Origin: Paracoccus sp. TOH
Lineage (GTDB): Bacteria; Pseudomonadota; Alphaproteobacteria; Rhodobacterales; Rhodobacteraceae
DNA length: 64,000 nt
Reading direction: 5' to 3'
Assembly (NCBI RefSeq): GCF_030388245.1
Contig: NZ_CP098363.1
Coordinates: 1-64,000, forward strand
The notes below the pieces were generated by a model. It saw only the letters and a list, made by a program, of their open reading frames with translations, did no database searches and was not told the DNA's origin. Positions 1 to 64,000 of this stretch are shown here, piece after piece. Within the stretch, counting starts at the first letter, position 1. Every line of letters starts with the position of its first letter. The translations under genes and the position numbers were made by a program.

Positions 1-114
1 CTAAACGGGTTCAAGGCCCATTACCTCGATCCCACCTCGATCCAGGAGCGCTATATCGAACTGATCGACCTGAAAGAGACCAGAATAGCAAAGCGAGGGC
101 GAAAAGTAGCATAG
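1..114 (+). CDS. 3' end of an unrecognised gene (partial)
   Basis: The frame starting at base 1 is open to a TAG at 112-114 and gives 37 residues, with a hydrophilic, basic end (KRGRKVA). Its start lies outside the window. A second frame carries on from about 116 to a TGA at 212-214 with ordinary-looking coding composition (PPEMAEAASLV end), so this may be a frameshifted remnant rather than an intact gene end. I do not recognise the family. Confidence 0.35.
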   Translation, partial: LNGFKAHYLDPTSIQERYIELIDLKETRIAKRGRKVA

Positions 115-205
115 GGCAGGAACCATCAAAGACGCCGAAACCGCCTGGGCAGCCTTTGATCCGACCACCCTGATTATCCCTCCCGAAATGGCCGAAGCGG
201 CGAGT

Positions 206-1096
206 CTAGTTTGATGAGTATGGCGAAGCCAGATTACTTTCTGTTTTCCAGCGATTGAATCGCACGTCCCATTTTTGGCCTTCGTAGCCCATGACCTTGA
301 ATAGTCGTCGCGTATTGCTGTCTACGATGTCAGAGTTGAGCCAGGTGCTTTCCTTAACCAACGCTAAGGCGCGTGGGGTGCTTTTTAGACCACCAAAATT
401 TACCATCTTCTGCCATGAATTTAGTGTATCAGGTCGCATCTGATCTAGACCTATAAAGGTTCTGATACTTCCTAACCGTGCCTTAATTTTTTTTGTGTCA
501 GCATCTTGAACTTCCCCATCCATCCCACAGCAGAATAAGCCATCTTCAACGGGAACCACAAAAGATCCTTGGTGCTGCATCAGGTTGGCAATGGCAATCC
601 AACCAGTTGCCATTTTCAAAATTGGCATTAGGTCTCCAACCGATCTAGCCTTATTTCTTTGAACAAGCCTCCGCACTGCATGTTTAGTCACGTTACACCA
701 CAGCATCGTGTTCTCAAATTGACCAAAGTTTTCAATCTCAGCCAATTGGCAAGATAGAGTCGCAACGCAAAGCTTTTTTTTACCTGTGCCCCCGACATCT
801 TCCAAGAAGTTGAGAACCAACAAATCCAGTCTTCTATATCTATCGAAACCTAGAGCATCTAATACAATTGGACGGTATGCACTCAAACGCTCGGCAGCGA
901 ATTTCTTTCGAACGCTCTCTGATTTTAGAAATCCGCTGCTCCGATACTTAACCATGCGGGGTGTCGCGCTGTTGCAGAGCGCACGTCTTTTAAGCGCCTC
1001 TTCAAAAATACTATGAGCCACTCGCCCTGCAAGACCATCATTAACGCCAATGCGATTAGCTCCAACGGACAATGTGCCTCGTGTCCTCACGCTCAT
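206..1096 (-). CDS. Hypothetical protein, lower GC than surroundings
   Basis: A 296-aa ORF with no signal peptide or membrane segment that I can see. It is rich in Lys and Arg, with scattered Cys (a CCG pair near the middle). The base composition is visibly more AT-rich than the rest of the window (runs such as AATTTTTTTTG), which suggests recent acquisition. It stands between a gene fragment on the left and the minus-strand small-gene cluster on the right. I recognise no catalytic motif; defence or mobile-element cargo is possible from context only. Confidence 0.6.
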   Translation of the reverse strand: MSVRTRGTLSVGANRIGVNDGLAGRVAHSIFEEALKRRALCNSATPRMVKYRSSGFLKSESVRKKFAAERLSAYRPIVLDALGFDRYRRLDLLVLNFLEDVGGTGKKKLCVATLSCQLAEIENFGQFENTMLWCNVTKHAVRRLVQRNKARSVGDLMPILKMATGWIAIANLMQHQGSFVVPVEDGLFCCGMDGEVQDADTKKIKARLGSIRTFIGLDQMRPDTLNSWQKMVNFGGLKSTPRALALVKESTWLNSDIVDSNTRRLFKVMGYEGQKWDVRFNRWKTESNLASPYSSN

Positions 1097-1121
1097 TTGA
1101 CCCCCGCTTTATTTGGAAGTG

Positions 1122-1604
1122 TCAGGCTTCGCCTTGCGTTGATCGCTTTACGGCCCTGGTGACAATCTGGCCAATGCCGATCATCCCACCAATACGTATC
1201 GCTGTGGCACGTTGCGCGCTCGCTGCACGCTCTCCCCACTCATTCTCTTGAGGCTCGTGACTGTCTTCGATGAAGGCCGCGATCTGTTGTTTCAGCGCCG
1301 TGTCATCGAGGGAGCCTTCGCGCGCAGACTTCGCGAGCACGCCGACAAGCAGCGCTTCAAGGACATCTATCGTGCCGAACAGCTCAGCGATCCGCGCTTG
1401 TTCAGGTGTAAGTTGTTTGGTCATTCCTCCGCACTCATTTGCAATTTCTTTGGATGTCACCCAGCCATCATCCCAGCAAAGATAGAGCGTCGTCTCCTTG
1501 TCCAGGTCGTAAGGATTGTCGCTTTGTCGCTTTCCGGTTTTGTGGTCGGCTTCGCCGCGATCACGAGCGGCCTGCATTGCCTCGGGGTCTATCCTATAGA
1601 GCAT
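1122..1604 (-). CDS. Small protein with Rmf-like N-terminus
   Basis: 160 aa from the ATG at 1604; the longer ORF start at 1712 would overlap almost all of the upstream gene. The first 50 residues resemble the ribosome modulation factor pattern: an Ala/Arg helix, then NPYD and WDDGW. The middle carries a helix (QARIAELFGTIDVLEALL), and a Gly/Ile-rich stretch precedes the basic end. It overlaps the end of the upstream Zn-ribbon gene by 16 bases, which suggests coupled translation. Binding to ribosomes is only an inference from the motif. Confidence 0.6.
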   Translation of the reverse strand: MLYRIDPEAMQAARDRGEADHKTGKRQSDNPYDLDKETTLYLCWDDGWVTSKEIANECGGMTKQLTPEQARIAELFGTIDVLEALLVGVLAKSAREGSLDDTALKQQIAAFIEDSHEPQENEWGERAASAQRATAIRIGGMIGIGQIVTRAVKRSTQGEA

Positions 1605-1804
1605 TCTGCCGCACCTTTTTCGGCCTTGTCGCTTTCGCGCCTGCCGGTGAATGTGAGCGTTCCGATATATCGGCATAGGGGGCAGACAAGCGGCCCGCCA
1701 TGAGCCGCGCATCGGTCGCGCCGAAATGTCCCGCAGCCCTCGGAGCAGCGGAACAGGGCATCCGGCATGTAGCTGTAGCGGTCGCGTGGTGCCATCCTCG
1801 TCAT
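1589..1804 (-). CDS. Zn-ribbon microprotein
   Basis: 71 aa starting at MTRMAPRDRY, preceded by a good ribosome binding site (GAGGGGAAG, about 4 bases from the ATG). It contains paired cysteines (CSEGC, then CPLC), typical of a small zinc ribbon. It lies between dut and the Rmf-like gene in one minus-strand operon. No function can be assigned; small zinc ribbons of this type often bind nucleic acid or partner proteins. Confidence 0.6.
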   Translation of the reverse strand: MTRMAPRDRYSYMPDALFRCSEGCGTFRRDRCAAHGGPLVCPLCRYIGTLTFTGRRESDKAEKGAAECSIG

Positions 1805-1856
1805 GATCTTCCCCTCTCGTTGCGGCGTGGAGCGCATCGCCTCGACCTCGTGCAGG

Positions 1857-2297
1857 TTAGCTAACCCCTGTGCTGCCGAACCCGCCCGCCCCACGCGATG
1901 TTTCGCGTATCTCGTCGGCCCATCCGAACTCGCCTTGCGTCACCGGCGCTACCACGATCTGCGCTATGCGGTCCCCAGCCTTGACCTCGAAGGGCGCATC
2001 CCCATGGTTGACGAGCAGCACCCCCAAAATTCCGGCGTAGTCGCTATCGATGGTCCCTGGGCCGTTCAAAACCGTCACGCCTTGCTTGAAGGCTAGACCG
2101 CTTCGGGGCCGCACTTGGATCTCCCAGCCCTCTTCAACGACACATTTCAGCCCGGTCGATACCAGTGCGCGCGCGCCAGGATGTATCGTAACAGTCTCAA
2201 CCGATCGCACGTCTGCCCCTGCGGCTTCCGGCGTTTCATAGCTGGGCAGGGACGCAAGGTCGTGATCTTTCACAAAGTGAATTTTCGGCTTTTTCAT
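1857..2297 (-). CDS. dut: dUTP diphosphatase
   Basis: 146 aa, the usual length of trimeric dUTPases, which hydrolyse dUTP to dUMP and pyrophosphate and so keep uracil out of DNA. All five family motifs are visible: AGADVRS (1), RPRSGLA (2), NGPGTIDSDYAG (3), RIAQIV (4) and the C-terminal arm RGAGGFGSTG (5). The ATG overlaps the stop of the upstream gene (2294). A plasmid copy is probably useful during DNA synthesis in a new host; that is inference. Confidence 0.95.
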   Translation of the reverse strand: MKKPKIHFVKDHDLASLPSYETPEAAGADVRSVETVTIHPGARALVSTGLKCVVEEGWEIQVRPRSGLAFKQGVTVLNGPGTIDSDYAGILGVLLVNHGDAPFEVKAGDRIAQIVVAPVTQGEFGWADEIRETSRGAGGFGSTGVS

Positions 2298-2728
2298 TGC
2301 ACTGCCGCCCCAGATCCGCGCAGATCGCGAATTGCCCCTTCATCATCATCGGACCAGTCGTCCAAAACCATGCTCATAAGGCCATGATCAGCGGAACGGC
2401 CCGTCAGGGCATCGAGCGACTTTCGGAAGGCAATCTTCATGATGCTCTTTCCGTCCTGGTAGCCTGCTTGGAACCCAATGGATGATGCCGATACAATAAG
2501 CCAAATATGGTCCGGTTCAGTAATTTCAGAAATGCCCGCGCCCCTCAATTCAAGCCGCTTCTCGTCGGAGCACCACATCTCCCAAACGCCGCTCTCAGAT
2601 TCTTTCGGCGGCAGCAGGCTACAATCATCCCGATCATAGCGAAGATCGTGATCTGACTCGCCTTCAGAGTTGAAAACTCGGATTTCCATCCCGTCCTTCA
2701 CAAATATCTCGGGCTTTATACTTTTCAT
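2294..2728 (-). CDS. Hypothetical protein next to dut
   Basis: 144 aa from the ATG at 2728 (MKSIKPEIF), which overlaps the stop of the upstream Zn-ribbon gene as TAATG; the longer ORF start at 2827 lies inside that gene. Acidic, soluble, with no recognisable domain. A hydrophobic strand (HIWLIVSAS) and an acidic region (DDWSDDDEG) lie in the C-terminal half. It is part of the small-gene operon that runs into dut. Confidence 0.6.
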   Translation of the reverse strand: MKSIKPEIFVKDGMEIRVFNSEGESDHDLRYDRDDCSLLPPKESESGVWEMWCSDEKRLELRGAGISEITEPDHIWLIVSASSIGFQAGYQDGKSIMKIAFRKSLDALTGRSADHGLMSMVLDDWSDDDEGAIRDLRGSGAAVQ

Positions 2729-2934
2729 TACTCTCTCCTTTTCTGGGAAATAAGCCGCTGCACGGCAGGGAAGTGCTCGGCACCACAGCGACCGCATGTC
2801 CAGTAAAAATCCAAGGTGCCGCCACAATGCGCGCAGCCGGACTTCCGCGTATCAAATCCGCTTGGGAGGATGTCGATCTCGACCCCTGTTCTATCAGAGG
2901 GCGCATCGAGCCACTTCACTCGATTTTCAGCCAT
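2728..2934 (-). CDS. Zn-ribbon microprotein
   Basis: 68 aa with two Cys pairs (CAHCGG and CGRCGAEH) about 14 residues apart, a classic small zinc ribbon. It precedes the 144-aa gene with a TAATG overlap. It is the second Zn-ribbon protein in this operon, after the one at 1589-1804. Function unknown. Confidence 0.65.
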   Translation of the reverse strand: MAENRVKWLDAPSDRTGVEIDILPSGFDTRKSGCAHCGGTLDFYWTCGRCGAEHFPAVQRLISQKRRE

Positions 2935-2953
2935 TTTTCCGGCTCCCCTTGGA

Positions 2954-3532
2954 TCACGTCATCCCCCTCTCACCTAAACGCCGATAGAGCGTCCTTGTGG
3001 TCACGCCAACACGTTCGGCCACTTCGGCAGCGGATAGCGACTGATCGGCCCAGAGCCGCTTCGCCTTTTCCAGTGCTTCGCCGCGCAGCTGCTTCGGCGC
3101 TCCACCAACACGGCCTGTTGCGGCTTGCGCCGCCCGCGCGGCTGCCGCGACTTCCCTGCGGTTTTCCAGTTCGGCACCTTGGGCAAATTCTACAGCCGCC
3201 AGAGCGTCTGGGTGCCAAGCGACCTTATGCCCACTGTCGGCAACGAGAATCGATGCCTGCCGCTCTCCCACAGCCCGCAGAACGGCAAGAACATCGCTCA
3301 TGGTAGTGCCAAGCCTGGATGCACTGGAGACCACCAGTTCGTCGCCCGGACGAAGGCTCTGGACCGCATTATTGCGACCCAGCCAGGTCGGTGGATCGCC
3401 CCGCTTGAGAGGCGGATCGACAAAGACCGAGACACCTTCCGAAAAGTCATTAATGCCAACCCTTTCGAGGGCCTTCTGTTGATCTTCGAGCGATGGCCCA
3501 GCTTTCGACAGTCGGATGTATCCGCGCTTCAT
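2954..3532 (-). CDS. Serine-recombinase-like protein (resolvase fold + HTH)
   Basis: 192 aa from MKRGYIRLSK. The N-terminus matches resolvase/invertase catalytic domains: YIRLS with the nucleophile Ser at about residue 9 and a following Q-rich helix, then ELVVSSASRLGTT where canonical proteins have the DRLGRS motif. The first Arg of that motif is kept but the second is Thr. The last ~50 residues form an HTH_7-like domain (LWADQSLSAAEVAERVGV, then RTLYRRLG). Close paralogue of 5664-6251, on the opposite strand. It lies just left of a repeat element at 3549-3611. Whether it still recombines DNA or is now a regulator is not decided by the sequence. Confidence 0.8.
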   Translation of the reverse strand: MKRGYIRLSKAGPSLEDQQKALERVGINDFSEGVSVFVDPPLKRGDPPTWLGRNNAVQSLRPGDELVVSSASRLGTTMSDVLAVLRAVGERQASILVADSGHKVAWHPDALAAVEFAQGAELENRREVAAAARAAQAATGRVGGAPKQLRGEALEKAKRLWADQSLSAAEVAERVGVTTRTLYRRLGERGMT

Positions 3533-3548
3533 TCCCATGTCCCAAAGG

Positions 3549-3611
3549 TGTGACATTATCTTTTGCACTGGCAATCTGTCATAGGTTGTGTCACGAGTCA
3601 ATTGCAACCTG
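3549..3611 (-). repeat. Element A: ~60-bp repeated dyad upstream of resolvase-like gene
   Basis: On the + strand it begins TGTGACATTATCTTTTGCA and contains TAGGTTGTGTCACGAGTCAA. It shares most positions over about 48 bases with element C (62738-62800, same orientation) and a core (GTTGTGTCAC, then AGTCAATT) with element B (5586-5652, opposite orientation). It holds inverted GTGACA/TGTCAC half-sites. It sits directly upstream of the resolvase-like gene, so it could be an operator/promoter, a recombination site, or both. Confidence 0.65.
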
Positions 3612-3714
3612 TGTTTTGGAGTCCGGCGACCACTTCGCGGTCCAGGACACGGAAGGCGATACCATTCTTGAACTTCCGAAACAGCTGGCCAGCGCTCCCG
3701 AGGCCGCAAGTCAA

Positions 3715-3873
3715 CTACTCGCTTGGCTTGCCCCCGTCCTGAACCAGGTCGAACACAACGCCACCCTGATCGGCAAACCGAAGCTGAAGCTGGCCGATCA
3801 ACTCCGTGTCCACGCGGCCTGGGCGAACAATGACATGCGCCTCGGGGATCAGGAGGCGTTCGAGAGAGGGCAT
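3715..3873 (-). CDS. 52-aa microprotein
   Basis: The ATG at 3871-3873 overlaps the TGA of the upstream membrane protein as TGATG, a sign of coupled translation. The product begins MPSLERLLIPEAHVIV and ends DGGKPSE, soluble and mixed-charge. It completes a string of eight small minus-strand genes (5545 down to 3715). No homology recognised. Confidence 0.55.
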   Translation of the reverse strand: MPSLERLLIPEAHVIVRPGRVDTELIGQLQLRFADQGGVVFDLVQDGGKPSE

Positions 3874-4199
3874 CAGCCCAACTTTCCTGTCATCCAGGCT
3901 CCGAGGAAGAATGACACCATCAGGACGATGAGGATCGCGAAAAAGGGCTGAACCCCCAATTCAAGCGGGGTCGCAGCGCAGGTATCGTAAAGCTCGCACA
4001 ACCCGCTTTCCACGCCGAAAAGATGCAGTCGGATTTTGCCAACCGTCCACACACATGCAGTCACGAGCGCTGCAAGAGCGACTATCCCCGCGACTATCGC
4101 GGCGAGGGTGGCTACCCCTACGGCCAAAACCCACGCCGCCTCCTTAAAGTCCATTCTGCGGTCGGCATGGGCCGAGTCTTTGTCTTGTTTCGTCCTCAT
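3873..4199 (-). CDS. Small membrane protein
   Basis: 108 aa with two hydrophobic segments: one long N-terminal region at about residues 20-52 (AAWVLAVGVATLAAIVAGIV) and one near the C-terminus (FFAILIVLMVSFFLGAW). The short loop between has two Cys (LCELYDTC) that could form a disulphide if periplasmic. The N-terminus is charged. Member of the small minus-strand operon; function unknown. Confidence 0.6.
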   Translation of the reverse strand: MRTKQDKDSAHADRRMDFKEAAWVLAVGVATLAAIVAGIVALAALVTACVWTVGKIRLHLFGVESGLCELYDTCAATPLELGVQPFFAILIVLMVSFFLGAWMTGKLG

Positions 4200-4228
4200 T
4201 TCCGGTCTCCGGGCATTAAGCGTTGTGG

Positions 4229-4360
4229 TCAGTAGTTGTTGGTGGCTTCTTCGACGTTGGCCAAGCGCTGTTCAATCCGATCAGTGCGGCCTTCCGGGGT
4301 CACTCCGAGAAGCAGGGACAGATCGCGCCTTACCTGCTCCCGACCTTGCCTCTTCGGCAT
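4229..4360 (-). CDS. 43-aa microprotein
   Basis: Begins MPKRQGREQVRRDLSLLLGV and ends EEATNNY. It is preceded by a strong ribosome binding site (GCAGGAGGCCGAC then ATG), which is the main support for it being real. Basic N-terminal half, acidic C-terminal helix. It lies between two small membrane protein genes in the same direction. Confidence 0.55.
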   Translation of the reverse strand: MPKRQGREQVRRDLSLLLGVTPEGRTDRIEQRLANVEEATNNY

Positions 4361-4413
4361 GTCGGCCTCCTGCCGGGAGTTCCCGGAGTTGGTCGTGCGG
4401 CGAGCACGGCGGC

Positions 4414-4623
4414 TTAGTTGGATCTGTCTAGAATGATCACGGGTAAGAACAGAGCGACGACCACGATGGCGAAGCCGATATAGAATTTTCCCAAGGCGTG
4501 GTCCCCGTTCGAATACATGCGCCGGCCGACAACCATACAGAGGACGGCACAGGGAAGCGTAAGAAGCATCCCAAAGCTGCCAACCAGTTCAACCAGTTCG
4601 GGATCAAGGAAAGAGTTGTTCAT
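4414..4623 (-). CDS. Small two-helix membrane protein
   Basis: 69 aa with two hydrophobic segments (LLTLPCAVLCMVVG, and FYIGFAIVVVALFLPVIIL). The coding end reads TCCAACTAA (C-terminal Ser-Asn), a sequence shared with neighbouring small genes at 5135 and 5345 and lying just past the stop of 4690. Function unknown. Confidence 0.6.
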   Translation of the reverse strand: MNNSFLDPELVELVGSFGMLLTLPCAVLCMVVGRRMYSNGDHALGKFYIGFAIVVVALFLPVIILDRSN

Positions 4624-4689
4624 CCGCGTTCTCCTATTGCGGGACTGGTGTTGGTCCTGTGCCGCGCACGGCGGCAGGGGTTAGTTGGA

Positions 4690-4860
4690 TCAGTCGGTTT
4701 CGGTGAGCGCGGTCCTGGGAACGCGAACCACGTCTCCGGTTTTCATCTGCCCGCGTCCGGGAATCAGCGCGTCAGCTTCAAGCTGCACATCCGCGCGCTT
4801 AAGGTGGCGAAAGCTGACGGGCGTTATTTGGAAGAAACGAAGCGCTGGATTTCGCGCCAT
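4690..4860 (-). CDS. 56-aa microprotein
   Basis: Begins MARNPALRFFQITPVSFRHL and ends ALTETD. It starts inside the end of the upstream gene (overlap of 37 bases in another frame). A shorter start at MKTGDVVRV would give 18 residues. The sequence TCCAACTAA, which ends three neighbours, lies just after this gene's stop. Support is moderate. Confidence 0.4.
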   Translation of the reverse strand: MARNPALRFFQITPVSFRHLKRADVQLEADALIPGRGQMKTGDVVRVPRTALTETD

Positions 4861-5099
4861 TGAAAGGCGAGTGTCATGCTGCGCGGAACATCGGGATGCG
4901 ATGACGCCAGTTGGTCGAGCGCGGCTATCGTCCCGTCCCTTGAAAGGGCACTGTCATGCACTTGAGTGAAGTTGTGCAGAGCGTCCGCCACCTCACATGC
5001 CGCATCGGACCTGCCTTCCCAAAGAAGCTTTCGAATTGCAATCATGCCTTGACGCAACACTTCAGCTTCAAGGCTTTTGGTCAGATCGTTCTCTGTCAT
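4824..5099 (-). CDS. Hypothetical small protein
   Basis: 91 aa from MTENDLTKSLEAEVLRQ, chosen because the ATG follows a good ribosome binding site (CGGAGGACCG). Helical, soluble, with a single Cys. The longer ORF start at 5171 would run through the upstream gene. Part of the small-gene operon; no family recognised. Confidence 0.6.
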   Translation of the reverse strand: MTENDLTKSLEAEVLRQGMIAIRKLLWEGRSDAACEVADALHNFTQVHDSALSRDGTIAALDQLASSHPDVPRSMTLAFQWREIQRFVSSK

Positions 5100-5134
5100 C
5101 GGTCCTCCGGGGATTAAGCCGATCCGGGGCGGGG

Positions 5135-5320
5135 TTAGTTGGAAGGCGTGTAGCAGTCGCCGCTCACCCATTGCCCGCCCGCATCAACGCAAGCCTGGAT
5201 CGCCTCCTTGAGCTCGGGCACCGTGGACGAGAAGTGGGTGTACACGCCCAAGGCCACGCCAGTAGCTATGATCGCCCCGAAGACGTAGTACCGGGTGCTG
5301 GGGCCTGTTTCTTGTTTCAT
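5135..5320 (-). CDS. Small single-pass membrane protein
   Basis: 61 aa with one hydrophobic segment at about residues 12-28 (YVFGAIIATGVALGVYTHF) and a C-terminal domain with two Cys (QACVDAGGQWVSGDC) that would be periplasmic if the N-terminus is inside. It ends in Ser-Asn encoded by TCCAACTAA, like its neighbours. Preceded by AGAAGGAAAAAGAC. Confidence 0.6.
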   Translation of the reverse strand: MKQETGPSTRYYVFGAIIATGVALGVYTHFSSTVPELKEAIQACVDAGGQWVSGDCYTPSN

Positions 5321-5344
5321 GTCTTTTTCCTTCTGGAGGCGTGG

Positions 5345-5545
5345 TTAGTTGGAAGGATCGGCATGAAGCGCAACGGCGTGTCCGACCTGGGCTGCGTCTT
5401 CCGCCGCATAGCGGGCGCACACCGTCCAGCGTCCGCACTTACGCACCACCGACATATCGGCACCCACTTTGACCAGGACAGCTCCCAGCGCCTCGGCGGC
5501 TTCCCTGCCGTCGGTAACAATCTCAGTGTCGATCTGGACGATCAT
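5345..5545 (-). CDS. Hypothetical small protein
   Basis: 66 aa, mixed alpha/beta composition (MIVQIDTEIVTDGREAAEAL start), soluble, ending Pro-Ser-Asn with the shared TCCAACTAA 3' end. It is the first gene of the minus-strand small-gene run; element B (5586-5652) and the start of the divergent resolvase-like gene lie upstream. Confidence 0.6.
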   Translation of the reverse strand: MIVQIDTEIVTDGREAAEALGAVLVKVGADMSVVRKCGRWTVCARYAAEDAAQVGHAVALHADPSN

Positions 5546-5585
5546 GTGAGCCTCCGGGGTTATTGGTTGTGCATCTGAATTTCAG

Positions 5586-5652
5586 CAACTTCTAATTGAC
5601 TTGTGACACAACATCTGCCATTGTGTCAAACACAAAAGTAATGACACGATCA
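5586..5652 (+). repeat. Element B: inverted copy of the repeated dyad
   Basis: Contains AATTGACTTGTGACACAAC and CATTGTGTCAAACAC. Read in reverse complement it aligns with element A, best over GTTGTGTCACNAGTCAATT. It lies immediately upstream of the second resolvase-like gene (start 5664) and also upstream of the divergent small-gene operon (5545), so it may control both. Confidence 0.6.
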
Positions 5653-5663
5653 GGATTTCGGGA

Positions 5664-6251
5664 ATGCGTCGAGGATACATCCGGCTTTCGAAGGCAGGGC
5701 CAAGCCTGAAGGAGCAACAGGACGCGCTCGCATCTGCTGGTATCGACAACTTCACAGACTTCGGCCCTGTCTATGTGGACGTGATCCCGCGAGGCAGGCC
5801 GGCTGAAGCACTGCCGAACCGCCGCCATGCGATCATCAGCCTGGAGCCGGGTGACGAGCTAGTGGTTGCGAGTGCGGCCAGGCTCGGGACTTCCGCTGTC
5901 GATGTTCTGGAAGCGCTGGCGGAGATCGGGCGGCGCGGAGCCAGCGTATTTGATGTCGAGCAGTCCCAATTGGTGTCTTGGCACCCCGACGCCTTGCCGG
6001 TCTTGGAGTTCGCGAGCCGCGCAGAGGCACAGGGCCGCAAGGAAGTCGCGGCCAAAATGCGCAGGGCGCGAGTGGAAAGCGGCATGATCGGAGGTCAGCC
6101 TGCCAAGCTCAAAGGCGCTCTTCTCGCGAAGGCGCGTAGCCTATGGGCAGATCCGAGAATGTCTGCGGCAGAAGTCTCCGAAGAGGTCGGCGTGAGCGTC
6201 AGAACGCTCTACCGGCATCTGGGCGACAAGACCGCCAGTGGTTCCAAATAA
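5664..6251 (+). CDS. Serine-recombinase-like protein (paralogue)
   Basis: 195 aa. The N-terminal catalytic fold begins MRRGYIRLSKAGPS with Arg and the nucleophile-type Ser in place. ASAARLGTS again keeps the first Arg of the canonical DRLGRS motif and loses the second. The C-terminus is an HTH unit (LWADPRMSAAEVSEEVGV, then RTLYRHLG) of the same type as in 2954-3532 and in the HTH-array protein at 44474. The two recombinase genes diverge around a 2-kb block of small genes, each with its own copy of the repeat element upstream. Confidence 0.8.
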   Translation: MRRGYIRLSKAGPSLKEQQDALASAGIDNFTDFGPVYVDVIPRGRPAEALPNRRHAIISLEPGDELVVASAARLGTSAVDVLEALAEIGRRGASVFDVEQSQLVSWHPDALPVLEFASRAEAQGRKEVAAKMRRARVESGMIGGQPAKLKGALLAKARSLWADPRMSAAEVSEEVGVSVRTLYRHLGDKTASGSK

Positions 6252-6266
6252 CGCGGGAAGTGACCA

Positions 6267-6743
6267 TTGAAGCTAGGCCGATTTGATATTTTTTCGGGCG
6301 GCGTTGGGACTGCGTTCCTCGGCATCGGTTGGGCGGTTGCAGACATGAGTCCTGCCGTCTCGGGCATCTGCTTCGCTTTTGGCGGGGCTGCGCTTGGCGC
6401 TGTGATCGGTCGCCTTATGACGCCGCCGCCCGAGGAAAGCCCGTGGATTGACGCTGCGATAAGCTCTTACAGGCAGGTAGGTAGCACAATCCGCTCTCTT
6501 GAGCGGTTCCGTGACGAGTGCTTGCCCGACTGCAAGGCCGAACAAAAGGAGGCTATCGTGGAGTTCTGCCGACAAACCAAGCATTCGCTGACGACTTGCA
6601 CCGATCAACTCGGCAATGTCCAAGAGGATTGGCGCGATTTCGTTGCCGCTCACTGCTTGGAGTGCGGAGTTTACATGGAGCGTATGGACGAAGCTGACCA
6701 TGTGCCGCTGCCCACAGCACGAGCCAGTGATGCAGTCCAATAA
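6267..6743 (+). CDS. Hypothetical membrane-anchored protein (TTG start)
   Basis: 158 aa from a TTG start. Two hydrophobic segments at about residues 10-30 and 34-50 (GTAFLGIGWAVADM; GICFAFGGAALGAVIG) are followed by a soluble domain with six Cys (DECLPDC, EFC, TTC, CLEC). The Cys spacing could bind metal. It follows the resolvase-like gene by 15 bases. No family recognised. Confidence 0.55.
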   Translation: MKLGRFDIFSGGVGTAFLGIGWAVADMSPAVSGICFAFGGAALGAVIGRLMTPPPEESPWIDAAISSYRQVGSTIRSLERFRDECLPDCKAEQKEAIVEFCRQTKHSLTTCTDQLGNVQEDWRDFVAAHCLECGVYMERMDEADHVPLPTARASDAVQ

Positions 6744-6751
6744 GGGCGCGA

Positions 6752-7015
6752 ATGGAGGCAAGAGTGAAGGTTACAGAGCGACAGAGATGTGCAGCAGTGA
6801 TCGCTGATGCTATGAGCGCGTTGCCTGCCGACTACCCGCTGAAGGACCGAAAGGCCGCCCTTGCGAGGGCACGGCCTACCTGGACGCGGCAGACAGCCCA
6901 TGCCGAAAAATCCTGGCAAGCTGCACGGCGCGATTATCTGATCCCATTCGGGTATGAGCCAATGACGAAGAAGGCCAAGGCAAGCCGGGCGGCGGGTCTG
7001 CCGCTCTTCGACTGA
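6752..7015 (+). CDS. Hypothetical small basic protein
   Basis: 87 aa; an alternative GTG start at 6764 would remove four residues. It is rich in Ala, Arg and Lys, with a Trp-containing helix (KSWQAARRDYLIPFGYEP) and a conserved-looking end (AGLPLFD). No membrane segment. It belongs to a plus-strand run of small genes to 7903. Confidence 0.55.
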   Translation: MEARVKVTERQRCAAVIADAMSALPADYPLKDRKAALARARPTWTRQTAHAEKSWQAARRDYLIPFGYEPMTKKAKASRAAGLPLFD

Positions 7016-7049
7016 CAACCTCCAACAACGGCGCGAAAGGAGCGCAGCC

Positions 7050-7241
7050 ATGATAGCCGATACGGCACCCACCATCCACCAGTGGAACGCGCTCTCCGCT
7101 CGCGTTGGCGGCGACCTGTTCAGGGATGCAGCAAAGCTCGAAACCATGCGCAGCCTTGATCGCGCAAACCCATGCCTCCCATGGCCAGACTTCTGTGATC
7201 TGGTTGCTGAACAAATCAACGAAGGGAGGGTAAGAGTATGA
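7050..7241 (+). CDS. Hypothetical small protein
   Basis: 63 aa, soluble (MIADTAPTIHQWNALS start). It is preceded by the leader GGCGCGAAAGGAGCGCAGCC, which carries the ribosome binding site and recurs almost exactly before the gene at 7574. It overlaps the next gene by ATGA. Confidence 0.6.
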   Translation: MIADTAPTIHQWNALSARVGGDLFRDAAKLETMRSLDRANPCLPWPDFCDLVAEQINEGRVRV

Positions 7242-7540
7242 GCGGGGCGTTTTGGGCTGGACGTGCATCAAGCCTCGAAGTCGCGTGGCTCCAGTGCTTA
7301 GATGCCGCTACTTCCGCCATCCCTATCCCTGAAACATGTGCGGATTTCGATTCTTTGGTTCGAAGAGCCGCGCAAGGCGAGTTCGGGGCAGAAGCGTTTG
7401 CAGCTCTGAAAGAGCTATGTGACGCTATTCCCATGTATGATCTGACCGCTGCTATCGACGGCTTCCCACAGCAAGGCCCCGCCTACGCGGCGCTTGGCCC
7501 GGTCCTAATGACGCTATCGCAGGCCGGGCGCGGACGGTGA
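7238..7540 (+). CDS. Hypothetical protein
   Basis: 100 aa, mostly helical, with AAQGEFGAEAFAALKELCDA in the middle and a C-terminal AALGPVLMTLSQAG helix. Its ATG overlaps the stop of the preceding gene. No family recognised. Confidence 0.6.
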   Translation: MSGAFWAGRASSLEVAWLQCLDAATSAIPIPETCADFDSLVRRAAQGEFGAEAFAALKELCDAIPMYDLTAAIDGFPQQGPAYAALGPVLMTLSQAGRGR

Positions 7541-7573
7541 GAAATCCATAAAAGGCGCGAAAGGAGCGCAACC

Positions 7574-7903
7574 ATGCCGAATCTGCCTGTGAAACCTTTG
7601 CCTGACGACGCCGTGGACATGGCGGCGCGCGCAATCGCGGCCGAGGTCGCGCATCACATCAAGGCGATGTATCCCGCCGCCGCAGAGGCCGTCGCCTGGG
7701 AGAGCTGCAAGCGGTCCCTTACCGGGGTGATCCGCAACGGCATGAAGCGACTAGGCGATGCGGCCGAGCGTGGTGAGATGGAAGCCGAGATCCGTTCGAT
7801 GCGCAGCCAGCGCGCCCGTGAAGAGGCGATCCGCCGCGACATGGCCCAGGCGGGGACACCAGCAGAGGTCATGTCAGTGATCCGCAGCCATCAGTCCAGA
7901 TAA
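7574..7903 (+). CDS. Hypothetical helical protein
   Basis: 109 aa, charged and helical, with an Arg/Glu-rich C-terminal half (RGEMEAEIRSMRSQRAREEA) likely to form a coiled coil. It is preceded by the leader GGCGCGAAAGGAGCGCAACC shared with 7050. It is the last gene before the terminator at 7992. Confidence 0.6.
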   Translation: MPNLPVKPLPDDAVDMAARAIAAEVAHHIKAMYPAAAEAVAWESCKRSLTGVIRNGMKRLGDAAERGEMEAEIRSMRSQRAREEAIRRDMAQAGTPAEVMSVIRSHQSR

Positions 7904-7991
7904 GGCGCGGCCGAGCCGCAATGAGAGGGGAAGATGAGAGGCGACACGGTGCCGAGAGCCTGCCAACTGAACAGACACCCTGGATAGGAAA

Positions 7992-8014
7992 GGGCCGCTC
8001 TCGCGGCCCTTTTT
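7992..8014 (+). terminator. Rho-independent terminator
   Basis: Perfect 7-bp stem GGGCCGC / GCGGCCC with a 4-base loop, followed by TTTTT. It ends the 5664-7903 plus-strand transcript. The minus-strand gene at 8013 ends against it. Confidence 0.85.
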
Positions 8015-8318
8015 ATATCGTCAGGTCATTCAGGCTCTTGCCCGCCGCGAGTAGATCTTCAACCCATCGTGGCTTTCGGCCCCGGCCGCTCCAGGTCATG
8101 CTTTGATCGTCCGGGTTGGCATATTTCGGGGCAACCGGCTGACGCGAGCGGCCAGCGTCCTCGATCAGCTGATTCAGCGCGAAGCCATGCTCCTGTGCCG
8201 CCCTCTTGACCGCTTCGAGCGCTTCGCGCCGCCGCCTGTCTTCGAAGGTGGCAATCGACCTATCCACCTTCGACCGCAATTCCTTCAGCTGCTTCAGGTC
8301 AAGTTCTTCGATGTTCAT
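8013..8318 (-). CDS. H-NS family nucleoid protein
   Basis: 101 aa from MNIEELDLKQL. An N-terminal coiled-coil oligomerisation region (LRSKVDRSIATFEDRRRREA) precedes the family's C-terminal DNA-binding motif: YANPDDQSMTWSGRGRKPRW, with the GRGRKP hook. H-NS family proteins bind AT-rich DNA in the minor groove and silence it. Plasmid copies can reduce the cost of plasmid entry or control transfer genes; here that is inference. The longer start at 8375 adds a poor N-terminus. Confidence 0.85.
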   Translation of the reverse strand: MNIEELDLKQLKELRSKVDRSIATFEDRRRREALEAVKRAAQEHGFALNQLIEDAGRSRQPVAPKYANPDDQSMTWSGRGRKPRWVEDLLAAGKSLNDLTI

Positions 8319-8405
8319 CGTTCCCCCATGCGCTTCTTGTGAGATCATAGAATCAATCGAGCATCCCCATTGCAAGGGAGAAGCGCCTTAACTGGAGCGC
8401 CAGGG

Positions 8406-8906
8406 TCAGCGCAGATCCTCTCGACCTCCCTGGCGCATTTCGAGGACCGTGTTTTGTATCCCGACAGGATCATCGAGCAAGTTCATCCGCAGCAGTGACG
8501 CGCCACGCATGTCGATCACCAGGTTGCCGGTATTCAGGATGCGCTGAAAAATCGTCTGGGTCAGATCGATGCTGGCGATTTCCTGAACCGGCACCTTCGC
8601 CACGGTGCGGCTCAATATGCCCTTCGCATAGACCACATAGCCGCCCTCTATCGTCAGAGTCGTGCAGGTCCACTGCACAACTGCGATCAGCATCGAGATC
8701 ACAGCTCCTGCGGCGATGGCTGCACCGAAATACCAGCGCACTCGCCCGTAGAGATCTTGCGGCACTGAAAGCCGCGATAGTGGGAACCTGTCAGGCACCA
8801 TCCCGCTGAAAGCCAGCAGCATCAGGAATGCGCCAGCTGCGAACAGCCAGGGGACGAGTTTATCCACGAAGAACCACCAGTGCATCCGGTGAACGACCCT
8901 TTTCAT
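8406..8906 (-). CDS. bPH2/YdbS-like PH-domain membrane protein
   Basis: 166 aa from MKRVVHRMHWW. Two hydrophobic segments (LVPWLFAAGAFLMLLAF at about 17-35 and YFGAAIAAGAVISMLIAVV at about 60-78) are followed by a bacterial PH-like domain: CTTLTIEGGYVVYAKGILSR, then PVQEIASIDLTQTIFQRILN and GNLVIDMRG. Last gene of the envelope operon, overlapping the MlaC-like gene by ATGA. Role in transfer not known. Confidence 0.7.
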   Translation of the reverse strand: MKRVVHRMHWWFFVDKLVPWLFAAGAFLMLLAFSGMVPDRFPLSRLSVPQDLYGRVRWYFGAAIAAGAVISMLIAVVQWTCTTLTIEGGYVVYAKGILSRTVAKVPVQEIASIDLTQTIFQRILNTGNLVIDMRGASLLRMNLLDDPVGIQNTVLEMRQGGREDLR

Positions 8907-9592
8907 TCGCCATCCCCCCATGGATCAGGTGACGCAATTCGCTTGAGGAAAGCGGCTTTGTCCTTTCCTACATCATTCCAGAGTGCAGCAATCAGCTGCT
9001 GCTGACCGGCAAGGGTTGAGGTTCCCTCGATGATGAGGTCGCGAAGCCCTGCGCGGCGCGTGTCCAGCCCTGCCACGATCCAATCTATCGATAGCCCGCC
9101 CTCGATCTCCGGGCTGCGCAGCCGGGTGCTGACGCGGACAACGCCGGGGCCTATGGTGGTCACGCTTACAACGTCGATCTGCTCGCCCTTGTAGCTGTCG
9201 AAGGCTCGCGCATAGTCCTCGGCCGCGAACGCCTGATAGGCCCGTGCAACCGCCACCCTCTCGCGGTCATCGAGCACGGAGAGAAGATCACGCGGCAAGC
9301 TGGAGCGCAGCACAAAGCCCAGATCGACGTAACGCTCGACCAGCGCCGCTATGGCGTCAACGCGGCCCTGGGGCCGCTGCTGGAGCGCCCTGAGCGCATC
9401 AGCGCCCATAGACGCCACTAGGTCCACGGCACGGCGCTCAGCGGCCCCGCGCTCGGCCTGCGAGGCAATCCGTCCCTCGGCCTGGCCCGATGTCTCTACA
9501 GTAAATGCCGAGTCCGGCGCTGCCGGTGCCTTCGCGGCCGCGCCAGCGGCGATTACGCCGGCGATCAATATGACCCGGAGCTTACGGTTCAT
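8903..9592 (-). CDS. MlaC/Ttg2D-like periplasmic protein
   Basis: 229 aa from MNRKLRVILIAG. Signal peptide ending near AAKAPAAPDS. The C-terminal two-thirds resembles MlaC-type phospholipid carriers: a helical region (LVERYVDLGFVLRSSLPRD), RVSTRLRSPEIEG, then the family-like SIDWIVAGLDTRRAGLRDLI and EGTSTLAGQQQLIAAL. MlaC proteins ferry phospholipids across the periplasm. Family membership is read from pattern only. In this operon it may help membrane upkeep around the transfer channel (inference). Confidence 0.55.
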   Translation of the reverse strand: MNRKLRVILIAGVIAAGAAAKAPAAPDSAFTVETSGQAEGRIASQAERGAAERRAVDLVASMGADALRALQQRPQGRVDAIAALVERYVDLGFVLRSSLPRDLLSVLDDRERVAVARAYQAFAAEDYARAFDSYKGEQIDVVSVTTIGPGVVRVSTRLRSPEIEGGLSIDWIVAGLDTRRAGLRDLIIEGTSTLAGQQQLIAALWNDVGKDKAAFLKRIASPDPWGDGE

Positions 9593-10175
9593 CGCCGGTC
9601 CCCATGATGGCGCACACGTTGTCGAGGGAGATGTTGAGGCCGATGCTGTTCGATACCAGCTCGGCTGCATCCAGGATGAAGAAGCACGTCAATCCCCCGA
9701 GGAAAAAGACGATGGCTCTTCCGGTGCCACCCTGCCGCTCATGCAGGATGCGTTGCCTGACCAGGACCGTCGCCCAGCCAACCCCCGTGATGCCCATAGA
9801 CATGAAGAACAGAATGATCGCGGCCTTTACACGATCACACCATGGGCTGGTGTTTGGAGGCGGCAGGTAGGATAGGATATTATAGGTCTCCGTCCCGCCC
9901 AGAACGAAGGTTCCCGCCGCGTCCCACATAATCACGAGCGGCACCGACATCGCACCGCCCAAGACGATCAGCATCAGTGCTTTCCATGGCGTAGGTGTGC
10001 CCTCGCCAAAGGTCTGACCTCTGCTTCCAGCGCTGACCTGGTGATAGGCCATAATCAGGCCGGATGCGACAGAGAGCAAGCCGCCCAAGGCCATTACCGC
10101 CAGGATGAACTCAATATAGTAGGGAAAAACATTGGTCAGCTGGACCAGCGCGGTATCGAGGCTCGGGATCTCCAT
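9582..10175 (-). CDS. Inner-membrane protein, DotE/IcmC (TraQ)-like
   Basis: 197 aa with an N-terminal segment followed by four predicted membrane helices (EFILAVMALGGLLSVASGLIM; ALMLIVLGGAMSVPLVIMW; AAIILFFMSMGITGVGWATVLV; AIVFFLGGLTCFFILDAAELV). The layout and position in a T4BSS operon resemble the DotE/DotP/DotV family of small Dot/Icm membrane proteins, but no diagnostic motif settles which one. Overlaps the MlaC-like gene by 11 bases. Confidence 0.5.
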   Translation of the reverse strand: MEIPSLDTALVQLTNVFPYYIEFILAVMALGGLLSVASGLIMAYHQVSAGSRGQTFGEGTPTPWKALMLIVLGGAMSVPLVIMWDAAGTFVLGGTETYNILSYLPPPNTSPWCDRVKAAIILFFMSMGITGVGWATVLVRQRILHERQGGTGRAIVFFLGGLTCFFILDAAELVSNSIGLNISLDNVCAIMGTGDEP

Positions 10176-10189
10176 GTCACCGCCCCCGA

Positions 10190-10489
10190 TTACCGCTGCT
10201 GCCCTGCGCCAGCATCCAGATACTCGCGCAGCGCGTTATATTTCGCCGCCAGATCATTATAGCCCTTGATGAGGCGTTCATTGGTCTGTTCGAGAGCGAG
10301 AATGCGATCCTCTGCCCGTCTAACCTGGATTGCGAGCAGGTTGGGATCGAGATACTGGTTCGGCACATACTCGTCCACGTCCACAGCTTGCGGATCGACC
10401 GGCTTCAACTCCGGCCCCTGTGCATGGACTGCGCCCCCGAAAATCATGCTTCCGAAGGCGACAGCAGCGATCAACTTTTTAGCTTGCAT
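10190..10489 (-). CDS. Secreted coiled-coil protein
   Basis: 99 aa with a signal peptide (cleavage likely after AVHAQ) and a C-terminal coiled coil (LAIQVRRAEDRILALEQTNER and following). Sits between the DotE-like gene and a secreted protein gene, overlapping the latter by 19 bases. No named family; a small periplasmic scaffold or adaptor is plausible. Confidence 0.6.
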   Translation of the reverse strand: MQAKKLIAAVAFGSMIFGGAVHAQGPELKPVDPQAVDVDEYVPNQYLDPNLLAIQVRRAEDRILALEQTNERLIKGYNDLAAKYNALREYLDAGAGQQR

Positions 10490-11091
10490 TGAATGAAGTC
10501 CTCTGTCTCAACCACCACCGACGCAGCTGCCGCAACGTCGCGCTTGTCCGTTTTCTTGCCGTTCACCACCAGAGCCGGGGCCTCGTTCGCACCCCAGGCG
10601 AAGGGATCGGCCACAACGAAGGACGGGTGGTCCGATTTCCCCATGACGCAACCGCCCATGCCGATCATCCGAGTCTCGGTATCATCGGCTGTCGCAGCCC
10701 ATTTCTGGTAGATGTCGTCAGCCATCCAGATCACCTCGTCGGAGAGATTGTTCGTCTTGCCGACATAGATCTCGACGCGAGCACCACGGCGGATGGCACC
10801 AACCAGCGCCTCCGCTTCGTCCTGGCGAAGTTCCCCCTTGGTGTGGAACATGACGACCGTGCGGGCCGCATTGATGGTGTCGAGCAGACACTTCTGGTCA
10901 CAGCTCGGCCAATCCTGCGTCGATACGCTGTTCCATTCCCAGCCCTGCGGATAGTCTTCGGCAGGCTCCTGTGCCAAGCCCAAGCCGGGCAGCATCGCAA
11001 GCAATGCCGCCAGCGCCAGCATGGACGCCGACACGATACCCATGGTTGGCAACAGAATCCCTGTTGCCGCTTTCGCTTTTGCCGTCTTCAT
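10471..11091 (-). CDS. Secreted hypothetical protein
   Basis: 206 aa from MKTAKAKAATG with a long hydrophobic signal region (ASMLALAALLAMLPGLGLAQ). The mature part has four Cys (CDQKC, CVMG, QCK) and a segment, EALVGAIRRGARVEIYVGK, that looks like part of a phospholipase-D-like fold, but the HKD catalytic motif is absent. Its ATG overlaps the stop of the transglycosylase/M23 gene. Function unknown. Confidence 0.6.
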   Translation of the reverse strand: MKTAKAKAATGILLPTMGIVSASMLALAALLAMLPGLGLAQEPAEDYPQGWEWNSVSTQDWPSCDQKCLLDTINAARTVVMFHTKGELRQDEAEALVGAIRRGARVEIYVGKTNNLSDEVIWMADDIYQKWAATADDTETRMIGMGGCVMGKSDHPSFVVADPFAWGANEAPALVVNGKKTDKRDVAAAASVVVETEDFIQCKLKS

Positions 11092-12722
11092 CTGGTTTGT
11101 CCTCCTGTGGTCTCTGACACCAGTGTCGCCCATGCCGCCATCGGTCGCTTGCGATCCGAGGCGTAAAGATGCGAGCGCGTGAAATCGTCGGCCGCAATTT
11201 TTGTCAGATCGAGCACGGCATCCCGGAACTCGCCCATGGCCATATCGGCTGCATAACCGACATCCGCCAGATGGCCGATTGGGTCGGACCCGAGTTCCGC
11301 GGCCGATACTCCCCCTCCGCTGCTCGCCATCGGCTGGCTGGCCAGATCGCCCACCGCACAGTTATTTGGCAGAGTCAGCCCATCAGGCCGCGAAATCCCT
11401 TGACTGGCATATGCCGCCGCCAGCTCGGCCGGGAAGTTGACCCTGTTTGGCAGGAACGGTTCGGGGTTGATGAAATAGAAGCTGGTCGGCAGAGCCGATG
11501 CCACCTGATCGGCAGTGAGCGGCGCGCGTTCCTTCGATCCGGTCCATCCCTGCGGGGATTCCCAGATGCGCGACTCCATACCCGCACTTTGGAGCTTTTC
11601 GCCCTGGATCACCGTGCCCAAGTGAAGGTGGACAGCGCCAGGCGAGCCGGTGTCCCCCATGGTGCCGATCTGCGTATCCGGCGTAACCGTCGCCCCGGTC
11701 CCTCGCACATCGCGGTGAACCGAGTCCAGGTGCATGAAAATGAACCGTTGAGATCCGTCGCTCGTCTCGATGACGACGCGGTTTCCGCCGCTCCCTGATC
11801 CTGCCGTGATGACTCTGCCATTCACCCCAGCATAGATCGGGTCGCCGCGCCCCACACTGTTCACCAGGTCGAGACCCTGATGCCAGCCTTTCGAGGCGCG
11901 GCCGGTCCTATCCACACCGTAGGGCGACGACACACGCTGGCCGGACGTGGACATGAGCCGTGAAAGGCAGACGCCGGAAACCGTCGCGGCCTCGGCCGAT
12001 GCCGCCTCCGCAACTTGCTCGGTCGTGTAGTTGCCGCCCGCCTCGGTCGTGGCGCTACCACCATAACCCGATGCCCCAGCGATGCCCCCATGAGCGGCAG
12101 CGCCACTCGCGATCCGGCCCATGACATAGACATCAAGCCGCTCCAGCGTCTGTTCTGACGGGAAGTTCTGTCGCAGAATGGTGTCGAGGTTGCTTAGGTT
12201 CTCGCCGGTAAAGCCTGACCGGACGAAATTGTTCATGCCGCCAGCGCCAAGGAAGTGTGCGCCAGACAGCAAGCCGCCTTCCGTCACCAGAACGCCGTTG
12301 ACTGCCTTCCCCACATAGCCTTTCGTCGTAGCGCTCAAGCTACGCCAGTTCTTCACCGTGAACTCGTCAAACGCCTGGTCCTGAAGCCTGCGCCCAGCTT
12401 CGGTCGTAAGGAAGTCCTCGATGGTGCTGACCCCCATTCCCTGGGATTTGGCCGTGAAGACCACGCTGTCCCATTCCCAGGTGCCGTTCGGACTGGCGAC
12501 ATAACCCAGATCGGCCAGCGTCTGCGGCATGAACTGATAAGCGCCTGCGGCCTTGCCGGTGACTTCGTTCAGGATATGGTATCGCCGCCCCGATTCCGGC
12601 CCCATCACCGCTGTGCGGTAAGCTGCAAAATCGAAGCCCCCCGAAATGGATTGAGCGCTTCCAGGCAGAGCTGCCATGGAGAGCGTGAGGGAAAGGGCAA
12701 GAACGGACAGAGTGCGGCGCAT
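11088..12722 (-). CDS. Peptidoglycan hydrolase: transglycosylase-like + M23 endopeptidase
   Basis: 544 aa with signal peptide (MAALPGSAQS). Residues ~30-190 resemble a phage-tail/lysozyme-like transglycosylase domain: MGPESGRRYHILN, then AAGAYQFMPQTLADLGY, with the catalytic-type Glu in PESG. Residues ~265-375 are an M23 (LytM) domain: SSPYGVDRTGR, HQGLDLV (first metal ligands, about 280) and HLHLG (about 364), both zinc motifs intact. A C-terminal ~150 aa has no clear domain. Such two-domain enzymes open the cell wall for the transfer channel. Second gene of the 13463-8406 operon. Confidence 0.85.
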   Translation of the reverse strand: MRRTLSVLALSLTLSMAALPGSAQSISGGFDFAAYRTAVMGPESGRRYHILNEVTGKAAGAYQFMPQTLADLGYVASPNGTWEWDSVVFTAKSQGMGVSTIEDFLTTEAGRRLQDQAFDEFTVKNWRSLSATTKGYVGKAVNGVLVTEGGLLSGAHFLGAGGMNNFVRSGFTGENLSNLDTILRQNFPSEQTLERLDVYVMGRIASGAAAHGGIAGASGYGGSATTEAGGNYTTEQVAEAASAEAATVSGVCLSRLMSTSGQRVSSPYGVDRTGRASKGWHQGLDLVNSVGRGDPIYAGVNGRVITAGSGSGGNRVVIETSDGSQRFIFMHLDSVHRDVRGTGATVTPDTQIGTMGDTGSPGAVHLHLGTVIQGEKLQSAGMESRIWESPQGWTGSKERAPLTADQVASALPTSFYFINPEPFLPNRVNFPAELAAAYASQGISRPDGLTLPNNCAVGDLASQPMASSGGGVSAAELGSDPIGHLADVGYAADMAMGEFRDAVLDLTKIAADDFTRSHLYASDRKRPMAAWATLVSETTGGQTR

Positions 12723-12725
12723 CTT

Positions 12726-13463
12726 CTACTCCACATGCCGAGGGTGGTTGGGGGGAGATTGCGCCGCCTTCGGCTCGATCATCTCCAGTTCGGTTTCGTT
12801 GCCGGTGGCCATATCGACCTGGACCACAGCCTTGGGCCGTTGGTATTCCAGTTGGAGCTTGCCACCCGCCTCGAAGAAGCCCCATGCACTGTCGAGGCTG
12901 AAGAAGTAGGCTTGTGGATCGCGGCCTGGCCGCAGGACCACCAAGGGACATTCCGAACCGCCTGCGGCGCAGATGGTGGTCGTCGCCAGTTGCACGGCCT
13001 TGACGATTTCACCCTTCTCAGTGCGGTGCAGGAATGTCATGTTCCCGGCGCCGTTGCTGGGCTTCTCGGCAAGGTCAGCCTCGAAAATCGACACAGCGGC
13101 ATCAAAGTCATCGTCGTTCGTCGGCCCGGCCGCGACCGCGACCTCCGCAACCAGGGGGACGAACCCCTCGTTGCGCCATTGCCATTGCCGCCCGTCCGCC
13201 ACGATGCGTTTGAAAAAGGAACGGTTATCTTCAACCAGTCCGGTCACATTTCCGGCTCGGAAGATTTCGATCCAGGCCCCATCCGGCACCGACCAGAAGA
13301 GCACACGTTTGCCGCCCTCCCACTCTTGCAGTTGTTCGGGGGGCAGCTTCCCGTCGAGATCTAGAGTAGTCTTCTCCGGCGCGTTCACCTGGGCGAATGC
13401 AGGCTGCGACAACACACCGAGAAGGGCAGCGAAGGCGATGTGTCTTGCGGTCAGTTTCAACAT
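12726..13463 (-). CDS. Secreted hypothetical protein
   Basis: 245 aa from MLKLTARHIAFAALLG with a signal peptide cleaved near AFAQV. Mature part is beta-rich (RVLFWSVPDGAWIEIFR, then FFKRIVADGRQWQWRNEGFV) with one Cys pair (CAAGGSEC). First gene of the envelope operon. The longer start at 13679 runs through the upstream regulatory motif and is unlikely. No family recognised. Confidence 0.65.
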   Translation of the reverse strand: MLKLTARHIAFAALLGVLSQPAFAQVNAPEKTTLDLDGKLPPEQLQEWEGGKRVLFWSVPDGAWIEIFRAGNVTGLVEDNRSFFKRIVADGRQWQWRNEGFVPLVAEVAVAAGPTNDDDFDAAVSIFEADLAEKPSNGAGNMTFLHRTEKGEIVKAVQLATTTICAAGGSECPLVVLRPGRDPQAYFFSLDSAWGFFEAGGKLQLEYQRPKAVVQVDMATGNETELEMIEPKAAQSPPNHPRHVE

Positions 13464-13507
13464 GGTCTCCTGCGGAGAGTTCTGGAATAATCCATCGAAA
13501 GATAGTA

Positions 13508-13519
13508 TGTATTTAGATA
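13508..13519 (-). promoter_or_regulatory. TATCTAAATACA motif between divergent genes
   Basis: Minus-strand TATCTAAATACA. It lies in the 74-base gap between the divergent genes 12726-13463 and 13538-13915. The same 12-mer with one to three changes occurs ahead of several other transcription units (15702, 26311, 38497, 43579, 45854). Confidence 0.5.
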
Positions 13520-13537
13520 GACAGAAAGGAAAAAGCC

Positions 13538-13915
13538 ATGAGTGCCATGAAAAAAGCGGCCAGCACCTATCGCGGTGAATACGGCTACCGCCAGGGCTAC
13601 GGCTTCGAGCGCCCTCTCCCCGACTATCTCGCGGAGCTAGTCGAAGCCGTTGATGCCGGTCTTCGCCAAGACGACACATTCTCGGCCGTGGCCGAGATCG
13701 ACCTCGGGCATAGCCTCCCGAAACACCGTCTCACGCTGGACATAGCCGGAATGACCCTCAGCACCCGTGTCGGGGATGATGAAGAGGAAACCCGCCGTCC
13801 CGCGTCGATGTTCTCGTCGCTTGGCGGGATTCGCGACATCCTCGCGGGCCTGGTCGCAGCCGGTGGGCTTCCGGCCGAGGTCACGCCCAACCAGGTCCAC
13901 ATCGAGCTGCAATAA
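13538..13915 (+). CDS. Hypothetical protein
   Basis: 125 aa, soluble, starting MSAMKKAASTYRGEYGYR, with good upstream AGAAAGGAAAAAGCC. It looks like a small alpha/beta domain (AVAEIDLGHSLPKHRLTLDI). Divergent from the envelope operon and 10 bases ahead of the next gene. Confidence 0.6.
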   Translation: MSAMKKAASTYRGEYGYRQGYGFERPLPDYLAELVEAVDAGLRQDDTFSAVAEIDLGHSLPKHRLTLDIAGMTLSTRVGDDEEETRRPASMFSSLGGIRDILAGLVAAGGLPAEVTPNQVHIELQ

Positions 13916-13925
13916 GGATTCCCTG

Positions 13926-14501
13926 ATGGCCGAGGATGATGACCGACCCAGAAAGTCGAGAAGAGCTGCCATCGCTGGTGTCTTGTTCCCGTGGCGGAAG
14001 CTGAAGGATCTCGATCCGCGCAGGCGTATCCCGAAAGAAAGGATGTCCTGGAACGACGCGGGCAGCAGCTTCAGCTTCGCTCTTTCGGCCCTGAAGAAGC
14101 GGAGATCAAGCACCTGTCCGGCCTGTCAGACACCACGCAGCGTGTCCCTGCTTGAGGCCGTCAACCACGAGGGCGGTGACACGACCTATGTGCTCGGCTG
14201 CAACAACTGCGACTATATAGAAAATATCGAGATGAAGCTCGAAGCCGTCACCGCGACCATCGACAGCCTGCGCATTGGGGAGCGCCGCTTCCTGATCGCG
14301 GCAGCTTGCGCAGCAGGCTTCGGATTCCTCTACTACTTCATGACCGGCTATCTGTTCACCCTGATCGGGGCCATGCTGATTGCGGCGATGATCCTGACCA
14401 ACGCCATCATCTTCCGGTATCGCGTCTGGCAAATCGTTCACCAGAGGCTCTACGAGGCCAAAGCGCCTCTGGGCGACTGGCTGCGCCACGAGTTCTCTTA
14501 A
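13926..14501 (+). CDS. Zn-ribbon membrane protein
   Basis: 191 aa from MAEDDDRPRKSRR; the longer frame start at 13767 overlaps the previous gene. Contains a zinc-ribbon-like domain (CPACQT at about 61, CNNCDY at about 91) and then two membrane helices (FLIAAACAAGFGFLYYF; FTLIGAMLIAAMILTNAII). The soluble part is probably cytoplasmic. It is the last gene before a strong terminator; possible T4SS accessory by location only. Confidence 0.65.
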   Translation: MAEDDDRPRKSRRAAIAGVLFPWRKLKDLDPRRRIPKERMSWNDAGSSFSFALSALKKRRSSTCPACQTPRSVSLLEAVNHEGGDTTYVLGCNNCDYIENIEMKLEAVTATIDSLRIGERRFLIAAACAAGFGFLYYFMTGYLFTLIGAMLIAAMILTNAIIFRYRVWQIVHQRLYEAKAPLGDWLRHEFS

Positions 14502-14518
14502 GCTGTCGGCCGACATGG

Positions 14519-14557
14519 AAAAAAGCTCCCAAAGCTGACGCATCGGGAGCTTTTTTC
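14519..14557. terminator. Bidirectional terminator
   Basis: AAAAAAGCTCCC paired with GGGAGCTTTTTT around a 14-base loop. A- and T-runs on both sides let it serve the plus-strand 13538-14501 transcript and the minus-strand vapBC transcript. Confidence 0.85.
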
Positions 14558-14589
14558 AGTATTGATGGGTCGAATCCCAAGCTCATTGT

Positions 14590-14991
14590 CTACCTGATCC
14601 AGTTTTCAACCCGCAGGCCGCGAACGCGGGAAAACTCGCCCGTGTTGTCAGTCACAAGGATTGCGCCTGCGGCGTAGGCATGAGCTGCGATCAACAGATC
14701 GTTCGGACCAATGGGCTTACCAGCGGCCTCAAGCTCGGCACGAATGCCGCCATACTCTGCGTCAGCAGGCACATCGAGCGCCAGAACCTGCACGCTTTCC
14801 AGTATCGCTTCGACATGCGCCAGGAGTTTCGCAGACCCTTTCCTGGCGCACCCATATCGCAGCTCTGCGGCTGTGATGATGCTCACGCAGATCGCATCCG
14901 GGCCGACCTCGGCAATGCGCTTTGCCGCGCTGCCGTCAGGATGTCGCAGCAGATCGGAGACGATATTGGTGTCGAGCATATAGAGGGTCAA
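14590..14991 (-). CDS. vapC: VapC-type PIN ribonuclease toxin
   Basis: 133 aa PIN domain. Acidic active-site residues are in place: LDTN (Asp near residue 7), AAELRYG (Glu), PNDLLIAAHA (Asp) and TDNTGEF (Asp). VapC toxins cleave RNA (often tRNA or rRNA) when not bound by VapB. Overlaps the antitoxin gene by four bases. Confidence 0.92.
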   Translation of the reverse strand: MTLYMLDTNIVSDLLRHPDGSAAKRIAEVGPDAICVSIITAAELRYGCARKGSAKLLAHVEAILESVQVLALDVPADAEYGGIRAELEAAGKPIGPNDLLIAAHAYAAGAILVTDNTGEFSRVRGLRVENWIR

Positions 14992-15251
14992 AGGTCGATT
15001 TCCTTGGCCGGGAGAAGCGTCTCGTCCACGTCAGGAAACTGATCCTCTGGTCCGAGCGGGTCTAGTCCGGCCAGCACTTCAAGCAGATTCTTGCGGCGCA
15101 CCGGCTCGATGATGAGCCGGTTCCCATCACGATAGATGTTCACCCGATCCCCTGGCATCTCGAAGTCTGCGGGAATGCGGACGGCTTGGCTCTTGTTGTT
15201 ACGGAAGAGCTTGGCTTCACGAGGCTCTGAATATGGCTGCGGATGCGGCAT
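14988..15251 (-). CDS. vapB: VapB-type antitoxin (AbrB/SpoVT fold)
   Basis: 87 aa. The N-terminal half matches the swapped-hairpin AbrB pattern: AKLFRNNKSQAVRIPADF, then VNIYRDGNRLIIEP. The C-terminal half is the acidic toxin-binding tail (LGPEDQFPDVDETL). Preceded by AGGAGGGG. Downstream vapC overlaps it. The palindrome at 15272-15293 is probably its operator. Confidence 0.9.
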   Translation of the reverse strand: MPHPQPYSEPREAKLFRNNKSQAVRIPADFEMPGDRVNIYRDGNRLIIEPVRRKNLLEVLAGLDPLGPEDQFPDVDETLLPAKEIDL

Positions 15252-15271
15252 GATCGCCCCTCCTGTTCATG

Positions 15272-15293
15272 TGTATATGCAGAAACATATACA
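15272..15293 (-). promoter_or_regulatory. Palindromic operator upstream of vapB
   Basis: TGTATATG, six bases, CATATACA: an 8-bp perfect inverted repeat 20 bases upstream of the vapB start. VapBC complexes usually repress their own operon through such sites. Confidence 0.75.
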
Positions 15294-15352
15294 TCATGCT
15301 GGGGAGATTTTCAACCTGCACCTCTGCCAGTCCGTCCTACTGAAACGAAAAC

Positions 15353-15377
15353 GGAGCCGGATGAACCGGCTCCTTTT
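15353..15377. terminator. Terminator
   Basis: GGAGCCGG / CCGGCTCC stem with 5-base loop and TTTT on the plus side; reading the minus strand it is followed by GTTTTC. It lies just past the end of the minus-strand gene at 15412 and upstream of vapB, insulating the two. Confidence 0.75.
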
Positions 15378-15411
15378 CATATCTTCCAACGGTGCAGATC
15401 AGCCGCTGCGG

Positions 15412-15678
15412 CTACCAGTTATACCCGTGGTATTGATCGTGCCCCCTGCGGCGGCGATCCTCACGATCCGCCTGGATCGTCTTACCGCGATCCTCGTGCG
15501 TCATGTAGAGGAAGCCCTTCCCGTAGAGACCCGTGTTGGGGCCAGCGGGAGTGCCGACCGCTGCATCGTCGCCGGGCCAGTCCACCGGATGCGAACCCGG
15601 CCGCACGAAGAAGACGAAGTTGAGCACAGCGAAGAAGGCCGTGTTGATGGCGCCCATCAACTTCCGAAGTTCATTCAT
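15412..15678 (-). CDS. Small membrane-anchored hypothetical protein
   Basis: 88 aa, with one hydrophobic segment near the N-terminus (INTAFFAVLNFVFFV) and a charged, Arg/Asp-rich C-terminal half (REDRRRRGHDQ). It has its own promoter inside the gap after dotL. Function unknown. Confidence 0.6.
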   Translation of the reverse strand: MNELRKLMGAINTAFFAVLNFVFFVRPGSHPVDWPGDDAAVGTPAGPNTGLYGKGFLYMTHEDRGKTIQADREDRRRRGHDQYHGYNW

Positions 15679-15701
15679 CGCAGCCTCCTCTTGACAAGTT
15701 C

Positions 15702-15736
15702 AATCTAAATATAGTCTGTATTTCGACCGTTTTCAA
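15702..15736 (-). promoter_or_regulatory. Promoter with shared TCTAAATA motif
   Basis: On the minus strand, TTGAAA (15736-15731), a 17-base spacer and TATATT (15713-15708): a near-consensus sigma-70 promoter for the gene at 15678. The motif AATCTAAATATA (15702-15713, plus strand) overlaps the -10 box. Confidence 0.55.
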
Positions 15737-15737
15737 C

Positions 15738-18200
15738 CTACATCGCTGATGCGGATGACCTCTCGCGCCGGACCCGCTTGATCTCGACCGTCTCTGCGGC
15801 CTTCTCGACCTCGGTGCCCACCTCGTCAAAGGTTCCACCTGGCTTTACCTCACGCTCGCGCAACCTGGCCGAGCGCATCCGCCCAAGATCGACTACCACG
15901 TCATTGAGCATAGCACGATAGCCTGGTTCGGGAACTTTCGCCGCCAAGTATCCCTGGACAACCCTGACCGTCTCCGATTCTTTCTCGCCCTGCTCCAGCC
16001 GGGAGACCAGGTGCCAATAGCCATCGAAGAGCTTCCGCCCGTCTTCCTCGGGCAGAGCACCGAGCTTCAGTTGCCGTTCCCTCGCCCGGTAGCTCAGGTA
16101 TGACAGGCAGTCATCCGGCCCCATGCGCCGCTTTCCGCCTTCCAGCTCGAAGCCATAGGCCATACGCCCTACCTGCCCTTCAAGGATGGACTGCGCCGTC
16201 CTGCTGATCTTCAGCGCCATGTCGGGATTGCCCGACAGTTGCAGCTCGGCCCGCATCCTGGCCTGTTCATCCGGTGCAAGTGGCAGCACATAGGCCGAGT
16301 TCACGGGGCTGACGTAATCGGGATTGTATACCCCGCCGCAGTAGAGGGAGAGCATACGCACAACTTTGACCGACTGCTCCGTGATGACCTTCTTGCCCCG
16401 GCGCGAGAAGATCGGTGTGCCCAGGATGAAAGTGAACTTGCCGTCCTTCTGGGCGTTCATGTCGTCATAGCTCAACCGCGACACCGTTTGCAGGCGGCTG
16501 GAGGTTTCATCGAGCCGTGTAGCTCCCAGGCTCGTCTGGCGCATTTCCACGTTCTCGATCATCTGCACATAAGCCTGCCCCGCCCGGCTCTCGGCAAACT
16601 TGTAGGTCTTGCTCTCCGCGCCACCTGTAATCCGACCGACAAGGGCGATGTTGGTGTTCTCCTGCGTGGCGTTCCCCTCGTTCTCCGATGCTTCCATGAG
16701 GTTGTCGATGTTCTGCACCCCAAAGGTGATCGAATAGCCGAGCGAACGAGCCTGGGCGGGGGCGACGGCAAAGCCTTCCACGACGAAATAGCCGTATTCG
16801 TCGCAGAGGATGAAATAGGGTGCGGGGCCACGCGCCACTTCCTGGTCGGCCATCACCTGCCGCCATTCGCCGCTGACCGGCCCGGCAAGGCCGGTGGCAA
16901 GCGTATTCTTGATCGCGGCGACCGCCATCTTGCCCAAGGGCTGCATGTTCTGCTTGCTGCGCTCCAGCGCGGGCAGCAAGCCGACCAGTATCCGCCGATT
17001 GCGGGCCATGTCGAGGAAGTCGATCTCCCCGATGGTCGTGTTGTAGATGTGACCGTAGTTGAACGACAGGTCGGTGATCGGCTTGACCACCTGCATGGTC
17101 AGGAACCCATGCTGCTTGACCACCTCGGCGCGGGCTTCGTCTGCCGGTGGCGGCGGGCCGTTGCCGCGCCCCATGAAGGGCTGCGGTGGTCCGCCCGTGT
17201 AGCCGGGGATGTTCTCAAGGTAGATCCTCAGACCCCCAAGATATTCCTGCCGCAGGAAATCCTGCTCTTCCTGTGGCAGAACGACCTTCGTGCCGTTGTG
17301 ATCGATGAAGGCGCAATGGTGATAGAGGTCTTCGACCGCGTTCAGCGGCAGGAATCGCGACATCATCTCGGCATTCAGGATGATATAGCCACGGCCGCTC
17401 AGATAGTTCAGCGGCGGGATCAGGCCCTGGAGAAGCGCGATGGCCCGGTCGTTCCACATCGGGTCCGACCCCGGCGCAGCCAGCAACGAGATCAGGATCT
17501 CGGTCATCTGGCTCGATCCCATGTTTTGCAGGGGATTGAAGGTGTTGGACCGCTTCTCATGCCGGAACAGTTGCGAATCGAGGCCCCCCATCACATAATT
17601 TAGGCTGTAAACGTCCTCATCCCGCCAGAACAGCCGAGCAAGAGAGATGACGCCTTTGAGCGAGCCTTTCATCTCGCCCTTGCCGTCGATCAGCATCACG
17701 CCGGAATCGTGGACCAGGGCATTGCAGGTCTCGGCCAACAGCTCTTCCGTCTTTCCCGAACCCGTGGTTCCCGACACCAGACGATGCGTCCTTGCGTCGT
17801 TCAAAGAGGCCCAGACCTCGCGGTTGGTTTCCAGGCAGAACCCCATATAGATGTCGCCCTCACCCGGCGCGTTCGACATCTCGTCCAGATAGTCCCGCCC
17901 TGTCAGCTTGTTGACGTAGAACGGAACGCGGGCCGGTGCGGACCAGATCTTGTTCTTGTAGCGGTAGTGCTTCCGGTAGAAGAGCACAGCGCCCAGGAAG
18001 ATCAGCTCAGGCACGAAAGGCATCCAGGAGAAAGCCGCACAGGCCATCGTCAGCGCGATGAAAATGGTCAGCGTCCCGCTTGGGGTATTTGCCTCGTCCG
18101 TGAGCTTCTGGCCCAACCGGCGCGTGTCAACACGCCGGTTGTCGAGCTTCACCTCGTCCCGCTTCGAGACGCCCTTATAGTTCGACTTGCCTTCTGCCAT
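15738..18200 (-). CDS. dotL: T4BSS coupling-protein ATPase (DotL/IcmO, TrbC)
   Basis: 820 aa. Two N-terminal membrane helices (about residues 43-75), then a VirD4/FtsK-type ATPase domain with Walker A GTTGSGKT (144-151) and Walker B ILCDEYGYF (about 463). DotL-type proteins bring substrates to the channel; in IncI plasmids the homologue is TrbC, the coupling protein for relaxosome DNA. It follows dotA with a 1-base overlap, as in other IncI-like operons. The C-terminal ~200 residues are charged and would carry the adaptor-binding part, but I saw no IcmS/W-like genes. Confidence 0.92.
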   Translation of the reverse strand: MAEGKSNYKGVSKRDEVKLDNRRVDTRRLGQKLTDEANTPSGTLTIFIALTMACAAFSWMPFVPELIFLGAVLFYRKHYRYKNKIWSAPARVPFYVNKLTGRDYLDEMSNAPGEGDIYMGFCLETNREVWASLNDARTHRLVSGTTGSGKTEELLAETCNALVHDSGVMLIDGKGEMKGSLKGVISLARLFWRDEDVYSLNYVMGGLDSQLFRHEKRSNTFNPLQNMGSSQMTEILISLLAAPGSDPMWNDRAIALLQGLIPPLNYLSGRGYIILNAEMMSRFLPLNAVEDLYHHCAFIDHNGTKVVLPQEEQDFLRQEYLGGLRIYLENIPGYTGGPPQPFMGRGNGPPPPADEARAEVVKQHGFLTMQVVKPITDLSFNYGHIYNTTIGEIDFLDMARNRRILVGLLPALERSKQNMQPLGKMAVAAIKNTLATGLAGPVSGEWRQVMADQEVARGPAPYFILCDEYGYFVVEGFAVAPAQARSLGYSITFGVQNIDNLMEASENEGNATQENTNIALVGRITGGAESKTYKFAESRAGQAYVQMIENVEMRQTSLGATRLDETSSRLQTVSRLSYDDMNAQKDGKFTFILGTPIFSRRGKKVITEQSVKVVRMLSLYCGGVYNPDYVSPVNSAYVLPLAPDEQARMRAELQLSGNPDMALKISRTAQSILEGQVGRMAYGFELEGGKRRMGPDDCLSYLSYRARERQLKLGALPEEDGRKLFDGYWHLVSRLEQGEKESETVRVVQGYLAAKVPEPGYRAMLNDVVVDLGRMRSARLREREVKPGGTFDEVGTEVEKAAETVEIKRVRRERSSASAM

Positions 18201-20488
18201 CAGTTACCGCTCCCCAGCCGCGCCTGGTTCCTTTTTTGCTGTCTCTCTATGAGCTTGTTGCGCGCCTGGACGGCCCCGCCACCCACGGATTCGAGACCGG
18301 CCCTTGCGCCATGCAGCCCCGGAACAGGAGCGGCAGCGCGGGCAGTTCCGGCCAGGTTTTCACCCATCGTCTCGCGGTTCAGCGGCGAGGCAATACCGCC
18401 AATCCAGCCCATCACAGCATCCCCGAAGAGATTGATGAGGGAAGAGCAGTGCAGCGCCAACAAGACGGTGGCGTAGCAGTAAAGCCCGACGAGGCCGCAG
18501 ATCATAACGACCGCCATAATCGTCCAGTTCGGCGTCATCACCATGAGCATGTTGCGGAAGAACACGCCCAGAAGTTCGTTGCCGATCCAGAGCATCAGGA
18601 TGCAGGCGATTAGACCCGCGATCATTAGGAACGGGCGCAGCAACAGCCCGCAGAGAGTCACCATGACCTTGTTCCACGGCCCGATCATCGACGGCTCTCG
18701 CGCTGGAACCAGCCACATCAGAAGCGCAAGAGGTAATGCGAAAACAGCCTCGATCACCAGCATCGCCCAGCTGACAACGCCCGACAGAAAATAAAGCATC
18801 GGGATCGTTGGGATCAGCAACATATAGGCAAACGCCATCGCAAGGATGAAATAGCCCAGCGCCTTCACTGGCCCGGTGATGACCCCCACGAGCTTATCCG
18901 CGCCCACAACCCCAGCCACCCCTTCTGCAATGGAGCTGCCACCGACAAGCGGTGTCGCGATCCAGAAAAGGTTTGCCCCGACATCGGTGTATTCCATAAA
19001 TGGGTCTTTGAAGGCTGACCCTCCGGTCGCACTCGGACCCATGCGATTGATAAAGAAGTTATAGAACCCGCGCAACGACTGCCCGCCCATTTCCGCACCC
19101 GCATCCTCTCCCAGCGGATTGGTGTTGCTGCTCTCCGCGTCCGCCTGCTTCATCTTGAACAGCACGAATTGCAGGTGGCTGCGCAGATAGTCCATATCAC
19201 GTTCGACCGGCGCGAAGCTCGCGCGGCTGACCTCGTTGTCTGACCCCCACCAGCCAAAGGTGCTGGTGCCGAAGATTTTCCCGATACGCTCGTTGCGGTC
19301 TATCCGCATGTCCAGGTTCGTCTGGAGTTCGCGAACGCTGACATAAAGCTGCGCCATCATCCGCTGCCAGACGGGTGCCATCACCCAACCGTTTGCCGTG
19401 ACCGAGGCGATCATGTCCTCCTGGATCTGCTGCATCGCGGCCGTGTCGCCCGCGAGGCCGGAGCGGCTGTTGTAGATCGCCAATGCCGCCTCGTTGGCAA
19501 TCGACTTGATTTCGGCCTGCACCACGGCATCGTTCCGCAGGCTTCCGGTCGTTGACCCCGCCTCCCCGGAATAGATTCTATCCGCCAGCGCCGCAGCGCG
19601 GGGCTGCACTATCGAGTTCAGCGTGTTCACGACGCTGTTGTAGACTTGGTTCTGGGCAAGGGTTTTCAGATTGTCTGCAAAGGAATAGAGCGACGTCACA
19701 GACCCCGGCTGATCTTCGTCATGCGGGGGCGTGTTGTAGGTGATCGAATACTGGATCGAGCCGCAGATGTCGTTGCTGGCATCCGCACCATCGCCCGTCT
19801 GGTAGAACCATTCGTAGCTCTTCGTCTCTGACGCATTGGTGTCCCAGAACAGGCCGGAACTGGCATCCTCGGTTGAGGTCGTTGGCACCCCCATGCGGGT
19901 GGTCTGGGCGTTGACGTTGTAGATCCCTGCCAGGCGATCCATGTGCAACTCGCATAGGCGGCCCAGAACCATCGTATAGGTCGCATCTGCTAGCTGGCCG
20001 CGCATCGCCCAATCGCCGTTCGACAGGTTGGTTGCGGGGGCGGTGTAGGCCGTCCCGTCCAGCGTCTCGCGCGAATACCTGTTCCATGCTTCGTTCGCGA
20101 TCCCGCTGCCCCCAACGGCCACGCCGAAGGCCAGCAGCTGAACGACAGAGAAACCGCCCGAGACGGGCAGGAAGAGCAGCGCCGCAGCACCGGCCCGCAG
20201 GAAGGTGTTCTTCGTGTCGGCCGAGCGGCCAAGCACTTCGCCGTCAGCAGCCGTGTCTGCCACCAGCGACAAGAAAGTATAGGCCCCGACGAGAACGGCA
20301 AGGCACAGCATGATGATGTTCATCGTGCCGATGAATGGCGTCAGGAAGGTGCCGATGTTGTTGTAGGCGTCATCCTGGCCGGAGACGTAGGGCACGATAC
20401 CCCCGAACACCTTCTCCAGGGCATTCAGCGCATAGTCGCTGTCCGCAACGCTATAAAGGTCAGAGAAGCTGTTTTCGTCGGGTTCCAT
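18200..20488 (-). CDS. dotA: Inner-membrane channel protein DotA/TraY
   Basis: 762 aa. Hydrophobic helices lie at about residues 52-75 and 95-130, a large polar central loop follows (about 135-510), then a cluster of at least five helices (about 535-700). This topology and the motif-like regions GAYTFLSLVADTA and WNRYSRETL match DotA/TraY, a large polytopic inner-membrane protein essential for transfer. It has no separate signal peptide. The last ~50 residues are basic (LIERQQKRNQARLG). Confidence 0.88.
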   Translation of the reverse strand: MEPDENSFSDLYSVADSDYALNALEKVFGGIVPYVSGQDDAYNNIGTFLTPFIGTMNIIMLCLAVLVGAYTFLSLVADTAADGEVLGRSADTKNTFLRAGAAALLFLPVSGGFSVVQLLAFGVAVGGSGIANEAWNRYSRETLDGTAYTAPATNLSNGDWAMRGQLADATYTMVLGRLCELHMDRLAGIYNVNAQTTRMGVPTTSTEDASSGLFWDTNASETKSYEWFYQTGDGADASNDICGSIQYSITYNTPPHDEDQPGSVTSLYSFADNLKTLAQNQVYNSVVNTLNSIVQPRAAALADRIYSGEAGSTTGSLRNDAVVQAEIKSIANEAALAIYNSRSGLAGDTAAMQQIQEDMIASVTANGWVMAPVWQRMMAQLYVSVRELQTNLDMRIDRNERIGKIFGTSTFGWWGSDNEVSRASFAPVERDMDYLRSHLQFVLFKMKQADAESSNTNPLGEDAGAEMGGQSLRGFYNFFINRMGPSATGGSAFKDPFMEYTDVGANLFWIATPLVGGSSIAEGVAGVVGADKLVGVITGPVKALGYFILAMAFAYMLLIPTIPMLYFLSGVVSWAMLVIEAVFALPLALLMWLVPAREPSMIGPWNKVMVTLCGLLLRPFLMIAGLIACILMLWIGNELLGVFFRNMLMVMTPNWTIMAVVMICGLVGLYCYATVLLALHCSSLINLFGDAVMGWIGGIASPLNRETMGENLAGTARAAAPVPGLHGARAGLESVGGGAVQARNKLIERQQKRNQARLGSGN

Positions 20489-20494
20489 CGACCG

Positions 20495-22072
20495 TTATCG
20501 CCCTCGCATGGTGGTGTTGCGGCTCGCAGCTTGGCGCTGCACGGGTGCTTCCTCGGGGTTCTCCAGGCCGAGTTCGGTCATCACCCCGCGTGATGCGCCA
20601 TAATTACGAACAACCTGGATCGTCCGCTCCATGATCTGCGGATCGAGCGGAGCATAGTTCTCGTGGTGGCCAGAAATGGCATGGCCCCCGAGAGGCGCAA
20701 GCGTCCCGTGCTGCTCGATGCACCGGGTCCGCAATGCGTTCTCAAGCACCCGCGCGAACACTTCCTCGGGGTCGCGCAGATACTCGATGTAATCCGGCTG
20801 CTCGGCAAAATAGCTGACGTTCATCCGGGCTTCCGCCAGCATCCCGTCAAAAGCCTCCATCAGACCGGAACCATGGATGATCTCGTCATATTTCGCTGGA
20901 TCATCGCCCAGGCGACGGGAAAGCCCGTGGCACATCTCATGCAGGGCCGTGCCCAGGGTGGACTGCGAGAACACAATGGCTCCCGACGCATCCACAAAAT
21001 CCTCGCCCTCGAAATCCTTGCCGCTTCGGGTCGTCTGGATCTGATGCCCGCGCTTGTGCCGGTCAACCAGGCCCTGCACCACTCGAATCCGCGTGTTCTG
21101 CTCGAACACCTCGGAAGGTTCCATGCCGAAGGTGTCGGCAATGAACTCGACGGCATTGGTCAACCGGGCCTGGTATTCCCGCGCCGCCAGTGTCGTGGTG
21201 TCGGCCGAGACCTCGAACTTGAAACCATGGACATCGCGCCGGAACCCTTCCGACAGCGGCGCAGCCGCCGCCTGCGCCGGATCGAGGTCCAGCACGAGAT
21301 CCCGCGCGTCGGGTTGGGCCATCACATATTCCGCCGCTGCACTCGCCTCGACCTGATCCCGGTCACGGCCGAGCGCGATGGCCTCCTTGCGAACTTCGCG
21401 CAAAAGGTGCTCTTCGACATCGATCCGGCGCAGTATATCGTCCAGCTGGTTCCGGGCCGCATCGGTCGGGATCGAGGCCAGTTTCTCGATCTGCTCGAAG
21501 GTTTCGTCGTCGTAGCGAGCCGAGGCCAGCTTCGCGATGCTGGTGGACAGCCCAACGGACGTGCGTTCGCTCACACGCCCGGCCAGCTCCCAGAGCTTCC
21601 CCCCGGTTGCGCCCAGGCTTGCACCGCGGAATGTCAGCTGCCGCTCTCTTGCCTTCTCGATCATCTCGATGGCGCGAGACCGGATCGTGTCCGGCAGGAA
21701 TTTCAACGACTGGTCGATGTGCTCTTTGCCAACATAGATCGGCCGGTCCACGCCTTCGAGCACTTCGCCCTGGCGCAGGGCTTCGCGCGACGCGATGGCG
21801 CGATCCACCGTCTCATCATCGAAAACGACCGACAGCGCCCGCGCGATCTCCGTAAAATCTCGGAAGTCGCCATAATTTCGGATAGCTGGACCATCTTCTG
21901 GCTTCACCCATCCGGCCTGCGCGACCGCCGCAACCCGCTCTCCCGTAAGGCGCTCATCCATCGCCGCTTCATCACGGAACGAAAGCTCAAGATAGCCGGA
22001 GCCATTGGCCCCGACCCTACGGTCGAGCTTTGCGCCCTGGTCCTGCAAGTCAAACCATCGCTTGATGCTCAT
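20495..22072 (-). CDS. HExxH zincin with LPD1-like region
   Basis: 525 aa, no signal peptide. The metalloprotease motif is GTALHEMCHGLSRRLG (His at about 377), followed ~55 residues later by YIEYLRDPEEVFARVLENAL, which resembles the 'ELFARAFE' part of the large polyvalent-protein-associated domain LPD1 and may supply the third ligand. The N-terminal 300 aa are helical. Such zincins are found in polyvalent proteins delivered with mobile DNA. It sits between dotA and the coiled-coil genes. Substrate unknown; it could act inside the recipient (inference). Confidence 0.7.
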   Translation of the reverse strand: MSIKRWFDLQDQGAKLDRRVGANGSGYLELSFRDEAAMDERLTGERVAAVAQAGWVKPEDGPAIRNYGDFRDFTEIARALSVVFDDETVDRAIASREALRQGEVLEGVDRPIYVGKEHIDQSLKFLPDTIRSRAIEMIEKARERQLTFRGASLGATGGKLWELAGRVSERTSVGLSTSIAKLASARYDDETFEQIEKLASIPTDAARNQLDDILRRIDVEEHLLREVRKEAIALGRDRDQVEASAAAEYVMAQPDARDLVLDLDPAQAAAAPLSEGFRRDVHGFKFEVSADTTTLAAREYQARLTNAVEFIADTFGMEPSEVFEQNTRIRVVQGLVDRHKRGHQIQTTRSGKDFEGEDFVDASGAIVFSQSTLGTALHEMCHGLSRRLGDDPAKYDEIIHGSGLMEAFDGMLAEARMNVSYFAEQPDYIEYLRDPEEVFARVLENALRTRCIEQHGTLAPLGGHAISGHHENYAPLDPQIMERTIQVVRNYGASRGVMTELGLENPEEAPVQRQAASRNTTMRGR

Positions 22073-22587
22073 GCCGCTGCCTCCTTTTCATAGGGTTTGC
22101 GCGATTTCCGATAGATCACGGGGTTGCCGATCTGGCTTCGGGCATGGCGCAGCTTCGACGTGAACTCGAAATTCTCCATCATGGCCGGAGCCTGGACATT
22201 GCCGTCCAGGAAGCGCACGGCCTTCACCAGTTCGACGCTGCCGCCTTCCAGCGCGGCACAGCCATCGATGCGGGGTTCCACGCGATGGTCCTTGAGCGCA
22301 CGATATGAGCCGAAGGCGACTAGGATCAGTTCTTGCGGCTCCGCACCCGCAACGCTGCCCACCAGCCGCTCCGCATAGATCCACCGTGCGCCATCATCGA
22401 TCCGGTCCTGACCTTTCTCCGTCACGAGGTTCAACACCAGGTGCCGCCAGCCGAGTGCAGGCAGCAGATCGAGTTCGCGCAGCACGTTGGAGAAGGTGAT
22501 CTCCGACAAGATGGCCTGTGCGCCTTTCGCGACAACGCCACTTGTTTCCTCGCCAACGGCCTCAAGTGTGGACAGATCACTGGCCAT
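22069..22587 (-). CDS. Hypothetical protein
   Basis: 172 aa from MASDLSTLEAVGEE (ribosome site GAGGCAG); an alternative ATG lies at 22617. Mixed alpha/beta (LGWRHLVLNLVTEKG, EPQELILVAFGSYRAL), soluble. It overlaps the zincin start by four bases. No family recognised; probably an accessory of the transfer operon. Confidence 0.55.
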   Translation of the reverse strand: MASDLSTLEAVGEETSGVVAKGAQAILSEITFSNVLRELDLLPALGWRHLVLNLVTEKGQDRIDDGARWIYAERLVGSVAGAEPQELILVAFGSYRALKDHRVEPRIDGCAALEGGSVELVKAVRFLDGNVQAPAMMENFEFTSKLRHARSQIGNPVIYRKSRKPYEKEAAA

Positions 22588-22909
22588 CCGCTGCCTCATC
22601 ACCGATTGACGCATCATGCAGGATCGCGGCAGGCATGATGCAGACCTCCGATGTGTCCACGCCCTGCGCCTTCAAGCGTTCGAGGAACACGTCTCCGGCG
22701 ATCTTCGGCGTCTCATCAGCCAGCGGTTTCATAGCCCGAACGAAGGCAAGGAGACCGGCTCCCAGCTCGCTCGGGTTCTGCTTCCAGCCAGGCACACCGC
22801 TGTCGTATATTTCATCGGGCTGTCCCAGCATGGAGGCGGGCGACAGAACCGAACCAAGATCTTCCTCATCCGGGTCGAATGGCGCGAGGGCGGGTAGCTC
22901 GATCATCAT
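22577..22909 (-). CDS. Hypothetical acidic protein
   Basis: 110 aa, acidic, soluble (DPDEEDLGSVLSP near the start; SELGAGLLAFVRAMKPLADE helix). Its ATG overlaps the stop of the coiled-coil protein upstream. No family recognised. Confidence 0.55.
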   Translation of the reverse strand: MMIELPALAPFDPDEEDLGSVLSPASMLGQPDEIYDSGVPGWKQNPSELGAGLLAFVRAMKPLADETPKIAGDVFLERLKAQGVDTSEVCIMPAAILHDASIGDEAADGQ

Positions 22910-23934
22910 TGAGTGCTCTCCCCGGCGACCATCGTGCCAACGATCACCGTCATGCGTTCGGTCGATTCCTCGCGCATCTGCCGGACGCTCATGGAGAGCG
23001 ACCGGATGCGCGCGATCTCCTTCAAGATGCCCGGCTCCGATTTCGTGACCATCGCTGCCGCCCAGCGCTCATATTCCGCGCCGCCGCCATATCGGGCGAC
23101 GATCCAGTCGAGGTGTTCCTTGACCCCTTGCGCTGCTGATGTGTGGGACGACGCCCCGTTGGTCCGGGCGCTGCGAATGTAGCCGAGCGAGTAGAGCGCC
23201 GGAGAACGATATGCTTCCAGCCGAGCGGCCATCAGGTTTTGCTGCGCCTGTGCGGCGGTGCCCGCCTGGCCCGAAACACCGCCCTCCCCCAGAGAGAATT
23301 TCTGGAGAGGCAGGCCGGTCAAGTTATTGATGAAGGCTTGCACGGTCTCTTCGCTGGCATTCGGGTCCAGCAGGGACTTGCGCACGTTAAGCGTCTCGGC
23401 GCTCGCCGCAGCGATCCGCCGCCTGATGCTCTCGTCCACGTCTGGCGTCCCGCCCGGCCTGGCGTCGATCCCCTCGGCCGTTGCGAAGGCGCGCGCTGAC
23501 GCATCCGTTGTCGCAATAGCCTGCGAAAAATCCGCCAGTTTCTCGACTACCGCGCAGCTATCGGGCGGCTGGCCCGCATCGCCATAGGTCTCATAGGCCC
23601 TGGCAACCGCGAGCCTCGCCATGTTGGCCGACACAGCCGAGGCATTCGCCTCATTAGCCTTTAGGTCGGTCGTGGCGATCTGGTTATCGACCGTCGCCCT
23701 TTGAGCAGTGAGCGCGCGCAGCGCCGACAGGATTTGGTTCGCTGTCGTCTGGTTTTGCGTGGCCACCTCGGCCGAATAGTCGTCAATCGCATTACGAATT
23801 GCCGACTGCGTGGACGAATGCTGGTTGCGCCAGGTCGGATCGAAAACCGAGCAGGCGCTTCCGCCCGCAAAGGCCGGAACCGCCAAGGCGGTAAAGCCAG
23901 TTGTCACGATGGCCGTCATAAAGCTCCGTTTCAT
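22906..23934 (-). CDS. Secreted coiled-coil protein, paralogue 1
   Basis: 342 aa with a signal peptide (AVPAFAGG). A long helical/coiled-coil part (residues ~40-110) is followed by ARAYETYGDAGQPPDSCAVV, and by a C-terminal region with SPALYSLGYIRS. The YGDAG...C block recurs in the next gene upstream (24.9 kb) and as RYGVG...CAPV in the third. Likely a periplasmic or pilus-like component resembling VirB5-type helical proteins, by appearance only. Confidence 0.65.
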   Translation of the reverse strand: MKRSFMTAIVTTGFTALAVPAFAGGSACSVFDPTWRNQHSSTQSAIRNAIDDYSAEVATQNQTTANQILSALRALTAQRATVDNQIATTDLKANEANASAVSANMARLAVARAYETYGDAGQPPDSCAVVEKLADFSQAIATTDASARAFATAEGIDARPGGTPDVDESIRRRIAAASAETLNVRKSLLDPNASEETVQAFINNLTGLPLQKFSLGEGGVSGQAGTAAQAQQNLMAARLEAYRSPALYSLGYIRSARTNGASSHTSAAQGVKEHLDWIVARYGGGAEYERWAAAMVTKSEPGILKEIARIRSLSMSVRQMREESTERMTVIVGTMVAGESTQ

Positions 23935-24917
23935 CAGCGCCGCCCCCCGTCTGTCGCCATTGCCTCGACCATCTTGGTTGTCCGGGCGAGCGAGAACGAG
24001 GCCAGCCCCAGCTCAAGATCAAGCTGATGCTCTAGCGCGCGGACCTCGGCTACGAGGTTCGCCGCTTCCGCACGGCTCATATCAAGCAGCACGGCGCGAA
24101 GCGGCGAGGTCGCCAGCTTCGCGGCCCAATCCGCCCCGCCGTCTGTCCCGGTCCACGTCCCGGACAACTCCGAGATCGCATGATCCACGCTGCCTTCTTC
24201 GCGGCTCACAGCTGCCTTCATCAGCAAATACTGCGAAACCGACCTCTGGGCGTCTCGCTGGAAGCGATCCACGTTGCCGACCGCGCCCCCGGCCCCGCCC
24301 TGACTGCTTTGGGGAGGCCCCATCAGCCAGTCGATGTATTTGGCGACCTCGGCATCCGTCGAGCTATCGGAGAAGATGGTCGAGGCCGAGGTGCCACGAC
24401 CATCGCCCACCAGCTCGAACCAATCTGTCGTGGCCCGTCCGTCCTGCTCGACATAGGGCCGGTTCACGATCCGGTCCGCGATTGCGTCCATCCGGCTTTC
24501 TTCGCTGGCAAAGGCCGTCGCGACCGCTTGGCTTTTCGCAACGATGGCGCAAGCATTGAATCCGGCATCGCCATATCGTTCCTGCGCGTCCAGCACGGCC
24601 TGTCGGTTCTGCGCGGCGACCAGCGCTTGCGCATGGGCCTCTTCTGCCTTCAACCGCACCGCCGCGTCCTGATTACCGCTTGTCGCCGCCTGCTTGGTTG
24701 CAACGGCCAACGCCGACATGATTTCGGCGCGGTGCCGAGCCTCGGTCGTTTCCATCGTCGTCTTGTGCTGCTGGACCAGCCTGAGAATGTCGCTCTCAAG
24801 CTCGCTCGTCCGCGAGTTCACCCGCATTTCGACGCCCGCACAGGAAGCGGCATAGGAAGCCACCGTCCCGAGCAGCAATGCGACCGCTGATGCGGCCAAA
24901 ACCTTCTTGCCCATCAT
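23934..24917 (-). CDS. Secreted coiled-coil protein, paralogue 2
   Basis: 327 aa with a signal peptide (VASYAASCAG). Same layout as its neighbour: helical N-terminal half with Gln/Thr/Glu-rich coiled coil, then DAQERYGDAGFNACAIV and a C-terminal SREEGSVDHAISEL region. Overlaps the next gene by one base. Confidence 0.65.
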   Translation of the reverse strand: MMGKKVLAASAVALLLGTVASYAASCAGVEMRVNSRTSELESDILRLVQQHKTTMETTEARHRAEIMSALAVATKQAATSGNQDAAVRLKAEEAHAQALVAAQNRQAVLDAQERYGDAGFNACAIVAKSQAVATAFASEESRMDAIADRIVNRPYVEQDGRATTDWFELVGDGRGTSASTIFSDSSTDAEVAKYIDWLMGPPQSSQGGAGGAVGNVDRFQRDAQRSVSQYLLMKAAVSREEGSVDHAISELSGTWTGTDGGADWAAKLATSPLRAVLLDMSRAEAANLVAEVRALEHQLDLELGLASFSLARTTKMVEAMATDGGRR

Positions 24918-25672
24918 TCCAGGCCCTCCATTACCGATCCGCCGATGATCTCGCGCGCCATGCTTCGCTCCGCGCTCTGCTTGAGAGCAATGATGCGGGA
25001 AATGGCGCTCTCGGCCCCCGTCTTGCGCACCACTGTCGGCAGCGGTGCCACGCGGTCGATGTAGTCGAGGCTTGTGGCGACCTCTTCCGCGCCTGATGCA
25101 CCCCCGTTCATGAAGATACTGGCGTTGGTATCACCCGCCTTCGGCCCCGTGTTGTAGCCAACCCCGGCCAGCGCCGAGCACAGCCCCGCGTCGAACTCTT
25201 CCTGCGAGCAATAGAACTCGGCGCGGCGGCGGTTCAGCGTGGACTGGACTGAAGCTGCATCCCCGCTGTTCTCCAGGAACTCCTGATCCGCCGCCGCAAC
25301 AACCGACCCAAGCTGCCTGTTTCGTTCGGAAGCTACGTTGGCCATACGACGCAGCTCGACAGGCGCACAAGCGGCGCTCGTCTGATCGCGGCCGACGACA
25401 TACTTGTTCGCCGCCTCGCCTACACCATAGCGCCCATCGAACTGCGCGACAGCGGAAGCGTTCGCCTCGGCTGCTTTGAGCGCTGTGCTGGCGACCTGGT
25501 TGCCGGAGGCCGCAGTCTGCGAAGTCTTCACCGCGACCCCGCTGATGACCTGTCGCCACACGGCTTCAAGCTTTCCGAGCGCAGACTGAAATCGATCCTG
25601 CGCCGCTACTGGCGAGGCCATCAACACGAGGCCAAGCGCCAGCACAGCCCTATTGCAGACGAACTTGCCCAT
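24914..25672 (-). CDS. Secreted coiled-coil protein, paralogue 3
   Basis: 252 aa with signal peptide (SPVAAQDRF). Contains the matching block AQFDGRYGVGEAANKYVV, followed by CAPVELRRMANVASERNRQ, but is about 80 aa shorter than paralogues 1 and 2. Overlaps both neighbours. The three genes look like tandem duplications that diverged. Confidence 0.65.
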   Translation of the reverse strand: MGKFVCNRAVLALGLVLMASPVAAQDRFQSALGKLEAVWRQVISGVAVKTSQTAASGNQVASTALKAAEANASAVAQFDGRYGVGEAANKYVVGRDQTSAACAPVELRRMANVASERNRQLGSVVAAADQEFLENSGDAASVQSTLNRRRAEFYCSQEEFDAGLCSALAGVGYNTGPKAGDTNASIFMNGGASGAEEVATSLDYIDRVAPLPTVVRKTGAESAISRIIALKQSAERSMAREIIGGSVMEGLE

Positions 25673-26099
25673 CGGAAATGATGTTCCTGATCTGATCGTC
25701 CAGCCCTGAATCCCAGGACGCGAGCGATGTGTTGAGATTGCCGGTCACGTCCTGGATCTGCTCGTTGGCGATGTCGCAGGCTTTCTGGACGGCCTGGTTG
25801 AGCAGTTGATTCACCTGGTCCTGTCCAAGGGACGCGATAAGCCCGGTCGGGTCTTGCATGAACCGGCTGAAGTCGATCATGTTCAGCAGGTTGCCGTTGA
25901 TGCACGAGTTCTGGCCCTGGAAAAACGATGACACATCGGTCTGGGCAGCTTCGATGCTCCTGATTTGCCGATCCAGCGCGGCCTGCGCCGCCTGTTCGAC
26001 AACACAACCGCCACTACTCTGGGCTGCGGCGGGAACGGCTAAGCTCGCGCTGACAAGCATCGAGCAGGCAGAAAGCGCAATAGCGCGTGGCAACTTCAC
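25650..26099 (-). CDS. Secreted helical protein (TrbJ/VirB5-like appearance)
   Basis: 149 aa with signal peptide (AVPAAAQSS). Mature protein is helical with three Cys (GGCVV, NSCING, KACDIA) and Gln/Asn-rich helices. By size and look it resembles small periplasmic pilus-type components; no diagnostic motif. Overlaps paralogue 3 by 23 bases. Confidence 0.55.
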   Translation of the reverse strand: MKLPRAIALSACSMLVSASLAVPAAAQSSGGCVVEQAAQAALDRQIRSIEAAQTDVSSFFQGQNSCINGNLLNMIDFSRFMQDPTGLIASLGQDQVNQLLNQAVQKACDIANEQIQDVTGNLNTSLASWDSGLDDQIRNIISDGQVRLQ

Positions 26100-26111
26100 G
26101 GCTCATCTCCT

Positions 26112-26282
26112 TCAGTTTTGGTCCAGGACGGCTTCGACTGTCGAGGCGCTCGCGATCAGCTGGTGAAGCACCCATGCACGGATCAGGGGAGCGTCATCGA
26201 CCGTCTCAGCGTCCGGTTCGTCACCGGCCAGGGTCAAAACCGCGCCACCTATTCTCGCTTGGTCATGTTCCAGATCAGCCAT
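26112..26282 (-). CDS. 56-aa microprotein at head of transfer operon
   Basis: Begins MADLEHDQARIGGAVLTL and ends VEAVLDQN; acidic and helical. It has a strong ribosome site (GGATAGGAGGTGCCGGAT then ATG) and a promoter immediately upstream, so it is the first gene of the 26282-15738 operon. Function unknown. Confidence 0.65.
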   Translation of the reverse strand: MADLEHDQARIGGAVLTLAGDEPDAETVDDAPLIRAWVLHQLIASASTVEAVLDQN

Positions 26283-26304
26283 ATCCGGCACCTCCTATCC
26301 AAAA

Positions 26305-26333
26305 ACAATATGTTTTTAGATAGAAATGGTCAA
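26305..26333 (-). promoter_or_regulatory. Promoter of the minus-strand transfer operon
   Basis: Minus-strand TTGACC (26333-26328), 17-base spacer, TATTGT (26310-26305). The spacer contains TATCTAAAAACA (26322-26311), the motif shared with other operons. This would give a short leader before the 56-aa gene. Confidence 0.65.
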
Positions 26334-26342
26334 TCTGGAACT

Positions 26343-27296
26343 CTAGGCGAAAACCACCTGTGCTCCTGGCCCCGCTGCCTCACGGATCAGCGGCTCGTAA
26401 TGGCTGCTGATGTAGGACCGGATGAATGTCGTCGGCGCTTTGACACGCAATCTGTCGCCTTCTCGGCTGAATGACAGATTGGCGAACCAAGCATCGAACA
26501 GCTCCGGTTGCAGCGCCTTCAGTTCGCTCTTCATCTGGGCATCGACCGGCGATGAAGGTTCCGCCCGGCTCACATCCCAGCTTGGTGGCGCTGTCAGCTG
26601 ACGTGCCGGTCGTGGCTCAGGTGCCTTGGGTCGGAACTCGGTGAAACTCTTCGCAAATCCACGGAGCGCGGCTAGGCTGATCCGGGACGTTCCCTTTCGA
26701 AGGTTGAAGGAACGGAAGCGCTCGAAGACCATCTGGCTGTCTGCGCGCTGCCCGTTTGCCAGCTTCGGCCCGGCTTCACGGATGACGGCTTCGAGAGAGC
26801 TGAACCAAACAGATTTCACCTGTTCAAGATCAATAATTTTTTGATTTCTTATATTATGATTTGGGTCCGGTTTTTCGGACCCCCCCCCTACCGACTGCCC
26901 GGATGGGGGAGCGTCTCCCTCATCAGTCCCGGTTCCGGCAGGTCTCTGTTCTCGCCCTTGCAGCCACGACACAAAGCCCGCGAACCACAAGCGGCAGTAA
27001 CGGATCGCGCCATTGCGATCTGTTACCGGCTCGCTCTCGATGATCCCGGCCGCGCGCAGGATTGCCAGATGCTCCTGAACAGTGCTCTGTGAGCAGCCAA
27101 GCGCCTCGGCCATCTTCCTCACGGTCAGATGGTTGACGGTGCCTCGCGGCCCGAAATCATCCGCATCTGCCTTCCAGTTGACGCGGGAAATCAGCAGCAG
27201 GACCAGACCGGAAGCCTTCCCGATCTGCGCAAGCTGGGTTGTCAGGTAATGCGCCAGCATCCCTGAATTAAATTGTGGACTTTCATAGGCATACAT
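26343..27296 (-). CDS. Winged-helix protein with DnaA-N-like C-terminus; candidate replication initiator
   Basis: 317 aa from MYAYESPQFNS (ribosome site CAGGAG); a longer start at 27344 is possible. Residues ~50-110 are a winged helix (TVRKMAEALGCSQSTVQEHL, then LRAAGIIE). A polar linker follows. The last ~50 aa (LFDAWFANLSFSREGDRLRV, TFIRSYISSHYEPLI) match the N-terminal domain of DnaA, which recruits helicase. The pairing suggests a plasmid replication initiator, but no AAA+ domain is present and a regulatory role cannot be excluded. Confidence 0.6.
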   Translation of the reverse strand: MYAYESPQFNSGMLAHYLTTQLAQIGKASGLVLLLISRVNWKADADDFGPRGTVNHLTVRKMAEALGCSQSTVQEHLAILRAAGIIESEPVTDRNGAIRYCRLWFAGFVSWLQGREQRPAGTGTDEGDAPPSGQSVGGGSEKPDPNHNIRNQKIIDLEQVKSVWFSSLEAVIREAGPKLANGQRADSQMVFERFRSFNLRKGTSRISLAALRGFAKSFTEFRPKAPEPRPARQLTAPPSWDVSRAEPSSPVDAQMKSELKALQPELFDAWFANLSFSREGDRLRVKAPTTFIRSYISSHYEPLIREAAGPGAQVVFA

Positions 27297-27650
27297 CGAC
27301 TGCTCTCCTGATATGTCAGGCGAGGTCGCACGACCATCAGGCAATACGAATCTGTTCGCTCAAGAGCGCTTTTCGCTTGCAAATGTCCGGGAAAATCCAT
27401 AGGGTCCGAAGGTGAACAACGTCTGGACCGTGACCAGTTAGCAGCTGGCTGGGTTCTCTGGATTTCCCCGCGATGGCCCCGCGCCTCGCGGGTTTTCCTT
27501 TTCTAGACTAGGCTTTCTCTCTCGCTCGCGTTACCATCCTCAGTAGCCGAAGACATGGAATCAGCCAGATATAGCATGATTCCCCCACAGCTCCCCCAAA
27601 TCTATACGCATTATTTTTTTCCGGGGTCAATCTAAATTCGTCCGGTATAT
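27297..27650. other. Non-coding region upstream of the winged-helix gene
   Basis: 354 bases without a convincing gene. It holds a small plus-strand terminator (27467-27496), an AT-rich stretch (27560-27620) and AATCTAAATTCG at 27629, a weaker copy of the shared motif. Being next to a candidate initiator it could contain oriV, but I see no clear iterons here. Confidence 0.4.
27467..27496 (+). terminator. Terminator, possible end of a small plus-strand RNA
   Basis: CCCGCGA / TCGCGGG stem with a 12-base loop, followed by TTTT and a pyrimidine run. No protein gene ends here on the plus strand, so it may close a short regulatory RNA antisense to the leader of the winged-helix gene. Confidence 0.45.
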
Positions 27651-30600
27651 TCATGCGTTAGGGCCAAAGGCTCGACGCGATTTGTGCGTAACCTCCTGAT
27701 TTTTCAGCTCTACGTTCGCGTCCTGATTGCGTTCGGCTTCGCGTTGAAGCTCAAACGATGCCGCATCCAGGCGCTCGACCATCATGCGCATAGCGCCCGT
27801 AAACAGCACTGGCTGTTCGGCCGTCTCCCCAAGGCGTAACAGCGCCTCCGAGATTCGCGCATGAAGCTGTCTGGCCTCTCCTTCCAGCTCGCCCTCGTGG
27901 TCATACGACCAGGGAACAGAGATCCCCACCATGCCGGTTGGCGCGGTGTAGAGCTTGCCGTCGAGCTGGATCACCTGCTTGTTCGACGCGCGGTCAACGA
28001 GATCCGCGAACTCGGCTTGCAAGGTCTCGTTCTTCGGGTTGAAGATGACTGAGGCCGTTCCTCGAAGCGGGAAGTAATACATCTCCCCCCGCTTCAAATC
28101 CTTGTAACTGCTGCTGATAGCGTTTTTGACCTGATCTGCCTGGGCCGCATAACCCCCGACCAGCGCCCTGTCGTGATCGTCGAACGCATGGGGCCGCAGC
28201 ATCACGCCAGCAGTTCGGTTGAGACCACGATAGAGGCCATTGCGGTTCTCCAGCAGCTTTTCCGAGAACACATCCGGGCCGACGAATGCGCAGGCCGGGG
28301 CCTGCAAACCTTCCATGATCGGCGGCAACCCATCCACGCGAATCTTGTCTTCGATCAAAACTCCCCCGACCACGCCGTAAATCTCATTCGCCCGCGAGAT
28401 CGGGCTGGGCGGTTTGTTGAGGTAGCGATGCGCTTGATGGAACGGCTGCGAACCGTCCTGATCCATGACCAGGCGGAACAGCCGATCCATCTGCATCGGC
28501 GTGGTGATCGATGCCGAACTGCTGGCTGTGACCTGTGCCTTGTCCCGGATGCGGCGCAGCTTCTCGTTCTTCGGCCCGCCCCCTACCTCGATCCCGTGAT
28601 GCCAGACGCCCTTCGAGTCCGAGAAAAGGATTTTGGTGCCCGCGCTCTGCTTGTTCTTCTGCCGCGTGAGGATCAGAGACCGGAACATATTGCCCGTGAG
28701 CACCGTCTTCTGCTCCATGACCTCTCCGGCAACGGTTCGATCAAAGAGGCCCCGGAACAGTTCGTCTTGCTCCGGCCGTCTGGTGACAACCTGGGGCAAG
28801 GACTTATCGACGGCGTAGCCCTGCGGCGCGGCCCGCTTGAACATCCCGGCATTGTCGGGATGCGGCACAAGCCAGTCCTGGATCGCGTCGAGGCCCTGCT
28901 GATTGCCGTATTGGAAGCGCAGCAGGAAATCGTCGCAGGGAATGGCGAGCTTGGCCGAGGGCCAGGAGTCGTCATACCCCCCCATCGACTGGATATGTCT
29001 GGCGACGTTCCCGACCTTCACTCGCACCGACTCAGCTTCGCCGGGTATAGCGACCTCGAAGGAATGATAGTCCGGGTTCAGGGGATAAGCCCCGGACGCA
29101 GTGTAGGACGTGACGACAGCAGGTATCCAGGTCTCCGCGTCGTTGTCCGGCGACCTGGCGACTGAAGCAAGCCGCGTTTCAGCCACATCAGGGACGAGTT
29201 CTGCGTTCAGGAAGATCGCCCGGCCGACTGAAACCGCCTCTGACATGTTACGCAGGAACTGCGCGCTCCGCAGAACCTCCAATTTCGCCTTGTCGGCATC
29301 GGATTTCAACTTACCCGCCAGCACATTGCTATGCCCGTAGATGCCGTGGAACCGTTGCAATTCCTCGGCCATCTTGTTCACGTCGCGCGAATCGCCACAG
29401 TCGAAGAAGGAACGATCCATAAGCCCTACGGCCTTCAACCACGGGCGGCTCTGGAACTTTGGCTTGCCATATTCATCGAACGCCTTCCCCATCAGCTCCG
29501 GCAAATCGCCCTGCAACTGCGCGCTCGACAGGCCCCGCTTCACCTTTTTTACCACCTGTTCATAGGAGATCGGAGCCACTGTGGTCGGGGCGTCGATGGT
29601 GGTCAAATACACTGGCTGCGCGGCAAGGCCGGTGGCGCGGTTCTCGGTAAGCAGAACCTCTTGGTCAACCACCCTGCCCCGCCAGTCGCGGCGGTTGTTC
29701 TTGTTCGGATTGAGACCGCGCCGGTCCAGGAACTCCGACTTCATCCGATACTGCACATCGATCTCGCCCAGAATCCGGGTCTGCTCATCGAGCGGCCGCA
29801 CGATCAACCGGCCGAGCAGTTTCCGCGTCAGGCTGTCGTCAGGCGTGATCTCATCGCCCACGTTGATGTCCAGGTCCGCTGCCAGCTGCGGATTGCGCAG
29901 CAGGTATTCATAGACGACTTCCCGGCCGACCGGGTTCAACAGGTCCACGACTTCATCGATATTCGTGCTGTTCTCGCGTGTAGCGTTGGTCGAGGCCGAC
30001 AAGGAGCGATTCTTGCGGTTGAACAGCGAGGCCAGCCGGTCATCCGAGGCGAAGCCCGTCAGAGGCGCGACATAGCGCGGCCCCTCTTCCTGGCCCTTGC
30101 GGTTCACTCGGCCCTCGATCTGGCGCTCGTCCACGATGTCGGCTTGCAGCTCCATCTTGAACATGCAGCGCCGACGAAGATCTTCACCCACCGACCTTGC
30201 GGCCTGGATCGAGATCCCGGCCGATGACGACTTGTTCAGCACCAGCGCATCGAGTTCGCCGTTGTTGAACTGGTTTGCGATCTGATGGGCGGCTTCCGGC
30301 CCCCCCTTTTCCAGCTCATAGAGGTAGAACCGGCCGTCCATGTCCCCGGTGACGCCAAAGCCGCCGCCCGTGGTGCGGCCCGTCAATTCACCGCAACGCA
30401 GCCCCATCTTGTCGAGAGCGGCCTTAATCATGTCGGCGCCATCGACCCGCATATCTCCGAGATCGGCTTCATCGATCTGGGCATTCATGCCAGCGACCCA
30501 TCCGCTTAGTTCGTCCGACAGGTCGATCTCGATGGTGTTGCCGATCGCATCCGTGGCCTTGATCTTCACGGCCTTCTCGACATAGCGCTTGAGCGCATCC

Positions 30601-33600
30601 CCGAGGTTCGGCGGTGTCAGGAAGTATTGTCCCCCGTTGCCATCATCGAGAAGTTCGCCCGGCTGGGCCTTCTTCCAGTCCAGCAGCGTCTTGCCCAGGT
30701 GCTCAATGGTGAAGACCTGCTTTTCGCCCCGCGCCAGGCTGTCCGTCACCAGCTCTTCCAGAAACTGCCCCTTCGTCGCCAGGGTCAGGTAGCCCGAAAA
30801 GTGATGCAGGTTCGTGACCGGAGAGTTAGTGTCGAGCTTCAGCTTATCGACGCCATTGCGCATGACGGAGCCGCCGAACTCATCCTTCGCCATCGCTTTC
30901 GCCAGGGCGGTGATTTGTGGCATGAACTCGATCACATCCCGAAGCACTTCGGTTGCGCCGTCCACCTTCCCGCGAACTCGCATGATCTTGTCCGGGTCGT
31001 AATCGACCAGGCGCGGCAAGTCGCGCTCGATACCCTGGTCGGCCAGCTGCCGGACGAAGAGCGAACCGCTCGCGGCCATCTCATGTGACAGTGCTTCCTG
31101 GAGCGAAAGGGCATCGGCCCCGGACATGATGTCCAGCAGTTCCTGCTTGCCAAGGCCGGTATCCGGCAGGGCGCTGTAGTAGAGATTGATATGCTGCCCG
31201 GTCTTGATGCCCGTGGCAGAGGACCAGATCACTGACCCGCCATGATCTTCCACGAAGCGGCACAGCTGCGAGAAATACTCTCCGGTGTTGGAATCGGGCG
31301 ATGCCGCCTTATGGGCCTCGTCCAGCAGCAGACGGGGCTTCCGCCCCTGGCTGATATGATGCGACATCCACGCCTTCACGGCTTCCAGGCGCAGCATCCC
31401 GGTATCCGCCTTCTGGAACTGCGAATAGGTGCTGGCCACCACATTCGCGTCGGGCGGAATGTCGTAACCCTTCCCGCCCCTCTGCCGGTAGATCACGCGC
31501 TCGGCACGGTCCATCAGCAGGCCGGTCGAGTTGACCAGGTGGACGTTGATTTCCCCGCTCTCGATGCGATCCTGCGTTTGCCGCAGGCTCACATCGGACA
31601 GGTCGCGCACCAGAAAATCCGAGAAAAGCGACGGCTTCACCGTCACGAACATGACCGGATCGCCGTCTGCCAGGGCGCTTTCTAGGATCGCCCCCTGCTC
31701 ACGCCCCTTTCCCAGGCCCATCAGGTCGCCAATCAAAACGCCCCTGCCCTCGCTCATGCCAGACAGGCTCAACGCCACACCGTCGATCTGCTCGGGCGAC
31801 AGCCGCGCGCCTTTCAGCAGCTCGTCTTTCGGGATGCGAAGGGCATCAGCGACATAGGAGTCAATGTCGTAGTCCCGGCCATTCTCGCGCTTGAGCTTGG
31901 CGTCCAACGCCTCCAGCGCGCCATAGATAGCGCCCGACAACGACCGCGGAATCACCGAGGTTGCGGCCCCGGCGCGCGAGAACGGCCTATAGGGCTGGCT
32001 TTCTTCGCTCGACAGGCTGTCCGTCAACCAGCGCGGCAGCGGATCATCCTTCAAGACTGGCTCCGAGGGAGCCGTTCTGCGCTGCGGTGGAACCGGCGCG
32101 GCGTCAACCGGCGCTGGCTCGGGAGGCGCAACTGTCGCCGGTCCTGACGGCGCTGGTTGACCTGTGCCTCCGTTCCCAGCCCGTGAACCGCCGGGACGCC
32201 CGCCAGCTGCGGCCCTCGTCCGGCGCGGGCGACCGCCCTGCCCTGGCTCCGGCTTGCCCTGCGGTTCCGAGGCTTCGGGAACCGGCGCGGGCGTCGGAAC
32301 CGCCCAGGGATCGGGCTGCTCGGCTGGCTCGGGCTGAATCGCCTCTTCCTCTGGTGTCGGTGCTTCGCCCGTCCGAGACCATTCCGCATCAAGCGGCGGA
32401 TAACCGAAACGGGCGCGGCACTCATCCGCCCATTCGTAGAGGTCCGCGAAAGTTTTCAGCGTCCTCGACGTGCCCATGAACTCTGGGTCTTTGAGCACAT
32501 GGAACGGGTGCAGTTCTTCACGGAACCCATGGGCAGCGTAGAGCTGAACCGGCACGTTCGTCCCCATGCCCTGATACAGCCTGCCATCGGCCACGGCTTC
32601 CTCAACCCGGTCGAAGGCGAGCTTCAGCAGGTTATGGAAGCGCTTGGCCGTCGATCCCTTCTCATCCGGGTTGAAGACGTTCGCGGGCAAGACGAAAAAG
32701 GCGCTGCCGCCTACCTTGAGGCGCTGCATCGACTCGACCGCAATCGCATAATGTAGCCGGTCTGTCGTGAAGGTGCTCGATGAAACCGGAATGTCCATCA
32801 TGGCGGGCATTCCGTCGAACGGCGGGTTTGCAACAACAAAATCAAAGGACTGCGGTGTGATCCACTGCGCTGCCGAAATGAAATCAGCCTGCTCGATGCT
32901 AGCCGAGAGATCACCAAGCGCGCGCGTTGCCCGCATGAAGCGCCCATGGTCGATCTCGTAACCAGTCACCTCCGCGCCCCTAGCCGCAAAGGAAGCAACA
33001 AGCGCCCCGTTCCCTATGGTCGGCTCAAGAACCGACTTGCCTTCCACGTCCCCGAATATCTGCGATGCAGCGAGGCCGAACGGGTATGGCGTGGAATACT
33101 GCTGATTGATGATGGTTGCGGCCGTTCTCTCGCGCTGGCCGGGAAATGTGGACATGAGCGCGTCCAGGCCGTCGCGGCCCTCGATCTCTCCTGTGGCAAC
33201 ACACCGGCTGATCTCGGCTTCGACATGCTCCATCAGTTCGCGTGGGCGAACCGCGTATTCTGGGGTGGAAAGTGCCGCTGAAAGCCGGTCGATCTCGGCC
33301 TCGCTCAATGCCTCGCCGTTGGCCATCTGGATGAAGACCGATCTCGCGTTCTCGGCCAGGTCGAAATCGTTGCGCGCCCGAAAGAACATCTCCGGGTGCT
33401 TCTGACCGTAAACTTGACCGTCCTTGCGGTTCCACTCGGGCACAATGTCGCGGTGATCCCCGATCTTGTGTGCCGTTCGACCGAAGGCCCGATCATAGAC
33501 CGTGTAGCCATAGCGGTTCCGGCCGACGATCTCTGGTTCCTTTACCGCGAAGCCCGAGACCGTTTCGAGCTTCTTGACAGCCCGATCCAGCTTCTCGGTC

Positions 33601-33893
33601 TCGTAAAGGTCTGCGGTTACGCCGTTCCGCACCGGGTTGTCGATGAAATCCCGCCAGAAGGTCGCGTTCGCATAGCGCAACGGCATGACAAAAACTGTGC
33701 CGCCGTTAGGCGCGTCGATCTCGGCCAGGTTCACACGCTCACGCATCAGGATCGAGCGAATGCGCGTCCGCGCCCTGCCCTCCCCAGGTCCGCTCCAGAC
33801 GGCTAGTGCCTTGCCCTGCGATCCGTCCACATGCCGATTGTCAACGATGGCAGCCGCGAAGCGGCCATCGTGTTCAGGAATGAAATACGCCAT
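27651..33893 (-). CDS. Giant methyltransferase-helicase (DarB/strawberry-notch-like)
   Basis: 2080 aa. N-terminal region ~1-270, then an N6-adenine methyltransferase domain: VLEPTIGNGAL (SAM loop, about 290) and FVVANPPFDG (NPPF catalytic motif, about 357). A Pro/Ala-rich linker spans ~520-640. An SF2 helicase domain follows with GDLMGLGKGREQG (Walker A-like, about 726) and LLLDEAHKA (DEAH box, about 858), and a strawberry-notch-type second lobe ending with SSSAGISIQA and RQIEGRVNRKGQ. The last ~700 aa have no domain I can name. The layout resembles phage P1 DarB, which protects incoming DNA from type I restriction. On a conjugative plasmid that role is likely but inferred. Confidence 0.8.
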   Translation of the reverse strand: MAYFIPEHDGRFAAAIVDNRHVDGSQGKALAVWSGPGEGRARTRIRSILMRERVNLAEIDAPNGGTVFVMPLRYANATFWRDFIDNPVRNGVTADLYETEKLDRAVKKLETVSGFAVKEPEIVGRNRYGYTVYDRAFGRTAHKIGDHRDIVPEWNRKDGQVYGQKHPEMFFRARNDFDLAENARSVFIQMANGEALSEAEIDRLSAALSTPEYAVRPRELMEHVEAEISRCVATGEIEGRDGLDALMSTFPGQRERTAATIINQQYSTPYPFGLAASQIFGDVEGKSVLEPTIGNGALVASFAARGAEVTGYEIDHGRFMRATRALGDLSASIEQADFISAAQWITPQSFDFVVANPPFDGMPAMMDIPVSSSTFTTDRLHYAIAVESMQRLKVGGSAFFVLPANVFNPDEKGSTAKRFHNLLKLAFDRVEEAVADGRLYQGMGTNVPVQLYAAHGFREELHPFHVLKDPEFMGTSRTLKTFADLYEWADECRARFGYPPLDAEWSRTGEAPTPEEEAIQPEPAEQPDPWAVPTPAPVPEASEPQGKPEPGQGGRPRRTRAAAGGRPGGSRAGNGGTGQPAPSGPATVAPPEPAPVDAAPVPPQRRTAPSEPVLKDDPLPRWLTDSLSSEESQPYRPFSRAGAATSVIPRSLSGAIYGALEALDAKLKRENGRDYDIDSYVADALRIPKDELLKGARLSPEQIDGVALSLSGMSEGRGVLIGDLMGLGKGREQGAILESALADGDPVMFVTVKPSLFSDFLVRDLSDVSLRQTQDRIESGEINVHLVNSTGLLMDRAERVIYRQRGGKGYDIPPDANVVASTYSQFQKADTGMLRLEAVKAWMSHHISQGRKPRLLLDEAHKAASPDSNTGEYFSQLCRFVEDHGGSVIWSSATGIKTGQHINLYYSALPDTGLGKQELLDIMSGADALSLQEALSHEMAASGSLFVRQLADQGIERDLPRLVDYDPDKIMRVRGKVDGATEVLRDVIEFMPQITALAKAMAKDEFGGSVMRNGVDKLKLDTNSPVTNLHHFSGYLTLATKGQFLEELVTDSLARGEKQVFTIEHLGKTLLDWKKAQPGELLDDGNGGQYFLTPPNLGDALKRYVEKAVKIKATDAIGNTIEIDLSDELSGWVAGMNAQIDEADLGDMRVDGADMIKAALDKMGLRCGELTGRTTGGGFGVTGDMDGRFYLYELEKGGPEAAHQIANQFNNGELDALVLNKSSSAGISIQAARSVGEDLRRRCMFKMELQADIVDERQIEGRVNRKGQEEGPRYVAPLTGFASDDRLASLFNRKNRSLSASTNATRENSTNIDEVVDLLNPVGREVVYEYLLRNPQLAADLDINVGDEITPDDSLTRKLLGRLIVRPLDEQTRILGEIDVQYRMKSEFLDRRGLNPNKNNRRDWRGRVVDQEVLLTENRATGLAAQPVYLTTIDAPTTVAPISYEQVVKKVKRGLSSAQLQGDLPELMGKAFDEYGKPKFQSRPWLKAVGLMDRSFFDCGDSRDVNKMAEELQRFHGIYGHSNVLAGKLKSDADKAKLEVLRSAQFLRNMSEAVSVGRAIFLNAELVPDVAETRLASVARSPDNDAETWIPAVVTSYTASGAYPLNPDYHSFEVAIPGEAESVRVKVGNVARHIQSMGGYDDSWPSAKLAIPCDDFLLRFQYGNQQGLDAIQDWLVPHPDNAGMFKRAAPQGYAVDKSLPQVVTRRPEQDELFRGLFDRTVAGEVMEQKTVLTGNMFRSLILTRQKNKQSAGTKILFSDSKGVWHHGIEVGGGPKNEKLRRIRDKAQVTASSSASITTPMQMDRLFRLVMDQDGSQPFHQAHRYLNKPPSPISRANEIYGVVGGVLIEDKIRVDGLPPIMEGLQAPACAFVGPDVFSEKLLENRNGLYRGLNRTAGVMLRPHAFDDHDRALVGGYAAQADQVKNAISSSYKDLKRGEMYYFPLRGTASVIFNPKNETLQAEFADLVDRASNKQVIQLDGKLYTAPTGMVGISVPWSYDHEGELEGEARQLHARISEALLRLGETAEQPVLFTGAMRMMVERLDAASFELQREAERNQDANVELKNQEVTHKSRRAFGPNA

Positions 33894-33908
33894 GGACCGT
33901 TCTCGATA

Positions 33909-35186
33909 TTACCGGCCGGGAGCCGAGTCGAACGCCTTCTTGCGCCCTTTGCTCTGTTCCTGATCGACTTCCGCCTGTGCCTGCGGGCCGTTAGCCCCGT
34001 AGGTTTCGCCGTGGACGCGGACCATCGACTCTTCCCCAAGATCCTTGATCCTCCGGGGAGACTCGATTTCCGCGAAACTGAACTTGTTTTGCGGAGAAAC
34101 GAGCCGTGCAGACGCCGGGGTGTTTTCCGGGTCTGTGTTGTGCCTGGACATGGCGATCTGCGACGGGACAAAGCCTTTGCCCTGATAGCTGACGGCAGCA
34201 TCCGGCGAGACGGACTCGCTCGGCTTCCCGTTCTTGGTCCCGTGGTAGTCCTTCAGGAAATTGGTCAGGGCCTTCGCCGGGATGAACTGCGTCTTCGCCA
34301 TCGGCATCACAGTGACTTCGAGCGCGTTGCTGTCAGGGTTTGCAACGAGGTGATCGTAGATCTTTCGCGCGTTTTCCACCTTCCTCGGGCTGACCTGCTC
34401 GTTGATCTTGAGGTCGTCAAAGGTTCGCGCGCCGGTCGCAGCCGCCACCACAGCCGCCGCATAAATCTGATAGCTGCCCTGCGGAGCATCCAGCGCCGAT
34501 TCCACGGACGGTTCACCGTGCTTGCGATACGGCGTCATCAGGCTGGCGACTGTGGTTTCCCCCTTCGGGTTGCGCATGGAGATGACCACGCCCGTTTGAG
34601 TGAGCGGCAAGTCGTTCCATTCGCCGGAGAATGCGTCTTCCAGGTCGAAGCCCTTGAGCGGAGCGGCGTCATCCTCGCGCACTACGGTCAGGTCCATGCG
34701 GGAATTGACAACCTCGCGGCCGTCATCCAGCTGTTTCTTGGTCTCGAAATACGTCGCCTGGACCGAACCGACGATCAGTGCCTCTTTCAACGGGTCGCGG
34801 ACCAGCGAGTGAGCCCAGGTCGATGCCGTCTTTTCCTCTCCATCCGGTGTTGAAAAGGTTCGCACGTTCTCGAACTTCACCACCGATCCGACTTCGACAT
34901 GCAACGTGGTGTCATCGTCCGGGTCGTGTATGATCGAATGGCGTTGCTCCACGCGCTTCTGCTCTTTTTTGAGTCGTTCCTCGAACGGACGGTTCGCGTC
35001 ACGCGGTGAAACGAAGTGTTTCGCCAGTTCGTCGGCCGTGGCCAGGTGGACCTTAAAGGTTTCGCCGCTGCGAACATCGAATCCGACCACCGCGCCCTCT
35101 TCTTCGAGGATTTCCTCGACCTGCAACAGCACATCGCCGTGGGTCTTCCGCTTCGGGCGGTCGTCGTCAAAGCTAAGATCGATCAT
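33909..35186 (-). CDS. Companion protein of the methyltransferase-helicase
   Basis: 425 aa, soluble, no signal peptide. N-terminal acidic region with an OB-like strand pattern (AVVGFDVRSGETFKVHL), central alpha/beta part (NPKGETTVASLMTPYRKHG), and a hydrophilic, Gln/Lys-rich end. It lies 15 bases upstream of the 2080-aa gene in one transcript. I do not recognise the family; a DNA-protection partner analogous to the Dar accessory proteins is a guess from context. Confidence 0.6.
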   Translation of the reverse strand: MIDLSFDDDRPKRKTHGDVLLQVEEILEEEGAVVGFDVRSGETFKVHLATADELAKHFVSPRDANRPFEERLKKEQKRVEQRHSIIHDPDDDTTLHVEVGSVVKFENVRTFSTPDGEEKTASTWAHSLVRDPLKEALIVGSVQATYFETKKQLDDGREVVNSRMDLTVVREDDAAPLKGFDLEDAFSGEWNDLPLTQTGVVISMRNPKGETTVASLMTPYRKHGEPSVESALDAPQGSYQIYAAAVVAAATGARTFDDLKINEQVSPRKVENARKIYDHLVANPDSNALEVTVMPMAKTQFIPAKALTNFLKDYHGTKNGKPSESVSPDAAVSYQGKGFVPSQIAMSRHNTDPENTPASARLVSPQNKFSFAEIESPRRIKDLGEESMVRVHGETYGANGPQAQAEVDQEQSKGRKKAFDSAPGR

Positions 35187-35900
35187 TCCGTTCTCTCCGT
35201 TAGCTAGGAGTTTTCACACATACGGGACGGGCTTCAGCCCGCCGCTCGACCTTAGGGTTGTGGCAAATCTAAGAAAAGTCAATTTGTATTTTGTTTGAAT
35301 GAAGCGAGCTACACTTATGCAAATATGCACATTTTGCCCCCTGCCCTACCTTGCATATTCGAGGATTGCGTTATTGGACTATGCACAAATGCCAAGAAGC
35401 ATAAATGCGCAAACGCCCATACAGGCTGATGTGCAGTTGCGGAGGGTATAATCTTAGAAGATTGCAAAATGTGCATATGCGCGACGTGCGATAAACGAAT
35501 TTGCATACATTATATGATTACAATATGCAAAAATGCTAATTGGTGCGAGCACACATATGAACCTATGCGCATGTTGCAACAAGGCAAACAATGCATAGTG
35601 GCATAGTCGCCAAAACCACTATACGCATATGGCAACATGCTAAGTTTGCCCTTTACATCGTGTTGATAATGTGCATGTTGGCAAATGGGCGGGTTGGCTT
35701 ATGTGCATCTAGCTGCATGTGCAGGTGCCAAGGATGCCCGATGGGCATATGTGCATTGAGGGGTCTGCAACATAGCAAATATTGGCATCTTGCCATATTA
35801 CCGAATGCACATAGACAAATATGTGCAGAGGGGCAGGGGTCAGTCACAAAGCTAGTAAAAGGCCGTAGGATCAAACCTTTAGACGCCATGAGGGCAAACG
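35187..35900. repeat. Iteron-like region: candidate centromere and/or oriV
   Basis: 714 bases without genes, unusually AT-rich. Nine exact copies of ATGTGCA or its complement occur at 35326, 35429, 35469, 35669, 35701, 35717, 35749, 35806 and 35821, with many near-copies (GCATATG, ATGCAC at 35381). Spacing is irregular. Its place directly before parA fits a ParG/ParA centromere; replication iterons are the alternative. Short ORFs here on both strands are built from the repeat and are not credible genes. Confidence 0.7.
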
Positions 35901-36599
35901 ATGTCGGAACCCAAAGTCATCACGATCTACACGACGAAAGGCGGCGTCGGAAAAACCACAACCGCCATCCACCTTGCAGACTATCTGCACTCCAAAGGGG
36001 CAAAGGTCGCGCTGATCGACGCGGATGAACGCGCGATGCTGACCGAGGCCGTCATGGGGTCGCCCGAAAACCTGCCGTTTCCCACGCACTTCTTCGAGAA
36101 TCCGGCCGGTGTAGAGGATCTGGACCAGGCGCAGGTGATGATTGGTGCGATGATCGACAAGATCGAGGAAGCCCAAGATGGCAACGATTATGTCATCATC
36201 GACTGCGGCGGCTACAATTCACAGGCATCCCTTGCGGCGTCGGCTGTGGCTGACCTCACGATCATCCCAGCAAATACCGGCCGTTTCGATCTCGTTCAGA
36301 CCATTGAGGTCCACGGCAAGATCCAGGCGATTGCTGCTCAGATGGGGAAGGTGCCCAATGTCCGCGTATTGATCTCTCGGGTCAATCTCGCGACGAACCT
36401 CTATGCCGGGTTCAGGGCGGCTTTGAAAGAGAAGGAAATCAAGACCTTCGATAACTCCATTCCAACATACACCGCGATTTCCGAAGCCACCTTCATGGGA
36501 GCGTCGGTCTTCAAATACAGGGCGACTTCACCGGCCGCAGCCTTCATGCAGCGGTTTGCCGAAGAGGCTGTTGCCGAACTCGAAAAGGAGGAAAACTGA
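35901..36599 (+). CDS. parA: ParA-type partition ATPase
   Basis: 232 aa, the short ParA type without an N-terminal HTH. Deviant Walker A KGGVGKTTT (residues 13-21), Walker A' VALIDADER and Walker B YVIIDCGGYN are present. ParA forms ATP-dependent patches on the nucleoid that move plasmid copies apart. It overlaps the next gene by one base. The iteron-like array lies directly upstream. Confidence 0.93.
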   Translation: MSEPKVITIYTTKGGVGKTTTAIHLADYLHSKGAKVALIDADERAMLTEAVMGSPENLPFPTHFFENPAGVEDLDQAQVMIGAMIDKIEEAQDGNDYVIIDCGGYNSQASLAASAVADLTIIPANTGRFDLVQTIEVHGKIQAIAAQMGKVPNVRVLISRVNLATNLYAGFRAALKEKEIKTFDNSIPTYTAISEATFMGASVFKYRATSPAAAFMQRFAEEAVAELEKEEN

Positions 36600-36985
36600 T
36601 GGTGGCGAAAACCGATAAGACGAAGCTGGCAAGCGCCATTCTCAACGTGGGAACGAGTCGCCTCACAGGCGTCGAGAAGGGGGCAACGGTCAACGGCGGG
36701 TCGGAGAAGGGCGATAATGCCCCGCAGAAGCCCCAGGAGGCCACAGGGAGGGCCGAAGGGCTTGCTGCCGGGGCAGGGGGCGCGGAAAGCCCTGTTGGCG
36801 CTCCTGGGGCTTCTGACGCGGCTCCAAGCGCCGATCCGGCCGACTCCAGGACTGATCGGATCGCTTTCATGTGCTCCCCGAAGGAGAAAAAGCACCTGAA
36901 ACAGCTGGCGCTCGACCGCGACACCACTGCTTCCGTTTCGTCCCTGATCCGCGAAGCTCTCGAAGCGAAGGGCTTTCTGCCATGA
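36599..36985 (+). CDS. Ribbon-helix-helix centromere-binding partner (ParG-like)
   Basis: 128 aa. A long disordered N-terminal part (Gly/Ala/Pro-rich, ~25-85) precedes a C-terminal ribbon-helix-helix: DRIAFMCSPKEKKHLKQLAL, then TASVSSLIREALEA. This is the layout of ParG-type proteins, whose flexible tail stimulates ParA and whose RHH binds centromere repeats. Position immediately after parA supports it. Confidence 0.75.
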   Translation: MVAKTDKTKLASAILNVGTSRLTGVEKGATVNGGSEKGDNAPQKPQEATGRAEGLAAGAGGAESPVGAPGASDAAPSADPADSRTDRIAFMCSPKEKKHLKQLALDRDTTASVSSLIREALEAKGFLP

Positions 36986-37266
36986 CCGACAAGGGCATTG
37001 CGGAAGCAGCGTTGCGCAATGTCCAGTGCGCCGGGAGCCTCGATCAAGCGAAAATCGTCGCGAGAAACGCCCTGCGTGAGCTGTCACAAGGTTCGGGGGA
37101 TACCGCCACGGACCCGGAGGCTCGGAAGCTTCTGACCGCAGCGTATCACGCGCTGCGGAGCTACCAGCACCATAATTCCAGCGAGGAACTGGCAACCGAA
37201 ATCGCGGACGAGATTGGCCGGTTCCTCGGCCTTGTGCATGGTCGATCCGATCCCTCACAAGCGTAA
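36982..37266 (+). CDS. Third gene of the partition operon
   Basis: 94 aa from MTDKGIAEAALRN; ATG overlaps the stop of the ParG-like gene (ATGA). All-helical, soluble (KIVARNALRELSQG, AAYHALRSYQHHN). The longer ORF start at 36871 is a shadow of the previous gene. No family recognised. Confidence 0.6.
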   Translation: MTDKGIAEAALRNVQCAGSLDQAKIVARNALRELSQGSGDTATDPEARKLLTAAYHALRSYQHHNSSEELATEIADEIGRFLGLVHGRSDPSQA

Positions 37267-37268
37267 AG

Positions 37269-37319
37269 CCCTTGCCCGGCCTGTTCCGATCCTTATTGTC
37301 TCCACAGGCCGGGCAAGGG
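37269..37319 (+). terminator. Long perfect hairpin after the partition operon
   Basis: Arms CCCTTGCCCGGCCTGT and ACAGGCCGGGCAAGGG pair perfectly over 16 bp with a 19-base loop. No T-run follows, so it may act as an RNA stabiliser or a cruciform/protein site rather than a simple terminator. Confidence 0.6.
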
Positions 37320-37348
37320 TGTCATCCGCACAAAACCATATGAAATAA

Positions 37349-37381
37349 GGCATATGCTGTATTTGATAAAAAGCATATGCC
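37349..37381. promoter_or_regulatory. GGCATATGC palindrome
   Basis: GGCATATGC, 15 AT-rich bases, GCATATGCC: 9-bp perfect arms. The GCATATG core also occurs in the iteron-like region upstream of parA, suggesting a binding site for the same protein. Confidence 0.5.
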
Positions 37382-37389
37382 TTGAGGAC

Positions 37390-37419
37390 AGGCCCCGAAA
37401 GCACCCGCCTTCGGGGCCT
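37390..37419. terminator. Terminator between partition operon and recombinase
   Basis: AGGCCCCGAA / TTCGGGGCCT stem with 10-base loop, then TTGTC. Located between the convergent partition operon and tyrosine recombinase gene. Confidence 0.65.
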
Positions 37420-37453
37420 TGTCATCTCTCTTGGATGATCGTGCGCTGGCCGG

Positions 37454-38410
37454 TCAGAAGGATAAGCGAACCTTGCCGCCGCCAGCTGGAGCCGGGGAGG
37501 TCGGCGGCGTAAGGGCAGGGGGCGTTGGTCCCTGAACCGGATACAGCCTGCGGACCTTCGCAATACTTTCGGCAGAGGGGCGCACCTTCAATCCGCCCTT
37601 GCCGTGCTTGAGACGGCCGTAATGCTGCACGGCGGTATCCTCGACAGAATGCCCCATAGCTGCCGCCACCATGCCGGTGCCTATCCCCCACTCGTGCTTG
37701 GCATCCGCACTGAACTGATGCCGGAAATCATAGATGCGCAGGCGCAGGAACCAGCGGCTTTCCCCAAGCTGCCTGATGGCCTCGCCCAGCGCTGCTTTGA
37801 ACGCCACGGCGAGGTTTGGTCGGACGGTCTTGTAGCCCTTGGCCCGGATCAGCTTCATCGTATTCTCGATGGCCGCGCGCTCTTCAACCGTGATGGTATC
37901 CAACAGCTCAAGCTCGCGTTCTTCGCCGTTGCCTCGAAGCTCCGAATGCTTCGCGTTGGGCACCGTCAGAAGCCGCCCCTTGAGGGTGGCGTTCGCCCAT
38001 TCCGATGGCCGCAATCCCGTGATCGCCGTCGCTACAAGAAGATCGGCGGCCTGCTGCCACGTCTTCGACTTACTCTCGCGCAGGGTGAACAGAGTCCGCT
38101 CGAAGATGTTGTGAGGAACCCTGCGGACCAGCTTAAGCTTCCGCCCGCGCGCCGGATTATCCACCTCATCGAACATGCCTCGCAGTTCATCCGCCTCGCG
38201 GTCCCGGCCCTCGGATTCAAGGGCGTAGCAGACCGACCGCTTGTAGATGCGGATCGTGTTTGTGCAAAGCTCGGCCGACTTCTCCATCAGGTAGTCGAAG
38301 TAGGTCTGAACGGTCACGCGGCCGAACTTTTCCGCCACTTCGGCGGTGATCCGGTTGGCATTTGTGGTGTAGGCCAGAATGGTATTCTCGTGCATCTGAT
38401 TAACATACAC
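37454..38410 (-). CDS. Tyrosine recombinase/integrase
   Basis: 318 aa. N-terminal SAM-like core-binding helices (TVQTYFDYLMEKSAEL) and C-terminal catalytic domain with the first Arg in TGLRPSEW, YDFRHQF in place of the usual HxLRH box (first position Tyr rather than His), MGHS and the nucleophile Tyr in QHYG. Catalytic set thus nearly complete. A Pro-rich tail follows. Probable role is multimer resolution or element integration; no site was identified. Confidence 0.85.
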   Translation of the reverse strand: MYVNQMHENTILAYTTNANRITAEVAEKFGRVTVQTYFDYLMEKSAELCTNTIRIYKRSVCYALESEGRDREADELRGMFDEVDNPARGRKLKLVRRVPHNIFERTLFTLRESKSKTWQQAADLLVATAITGLRPSEWANATLKGRLLTVPNAKHSELRGNGEERELELLDTITVEERAAIENTMKLIRAKGYKTVRPNLAVAFKAALGEAIRQLGESRWFLRLRIYDFRHQFSADAKHEWGIGTGMVAAAMGHSVEDTAVQHYGRLKHGKGGLKVRPSAESIAKVRRLYPVQGPTPPALTPPTSPAPAGGGKVRLSF

Positions 38411-38495
38411 TAACGGGGGGATAGTTGCTACACTAGACTACAGTAGGACGCGAAAAAATGCCAGTGTTTTCCGACATATTCCATAAAATTCCGTA

Positions 38496-38524
38496 TTGTA
38501 TTTAGATTGATTGCCGCTTATCGT
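38496..38524 (+). promoter_or_regulatory. Promoter of the plus-strand transfer operon
   Basis: TTGTAT (38496-38501), 17-base spacer, TATCGT (38519-38524), 40 bases upstream of the lipoprotein start. The motif TGTATTTAGATT (38497-38508), the reverse complement of the shared AATCTAAATACA, overlaps the -35 box. Confidence 0.55.
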
Positions 38525-38564
38525 CCGGGGGGATCGAGTATCCCAAATCCCGGAGAAACGGACC

Positions 38565-38708
38565 ATGAAGAAGCTGGTAATCGTCATCGCCCTGTGCGCC
38601 CTCTCGGCCTGCGCGAGCACCAATCAGGGAGCCATCAAACCCGACGAGACGACCGAACAATTCGTCAATCGCGTCATCAATAGCTCTGGCGGGTATGCGG
38701 GTTACTGA
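38565..38708 (+). CDS. 47-aa lipoprotein
   Basis: MKKLVIVIALCALSACAS gives a lipoprotein signal peptide with lipobox LSAC; the mature part is only about 32 residues (ends GGYAGY). Ribosome site CCCGGAGAAACGGACC. It overlaps the ParM-like gene as TGATG. It occupies the place where IncI plasmids carry the lipoprotein gene traH (dotD), but is far shorter than DotD (about 160 aa), so homology is not claimed. Confidence 0.7.
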   Translation: MKKLVIVIALCALSACASTNQGAIKPDETTEQFVNRVINSSGGYAGY

Positions 38709-39778
38709 TGCTGGTCGTGATCGATACGGGCCTCGCCACGACGAAGGTTGCCGCTCTGGTTGGCAACCAGATTCTGGGCGATAGCTACCCCTCGGCGGTT
38801 GTGCGCGGCATCGTCAGCGAGCAGGCGGCAGGCGTCTACTGCATTGGCAAGACCACAGCCAACTTCCAGATCTATTCCGTTCTTGCACAGAAGCACGGCC
38901 TGTTTCCGACCAACCCATCTAGCTTCCGCGATCCGGCCAACGCACGGCGTCGAGTGCTTGTCGAACACGCGATGGCCAAGATCGACATCAAGGGGAAAAC
39001 GAACGTCATCCTGACGCAGCCCGCGACGGCCCTCTTTTCCGGTGGCGAGGATAATACGGCGAAGCTTCGAGAGGCCGAAGCCACCCTGCTCAAGATGGCG
39101 GTCTCGACCATTGGCATGACATCCGGTCGCCCGGCTCAATCGGCATGGAAGCTCGGTCAGATCACGACCAGTCCCGAGGCCGTCTGGGGCATCTACGATC
39201 TCGCCATCACTTCGAGCGAGGCGGCGCTGGATGATCTTGGCGAGTTCACCAGGAATCATGTCGAAGTCGGGGCGACTATCGCGGTGGTGGACCTCGGGGT
39301 GACGGGGACGCGGGTTCACTACGTCGAGTGGACCGGCGAGCCGCTGCCGACCCTGGAGATGAGCCGGTATCGCGAATTTCCCATCGGCGTCGAGACAGTC
39401 ATTGCCGAAATCGACGCGAGGCTTGTCGAGCAGCACGGCTATCGGGACGTGATCGATCTGCCCAGGCTCGCCACCGATCCATCTATCATCGTCGCGGGCG
39501 CCCGGACTGATGTTGCCGAGCTGATCGCAGGATCGGCTCGGGCTGTGGGCGTCATGCTCATGAACGCCGGTCTCGATCAGCTGAAAGCCGAGATCGAGGC
39601 GAAGACCGTTGACCACGTTCTCTTTGTCGGCGGGGGCACCCACGTTCTTGGCGGCATCGTTGCCGAGGGCCTTCCAGCTGATGCCGTCCTCTCTGTTGCG
39701 GACCCGAGCATGGCTCCGGTGCGGGGTCTTCTCAAGGCGAGGACGGCATCAGCTGCGAATGGGGGAGGGCGCTCGTAA
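38708..39778 (+). CDS. parM: ParM/StbA-like actin-fold ATPase
   Basis: 356 aa. Actin-fold signatures: phosphate 1 loop MLVVIDTGLATTKVA, phosphate 2 loop AVVDLGVTGTRVHYV and adenosine-binding VLFVGGGTHVLGG. ParM-type proteins polymerise and push plasmid copies apart. Here the gene lies in a transfer operon directly before dotC, so a role in organising the transfer machine is also conceivable. The next gene overlaps by one base. Confidence 0.8.
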   Translation: MLVVIDTGLATTKVAALVGNQILGDSYPSAVVRGIVSEQAAGVYCIGKTTANFQIYSVLAQKHGLFPTNPSSFRDPANARRRVLVEHAMAKIDIKGKTNVILTQPATALFSGGEDNTAKLREAEATLLKMAVSTIGMTSGRPAQSAWKLGQITTSPEAVWGIYDLAITSSEAALDDLGEFTRNHVEVGATIAVVDLGVTGTRVHYVEWTGEPLPTLEMSRYREFPIGVETVIAEIDARLVEQHGYRDVIDLPRLATDPSIIVAGARTDVAELIAGSARAVGVMLMNAGLDQLKAEIEAKTVDHVLFVGGGTHVLGGIVAEGLPADAVLSVADPSMAPVRGLLKARTASAANGGGRS

Positions 39779-40083
39779 TGGCAAAGCGGGGCCGTAAAGC
39801 GCAGCTGCGTCATGTGAAGACGTATCTCAATCCCGAAAGTGAGGTCGAAGCGGGGATCAGCGAGTTCGTTGATAGCGCCGTGCGGATGCGCTCCAGCGCT
39901 GCTGTCAGGGCGATGCTCACCATAGCCTGGGAGCGGATGCAGGACTTCGACCGTGCAGAGTTCGACCGGCATTTTTCGTCCAGCCACAACTATTCGACCT
40001 TCGAGCGGGTCCGCTCGAAGCATCACGCGAGCATCGAGGCGGACTCGCTTCTGTCCAATCCGCCCACGCCCAAAATCAAATAG
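39778..40083 (+). CDS. Small partner of the ParM-like protein (ParR-like position)
   Basis: 101 aa, basic. QLRHVKTYLNPESEVEAGIS may form a ribbon-helix-helix with SSAAVRAMLTIAWERMQ, which is the ParR layout. Start overlaps the parM stop (TAATG). Located where parR normally sits. The family is inferred from position and size. Confidence 0.55.
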   Translation: MAKRGRKAQLRHVKTYLNPESEVEAGISEFVDSAVRMRSSAAVRAMLTIAWERMQDFDRAEFDRHFSSSHNYSTFERVRSKHHASIEADSLLSNPPTPKIK

Positions 40084-40091
40084 AGGCCGAT

Positions 40092-41000
40092 ATGATCTTG
40101 AAGCGCACTCTGATCGCTGCATGTGCCGCCGCTGTCTTCGGGACGGTCGCTGGCGCTCAACAACTGCCCGTGCCGGGAACGCCCATGGTGGCTTCGGCCC
40201 CGGATTGCTCTGACCCGACAAACAAGAACCAGAGCGTCTGCAAGGGCCTGGAAGACGAAACCAGTTCCTTCGTGCTCGGAACCGTCAATGCTCCCGCGAG
40301 GGGGGTCAAATACAACGACATCGTGAACCCCAACAGCAGCTTCTTCAGGAAGACCCAGAGCTTCGTGCCGTCCGATCCCAAGCTGCGCGTGATCTACGAC
40401 GCGGCGCGCGGCGTCGGCATCCGTGCTGGATATGCCGACGAGGCCGAGCGGATCAACGCGGTGGTCAAGCAGCGCTACGTTCAGCTGCTCAACAACCGCT
40501 ACGATTTCCGGCGCGTGATGATCCAGCAGTATGTGATCCCGCCCGTCATCACCCGGATCAACAACATCCAGGAAGCATCGGGCCAGCTGCTCTACTTCTC
40601 CAACAGTTCCTTCGAGATCGTGAAGGATGCACGGCTGTCGATGAATCCGCCGAACTGGCAGGAATATCTGGCCCTGCCGGTCCAGCCTATCGCGGCACCG
40701 CAAGGGCTGTCGGTCGAGACGGCCGAGGAAGAGAAGGCGTGGCGCGAGGGGGCCTCGACGGGCTGGTATGCCGGGATCACCGAAGCGCGGCGGGGCTTTG
40801 TCACCGGCTGGAACATCCTCAACCGCGACTATGGCGGGATGCTGCGCTACCACGACCTGGCCAAGCAGGGCGTGGTTTCTCTCCCCAACCTCCAGACCGA
40901 GGTTTCGCGTTGGCGTGTGACCGAAGGCGGCACTCGCGCGCACCAGGGCGAACGCACCCTGCGGCTCCAGGTCGCGCCGAAGTTCCGGCAAAGGCGCTAA
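40092..41000 (+). CDS. dotC: Outer-membrane core component DotC/TraI
   Basis: 302 aa with signal peptide (AVAGAQQ); no clear lipobox Cys at the cleavage site. DotC-family features are visible: REGASTGWYAGITEARRGF, FVTGWNILNRDYGGMLRY, and PNWQEYLALPV. DotC forms the outer-membrane ring with DotD and DotH. It is followed at once by dotB, the usual pairing. Confidence 0.85.
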   Translation: MILKRTLIAACAAAVFGTVAGAQQLPVPGTPMVASAPDCSDPTNKNQSVCKGLEDETSSFVLGTVNAPARGVKYNDIVNPNSSFFRKTQSFVPSDPKLRVIYDAARGVGIRAGYADEAERINAVVKQRYVQLLNNRYDFRRVMIQQYVIPPVITRINNIQEASGQLLYFSNSSFEIVKDARLSMNPPNWQEYLALPVQPIAAPQGLSVETAEEEKAWREGASTGWYAGITEARRGFVTGWNILNRDYGGMLRYHDLAKQGVVSLPNLQTEVSRWRVTEGGTRAHQGERTLRLQVAPKFRQRR

Positions 41001-41004
41001 GCCG

Positions 41005-42174
41005 ATGTGGGCAGGAGATCCCATCGACTATTCGGGTCCGCACCTGTCGGACCCGAACGCGATCATCCCGCTGCTCGCGGCAATGGCCCGGATGAAAGTC
41101 GATGACGTTTTCATCACGACTGACAACCCGGTGCAGATCGAGCACTTGGGCGAGATGAGGTCGGTGACGCGCTATACCCTGAACGGAAGCCAGGTCGAAC
41201 GCATCCTCAAGAAGATCACCGGCCAAGATGCCGTGATCGGCAAGGTTGGCAGCGGGACCGATTTCGACAAGGCCATCACGGTCGATGACCCGGATGAGCG
41301 CGATGAGCATGGCGAACCGATCCAGCATCGCTTCCGTCTGAACATCACGGGCGGCTTTGCGGGCAATGGCCTCGGTTTCGATGCGACCCTGCGTCGGATC
41401 AACGCTGTGCCGATGACGCTGGATCAGGTTGGCTTCCCCGAGACGCTGCGGGACCGCTTTGCAGTCACGCAAGGTTCGTTCCTGATCGCCGGTCCCACCG
41501 GCTCCGGGAAATCGACCACCTTCTCAGCCTGCATCCGCGAAATCCTGGAAGGCGACACCGCCATCAAGGGGAACATCCTCGAATACTCCGCTCCCACGGA
41601 ATACCTGTTCCACACCATTAGGTCACGCCATTCCCGCGTCATGCAATGCGAAATCGGCACTCACCTGCCGTCTTTTGCCGCTGGTGTCCGCAATGCTCTG
41701 CGTCGGCACCCGAAGCTGACAATCATCGGGGAAATCCGCGACACCGAAACGATCATGGCTGCAAACGAACTGGCGTCAGGTGGCCACCCTCTCTTTGGCA
41801 CCACTCACGCGAACAGCAGCATCGAGATCCTCCAACGGCTCGTCCAGAACTTTCCGGTCGCCCAATACGACCAGGTGTTCGCCGCGCTCGTCAACACCTC
41901 GCGGCTGTTCATGTCGCAGATCAGGGTGCGAGTGCGCGACACGGATCAGATGACCGTGCTGCGCGACTGGCTCTATCTCACCAACGACGACAAGCGAGCT
42001 TTGCTGGCGGCTGGATATTCCGGCCATATCGAGGTGCTGCGTCAGCTGATCCAGAACCCCGCGAACGGCCGCTCCATGCGGACCTCTATCGATGAAGCCT
42101 ACGACGCTGGCCTTCTGGACGATGGCCAGCGCCTGACCCTCTACAAAACCTATGGTGAAGAAGATGGCGTATGA
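41005..42174 (+). CDS. dotB: Hexameric T4BSS ATPase DotB/TraJ
   Basis: 389 aa. VirB11/PilT-type ATPase with Walker A GPTGSGKST (163-171), Asp box-like region ILEYSAPTEY, Walker B LTIIGEIRDTET and His box GTTHANSS. DotB powers assembly and substrate transfer at the inner-membrane base. It follows dotC by four bases and overlaps the next gene. Confidence 0.93.
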   Translation: MWAGDPIDYSGPHLSDPNAIIPLLAAMARMKVDDVFITTDNPVQIEHLGEMRSVTRYTLNGSQVERILKKITGQDAVIGKVGSGTDFDKAITVDDPDERDEHGEPIQHRFRLNITGGFAGNGLGFDATLRRINAVPMTLDQVGFPETLRDRFAVTQGSFLIAGPTGSGKSTTFSACIREILEGDTAIKGNILEYSAPTEYLFHTIRSRHSRVMQCEIGTHLPSFAAGVRNALRRHPKLTIIGEIRDTETIMAANELASGGHPLFGTTHANSSIEILQRLVQNFPVAQYDQVFAALVNTSRLFMSQIRVRVRDTDQMTVLRDWLYLTNDDKRALLAAGYSGHIEVLRQLIQNPANGRSMRTSIDEAYDAGLLDDGQRLTLYKTYGEEDGV

Positions 42175-42730
42175 TCTTACGCGGCGCGGCCTCGTCTTCG
42201 GCATCGTGGCCGCTCTTGGCTCGTATGCGTTGCCCAAGGCAGGCGAAGCCTCTCCCTGGTCCGAGGTCGGTTATGACCGGCTGTGGATTCGCAACTCGAA
42301 GGGCGAAGAGTTGACGATCCGACATTGGGATGGGCGGCGCTATGATCCCCAGGCTGTCAAGATGCTCTCCTGGCTGTGGCGCGACTGGAAGGACGGAGAC
42401 GCGGCGGTCTATATCGACCCGATGCTGTTCACCTTCCTGGCGAACATCCAGACGAACCTGTCGATGAACGCAGGCGCTCCCTGCCGGATCGACATGAACT
42501 CCGGGTTCCGAACCGAGCGCCGCAACGCCACCATCGAGGGGGCGGCACGCAATTCGTATCACTGCATCGGCCGGGCGAGCGACTTCAACCTGCGGAGCTT
42601 CCCGCCGACTGACGTTTATCGCATGGCTTCGGCCCTGAATGTCTCGGGCCTCGGCCGCTATCGCAACTTCACCCATGTCGATACCGGGCAGACCGGGCGA
42701 CGGTGGGCGGGCAGGGGGATGTCGCTTTGA
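42164..42730 (+). CDS. M15/DUF882-type peptidoglycan peptidase
   Basis: 188 aa from MAYDLTRRGLV, with a Tat-like RRG signal region (LTRRGLVFGIVAAL). The catalytic part has SGFRTERRNATIEGA, YHCIGRASDFNL (His and Asp metal ligands) and NFTHVDTG (last His). This matches the YcbK/M15 fold of zinc peptidases acting on peptidoglycan. Its start overlaps dotB. Likely role: local wall opening for the channel. Confidence 0.8.
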   Translation: MAYDLTRRGLVFGIVAALGSYALPKAGEASPWSEVGYDRLWIRNSKGEELTIRHWDGRRYDPQAVKMLSWLWRDWKDGDAAVYIDPMLFTFLANIQTNLSMNAGAPCRIDMNSGFRTERRNATIEGAARNSYHCIGRASDFNLRSFPPTDVYRMASALNVSGLGRYRNFTHVDTGQTGRRWAGRGMSL

Positions 42731-43014
42731 GCAAAGATGACGATTTCGACCGGGCGGACGTGATCGTGTCCGAACGCTGGCGCTTTACCAGCGCTCCGAC
42801 GACCGTGGCCGGTCTACACGCTTCCATTCTGCTTGGCCTGCCAGCCATGGTTCCGGCCCTCGCGCTGGGGGTCTGGCGTCCCGTCTTCGTGCTGTGGCTG
42901 GCCTATCTGGGCTTCGTCATCTATCTAAAGTCAAAATGGAAGATCACTCCGTTCGAGTGGGTGCGCATGATGTTCACCCGCTTCGTGAAGGGCAACAAAT
43001 GGCTGGTGCGATAG
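42727..43014 (+). CDS. icmT: IcmT/TraK membrane protein
   Basis: 95 aa from a TTG start that overlaps the previous TGA (TTGA); the longer start at 42703 is less likely. Pattern fits IcmT: WRFTSAPTTVAGLHA, two membrane helices (about 27-62), then KWKITPFEWVRMMFTRFVKG. IcmT/TraK is a small Dot/Icm inner-membrane protein. Gene order dotC-dotB-(peptidase)-icmT matches IncI traI-traJ-traK. Confidence 0.8.
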   Translation: MSKDDDFDRADVIVSERWRFTSAPTTVAGLHASILLGLPAMVPALALGVWRPVFVLWLAYLGFVIYLKSKWKITPFEWVRMMFTRFVKGNKWLVR

Positions 43015-43550
43015 AAGTATTTGAGGCGGCCGTCTTCGAGGCCGTCTTCGAGACATTGAGCGTGAAGGATGGCGATGCGGCCTGCGACGTGATCGCGTCT
43101 GGGCTGGCCGAGGTTGTGGACGGCTTGAGCCACGCGGATGCAGTGGAGTTCGTGGTCCCGAACGCACCAAGGCTTGTTCCAGAGCGCGAATCGCTCACGG
43201 AAGAAGGCCGGGCCGCGTCCATGGTCATCAACGATTTCTGGTATAGGGAGGATACATTTTCCCCGATATTTTACGCGCTTGCGCGAGAGTTCTATTTGCG
43301 CGTCCGACCCCAGACCTATCTTTTTGCACCAGTTGCCCAGCTGGCAGAGGATGATAGAGCGCTGTTCGGCTGCAAGCTGACCGATATACGATTCGAGGGC
43401 GAGAAATCCCCAGCTGGCGGGGAAAACGCGGCGATGATGCTATGGGCAGGCTGCTCGGTTGCGGCAGTGAAGTTCTGCTTCCAGAGGAGCATCGCCATGC
43501 CGATAGGCTACGCGCTGCTGTTCGACTTTGTGCGGAACTCTGCTGCCTGA
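42999..43550 (+). CDS. Hypothetical protein
   Basis: 183 aa from MAGAIEVFEAAVFEAV; starts inside the end of icmT. Helical N-terminus, mixed C-terminal half with four Cys (ACDVIA, FGCKL, AGCSV, KFCFQ). No signal peptide. Not recognised. It ends the first part of the operon; a motif-bearing gap follows. Confidence 0.55.
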   Translation: MAGAIEVFEAAVFEAVFETLSVKDGDAACDVIASGLAEVVDGLSHADAVEFVVPNAPRLVPERESLTEEGRAASMVINDFWYREDTFSPIFYALAREFYLRVRPQTYLFAPVAQLAEDDRALFGCKLTDIRFEGEKSPAGGENAAMMLWAGCSVAAVKFCFQRSIAMPIGYALLFDFVRNSAA

Positions 43551-43578
43551 CGGAAAAGTTGGTGGACACAAGACCCTT

Positions 43579-43590
43579 TATCTAAAGACA
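43579..43590 (+). promoter_or_regulatory. TATCTAAAGACA motif upstream of 43651
   Basis: One-base variant of the shared 12-mer TATCTAAAWACA, located 61 bases before the start of the coiled-coil gene. No convincing -35/-10 pair was found at the usual offset. Confidence 0.4.
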
Positions 43591-43650
43591 AACTGAGAGC
43601 ATATTGAGTAGTCAAGACCAGAGCATACAAAAGAAGAACTCGGAGCACCT

Positions 43651-44403
43651 ATGTCGTCGTCCGTTAAGGCCCTTTTTGACCAGGCAATCCAGCCAGACTC
43701 CCCCTACCTGAAGATGCTTCAGGAACGAGGGCTGGTTCGACGGGATCTGACGGCAGACGATCTGAAGTCAGAGCCTGTGCGGGGCGATGCCGTCGAACAG
43801 GCGCTCATACTGTTCGCGGCCGAGGTCCAGCAGACAGAACGGCAGGAAATCCTGGCCGAGCTGCAAGTTTCGAGCCAGCCGGATCACGACATGCGCGTGG
43901 CCGCTTTCAAGGGGTTCGAGCGATCCCCGACACCCGACGCAGTATTGCGCAAGCTGGAAGGGAAGGCGGAAACGATCTGGGACAAGGCGGTCGCGCCCAT
44001 TCGAGAGCGGTCCCTGGACGTGATCGATACCGTGAATGAGGCGACGGCGAGCATCGAGGCGAAGGACTACGAAAAGGCTCGGGAAATCCTCGAATCCGCG
44101 GCGAGCAAGCAGGCCAAGGTCGAGACGCAGTTCCAATCCAGCTATAACGAGGCGAGGCGCGGCTTGCGCCGCGAATACAATGCTGAGTTCGGCAGCCGTG
44201 TCTGGAACGAGGATGCCACCAAGCACTATGACACGCTGGTCAATCGCTCAATGTTCGTCCCGCCAGAGGAAATGCGAAACGCGGCTCATGCGCTGAGCGA
44301 GACGAAGCAGCGGCTCATTGCGGAGAAATCCTATGTGACCGAACTGGAGAAGCGCGCCCAGGCGCGGCCCAGCGCCAAGCCTGGCGCTTCGTTCAAGCCT
44401 TAG
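43651..44403 (+). CDS. Hypothetical coiled-coil protein
   Basis: 250 aa, soluble, no Cys. Largely helical, with likely coiled coil from about residue 120 (SIEAKDYEKAREILESAASK) to 180. Ribosome site CTCGGAGCACCT. It precedes the HTH-array gene by 70 bases. Not recognised. Confidence 0.6.
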   Translation: MSSSVKALFDQAIQPDSPYLKMLQERGLVRRDLTADDLKSEPVRGDAVEQALILFAAEVQQTERQEILAELQVSSQPDHDMRVAAFKGFERSPTPDAVLRKLEGKAETIWDKAVAPIRERSLDVIDTVNEATASIEAKDYEKAREILESAASKQAKVETQFQSSYNEARRGLRREYNAEFGSRVWNEDATKHYDTLVNRSMFVPPEEMRNAAHALSETKQRLIAEKSYVTELEKRAQARPSAKPGASFKP

Positions 44404-44473
44404 ATCTTGGGCAGGCCAGCCCATGAAGAAGAAAGCGCCCGGACAGGAACAACGGCTTCGGGGGAGCACGGAT

Positions 44474-45679
44474 ATGCCTGACCCTTTGGCTGTCGCAAAG
44501 CTGCTCTGGCAAGAGGCGCAGTTCACAAGCCCGGCGATAGCGCTCCTGACAGGGATACCTTTGAGCAGCCTGATCGAGCAGCTTGGCGACCGAAGGTTGG
44601 TTGCGCAGCCATCGAAGAACGCCAAGATTTTCAGGGCGGATGATGTCGCACCATTGTCACACGCCGAAATGGCAGCGATCCTTTCCGCGAAGCCGGAGCG
44701 GGTAGCGAAGCAAGGTGGCCACGCCTACCTGATCCCGGACTGGCGCGAAAAGGCCCAGCCGTTATGGGCAGACCCAACGCTGTCTGCGCGGCAAGTAGCA
44801 GATGCAGTTGGTATATCGCCCTACAGGCTTACCCGCGAGTTGGGTGCTCGACCCTCGACTTTGGGGCAAGCGAAGGACCTAGCGACGGGGAAGAAGCCCA
44901 ATCCAGCCCGTTTGGAACAGGCCCGAGAAATGTGGACTGATCCTGCTGTGCCCGTGCGTTTGATCGCGGATGTCACCGGCATAGGAGCCGCCACCCTGTA
45001 TGCAGAGCTTGGTCCTAAGCCCGGACGCGGCGCTCGGCAGAACAGAGCCAAGCGCCGCACGAAGATGGATTCCAAGTTGCGGGAGAAGGCCCGCAAGATG
45101 TGGGACAATCCTGCGCTGACGCAAGGCGAGATTGCGGCGGTGCTCAACCTGTCTGTCACACGACTTCGCCGCGAGCTGGGTTTTCGGAAAGCCAGATACA
45201 AGCCGGGCAAGCCCATGACAGCGGAAATTATTGAGCAGGCTCGCAAGATGTGGACCGATCCGATGATCCCCATGACCGCGATAGTCGCGTCCACAGGCAT
45301 CACCGAAGGGCGGCTTCGTCACGTCCTCGGGCGAAGGCCGTTTTCCTATCGCAGACCAGGGCCAGACCCTGCCCGTCTGGAAGTGGCGCGCAAGTTGTGG
45401 ACCGATCCGACTGTGACCGTTGCAGAGATCGCGGAGCGCTCTGGCATAAAGGCCCTTACTCTCTACAAAGCCTTGGGTCCACGGGGAGTTCATCCGAGGC
45501 GCAAGACCGCAACGAGTTCAATCCCGGAGGATCAGCTTGAGCTGGCGCGCAAGTTGTGGACCGATCCGACGTTGACCGTTGCAGAGATCGCAGAGCGTTT
45601 TGGCATAAAGGCCCATGTTCTCTACTACGCCTTAGGTCCGCGCGGGGTTCATCCAAGGCGAAAGCCGAAAAGGGGCTAA
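44474..45679 (+). CDS. Tandem HTH-array protein
   Basis: 401 aa from MPDPLAVAK, chosen for its ribosome site (GGGGGAG); 17 more residues are possible from 44423. At least seven units of the type 'LWTDP-x-x-T-V-A-E-I-A-E-R-x-G-I-x-x-x-x-L-Y-x-x-L-G' recur, with the marker Trp at about 12, 98, 154, 210, 260, 309 and 362 (spacing 49-56, one longer gap). Each is the HTH_7-like domain that ends the two resolvase-like proteins. No catalytic domain is present. Units six and seven are nearly identical in DNA (45389 and 45545 onwards), so the array is still expanding. Likely a DNA-binding protein reading an extended site; no family name known to me. Confidence 0.8.
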   Translation: MPDPLAVAKLLWQEAQFTSPAIALLTGIPLSSLIEQLGDRRLVAQPSKNAKIFRADDVAPLSHAEMAAILSAKPERVAKQGGHAYLIPDWREKAQPLWADPTLSARQVADAVGISPYRLTRELGARPSTLGQAKDLATGKKPNPARLEQAREMWTDPAVPVRLIADVTGIGAATLYAELGPKPGRGARQNRAKRRTKMDSKLREKARKMWDNPALTQGEIAAVLNLSVTRLRRELGFRKARYKPGKPMTAEIIEQARKMWTDPMIPMTAIVASTGITEGRLRHVLGRRPFSYRRPGPDPARLEVARKLWTDPTVTVAEIAERSGIKALTLYKALGPRGVHPRRKTATSSIPEDQLELARKLWTDPTLTVAEIAERFGIKAHVLYYALGPRGVHPRRKPKRG

Positions 45680-45832
45680 ATCCCGGAGGATCAGCCTGAG
45701 CTGGCGCGCAGGCGGTGGGCTGATCCGACGCTGGCCGTTTCCCAGATCAAGCCATCTGCCTGGATCTCTTCCAGGCAGCATTTTCACGAATTTGGACTTC
45801 TGGAAGGTAAGCGGGGCAGGCGGTCTCGATGA
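45680..45832 (+). pseudogene. Decayed further HTH unit past the stop codon
   Basis: After the TAA (45677-45679) the same frame stays open to a TGA at 45830-45832 and resumes the array: IPEDQPELARRRWADPTLAV, then an altered end (GLLEGKRGRRSR). The DNA matches the start of unit seven. The recognition helix is lost. Either the array was truncated by a nonsense change or the stop is read through at low level. Confidence 0.65.
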
Positions 45833-45848
45833 GTGTTTCAGGCGGCAT

Positions 45849-45896
45849 CAATCTATCTAAAAACAGATTGTAAACTCACGAATGGGCCGGTATAGT
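45849..45896 (+). promoter_or_regulatory. Promoter and palindromic operator before the DsbC-like gene
   Basis: TTGTAA (45868-45873), 17-base spacer, TATAGT (45891-45896). The shared motif TATCTAAAAACA (45854-45865) is embedded in the imperfect palindrome with arms CAATCT (45849-45854) and AGATTG (45865-45870) that touches the -35 box. It would drive the 45923-61289 genes. Confidence 0.65.
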
Positions 45897-45922
45897 TTTC
45901 TGGTCAATCGGGAGTTTACTCA

Positions 45923-46702
45923 ATGTCAAATGCCAAAATCGGCCTGCTCGCCGGTAGCGCTGTCGCCCTGATCGCAATGGCCGGAAGCGGTGGTTTCTTC
46001 GCGGGCCACCTCTACGCGAAGGTTCAGTTTCTTGAGGGTCAGCAGGCTGCACAGGCCGCGCCGGGGCCGACAAACCAGATTCCTTATGGCGCTGCGCCCT
46101 CCATGGATCTGGCCGAACAGGTTCCCCTGATCCAGGCCCCTGCGCCTATCCAGTCTTCGCTCAACGAAAATGACGTTCCTCGCGCCATCGCGCCGGTCCT
46201 GGCCGACGCCGAAAGCGCGAGCGGCATTCTCGATGTGCTATCGAAGGCAAGTTCGATTGTCGCGGAGGGCGAAGCAGAGCACGAACAGCCGATCTACGCC
46301 TTTTTCGATCCCACCTGCCCGTATTGCAAGAACGCCATGGCGGAGCTGAACGGCAAGGCCAAGATCCACTGGATTCCGGTCGCGGCCGTCAGCGACATGC
46401 AGACCGTCTCCAACCTGATCGAAGGCATGAAGACCTTGCCTGGCAAGGATGCGGTCGCATCTGTCGTGGCCGGAGAGGTTCCGCAGGCCACCGCCACGAC
46501 CGAAACCCAAGGTCAGCTGCAAGACAATTTCTCCATCCTGCGGGCGATCTACCAGGGTTCGGAAGACAGGCTGGCGGTCCCCACCTTCCTGGTCCCGCGC
46601 GAGGACGGCACGGTGACGCTCACGCGCGGATACGACAAGGCCGATCCCGCCAAGAACATGCCCGGCGATAGCGGCGAACTGCTGGGGGCCTACGGATCGT
46701 GA
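45923..46702 (+). CDS. DsbC/TrbB-like thiol-disulphide protein
   Basis: 259 aa. N-terminal membrane anchor/signal (AKIGLLAGSAVALIAMAGSG), Pro/Ala-rich linker, then a thioredoxin-fold domain with FFDPTCPYCKNAM (CPYC active site, about 132) and a cis-Pro-like VPTFLV. DsbC-type proteins isomerise disulphides of periplasmic proteins; plasmid copies such as TrbB assist pilus or channel assembly. The GTG start of the next gene overlaps its stop. Confidence 0.8.
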   Translation: MSNAKIGLLAGSAVALIAMAGSGGFFAGHLYAKVQFLEGQQAAQAAPGPTNQIPYGAAPSMDLAEQVPLIQAPAPIQSSLNENDVPRAIAPVLADAESASGILDVLSKASSIVAEGEAEHEQPIYAFFDPTCPYCKNAMAELNGKAKIHWIPVAAVSDMQTVSNLIEGMKTLPGKDAVASVVAGEVPQATATTETQGQLQDNFSILRAIYQGSEDRLAVPTFLVPREDGTVTLTRGYDKADPAKNMPGDSGELLGAYGS

Positions 46703-47049
46703 GGCTCTTCGGCTTTGGCAAGCGCAAGGAAGAACTGCTCGCGCTGAAACTTCCGGCGCTGGAGCAGCCCGAACTGCCAGAGCCGCCGTCCGTGCGGATC
46801 ATGCGGATCGCCGGTCTGCGCTCCTGGGTCTATGGCCTCTTGGTAGCCAACGCCATTTCGCTGCTCTGTGCGGGAGGCTTCTACGCGCTTCTGATGAGCC
46901 GGATCGAAGAAGTTCCCTACGTCGCTGACGGCAGCTCATACGGCTGCTCACCTGCAACCGCAGAGGCAGCGCAGGCTGGAGCCGAAGAGGCCCCGGAAAC
47001 CCCCTCAACACCCGTTCTGGAGCCTCTTGCTCCCATTTCCGAAGGATAG
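46699..47049 (+). CDS. Small bitopic membrane protein (TraL position)
   Basis: 116 aa from a GTG overlapping the previous TGA. Cytoplasmic basic N-terminus, one membrane helix (SWVYGLLVANAISLLCAGGFYALL, split here at about 42-66), then a short Glu/Pro/Ala-rich periplasmic tail. It is located directly before dotI, where IncI plasmids have traL. Homology not shown. Confidence 0.6.
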   Translation: MRLFGFGKRKEELLALKLPALEQPELPEPPSVRIMRIAGLRSWVYGLLVANAISLLCAGGFYALLMSRIEEVPYVADGSSYGCSPATAEAAQAGAEEAPETPSTPVLEPLAPISEG

Positions 47050-47052
47050 CCG

Positions 47053-47709
47053 ATGACGATGGACGTTCATGCGGAGATCGAAGTCCGTGACAGCCATCTT
47101 CGCTCCCAGAAACGCTTCACGCTCGTTGCCCTGATCGGCATGGCGGTCGCGCTGGTCGTTTCGCTGCTTGTCAACCTCGCCTTGATTATCGCGTTCAATT
47201 CCTACCCCAAGACGCAATGGGTTTGGACGCAGGACGCGAAGGCGGTCTGTGAGGCGATCCCGCTCACAGAGCCGAATATCTCGCAAGCGCTCCTGGCTGA
47301 TTTCGCGGCCCGCGCCGCGATCAGTGTCCATACCTATGACTACATCAACTGGCGCGAGAACCTGTCCTATGCGGTGCAGAACTACTTCACGCCGGTTGGG
47401 GGGCGCTATTTCATCGACTCGTTCGCCCGGTCGAACATCCTTCGCCAGGTCCAGCGCAACTTCTATGTCGTCTCGGCCGTCACCGATGGCGCTCCGCTGA
47501 TCGAGAGCACCGGGATCGATCATGGCCGGATGTTCTGGAAAGTCGAGGTTCCGATCACGATCACCTATCGGTTCGGTGCCGACTACAAGGCCGAACGCCG
47601 GATCATCCAGTTGACCGTTCTGCGCGTGGACCCCACGCCCGCCAACCCCAACGGAGTCGCCATCGACGGCTTTGTCTCCGTTCAAAACACCAATGCCCGG
47701 AGGAAGTAG
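47053..47709 (+). CDS. dotI: Inner-membrane DotI/IcmL (TraM)
   Basis: 218 aa. One N-terminal membrane helix (FTLVALIGMAVALVVSLLVN, about 23-48), then the DotI/IcmL periplasmic domain: LLADFAARAAISVHTYDYIN, NYFTPVGGRYF, RVDPTPANPNG. DotI forms an inner-membrane complex (with DotJ in Legionella) structurally akin to VirB8. Followed by a secreted duplicate. Confidence 0.9.
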   Translation: MTMDVHAEIEVRDSHLRSQKRFTLVALIGMAVALVVSLLVNLALIIAFNSYPKTQWVWTQDAKAVCEAIPLTEPNISQALLADFAARAAISVHTYDYINWRENLSYAVQNYFTPVGGRYFIDSFARSNILRQVQRNFYVVSAVTDGAPLIESTGIDHGRMFWKVEVPITITYRFGADYKAERRIIQLTVLRVDPTPANPNGVAIDGFVSVQNTNARRK

Positions 47710-48231
47710 ATGTTCAAGCGGCACATGACAGCGATTGGGCTTGCCTTCGCCCTTCTCGGGGCAGGTTCAGCCTATGCGCGGACGCTCACGGACCCCATCA
47801 ACGAAGCTCTGCTGGCGGATTTCGCGGCCCGCGCTGCCGTCAGTGTCCACACCTTCGATTTTGTAGACTGGCGTGAAGATTTGCTTCGCGCGACGCAGAG
47901 CTATTTCACACCGGAGGGTGGGCGGGATTTTATCGACGGCTTCTCCAAGTCGAACTTCCCTCGCGAGGTCCAGCGAAACTTCTATGTCGTCTCGGCCGTC
48001 ACCGATGGCGCAGCGCTGATCCAGAACACCGGCATCGATCATGGCCGGATGTTCTGGAAAGTCGAGGTTCCCATAACCGTCAGCTATCAGTCTGGCGCAG
48101 ACCGCAGGTCTGAAAGGCGGGTCATCCACATGACCGTCCTCCGCGTGGACCCCACGCCAAAGAACCCTAACGGCATCGCAATCGATAGCGTCGTCTCAAT
48201 GACCGCTATTACACACGGGGAGAACAAGTGA
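47710..48231 (+). CDS. Secreted duplicate of the DotI periplasmic domain
   Basis: 173 aa. The N-terminus is a cleavable signal peptide (MFKRHMTAIGLAFALLGAGS, then AYA) nearly identical to that of dotH, the next gene, while the rest (LLADFAARAAVSVHTFDFVD onward) is clearly DotI's domain. DNA identity with dotI is near-complete around 47978-48070 versus 47459-47552. It lacks the membrane helix, so it should be free in the periplasm. It stands where Legionella has the DotJ partner in function, but with a different topology. Confidence 0.85.
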   Translation: MFKRHMTAIGLAFALLGAGSAYARTLTDPINEALLADFAARAAVSVHTFDFVDWREDLLRATQSYFTPEGGRDFIDGFSKSNFPREVQRNFYVVSAVTDGAALIQNTGIDHGRMFWKVEVPITVSYQSGADRRSERRVIHMTVLRVDPTPKNPNGIAIDSVVSMTAITHGENK

Positions 48232-49601
48232 TGTTCAAGCGGCATATGACAGCGATTGGGCTTGTCCTCGCCCTTCTCGGCGCGACCTCGACTCAGGCAC
48301 AAGACCTGAACTTGTCCCCCGAAGAGCTGCAAACCTTCCTCAACGCAAATCAGGGCCTCACGCCCGAGGAATTGGGCAAGCGGCTGCAAGAGCTGAACGA
48401 TAAGACGCTCGATGCCCAAAGCGAACGGTCGAAAACCGGCTATTCCTTTGCGAATCCCCCGGAACTCTCCATGAGAGCGGTTCGTATCAGGTCGAAAGGC
48501 ACCCCTGCCAGTCCAGAGCCGCTTACGCTCGGACAGGGCATTATTACGGCTGTGGCCTTCGTGGACGATCAGTTCCGTCCTCTGCCGATCTCGGACGTGG
48601 TGCATGACCCCAACGTCTTTTCAGTGAACGGCGATGGGTGCGTGGGAGATGGCCAGCGCCAGAGCCGGGGCGCCCAAGGCAACGGCAACACGCTGAATAT
48701 CTATCCGTGCCAGTTCTGGGCGCAGGGAACGGTCAACGTCACGGTCCAGGGTGCATCGCAGCCGATTATCTTTTCTGCCAAGGCAGGGTCGAGAGAGGAA
48801 CGGCCCACCGTGGATGCCATGGTCACGGTTGAGGTCGATGATGGCGCATCCAATGAGTTCCCTGATTATGCTTCGCGGCGGCTGACGATCAATCCAGTTG
48901 ATCGTTCCTCGGGCGGTGTCACCCCGATCTATCCGGGCCTGGGCGTCATCACCGATGTGGCCTTTATCGACAGCTCGGGAAATCCTTGGCCTGTTGAGAA
49001 GGTGGTCCACCAGGCATCCATGGTCTCGGTGAACGGATCACAATGCGCGAGCGAGAGTGAACAGGGCGCAAAAACGCAAGATAGCAGCGGCAACGTGATC
49101 TATCTGTCGCTCTGCCGCGACCGCAGCTCGAATATTTCGGTGCAACTGCAAGGCGCTCCGGCCGCGCTCGGCCTCCTGCTCGTCTCGCCCGGCACCAATC
49201 AGAGCGCAATGAAGCGGGACGTGACGCTATCCGTTACAGTCCCCGGCCGCAGCCCGACAGCCGTGGCGAATGCTACCGCTGCCGCGTCGGCGCTGCCGCA
49301 GAACAATGTGGATCGCACGGGCTTCCAGCCGGACCGATTCCTGACCGATTTCGTGAACGGCACCCCGCCGCGCGGTGCTCGGTTCGTTCAGATGCTCGGT
49401 GCGCCGAACATCGAGGGCTACGTCTATAACGGACAGCTCTATGTCCGAGGTCGCTACCGCCCGATCAACCCGACCGCCGATGCCTCGGCGTCCAGCAGCT
49501 CGGGGGCGGTGAATGTCTGGCGCTACAACAAGCCCGTGAACAGCCTGATCGTGTCTGACGCGCAGACCGGCCAGGAATTTTCCCTCACCGCAGATTACTG
49601 A
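48231..49601 (+). CDS. dotH: Outer-membrane core component DotH/IcmK (TraN)
   Basis: 456 aa from the ATG overlapping the previous TGA. Signal peptide (GATSTQAQ). Two similar beta domains are visible: LGQGIITAVAFVDDQFRPLP (about 98) and GLGVITDVAFIDSSGNPWPV (about 235), each followed by a Val-Ser-Val-Asn-Gly and Cys. The C-terminal domain ends RFVQMLGAPNIEGYVYNGQL and VWRYNKPVNSLIV. DotH builds the outer-membrane ring with DotC/DotD and DotG. Confidence 0.9.
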   Translation: MFKRHMTAIGLVLALLGATSTQAQDLNLSPEELQTFLNANQGLTPEELGKRLQELNDKTLDAQSERSKTGYSFANPPELSMRAVRIRSKGTPASPEPLTLGQGIITAVAFVDDQFRPLPISDVVHDPNVFSVNGDGCVGDGQRQSRGAQGNGNTLNIYPCQFWAQGTVNVTVQGASQPIIFSAKAGSREERPTVDAMVTVEVDDGASNEFPDYASRRLTINPVDRSSGGVTPIYPGLGVITDVAFIDSSGNPWPVEKVVHQASMVSVNGSQCASESEQGAKTQDSSGNVIYLSLCRDRSSNISVQLQGAPAALGLLLVSPGTNQSAMKRDVTLSVTVPGRSPTAVANATAAASALPQNNVDRTGFQPDRFLTDFVNGTPPRGARFVQMLGAPNIEGYVYNGQLYVRGRYRPINPTADASASSSSGAVNVWRYNKPVNSLIVSDAQTGQEFSLTADY

Positions 49602-49616
49602 CCGGAGGCATCACCA

Positions 49617-51221
49617 ATGGCCAATATGAAAACTATTGCGCTTGTAAGCGGGGGTGTCGTGGTCGCCTTCGCCGCGATCATCGGCATGAACATGGTGGCA
49701 TCGGACAAGGAAGGCGAGAACTTCGCCGGTGGTGTGAGCCAACAGAGACTACCGCGACAGCTTCCCGAGTCCAACGCCGATCCGTTCCAGGTCATTGCCG
49801 ATGAGGACGAGGCCGCCCGGCGCGCGACCAGCAATCGCCGGATCGCGGAAGAGGAAATTCGCCAGGTCGGTGACGTTCCGGCCTATACCGCCCCGCCTGT
49901 TATCCAGCTGGAGGGCAGCTCAGGAGACAGTTCGGACCCGATGGCATCGGCGCTGGTCGATCAGGAAGACCGGCCGACGCCGGAAGAGCTGGAGCAGGCG
50001 GTGATCGAGCCGGTCAAGCCGCCAGAGCGCGAATATAAGGTGCCCGATCAAGGATCGGAAGCTACGGCAACGAATACCACCGATCCGTTCATGGATGCGA
50101 TGCTGCGCCGCGCCCTGACCGCAAATCGCACTTACGGCGTGAGTATCCAGACCTTCCCGGACAAGGGGAATACGGGTTTCACACCCATGACGATCCAGCA
50201 GTTCTCAACCGGGCGAGGAAACCGCACGGGACAGGGTGGCGGAACCGCTGGCTTGCCTGTGTCGGGCCTGCCGGAGCCTGCGGCGAGCATGACGAATACC
50301 AGCACCGGGACCGGGCTTCCCGATCCGGCCCCGAGGATCACGCTGCCCGAACAGTCGTCTTCGCAACCGTCGAACGACACTTCCGGGGGCGTCATGCGGA
50401 CCATCGATCCGAACACGCCATCTTCTTACATCGAGGGCGCTTTGCAGGATGCCATCGGGGGCGGGGCCTTTGCTGCGCTCTCGAAGGATCATGATGCCGA
50501 ATACGACTGGCGACAGCCCTACCAGGTCGCGCAATCCGCAATCGGGATCGACAACAATTCGCGGATCTACGACACCGCCCGCAATGCACAGGCGTTCGAC
50601 GCAGGAACCCTCATTCTGCCGGGGGATCAGCGCTACGCCACGCTCATGTATGGGTTCAACAGCGACGACGCGGCCCAGCTGCCGGTTTTCGCCCAGCTGC
50701 ATGATTACGGCCCGGCAAGTTCTGCTTTCCTGAACGGCGCACGGGTGCAAGGCACCCTCCGGCTATCGACCGAAAGCGCCGTCATGGAGTTCGACAAGCT
50801 GATCTTGCAGGACGGTCGCGTCGTGCCGATCCAGGCGATGGGCATCAGTGCGGATCAGCTGCGCGTCGGCGTTTTCAAGAACGTAAACCGTCATACGCTC
50901 TCGCGCTATTCTTCGCTGCTCGTCTCCGGCTTCATCAAGGGCGTGGGCGATGTCGGAACCCGGATCATCGAGAACAAATATGACCGGGCCGATAACGTCA
51001 TCATCATCGGTGATGGCACCACCACCGACCGCTACCCCGACGACAAGTTCAGTGATGCAGACAAGGCCGCTATCGCCATGGGCGCGGTAAAGCCCATCGG
51101 TGACGAAATGGCCTCGGCCGCAGCGCAGGGCTTCCGGCGAAAACCGACCGTCACCGCCCCGGCAGGCTTCGGCCTCTCCATCGTATTCCTCGAAGGTCTG
51201 ACCTTCGGCCAGGTGCAGTAA
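49617..51221 (+). CDS. dotG: Core-complex protein DotG/IcmE (TraO), VirB10-like
   Basis: 534 aa. N-terminal membrane helix (about 5-26), a long polar and Pro-rich periplasmic region (30-290), then the conserved VirB10-like C-terminal domain: ARNAQAFDAGTLILPGDQRY, FNGARVQGTLR-type block, KLILQDGRVVPIQAMGIS, and a final hydrophobic strand (AGFGLSIVFLEG). It spans both membranes in the core complex. It lacks the long pentapeptide-like repeats of Legionella DotG, like IncI TraO. Confidence 0.9.
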   Translation: MANMKTIALVSGGVVVAFAAIIGMNMVASDKEGENFAGGVSQQRLPRQLPESNADPFQVIADEDEAARRATSNRRIAEEEIRQVGDVPAYTAPPVIQLEGSSGDSSDPMASALVDQEDRPTPEELEQAVIEPVKPPEREYKVPDQGSEATATNTTDPFMDAMLRRALTANRTYGVSIQTFPDKGNTGFTPMTIQQFSTGRGNRTGQGGGTAGLPVSGLPEPAASMTNTSTGTGLPDPAPRITLPEQSSSQPSNDTSGGVMRTIDPNTPSSYIEGALQDAIGGGAFAALSKDHDAEYDWRQPYQVAQSAIGIDNNSRIYDTARNAQAFDAGTLILPGDQRYATLMYGFNSDDAAQLPVFAQLHDYGPASSAFLNGARVQGTLRLSTESAVMEFDKLILQDGRVVPIQAMGISADQLRVGVFKNVNRHTLSRYSSLLVSGFIKGVGDVGTRIIENKYDRADNVIIIGDGTTTDRYPDDKFSDADKAAIAMGAVKPIGDEMASAAAQGFRRKPTVTAPAGFGLSIVFLEGLTFGQVQ

Positions 51222-51234
51222 GGGCAGGGCGCTG

Positions 51235-51501
51235 ATGGAAGAGGAATCCCGCGATTTGGGTGACGTGTTCCAGGCTGGGACGGCATGGATAGGCTTGGCA
51301 TTCACCGTGATTATCATCGGGCTGTCGGTTCTCGGCCTGGCTATGTCCCTGAACTCGTTCATCCGCATGGCTCGGCATGTGCGGGAGAACGGTGGGGAAG
51401 ACGTGCCGTGGGGCCACATCATGGCGGTCATACTCGCCGGTCTGATCTCGGTATCGGGTCTGATCTACGGCTTTGCTTCGCTGCTGTGGAGTCCGGCATG
51501 A
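51235..51501 (+). CDS. Small two-helix membrane protein (DotP/IcmD or TraP/Q-like position)
   Basis: 88 aa with two helices (AWIGLAFTVIIIGLSVLGLA; IMAVILAGLISVSGLIYGFA) separated by a charged loop. The size and place after dotG fit the DotP/DotE/DotV group of small Dot/Icm membrane proteins. It overlaps the next gene by ATGA. Confidence 0.55.
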   Translation: MEEESRDLGDVFQAGTAWIGLAFTVIIIGLSVLGLAMSLNSFIRMARHVRENGGEDVPWGHIMAVILAGLISVSGLIYGFASLLWSPA

Positions 51502-51815
51502 CCCGCCGTTTCTACTACTACACTGGCCCGGTCTCGGCCGAAGACACTGAGTTCCTGACGGACGATGACCGCCAGGCCGCAAAGGATCTCGTTCAGAGGA
51601 TGCACAGCCTTTGGCAGAGCATCGAGCGCGGCGATCAGGAGGGGAAGTATTCCCGAGACGCCGAACGGCGGATCGAGGATGAACTGAAGCGCCGCGAACA
51701 GGCCGGACGCACTGCCCTGATCCGTGTCTTGCAATGCTCGAAAGCCGAGCTGGACGACATCAGCAGCACCGTTTTCGACACGCTGCCCGACATTCTTGTG
51801 ATCGAGCAGCATTAA
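51498..51815 (+). CDS. Hypothetical helical protein before dotO
   Basis: 105 aa from MTRRFYYYTGPVSAED; overlaps the previous stop. Charged helices (AAKDLVQRMHSLWQSIERGD; RRIEDELKRREQAGRTAL). No signal peptide. Fourteen bases upstream of dotO. Not recognised. Confidence 0.55.
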   Translation: MTRRFYYYTGPVSAEDTEFLTDDDRQAAKDLVQRMHSLWQSIERGDQEGKYSRDAERRIEDELKRREQAGRTALIRVLQCSKAELDDISSTVFDTLPDILVIEQH

Positions 51816-51829
51816 GGGAGCCGCATAAG

Positions 51830-54184
51830 ATGGCCTTTTCCGACGAATATTGCGATCTGCACGGCTTCGACCGCGCGAAGCCCTATTTCACCGCGCACGA
51901 TCACGCAAACTGCTCGATCATCCGCGTCCACGGCTGCGACAGCATCGCCTCGGCCAACGAGTTCCAGAAGCGTATGGCTGTGGCTGCGCAGAGCATAGGC
52001 GCGCTGCTGCGCGGGCCGCACCACTCCCTGACGATCACCTTCGAGAGATCGCTCAACAATTCCGAATATGTCGAGCGCTTCCGCCGTGAGCGTCAGCGCG
52101 AGGCGCAGGCAAAGAAGCTGAACGCATCCGTTCTGGTCGAGGAAACCCTGACGGTCCTCAAGGAACGCATCGTCTATGAAGAAATCCTGATCGCCTGCTG
52201 GACGGGCATCGGGGCGGGCTATCCCGAAGAGACCAACGCGGAGTTTGCCGAGAATCGCGCCACCTGGGGCCGCATCAATACGCCCACGGCGATGAATCCG
52301 CTGATCGCGGTTCAGAACCTCGAAGGCCCCCATATGTCGTTCGTCGGCGGCATTCTCGACGCGCTGCGTAGCGCGAAGATCAAGGCGGAGCTGCTGAGCG
52401 ACAGCACGGACACCACGCGCCGCGACCTGGCCGCTGTCCGTCGCGCCCTGCTGTTCCACGAGACCCCGGAGAACTGGACGCCCCAGACCACCTTCGAGCG
52501 CACGTCCTATGAGCTGAAGGAGTATGCCACCAAGGATCTTTCCGGCCTGTTCGCGCCGCCGCTGTCGCAGCAAATCATGACCAGCGCCGCAAAGGCGAAG
52601 TCGGATATGCGCTCCGTGGATTTCGGCGGTCGTTCATACGCTGTCGTCTTTGCCTCGATGTTCCCGCGCCAGATGCCGCTGTTCAATCTCCTTGCCTCGA
52701 AGCTGGAACGCTACGATGGCCAGGGCGAGGAGGACATCCCCTGGCGCTACGCGCTCCATTTGAGCGGGGGGGTAAAAATCTCCCCGCTGGCCGATGTCAT
52801 GAACACGATGATGGCCTTTCTGTCACCGATGAATGAACAGAAACGCCTGGCCAATATGGAGGTTCGCGCGCTTAAACAGGGCGATAGGGAAACCTTCGTC
52901 GGCGCTCGCCTCATGGCGGTGACGTGGGTTGAGCCTCATGAGAACCGCGAGCTGCTGACGCAGCGGCGGTCTCGGCTTGTGAGAGCGCTGGAGAGCTGGA
53001 ACAGCCCCACGATCATCGAGGTCGCTGGCGATCCCATGCGGGCGCTTGCCGAGACGGCCGCAGGCATGACCCGAACTGCCAAGGTTGCAAAACAGGCTGC
53101 CGGAGCAATCACCGAGCTGTCGCTGTCGTGGCCTTTCCATCGGACGGCTTCGATCTATCCCAAAGGGCAATCTGTGATGATCTCGCCCGAAGGCAAGCCC
53201 GTCCCGCTCCAGGCGCATTCCCCGGATCAGAATTTCTGGCTGACGCTTATTTCGGCCCCACCGGGGTCGGGTAAGTCGGTCTTTCTGAACCGCACCAATG
53301 CAGAGTTCGCAGTGTTCACGCCGGGAACGGTCCTGCCATTCATCGGCGTCGTGGACATTGGCCCTTCCTCTTCTGGCTTCATTGAACTGGTCAGGGCGAT
53401 GGCTCCCGATTCCATGCGTCACCAGATGCTGCTGGTGAAGCTGAAGAACGACCGGCATGACAGCGCGACCTGCATCAACATGCTGGAACTGACGCTTGGT
53501 AATCGCAAGCCGACCGATCAGCAGCGGCAGGTGATTGAAGCCTTCGTGACCGAAATCCTGGCCGACGATGACGGCCGGGCGAACCGCGATTTCGTCGCTG
53601 CGGCGGTCAAGCAGCTCTATGCCGAACTGTCCGACCTGGAGATCTCCAACCAGGCGAAACGATGGCAAGAGGGCATGTGCCCCCAGATCGATGTGCTCTG
53701 TGCCCAGCATGGCATTGCTCTTCGCGAGACGACGCGCTGGTGGCAGATCGTGGATCAACTGGCAGAGCGGGGCCTGTATCGCGAGGCCATGGTGGCCCAG
53801 CGCTACGCTTCGCCGCTGCTTGAAGACCTCGCTCGTGTCGTTACCGGCAACGTGTTCCGTCAGGATTTCGGGGAGGATTATACCAAGGAAGCCAACCTGC
53901 GCATCCTGGGGGCTATCGAGCAGTTTCCGATCTTCTCCCGGCCGACCACGCTGGATATTGGCGAAGCCCGTATCTGTGCCATCGACCTCAACGATGTGGT
54001 GATCCGCGGATCGTCCAGGGAACGTGGCGTCGTTCGCAACAACTCCCTCATGTATATGTGCGCGGCACAGCTCTTCCTGCGCCAGATCAGCGGCAACGAG
54101 GACGATATTCCAGCCATGTCGTTCCCGGAAGGGAAGCTGCGGGACATCTATCAGCCGACATTCCCCAAGTGGCCTGCCGCTTGA
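51830..54184 (+). pseudogene. dotO: dotO (IcmB/TraU) ATPase, 5' part, interrupted by IS
   Basis: Starts at MAFSDEYCDLHGF. 781 codons are genuine; after the target site GTGG (54169-54172) three codons of IS sequence and a TGA end the frame. This part holds Walker A SAPPGSGKSVF (about 475) of a VirB4-like ATPase. DotO energises the inner-membrane complex together with DotB. Joining it to 55825-56466 gives 994 aa, close to Legionella DotO. The truncated product lacks Walker B, so it should be inactive alone. Confidence 0.92.
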
Positions 54185-55820
54185 CTTCAAGATCGCCTGA
54201 TTTTGCTCGCTGGGCAAGCGTTTTTCGCCCCGAGCGGTGTCTGTCGTCGCGCAAACGGCCGAAGTCGGGTGGATCAAGCCTCGAACCCGCAGCATTCTGG
54301 CCCGGCAGAGCCGCTTTTCCGCGCGGCAGACGGACCTGTCCTGCCGCTTTCGTTCAGCTTGGGCATGGATCGTGGTCATGCGCATGACGGAGGCGTTCGA
54401 AGACGGCGGATGGCGGCAAGGACGGCCCGCACCATCGGGCCGGTGACGGCGACCTCGGCCAACTGGAAGGTAATGGCGCGGGCGTGGCGGACGACGCGGG
54501 CGCCGATCTTGATCAGCTTGAGTTGCAGGCTGGTCAACGACCAGTCCGCCATGGCCTCGGGCAGTTCGATGCAGCGCAGGAAGGTTGCCAGGTTGTAGGC
54601 CAGCGCGTGCAGTTGCAGCCGCACCTCGTTGTGCCGGAACTTCCGGCATGACAGCCGCGTCCAGCGAAAGGCATATTTGCCTTCCTTGATGTGCTGCTCT
54701 GCGGTGCCGCGCTGGTTGTAGAACCTCACCACCCAGTCTGGCTCCATCGGCAGGTTGGTGACGATGAAGCCGACTTTGGGGAACAGCTCGCCCGGATGCC
54801 ATTCGATCTTGGCGATGACGCGGCGCGGCTTGTCCCAGGACGCCGCCTGATACTCGAAGTCCTCGAAGAACCGTTTGACCTTGGTCAGCGAAGGCCGTCC
54901 CACGGGCCGTGTCAGCCGATGCGCGATCTTCTCGCGCAAGACGGCGTTGGCGGGCAGACGGATGGCGTAGAAGAACCTGGCTTCTTCCAGCCGCATATAG
55001 ATCGCGGGGATCGCGTAGGCAGCGTCGGCCCGGAAGAAGCGTCCACCAAGGTCGCGGCCAGCATATCGGGCAATGACGGGATCAAGGACATCCCGCCAGC
55101 CATCGGCGCTGTGGACATTGCCGTTACGCAGGGCGCAGCGCTCCAGCATGCCAAACTGGTTGAACAAGAAGATGGGGTGATAGCAGGTGCAGTCGAAATG
55201 CCCGTTCCAGGCAGCACCTTCCTGATCGCCGTGGGTGGGGCTGACCGAGCTGTCCATGTCCAGCACGATGTATTTCAACCCGTTGCGGTCATGAAACCGG
55301 TCGATCCATTGGCCGTTCAGATCGGCCAGCGCCGCCCGGTTCGCGGCCAGAGCCAGCGTCTCGGTCTCGAACCGTCCCATCTGCGATGCCGAAGCAGCTT
55401 GCGCCTCGACGGCCCTGCCGCCAACGACCTGACGCATCACGGGATCGAGGGCCAAGCGGTCGGCATCGTTCACATCCTCGTATCCGGCCAGTCGTCCGAA
55501 CACCGATTGCCGGAACAATCCGTCAAGCCGATGGAGCGTGTTCTTCCCGGTGCGGCTGTCTCGCAGCGCCTCCGACGCCAGATTGGACAGGCCGAGCACG
55601 TCATCAAGCTCGCGCATCACCAGCAGGCCACCGTCTGAACTGATCTGCGCACCACGGAACTCCAGACGCACACGGCGGTCGAAATCAACCCGATCTCCCC
55701 GCGCCAAGCCCGCACCCTCCAGGTGATCCATGAAACGCGCCCCTCGCAGCCGTCAACGCCATGATTTATATGCGAAATATCACGATTACGACAGCGAAAT
55801 CAGCGACTTACTTGGAGAAT
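54173..55820. mobile_element. IS1380-family insertion sequence in dotO
   Basis: 1648 bp flanked by the direct repeat GTGG (54169-54172 and 55821-55824), a 4-bp target duplication as expected for this family. Deleting the element and one repeat restores dotO in frame (FPK-W-DQTYWRKRF). The ends are only loosely inverted-repeat-like (CGCCTGATTTTGC near the left, CGCTGATTTCGC near the right on the other strand). Confidence 0.88.
54376..55731 (-). CDS. IS1380-family DDE transposase
   Basis: 451 aa. RVRLEFRGAQISSDGGLLVM near the start, the first catalytic Asp in YIVLDMDSSVSPTHGDQEGA, second in FFRADAAYA, and the family's YNQRGTAEQHIKEGK with the catalytic Glu, then RHNEVRLQLHALAYNL. These are typical of IS1380/IS4-type transposases. 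Runs opposite to dotO. The frame appears intact, so the IS may still move. Confidence 0.92.
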   Translation of the reverse strand: MDHLEGAGLARGDRVDFDRRVRLEFRGAQISSDGGLLVMRELDDVLGLSNLASEALRDSRTGKNTLHRLDGLFRQSVFGRLAGYEDVNDADRLALDPVMRQVVGGRAVEAQAASASQMGRFETETLALAANRAALADLNGQWIDRFHDRNGLKYIVLDMDSSVSPTHGDQEGAAWNGHFDCTCYHPIFLFNQFGMLERCALRNGNVHSADGWRDVLDPVIARYAGRDLGGRFFRADAAYAIPAIYMRLEEARFFYAIRLPANAVLREKIAHRLTRPVGRPSLTKVKRFFEDFEYQAASWDKPRRVIAKIEWHPGELFPKVGFIVTNLPMEPDWVVRFYNQRGTAEQHIKEGKYAFRWTRLSCRKFRHNEVRLQLHALAYNLATFLRCIELPEAMADWSLTSLQLKLIKIGARVVRHARAITFQLAEVAVTGPMVRAVLAAIRRLRTPPSCA

Positions 55821-56466
55821 GTGGGATCAGACCTACTGGCGCAAGCGCTTCCAGGACATTGCGGAGACCCCGAAGCGCTTCGCCATGGACGAGTTCCACA
55901 ACACCGGCTCCACGCCATCCATCGTCAACTCTGTCGAGGTGATGGCGCGAGAGGGCCGGAAATGGGGCCTTGAGATCATGCTGGCTTCCCAGAAGATCGA
56001 TGACTTCCAGGCTTTTACGGAACTGGCCTCGACCATCGTGCTTCTCGATGCGACCGACAATGCAACCCGGCGCAAATTGCAGGATCAGTTCGGCTTCTCG
56101 GACGCCGTAATTGAGCAACTGCAAGAGCTTCACGGGCCTCGCCCCAATATGGGCGCGGCCTTCGTGATCGGTGCGAAGCTGAAGACGAATTTCCATTGGC
56201 TCCGCATCTACAACCATCTGGCGCCCACCCTCCTATGGGCACTGGATACGACGACCCAAAACCGCCTTCTGCGGAAGGCTCTGGTCAACAAGTTGGGCCT
56301 GGAACGCGCACTGAAGCTGCTGGTGACGCGATTCCCCCGAGGAACGGCGGTGGATTACGTCGAGCAATGGAAGCTCGACCAGTCCGGGGATGAAGAGGAT
56401 CTCGGTATCTACGCCGAAATCGCTTCGACGCTGATCCGAGATTTTGTCGAGTCCAAGGCAGCATAA
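55819..56466 (+). pseudogene. dotO: dotO (IcmB/TraU), 3' part
   Basis: In frame with the 5' part once the IS is removed (joined from 55825). Contains Walker B KRFAMDEFHNTG (about residue 800 of the joined protein) and the VirB4-type region LEIMLASQKIDDF. An ATG happens to lie at the IS edge (55819) with GGAGA touching it, too close for good initiation. A free 215-aa C-terminal fragment is conceivable but not supported by a proper ribosome site. Confidence 0.9.
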
Positions 56467-56496
56467 TTTTTTCCGACCACAAGAAAGGTGAGATCC

Positions 56497-56904
56497 ATGA
56501 AACTCTGGAATGCAATCAAGGATGCGCCCTTGGCGCTCTACGTCTATGCCGTCACGACACTGACAGTCATGTCGCAACGGGCGGCGGCACAGACCGCTGA
56601 CGTTCTGAACCCGATCCAGCAGGTCGAGGACGCGCGCACAGCTGCCCAGGCGACCACGCTGGACGCTGACTCGGCCAAGGGCGCTGCCGAGAAGATCGCT
56701 GACGTGCTGATCGTCTGGGCAGCGCCCCTCGGCCTCGGCGTCGCGCTCTTCGGCTTCTGGCTGCTGCACAAGGCAAACCAGGACGAATCCGGGCGCACGA
56801 GCAAGGGTGTGGCGTTGGCGAGCATCATCATCGGCGGCTGCACGGCCGTCTTCTCGGTCCTGACCTTCGTTGTCGTGGAATATTTTGTCGGCACCAAAAC
56901 GTAA
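56497..56904 (+). CDS. Small membrane protein (TraQ/TraR or pilin-like)
   Basis: 135 aa from MKLWNAIKDAP (ribosome site AGAAAGGTGAG). N-terminal signal-like segment ending MSQRAAAQT, an Ala-rich stretch (QATTLDADSAKGAAEK), and two membrane helices (DVLIVWAAPLGLGVALFGFW; VALASIIIGGCTAVFSVLTF). The layout is shared by IcmC/IcmD-type proteins and VirB2 pilins. Which it is cannot be settled by eye. Confidence 0.55.
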   Translation: MKLWNAIKDAPLALYVYAVTTLTVMSQRAAAQTADVLNPIQQVEDARTAAQATTLDADSAKGAAEKIADVLIVWAAPLGLGVALFGFWLLHKANQDESGRTSKGVALASIIIGGCTAVFSVLTFVVVEYFVGTKT

Positions 56905-57001
56905 GGGCGGCTGCGGCAACTGTGGCCCTATGCTACGGTTGCCGCCATCCAAGGAGACACGGGCTATTCATGTCCGCCTTTAGCATCTGGAGGTGCCTTA
57001 C

Positions 57002-57583
57002 TTGACCGACGAAAAAGAAAACACCCGCCTCGGCGCGAATGTCCTTGCGCTGATCCGGCATAACTTTGGCGATACCAAACAGGCGAGAACTGAGTTCGCA
57101 ACGCTCTTCGAGCGGAAATCTCCGTCGATCTGGCCGTGGGTGCAGGGTGAGCGCAAGGGTATCCCTTCCCAGCAGCGCGAGCGATTTGAAGAGCTGGTCA
57201 TTACCGGAGATATTCAGCTGCTACCCGGCACGTCCATTCAAGATTACGTCCGGGCTGCTCCGAAGAAGGAAGCCGCCAACCAGCCGAAGCGGAACGACGA
57301 CCTGATCGCGCTTGTCTGGGATGTGGTCCGTCATGAAAGCCTCGGGCCGAGGGCGCTGGAATCTCTCATGGCGGACACGAACTTTCTGGTGCGCAAGCGC
57401 ACCCCGGCATTGCTGCTCCGGTGGGCATATCACGAGGGCGGCGTTCCGAGATCCTATCGAGAGCAGTTCTCTCACGCCTTGGTCCGCTCGGGCATCGCAG
57501 AGGCGCTGCTTGGCTATGACGGATCGGACCCGGTTGCCATGGATCTATTCGACATCAAGGTCAGCACTTTTTTCGCGGAGTAA
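57002..57583 (+). CDS. HTH-like hypothetical protein (TTG start)
   Basis: 193 aa from TTG at 57002; GGAGGT (56988-56993) is correctly spaced for it, whereas the GTG at 56993 lies in the ribosome site itself. Residues ~20-65 (GDTKQARTEFATLFERKSPS, then WVQGERKGIPSQQRERF) look like a Cro-type HTH. The rest is helical. It lies seven bases before dotM and may regulate the operon. Confidence 0.6.
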   Translation: MTDEKENTRLGANVLALIRHNFGDTKQARTEFATLFERKSPSIWPWVQGERKGIPSQQRERFEELVITGDIQLLPGTSIQDYVRAAPKKEAANQPKRNDDLIALVWDVVRHESLGPRALESLMADTNFLVRKRTPALLLRWAYHEGGVPRSYREQFSHALVRSGIAEALLGYDGSDPVAMDLFDIKVSTFFAE

Positions 57584-57589
57584 CAAAGC

Positions 57590-59386
57590 ATGGCGGTGAA
57601 GAGCAAACGGCAACAAGAGTTGGAGATGTATGGCATACTTATTGCCATGTCCGTCTTCTTTTCGGCGGTCCTCTTCGCCATTTTCTGGATTGCGAAGCCG
57701 CAACTCCTGATCGACGCCTACAAGGCCATCCGCACGATCCAGTTCGCCACGCTCTGGGATAACCTCTTTCCCCAGGCGCGGCAGCTGATCGCGGAAACCG
57801 ATCAAGAATATTACAGCATCTGGACGCTCATGAAGAGTGCGATCCCGACCGCTGTTCTCGCTGGGATCGGCGTGTTCACCCTCGGCATGATGGCCCACAA
57901 CAAGGTTACGACCGAGCACCTGGACGCCTACATCACCCATAAAGAGCCGCCGTCGATGATGACGATGCTCGGGAAATTCGCCATTTTCAAACCTGCCGTG
58001 CGCTTCGTGCTGGATTACAAGGATTATGCCTTGTCCTCGATCCGTGGGGCAGGGCGGCTTCCCTACCATCCCCTGAATTTTCTGAACGAGAACGGCTTTA
58101 TCAAGCGGATCGGCAAGCCATCGGAATGGGCTGACGCGAATGTCAACACGGATTTCCCCGAGCCGCTGCCCTTCGCCTATCTAGAAGTGGACAAGCCGGG
58201 CATCCAGGCGTTCTTCGCGCGCACCTTCGGGCCGCGCAACCCCTTCGTGGATATGCCAAACATGAACGACCTGGACGCGGTTCGGAAGGCGGTCGATGAG
58301 TTGCCCTTCTACATGGTCCTGGTCATGGCCCCGGCCATCGCGCGGGTTCATTATTCGATCTTCTACGAGGAAAAAGCCTATGTCCGGGCCGTCCTTGATC
58401 TGCACAAGTTTCCAGATGAAGTCTGGGCCGAGCTGAACGCCATGAAGAAGGCCGAGGGCCACCGGCTTCGCCTGGGCTTTGACAGCGACAAGCACCGGGC
58501 TTCCGAGAACAGCCTCTGGCACGAGAACCAGGCCAAGGGGCGCGGCAAGAAGAAGGGCAAGAAATCCGAGGCGGCGGGATCGATCGATCTCGTGACGCTG
58601 GCGGAATATCTAGATGAAACCGTGACCGTGGACGGGAAGGAAGCCCGTCGCGGCGACGTGATGAAGACCGTGAAAAAGGCCCGCGATTTGATGTGGGACG
58701 TGCTGACGACGCACCGGCTCGAAGATCGCAAGCGCTGGCCGGTCGCCCAGGACGAGAAGACGCGGTTCGTCTGGAAGGATGCGCCGCCTGCTACCGCTGC
58801 CGAGCGCGCTTACCTGGACAAAGTGATGGAGCGCCTGGTCGAAGCGGCCGAGGAATGCACCCGGCTGATGAAGGCCAACGCTTTCTGCTTTGGCCTGATG
58901 GGCACCCTTGTCGAACGGACCCGGCAGATGGGTGTCTATCCTCCCGGAGTCTGGCGCTGGATGCGGTTTGTCGAGATCCACCATTGGCGCTTCCTGCTTG
59001 ATCTGGGCAAGCCGATCAGCACGGTCGATTCCATGGGCATGTGGGAGCACTTCAAAGCCGAGAAGGCTATTGGCGCTCCGATCCACAAGCCTTTTCTGCG
59101 CCGCACGTCGAATGACCTGTCGCGACAAGCGGCTCGGTTCGTCACCAAAGAGTTCATCGCGGGCTATCATCGCGCGAACGTGGTCGATGATACAGGCGCT
59201 TCTTTCAATCTGGATGCCCTATACCGTGAGATCGACAGGGCAGAGGCCCAACGGCAGGCCGAGAAGAACGACCTGAAGAGCGCGCTCAATCCCAGCGATG
59301 CGCTCGACTTCGATCCCGAAACCGTCTTCGCGGCTTCGGATAAGCCCATCGCCATCAAGAAATCAGACCGGCGCATCATCCACTGA
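57590..59386 (+). CDS. dotM: DotM/IcmP (TrbA), coupling-complex partner
   Basis: 598 aa. Two or three N-terminal membrane helices (YGILIAMSVFFSAVLFAIFW; SAIPTAVLAGIGVFTLGMMA) then a large cytoplasmic domain. DotM-type features include PFYMVLVMAPAIARVHYSIF, AFCFGLMGTLVERTRQMGVY and WRWMRFVEIHHWRFLLDLG. DotM joins DotL in the type IV coupling complex; in IncI plasmids the homologue is TrbA. It is encoded on the opposite strand and 40 kb from its partner dotL. Confidence 0.88.
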   Translation: MAVKSKRQQELEMYGILIAMSVFFSAVLFAIFWIAKPQLLIDAYKAIRTIQFATLWDNLFPQARQLIAETDQEYYSIWTLMKSAIPTAVLAGIGVFTLGMMAHNKVTTEHLDAYITHKEPPSMMTMLGKFAIFKPAVRFVLDYKDYALSSIRGAGRLPYHPLNFLNENGFIKRIGKPSEWADANVNTDFPEPLPFAYLEVDKPGIQAFFARTFGPRNPFVDMPNMNDLDAVRKAVDELPFYMVLVMAPAIARVHYSIFYEEKAYVRAVLDLHKFPDEVWAELNAMKKAEGHRLRLGFDSDKHRASENSLWHENQAKGRGKKKGKKSEAAGSIDLVTLAEYLDETVTVDGKEARRGDVMKTVKKARDLMWDVLTTHRLEDRKRWPVAQDEKTRFVWKDAPPATAAERAYLDKVMERLVEAAEECTRLMKANAFCFGLMGTLVERTRQMGVYPPGVWRWMRFVEIHHWRFLLDLGKPISTVDSMGMWEHFKAEKAIGAPIHKPFLRRTSNDLSRQAARFVTKEFIAGYHRANVVDDTGASFNLDALYREIDRAEAQRQAEKNDLKSALNPSDALDFDPETVFAASDKPIAIKKSDRRIIH

Positions 59387-59413
59387 TGACGCCCCTTATG
59401 GGGAGACGACACT

Positions 59414-60637
59414 ATGGCTTTCGATCACGGCGAGAACTTCTTCTCGGACGGGCGCGATCCGCGCCGCCTTGCATCGCGGACGCAGCTTGAGAACCAGGTC
59501 GAGGACCGGGCCGAGCACGAAATGGCGCGGCGACGGGCCGAGTTCGCAGCCTTGCAGCGGCGGCACCGCCAGGAAATGGATGATCTCGCAGCCCAGAAGA
59601 GCAGCATGTTCGGCCGCACCCCGCCCGAGGTCGCGGTGAACGCCCTGACGCTGGCAATCGAGGAAGCCCATCACCAGGCGAAGCTGCGCGCGGCCGAGGG
59701 CAAGCCCGAAGAGCTGGTGCAGGACATTCGCCTTTTCCAGGCAAAGATTCAGGGAAAGGAAGTCGCGTTTCACGTCGAGGGCAAGAGCGGGAAGCCGTCC
59801 TTCATCGATGATGGCAAGAACATCTTTGTCCCGGCCTACGACGACGACATCGCTCTCCTGGCCTCGCTCCAGCTCGCCCAGATGCGGTGGGGCGTCGTCA
59901 AGGTTTCCGGGACCGAAGATTTCAAAGAGCGCGTGGTGCATCTCGCGGCTGATTATGACTTGCAGCTGGCGAACGAGGATCTTACGCTCCGCGTTCACCA
60001 GCGCCGGAACTCGCCCGGAACCCTATCGGCCCCCACCGAACAGGAGCTTGCGGCAGCGAAGAAACTTCATGCCGAGCTGGAAGGGCAGGAGCCGGAACCG
60101 GCCGAGCCGAAAGCCGCCGGCGATGCTCCTGCTCCGAAAGCGTCCGTCACCACGGCGACAACGCCCGAGGATGAGGATGATGCGCTGATCGAGGACGACA
60201 CGCCAGAGCAGGAGCAGGCCCCCGAACCCGCTCCTGCTACGGCAGAGGCCGTGCCGACAGCGCCCCCGGCTGACGACAAGGCTTGGATTGCCGAGCTTCA
60301 GGAAGAGCGCCGCAGGAAGGCGGCAGAGAGGGCCGCAGAGGCCGCGAAGGCCGTAAAGGCAGGAAAGGAGGGCACGATGCCCAAGGGCGAATACGACCGC
60401 GCCGTTGAGGCGGAAATCCAGCAGCTGAAGGCGAAGGGTCAAAGCCCCAATGCCGCCCAGGCTGCAAAAGCAGGAAAGGATGAGGACGTGCCGGAGGAAC
60501 CCATCGAGATCGATGAACCCGAGGAAGAAGCCGATCTGGGGTTTGGCGACGACGACGATTTTTCACTCGACTTGCCCAGCGCCGCGACCGTCACGCCCGA
60601 GGCGAAGAAGACGGCCGGTGTCACCGCACGGCCGTAA
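59414..60637 (+). CDS. LPD7-domain polar protein
   Basis: 407 aa. Residues ~100-200 resemble large polyvalent-protein domain 7: ASLQLAQMRWGVVKVSGTED, then RVVHLAADYDLQLANEDLTL. LPD7 often accompanies relaxases. The C-terminal half is low-complexity, acidic and Ala/Pro/Lys-rich with no fold. No relaxase motif (HUH triad) is present here, so this may act as a relaxase partner supplied in trans. Confidence 0.65.
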   Translation: MAFDHGENFFSDGRDPRRLASRTQLENQVEDRAEHEMARRRAEFAALQRRHRQEMDDLAAQKSSMFGRTPPEVAVNALTLAIEEAHHQAKLRAAEGKPEELVQDIRLFQAKIQGKEVAFHVEGKSGKPSFIDDGKNIFVPAYDDDIALLASLQLAQMRWGVVKVSGTEDFKERVVHLAADYDLQLANEDLTLRVHQRRNSPGTLSAPTEQELAAAKKLHAELEGQEPEPAEPKAAGDAPAPKASVTTATTPEDEDDALIEDDTPEQEQAPEPAPATAEAVPTAPPADDKAWIAELQEERRRKAAERAAEAAKAVKAGKEGTMPKGEYDRAVEAEIQQLKAKGQSPNAAQAAKAGKDEDVPEEPIEIDEPEEEADLGFGDDDDFSLDLPSAATVTPEAKKTAGVTARP

Positions 60638-60654
60638 TTGGGGAGGGGACACCA

Positions 60655-60927
60655 ATGACCAATATCGAACAGCGGACAGCAGGCTTCCTAGACGCCCTGG
60701 ATGGAACCGGCGTCGATCTGACGAGCGATACGCTTGTCGATGACGTGATCGCGGCAGGTAACGAGCATCAGAAGGTCTCGCAGTTCCTCGTGAGCCTGCC
60801 TGGCTATCCCAGCGATCCGGCTGAGGCCATCAGGCAGCTTGAGCATCTGGCCGATATGACCAGTGCTGCTGCATCGAAGCAGGCCAGCGCGCAGCGGCAA
60901 AGTCCAGGGAGGGACAACAATGTTTAG
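60655..60927 (+). CDS. Hypothetical small protein
   Basis: 90 aa, acidic and soluble (RTAGFLDALDGTGVDLTSDT start region), with good GGGGAGGGGAC leader. It overlaps the next gene. Not recognised. Confidence 0.6.
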   Translation: MTNIEQRTAGFLDALDGTGVDLTSDTLVDDVIAAGNEHQKVSQFLVSLPGYPSDPAEAIRQLEHLADMTSAAASKQASAQRQSPGRDNNV

Positions 60928-61132
60928 AAGCCGGATGATAAGCGCCTTCTTCTACCTTTTCCTTATTTCAGGCTCACTTTTGGGATGTTTACTCGTTTAT
61001 TGCCTCTTCACGGGTCCGCCCCTTTCCGCATTGATGGATGTCGGGGTGAGTGCGTTGGGGGTTGTCGTCGGAGTGTCAGCCATCCTCATGTTTTCTTTGA
61101 TCCCGAGGGAGAGGGACGCAAATCATGGATGA
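60920..61132 (+). CDS. Small two-helix membrane protein
   Basis: 70 aa from MFRSRMISAFFYLFL, with two hydrophobic segments (about 8-28 and 38-58) and a polar C-terminus (PRERDANHG). Overlaps both neighbours by eight bases, indicating coupled translation. Confidence 0.6.
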   Translation: MFRSRMISAFFYLFLISGSLLGCLLVYCLFTGPPLSALMDVGVSALGVVVGVSAILMFSLIPRERDANHG

Positions 61133-61289
61133 TCGATGGCAGGAAGAACAGCGCAGGCGCGATGAAGAAGACCGGCGCAGGCGCGAGGATGAGCAGCGCA
61201 GACGTGATGAGGAACAGCGTAGGCGCGAGGATGAACGGCGGATGGAAGAGCAGCGCCGGAGAGACGAGGAACAGCGCAGGCGCTGGTGA
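61125..61289 (+). CDS. 54-aa Arg/Glu heptad-repeat microprotein
   Basis: MDDRWQEEQRRRDEEDRRRR start, then repeats of the seven-residue type EEQRRRD to the end (RRRW). Only Arg, Glu, Asp, Gln plus single Met and Trp are used. Underlying DNA is a ~21-base tandem repeat (around CAGCGCAGGCGCGATGAA). It should form a highly charged single helix. It overlaps the membrane protein gene and ends just before the terminator. Confidence 0.6.
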   Translation: MDDRWQEEQRRRDEEDRRRREDEQRRRDEEQRRREDERRMEEQRRRDEEQRRRW

Positions 61290-61315
61290 AGGTATAACCG
61301 AGGGGCAGAAGCGAG

Positions 61316-61347
61316 CCGGGGCGGTCAGATCGACCGCCCCGGTTTTT
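61316..61347 (+). terminator. Terminator of the plus-strand transfer operon
   Basis: CCGGGGCGGTC / GACCGCCCCGG with a short AGATC-type loop, then TTTTTAT. Strong stem directly after the microprotein gene. Confidence 0.85.
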
Positions 61348-61531
61348 ATGATCCAGACGAACCTTTCGGACTTTGCCAAAGAATTTGGCCGTCGCCGCCT
61401 TCGATCCGCTGGATGTTCAAGTGATGCGCGAGGGGCGTCACTGCCAGGCTGGTAAGCGCATAGAGCGCTCGTTGCCCCTGCTCGGCCGTCAGCTCAATCC
61501 GCGATCCGTCCTGAAAAATTGCCAACATCAT
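61346..61531 (-). CDS. Hypothetical small protein
   Basis: 61 aa (MMLAIFQDGSRIELTAEQGQ start). Compact alpha/beta composition, no Cys. Starts right at the end of the nuclease gene in the same direction. Function unknown. Confidence 0.55.
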   Translation of the reverse strand: MMLAIFQDGSRIELTAEQGQRALYALTSLAVTPLAHHLNIQRIEGGDGQILWQSPKGSSGS

Positions 61532-62023
61532 TTACATCCCTTCCCACTTCCCCCGATGTCGCCAGCTCTCTGGGCTGTCGAAGTTGCCTACCCAGATCCC
61601 ACGCCTGGCGCTGCGGGCCTCGTCCTCGGTCGAGGCATAGTCGTGGCTGTATCGCCGGTAGGCGGTCGCAAAGCCGTGTTCGACCATCCAGCGACCGAGA
61701 TCGAGGTGGCCGAGGCGGCACACGGCGACGACGCGACCCCATCTGTCTTTGTCTCGGGCGCGACATGTCACGGTGCGCCCCTGCACCAGGTCGTCGAGGG
61801 CGAGCGCCGCGTCTCGGCCGCAGCGCCAGGTGCTGCCATCGGCCCGAGCACAGCGCTGCCCGGATTCGGGCGCGTCGATGCCGAAGATCCTGATCCGCTG
61901 GCCGTGCAGCTCTAAAGTATCGCCGTCGATCACCGAGACACGGCCTTGGAGATCATCGAGCGCATGGGCGGCGTTCCCGCCCAGCGCCAGAGTGATTGCG
62001 ACGGCGAGAACCGCATTACGCAA
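61532..62023 (-). CDS. Secreted thermonuclease-like (SNase) protein
   Basis: 163 aa from a TTG at 62023 that overlaps the vapC stop; the ORF itself extends to 62089. Signal peptide (ALGGNAAHALDD). SNase features: VSVIDGDTLELHGQRIRIFG, IDAPES with catalytic Glu, DKDRWGRVVA with catalytic Arg, and FATAYRRYS, ARSARRGIWVG. Such nucleases degrade DNA and RNA in the periplasm or outside. On conjugative elements Nuc homologues are common. Confidence 0.88.
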   Translation of the reverse strand: MRNAVLAVAITLALGGNAAHALDDLQGRVSVIDGDTLELHGQRIRIFGIDAPESGQRCARADGSTWRCGRDAALALDDLVQGRTVTCRARDKDRWGRVVAVCRLGHLDLGRWMVEHGFATAYRRYSHDYASTEDEARSARRGIWVGNFDSPESWRHRGKWEGM

Positions 62024-62432
62024 GGTCCGTCTCCGCAAAATCGTTGCCCTTGTAGAGCAGGGGCATGTTGTTCGATTTCGCGGCGGCATAGCTCATGCAG
62101 TCGCCCATGTTCAGCTTGGCAGGATGACCAGCGACCTTTCCGTAGATCGCGGCAGTCTCGGCCGCGAGACGGCCGATCTTCGTCGTGACCATGATTTCGG
62201 TGCAGCCGAGCAGTTGCAGGAGGCCGTCGAAGCGTTCCGTGGCCAGATCAAGATCCTCTTGCGAGATCGGCCGACCTTCGGCGCGGCTGCGCGCGAGTGA
62301 CACCACCACCTCATACCGAACAACCGGCGACGTGATCGGCTTACGCCGGTTCTCTTGTAGGCGCATCAGAAGATCGATGGCATCCGGCTCATCGAGCAGG
62401 ATCGCCATGAAGGCCGAGCTGTCTACGAACAT
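62016..62432 (-). CDS. vapC: VapC-type PIN toxin
   Basis: 138 aa PIN domain: MFVDSSAFMAILLDEPDA (first Asp), VRYEVVVSLAR (Glu), NMGDCMSYAAAKS (Asp), LLYKGNDFAETDL (Asp). This is the Rv0623/VapC-type subgroup, distinct from the toxin at 14590. Overlaps the antitoxin by one base (stop-start ATGA type). Confidence 0.9.
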   Translation of the reverse strand: MFVDSSAFMAILLDEPDAIDLLMRLQENRRKPITSPVVRYEVVVSLARSRAEGRPISQEDLDLATERFDGLLQLLGCTEIMVTTKIGRLAAETAAIYGKVAGHPAKLNMGDCMSYAAAKSNNMPLLYKGNDFAETDLA

Positions 62433-62671
62433 CAGATGCCCCCCGACAGATCGTCCAGGAACTCCTTTTCATCCGGCAGGCGCTTGAAGCCATCGGCCTT
62501 CGCCTGCGCTTGCAATGCCCGGACGCTTTCGAGAAGGCTGGGCTTTGCCCTGTGGCGGGCCACCGCCTCTTCGAGCGCTTCCCTCACGACATCCACCTTC
62601 TTTTTGCCGGTGATGGCCTGGAGCTGTTTCACCAGGTCATCGACCAGTGGGTTGTCAACGAACACAGGCAT
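62432..62671 (-). CDS. vapB: VapB-type antitoxin (Rv0623-like)
   Basis: 79 aa from MPVFVDNPLVDDLVKQL; the longer start at 62722 reads through the operator. N-terminal RHH-like part (LQAITGKKKVDVVREALEEA) then Arg/Lys helix and the toxin-binding tail (PDEKEFLDDLSGG). It matches the short 'type II toxin-antitoxin transcription factor' family rather than the AbrB antitoxin at 14988. Confidence 0.85.
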   Translation of the reverse strand: MPVFVDNPLVDDLVKQLQAITGKKKVDVVREALEEAVARHRAKPSLLESVRALQAQAKADGFKRLPDEKEFLDDLSGGI

Positions 62672-62672
62672 T

Positions 62673-62716
62673 ATATGAATCCTTTCATATGAAGCATATG
62701 GAGAAAATAATATGAA
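62673..62716 (-). promoter_or_regulatory. ATATGAAA repeats upstream of vapB
   Basis: ATATGA, six bases, TCATAT (62673-62690), followed by GCATATGG and AATATGAAAC. Paired inverted ATATGA half-sites right at the antitoxin start are the likely autorepression site. Confidence 0.6.
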
Positions 62717-62737
62717 ACACAAGGCGAGGCAAGAGGC

Positions 62738-62800
62738 TGTGACATAATCTTTTGCATTGACATTGTGTCTTAGGTTGTGTCACACATGGATGCAACCATT
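62738..62800 (+). repeat. Element C: second direct copy of the repeated dyad
   Basis: Begins TGTGACATAATCTTTTGCA and contains TCTTAGGTTGTGTCAC. It matches element A (3549-3611) at most positions over about 48 bases and in the same orientation, 59 kb apart. It lies between vapB and the plus-strand gene at 62824. No recombinase gene is next to this copy. Confidence 0.65.
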
Positions 62801-62823
62801 GGTATAAAAGCCGGGAGGCCGAT

Positions 62824-63180
62824 ATGGCAAAGAGTATGGAAGCAATCGCCCGTGACCTGACGGCCGCAGAGGCGCGGCTGTGTGATCCTGCGCCGGTCCC
62901 GCATTCTGCACCGGCAACGATCACCGAAGCCCGCCGTGAATTTCTGGTCGGGGAGCCGAACGCCTGCATCCATTGGGGGCAGGTGACGCTGACGGCAACC
63001 CCGGAGCGTGATGGCGTGGATCGCCGGTTCGTTCTGTCCGGCCCGAGCGGGCGGCATACGCTGCTGGTGATCGCCACCGACGCCGCACGGCTCGATGCCC
63101 ACTGGCGGGGCTTCTGTGCCGATCAGCGGAATTTTCCGATCAACGAGGCTGCGTGGAAGCTGCCGGATATGGGAGAGTGA
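62824..63180 (+). CDS. Hypothetical protein
   Basis: 118 aa, soluble. Mixed strands and helices (RRFVLSGPSGRHTLLVIATD, then WRGFCADQRNFPINEAAWKL). Preceded by GGGAGGCCGAT. First of a plus-strand group of small genes running off the window. Not recognised. Confidence 0.6.
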   Translation: MAKSMEAIARDLTAAEARLCDPAPVPHSAPATITEARREFLVGEPNACIHWGQVTLTATPERDGVDRRFVLSGPSGRHTLLVIATDAARLDAHWRGFCADQRNFPINEAAWKLPDMGE

Positions 63181-63183
63181 AGC

Positions 63184-63504
63184 ATGGCCGTTCTTACCCA
63201 GGATCAGGCACAAGCCCTCAAAGCGACCATAGCGGATCTTCGCCAGCGCATTGCTGCGTTGCCGGAGGTCAGATTTAGCCGTGGCGATTACATGGAACAG
63301 CATCGGACCTTACGCGAGGCGGCGCGGGCCTTAGGCCAGTATCTGGCCGACACCTACAGCGCCCGCATAGCCGAGAAGCCGGACGCCACCCGCATCACCA
63401 TGCACCGCATCAGCTCAACCTGCACCAGCGGTCTGGAGGGTGCATTCAAGAACTGGATCGCCGCAGCCGAAAGGCGGCTTGCAGCCGAGCAGAAGGGGGC
63501 ATGA
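63184..63504 (+). CDS. Hypothetical helical protein
   Basis: 106 aa, helical and basic (QAQALKATIADLRQRIAALP start). It follows the previous gene by three bases and overlaps the next by ATGA. Not recognised. Confidence 0.6.
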   Translation: MAVLTQDQAQALKATIADLRQRIAALPEVRFSRGDYMEQHRTLREAARALGQYLADTYSARIAEKPDATRITMHRISSTCTSGLEGAFKNWIAAAERRLAAEQKGA

Positions 63505-63659
63505 CCATGAAGAAGATCAAGGACACCGCACCCGTGAGCCGAGCTGACTACGAGCGCCCCTTGCGGCGCGCGGTTGAGGAATTGCAGGCTGCTGGGGGAA
63601 GAAATGACCGCATAGCCGAAGCGCTCCGCTACCTCGTGGTAGAAGTCCGCCAGAGCTAA
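63501..63659 (+). CDS. 52-aa microprotein
   Basis: Begins MTMKKIKDTAPVSRADYERP and ends VVEVRQS. It overlaps the previous gene by four bases; a second ATG two codons in is an alternative start. Charged, helical. Not recognised. Confidence 0.5.
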   Translation: MTMKKIKDTAPVSRADYERPLRRAVEELQAAGGRNDRIAEALRYLVVEVRQS

Positions 63660-63675
63660 ACCAGGGATGTGAGCC

Positions 63676-63987
63676 ATGTCTTTTACCGCTGACGAGATCG
63701 ATCATTGCAAAGCTGCGATGTCGAAACCTGCGCCCTTGGAAGCGCTTAAATTGATCGCATCGGGGCGGGCGATTGTGGAACTGACGCCGGATCGTCGCGA
63801 CCTCTACATTGACAGCCTGGACGGACGGCCCGTGCGCGATCCCGAATTCCCTGATCGCAAGATGCTCCTGAGCGGAGCGTGGCCCCTCTATAGGGCAGGG
63901 ATGATTGATGAGTTCGGCCTGGTCACACCAGCTGGTCGCGCGGCGCTCGTTCCGACGAAACCGGGAGACCCGCAATGCCCCGGCTGA
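63676..63987 (+). CDS. Hypothetical protein
   Basis: 103 aa. N-terminal helix (TADEIDHCKAAMSKPAPLEA), then a winged-helix-like end (LYRAGMIDEFGLVTPAGRAAL) resembling small phage or plasmid DNA-binding wings, though not diagnostic. Overlaps the next start. Confidence 0.6.
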   Translation: MSFTADEIDHCKAAMSKPAPLEALKLIASGRAIVELTPDRRDLYIDSLDGRPVRDPEFPDRKMLLSGAWPLYRAGMIDEFGLVTPAGRAALVPTKPGDPQCPG

Positions 63988-64000
63988 CCAAACCGCTACT
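63975..64000 (+). CDS. Start of a gene cut by the window edge
   Basis: ATG at 63975 overlaps the end of the previous gene and reads MPRLTKPL to the window end. Too short to identify. Confidence 0.35.

Follow-up and report, generated by a model that had tools for sequence, protein, structure and literature searches.

The closest known mechanism, judged by analogy, is that of the archaeal protein Cbp1, in which three HTHs, likely derived from domain duplication and joined by short linkers, are aligned in order along the CRISPR repeat, as described in parts of PMC10883916. The protein analysed here, encoded on a stretch of Paracoccus sp. TOH DNA of 64,000 nucleotides (the window), also consists of several duplicated HTH domains on linkers (the array), and the CRISPR repeat-binding structure 2lvs was its best phmmer and its best, although weak, Foldseek match. 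Cbp1, however, is archaeal, has three HTHs, and serves CRISPR arrays, whereas the array, encoded in a transfer operon of a bacterial plasmid, comprises six to seven units of resolvase type whose recognition helices are strongly diversified. Serine resolvases and invertases such as Gin of phage Mu (PF00239 plus PF02796) have a C-terminal HTH that is homologous to the array unit. The array protein shares this HTH with them but contains many copies instead of one, and no catalytic domain was found in it.

TALE repeats are about 34 residues long, contain two helices, and form a continuous superhelix in which variable residues determine the base that is read. The array resembles them in its tandem repeats, its fixed scaffold, and the variable positions that could set specificity, its recognition-helix positions changing from unit to unit; it differs in that its units are predicted to be separate three-helix domains, 49-56 residues apart, with low-confidence linkers. 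No TALE family was among the Pfam matches inspected for the array protein, and the TALE-like reading of DNA that had been suggested from the sequence is unproven. Pipsqueak of Drosophila combines tandem recombinase-type HTHs in one protein, as the array does, but is eukaryotic and has a BTB domain. Psq is described as an HTH DNA-binding domain in the part of the literature consulted. Tandem-HTH DNA readers are already known as a kind; what is new, as far as our searches extended, is how many units there are, that they are of resolvase origin, that they are found on a plasmid, and the contrast at helix 3. Among papers judged by their titles and the beginnings of their abstracts, no bacterial protein of this tandem-HTH form was found.

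The array gene and its units

The array gene, its unit cores, and a remnant beyond its stop codon are located as follows.

44474..45679, plus strand: array gene, tandem resolvase-type HTH units, 401 aa
44480..44587, plus strand: core of u0, divergent, residues 3-38
44738..44845, plus strand: core of u1, residues 89-124
44906..45013, plus strand: core of u2, residues 145-180
45074..45181, plus strand: core of u3, residues 201-236
45224..45331, plus strand: core of u4, residues 251-286
45371..45478, plus strand: core of u5, residues 300-335, in a 159-bp repeat with u6
45530..45637, plus strand: core of u6, residues 353-388, in a 159-bp repeat with u5
45680..45832, plus strand: u7, a decayed eighth unit, in frame past the array-gene stop and ending at a TGA

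By eye, the ATG start of the gene is preceded by GGGGGAG at 44460-44466, whereas the ATG of a longer frame, at 44423, lacks such an upstream site. The sequence-only reading had counted at least seven copies of the unit; six of them (u1-u6) are clear, but the seventh (u0) is divergent by profile scores. Pairwise alignment scores among u0-u6 were higher than the best of 200 shuffles in all 21 pairs, and u7, whose first half obtained 16.7 bits against the u1-u6 profile, outscored 200 shuffles when compared with u1-u6, though not when compared with u0. When an HMM built from the HTHs of two resolvase-like proteins of the same contig (res1 and res2, see below) was used, u1, u2, u3, u5, and u6 obtained 32.1, 15.3, 11.9, 35.8, and 32.9 bits, respectively, and the top score among 200 shuffled array proteins was 6.6 bits. 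For u4, this HMM gave 6.5 bits (first half only), which is under the shuffle maximum, and a profile of u0-u2, res1, and res2, from which u4 itself was left out, gave 27.7 bits, the shuffle control covering the res1+res2 model only. For u0, the res1+res2 model gave 1.0 bit, and the u1-u6 model gave 5.6 bits.

The repeat is less regular than had been described. The LWTDP marker is exact in u5 and u6 only, being replaced elsewhere by LWADP, MWTDP (twice), MWDNP, and LWQEA, and the final LYxxLG is exact in u2, u5, and u6 only. Instead of running end to end, the units are separated by linkers of 13-20 residues (50 residues between u0 and u1), which gives a unit-to-unit spacing of 49-56 residues in u1-u6. 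The reported absence of a catalytic domain was borne out: Resolvase was not among the Pfam matches of the array protein at E 0.001 (16 of 16 inspected), and PF00239 was absent among the best 25 of its 31 matches at E 1, whereas PF00239 does come up for res1, res2, and Gin in the Pfam search. NCBIfam gave no match near a cut-off (the best reached 27.4 bits against 250), and PHROGs gave weak HTH matches, the best at E 6e-6.

Kinship with resolvase HTHs and growth by duplication

The assignment of the units to resolvase-type HTHs held: PF02796 reached 33.7 bits (cut-off 23.8) and PF13412 46.7 bits (cut-off 21.9) over the whole array protein, both scores being whole-protein sums whose individual stretches all fall short at E 0.001. 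The only other unit matches in the same genome at E 1e-6 (18 of 84 candidates scored) were the ends of two resolvase-like proteins.

2954..3709, minus strand: res1, resolvase-like, with one array-type unit at its end (part used, 2957-3574); catalytic positions degenerate
5664..6251, plus strand: res2, resolvase-like, with one array-type unit at its end; catalytic positions degenerate

When aligned to Gin of phage Mu, both keep the N-terminal Ser, and the D-R-L-G-R of Gin corresponds to S-R-L-G-T or A-R-L-G-T, with gaps beyond; given this degeneration at the catalytic positions of Gin, res1 and res2 are probably poor recombinases. The closest plasmid matches of res1, and also those of DotH, are alphaproteobacterial.

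An HTH of the kind that ends such plasmid resolvase-like proteins was probably copied repeatedly to give the array. Its growth by duplication, proposed from the sequence, was supported by a 159-bp period, a step that is common to u5, u6, and u7. The last two units are not nearly identical in DNA, as had been thought, since the 159-bp copies of u5 and u6 have 27 differences (83% identity), and a near-identical last duplication was rejected on their dS of 0.48. A small protein of the Ochrobactrum plasmid pLM19O2 (L007, 8713-9141) consists of a ribbon-helix-helix-like domain (by eye) and one array-type HTH unit, suggesting that the unit moves between contexts.

Predicted fold and charge

AlphaFold2 modelling of the whole array protein from its single sequence (mean pLDDT 67.1, pTM 0.21) gave seven three-helix domains, at residues 4-37, 90-123, 144-179, 200-234, 250-285, 299-334, and 352-387, mostly with pLDDT 71-87 (ten-residue means), and u0 was modelled as such a domain like the other units. 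Every predicted linker contains a stretch with pLDDT below 50, and extra low-confidence linker helices were placed at 63-70, 127-137, and 185-193. A model of the u5-u6 pair built from three sequences likewise has separate domains (pLDDT 78.5, pTM 0.41), and the predicted fold of the array is that of beads on a string. With a pI of 10.6 the protein is basic, and most of this charge comes from its linkers, each of which carries +3 to +7.

Foldseek found no match at E 0.001 for either the whole-protein or the u5-u6 model; its top match for both was 2lvs, a CRISPR repeat-binding protein, at a weak E of 0.2 and 0.036, and 2lvs was also the top-ranked structure in phmmer (E 2.9e-4). In a search of solved structures with the unit profile, 8vd6 ranked first (E 3.7e-5) and 2lvs reached only E 0.77. 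The entry 8vd6 is named 'CAP REPEAT' and contains 185 aa of repeats with HTH-like motifs; it is presumably a designed protein.

A prediction of one helical solenoid that does not bind DNA had been named beforehand as the result that would overturn the idea of a DNA-binding array; AlphaFold2 predicts separate domains. A solenoid could serve as a protein-protein scaffold of a secretion machine, which would suit a gene located between secretion-system genes (see below), and 8vd6 shows that HTH-like motifs can be built into a repeat protein. However, the solenoid fold was rejected on the basis of the separate domains, the low-confidence linkers, and the pTM of 0.21, and the very basic character of the protein also argues against such a scaffold, which we consider highly improbable.

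Selection and divergence of the recognition helix

The dN/dS ratio (Nei-Gojobori) between u5 and u6 is 0.26. Considering all 28 unit pairs (u7 included), dN/dS is below 1 in each of the 17 pairs with a computable dS, synonymous change being saturated in the remaining 11, which indicates that the open frame of the array has been under constraint. To compare the recognition helices by column, u1-u6 were set against single-unit homologues, 12 distinct ones, taken from other genomes and plasmids. These are the 15 hits minus the second appearance of an ORF that came up under two loci, one copy from a pair of identical plasmids, and a short hit. Two of the 12 share one genome, and the profile by which they were found contained res1, res2, and array units, which biases the set toward similar sequences.

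Our strongest result is that recognition helices differ among the array units far more than among these single-unit relatives. Helix-3 position 30 is T in all 12 homologues, position 32 is Y in 11 and F in one, and position 33 is basic throughout (R in 11, K in one). In the order u1 to u6, the array has Y,A,T,G,L,H at position 29 (different in all six), R,T,R,R,T,V at position 30, T,Y,R,R,Y,Y at position 32, and R,A,R,H,K,Y at position 33, while positions 4, 6, 10, 13, 31, 35, and 36 are invariant across u1-u6. When res1 and res2 are counted among the homologues, the array has a mean entropy excess of +1.07 at positions 27-30, 32, and 33 vs -0.28 elsewhere, and the five largest excesses fall at positions 33, 30, 32, 29, and 27. 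The contrast has a p of 2e-5 by 100,000 permutations, a value that is optimistic because the six positions were picked after the first table had been seen; the pN of these six positions was equalled by a fraction of 0.001 of 1,000 random sets. By sequence alignment, the six positions are those of the putative DNA-reading helix, positions 29 and 33 falling on a Ser and a Lys of the HTH of phage Mu Gin. In Hin, the residues that match these two contact bases.

The combination of diverged helices and a fixed scaffold suits units that would have different DNA preferences, and relaxed constraint fits the divergence between units as well. Across u1-u6, pN and pS are 0.70 and 0.69 in the recognition helix vs 0.33 and 0.66 in the rest of the unit, and such equality in the helix would be expected just as much from drift without function. 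A non-specific DNA-coating protein, in which the scaffold and the basic linkers would bind the backbone while the recognition helices, having lost their specific contacts, drift, is a possible, if doubtful, explanation; the equality of pN and pS, the basic linkers with the pI of 10.6, and the occurrence of Ala in one unit and Tyr in another at position 33 all agree with it. On the other hand, u1, u3, u4, and u5 have retained or acquired Arg, Lys, His, or Thr in helix 3, and position 29 differs in all six units, although neither observation is decisive.

At the other extreme, the array could be a natural modular DNA reader, in which every unit would recognise a separate short sequence by means of helix-3 positions 27, 29, 30, 32, and 33. 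The arm of invertases follows the minor groove, and the basic linkers might do the same between units; specificity for a composite site of tens of bp would then evolve by unit duplication and a few residue changes. The residues at position 33 of u2 (Ala) and u6 (Tyr) speak against specific reading, and we regard this strict form as rather unlikely.

Search for other arrays

No second array was found in any of the searches, within the limits given here for each. In a set of 148 genomes, an array was present in one, the source genome itself. In larger sets of genomes of the same order (390), class (385), and phylum (398), which overlap, each include the source genome, and had at most 18-19 first-look candidates scored per genome, unit matches beyond the source genome occurred in two, four, and one genomes, respectively, all as single units; one genome in these sets has two single units on different contigs. 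None of the 15 unit hits in foreign loci lies in an ORF with more than one unit. Plasmid records gave no match at E 1e-5, and at E 10 there were 33 records, none with 80% coverage; two plasmid hits considered as arrays (H14 and H15) were rejected, being single units matched by several query units. Phage records gave 13 matches at E 10, none with 80% coverage. Pattern scans, which detect close relatives only, gave 2 and 41 matching stretches in viral contigs, none of them confirmed, and in a collection of 84,980 species, 0 of 46 and then 1 of 30 stretches were confirmed, the latter in Nocardia ninae (residues 148-203 only).

A Dot/Icm-like operon with an additional gene

The array gene is flanked by the following genes.

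41005..42174, plus strand: DotB-like ATPase gene, upstream of the array gene in the same operon
42152 (start): MepK-like gene, upstream of the array gene; NCBIfam match below cut-off
42894-43550: small gene, its positional counterpart in Phaeobacter matched at E 0.004 only
43651..44403, plus strand: gene just 5' of the array gene, with a weakly similar protein in Phaeobacter pS26_106
45923..46702, plus strand: DsbG-like gene, downstream in the operon; weak family match below the curated cut-off
47053..51221, plus strand: DotI-like, second DotI-like (by eye), DotH-like, and DotG/TrbI-like genes

Pfam matches above cut-offs were obtained for DotI (gene start at 47053), DotH (48228), TrbI (DotG/TrbI, 49617), and the ATPase, and the NCBIfam matches in the operon, including MepK and DsbG, are below cut-offs. 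The two adjacent DotI-like genes (47053-48231) are alike by eye, the Pfam basis being that of the first. The 43651 gene and the array gene probably form one transcription unit. Plasmid pS26_106 of Phaeobacter piscinae has DotB (42%), then further genes, and then a weak counterpart of the 43651 gene (25% over 134 aa), which is directly followed by a counterpart of 45923 (32%), with no array gene between them. Considering that this matching operon is without the array, the array gene is an extra one in the Dot/Icm-like operon.

Further downstream, a DotO-like secretion ATPase gene (window 51734-56466) is split, its homology to Phaeobacter covering 51845-54154 and then 55828-56436, and a transposase-like ORF (IS1380 type by eye) lies inside it on the minus strand (54376-55731). 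The plasmid transfer system may consequently be defective. The array gene could then be a decaying gene, i.e., junk that was duplicated on a plasmid whose transfer system is broken, and the remnant unit past its stop codon as well as the lack of a detected orthologue would agree with this. Nevertheless, it is one open frame with dN/dS below 1 in all 17 computable pairs and with a usable start site (by eye), and we find such decay quite unlikely.

We lean towards the explanation that the gene encodes a DNA-binding protein of six HTHs and a divergent seventh, which would differ in their preferences and would regulate or organise plasmid DNA in the Dot/Icm-like operon. Selection keeps the scaffold of every domain while the putative DNA-reading helix has diverged between units, so the units would probably contact different short sequences, and the chain, on its flexible basic linkers, could lie along a long composite site or bridge several sites on the plasmid. 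The array protein would probably grip either one long or several separate DNA sites. Given the location of the gene inside a Dot/Icm-like conjugation operon, the most likely job of such a protein would be to regulate or organise plasmid DNA there, with control of transfer genes as the first candidate role and an architectural one as the second. Several points count against this explanation: pN and pS are equal in the recognition helix, position 33 is Ala in u2 and Tyr in u6, the structural matches are weak, the whole-protein model comes from a single sequence, the transfer system may be defective, the box described below may have another reader, and no orthologue was found that would show the array being kept as such. 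Should the units differ in DNA preference, the protein would represent a compact bacterial scaffold of the bead-on-string type on which programmable DNA binding could be built, a case of specificity evolving by duplication and a handful of recognition-helix changes, and a regulator or architectural protein of a type new to Dot/Icm-like conjugation systems. Even with helices that only drift, the array would clearly exemplify how one recombinase module can be multiplied to give a multivalent protein that probably binds DNA.

An operator-like box on the plasmid

A candidate operator sequence occurs on both sides of the array gene and elsewhere in the window.

43579..43595, plus strand: operator-like box TATCTAAAGACAAACTG, upstream of 43651; pattern-source site
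45854..45870, plus strand: operator-like box TATCTAAAAACAGATTG, upstream of the DsbG-like gene; pattern-source site
26296..26322, no strand: box dyad with a 3-bp centre, at the head of a minus-strand T4SS gene block
13494..13519, no strand: box dyad, between the likely starts of minus- and plus-strand genes
15703..15727, no strand: box dyad

The box at 43579 precedes the likely transcription unit and that at 45854, which overlaps the start of a promoter-like site (TTGTAA-17-TATAGT), follows the array gene; the pattern was built from these two sites, so both match it by construction. Beyond them, the window has four sites at up to three mismatches vs 0.17 expected. This contig makes up 225,540 of the 4,506,955 genome bases (5%), and it contains all three exact genomic matches of the 12-bp core (two by construction), six of the nine at up to one mismatch (two for the reversed control), and, for ATCTAAANACANNNTG, 10 of the 16 at up to one mismatch (two by construction). 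More boxes are found before ssb-like genes (by eye), at contig positions 73809 and 203451. The three dyads match at 15 or more of 18 positions and all have a 3-bp centre, other spacings from 0 to 11 giving none; five simulated contigs had no such dyad, the dyad pattern being derived from the real sites. One half-site equals the Mu gix half-site at 10 of 12 bases and the other seven at 6-9, as raw counts with no chance control.

From these sequence patterns, we infer that the box, whose sites lie close to likely promoters of transfer genes and ssb-like genes, may mark a plasmid regulon, and it could be linked to the array protein. A special case of the explanation that we favour would be a repressor or activator of the T4SS operons acting on the TATCTAAARACA box, with several units gripping half-sites and the protein controlling its own operon. 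The four extra window sites, the enrichment on the contig, the dyads with their 3-bp centre, and the gix-like half-site are in line with such a regulator, and no dyad as good as those of this contig was present in the scanned parts of three plasmids without an array: at 13 or more of 18, there was one (13 of 18) in Phaeobacter pS26_106 (100,000 of 106,329 bases), none in a Xanthobacter plasmid (about 138,000 of 144,762 bases), and two (13 of 18), mutual reverse complements, in pEL101-131 (49,000 of 131,537 bases).

Several observations point the other way. A two-fold dyad fits a dimer, such as res1 or res2, better than it fits a chain whose units differ and which lacks symmetry, and the best dyad, being symmetric, favours a dimer as the reader. 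The boxes before the ssb-like genes are far from the array; five of the 10 box sites lie within mechanical ORFs of at least 100 aa, that at 42922 probably within real coding sequence, and the dyad at 13494..13519 falls within longer mechanical ORFs. The 16-bp form at up to two mismatches has 37 genome matches vs 22 for the control. The single box TCTAAANACA at up to one mismatch occurs once in L006, twice in L007, once in L008 (Phaeobacter), and not in L009 (Xanthobacter) among the plasmid stretches scanned; the one in the array-less Phaeobacter plasmid, with one mismatch, lies before a TTGACA upstream of the protelomerase gene. These scans of relatives' plasmids did not tie the box to the array by conservation, and it may belong to the resolvase-like proteins or to another regulator. 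A homologue of res1 (52% identical) is present on the Xanthobacter plasmid although no dyad was found there, which is a weak point against res1 as the reader. Altogether, we consider regulation by the array through this box unlikely.

Other features of the contig and of related plasmids

Protelomerase-like, topA-like, and lnt-like genes are each present in two copies on the contig, at approximately 70-80 kb and 202-208 kb, and the contig may represent either one linear plasmid with hairpin ends or two fused plasmids. PMC13293297 deals with linear plasmids in Rhizobiaceae. The ssb-like genes were named by eye, a Phaeobacter ssb query having given no match on the contig, and two M23 peptidase homologues are located elsewhere on it (11.1-12.0 and 126.2-127.0 kb). 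On Agrobacterium deltaense pEL101-131 (L054), two oppositely oriented recombinase genes at 13224 and 20079 share one protein accession; between them lies a perfect AT-rich palindrome (~16930), and similar dyad-like sites are at 3324 and 30575. The palindrome could be the junction in a linear plasmid with hairpin ends that is shown as circular. In the window, a VapBC-like toxin-antitoxin pair (by eye) is encoded on the minus strand at 14590-15251.
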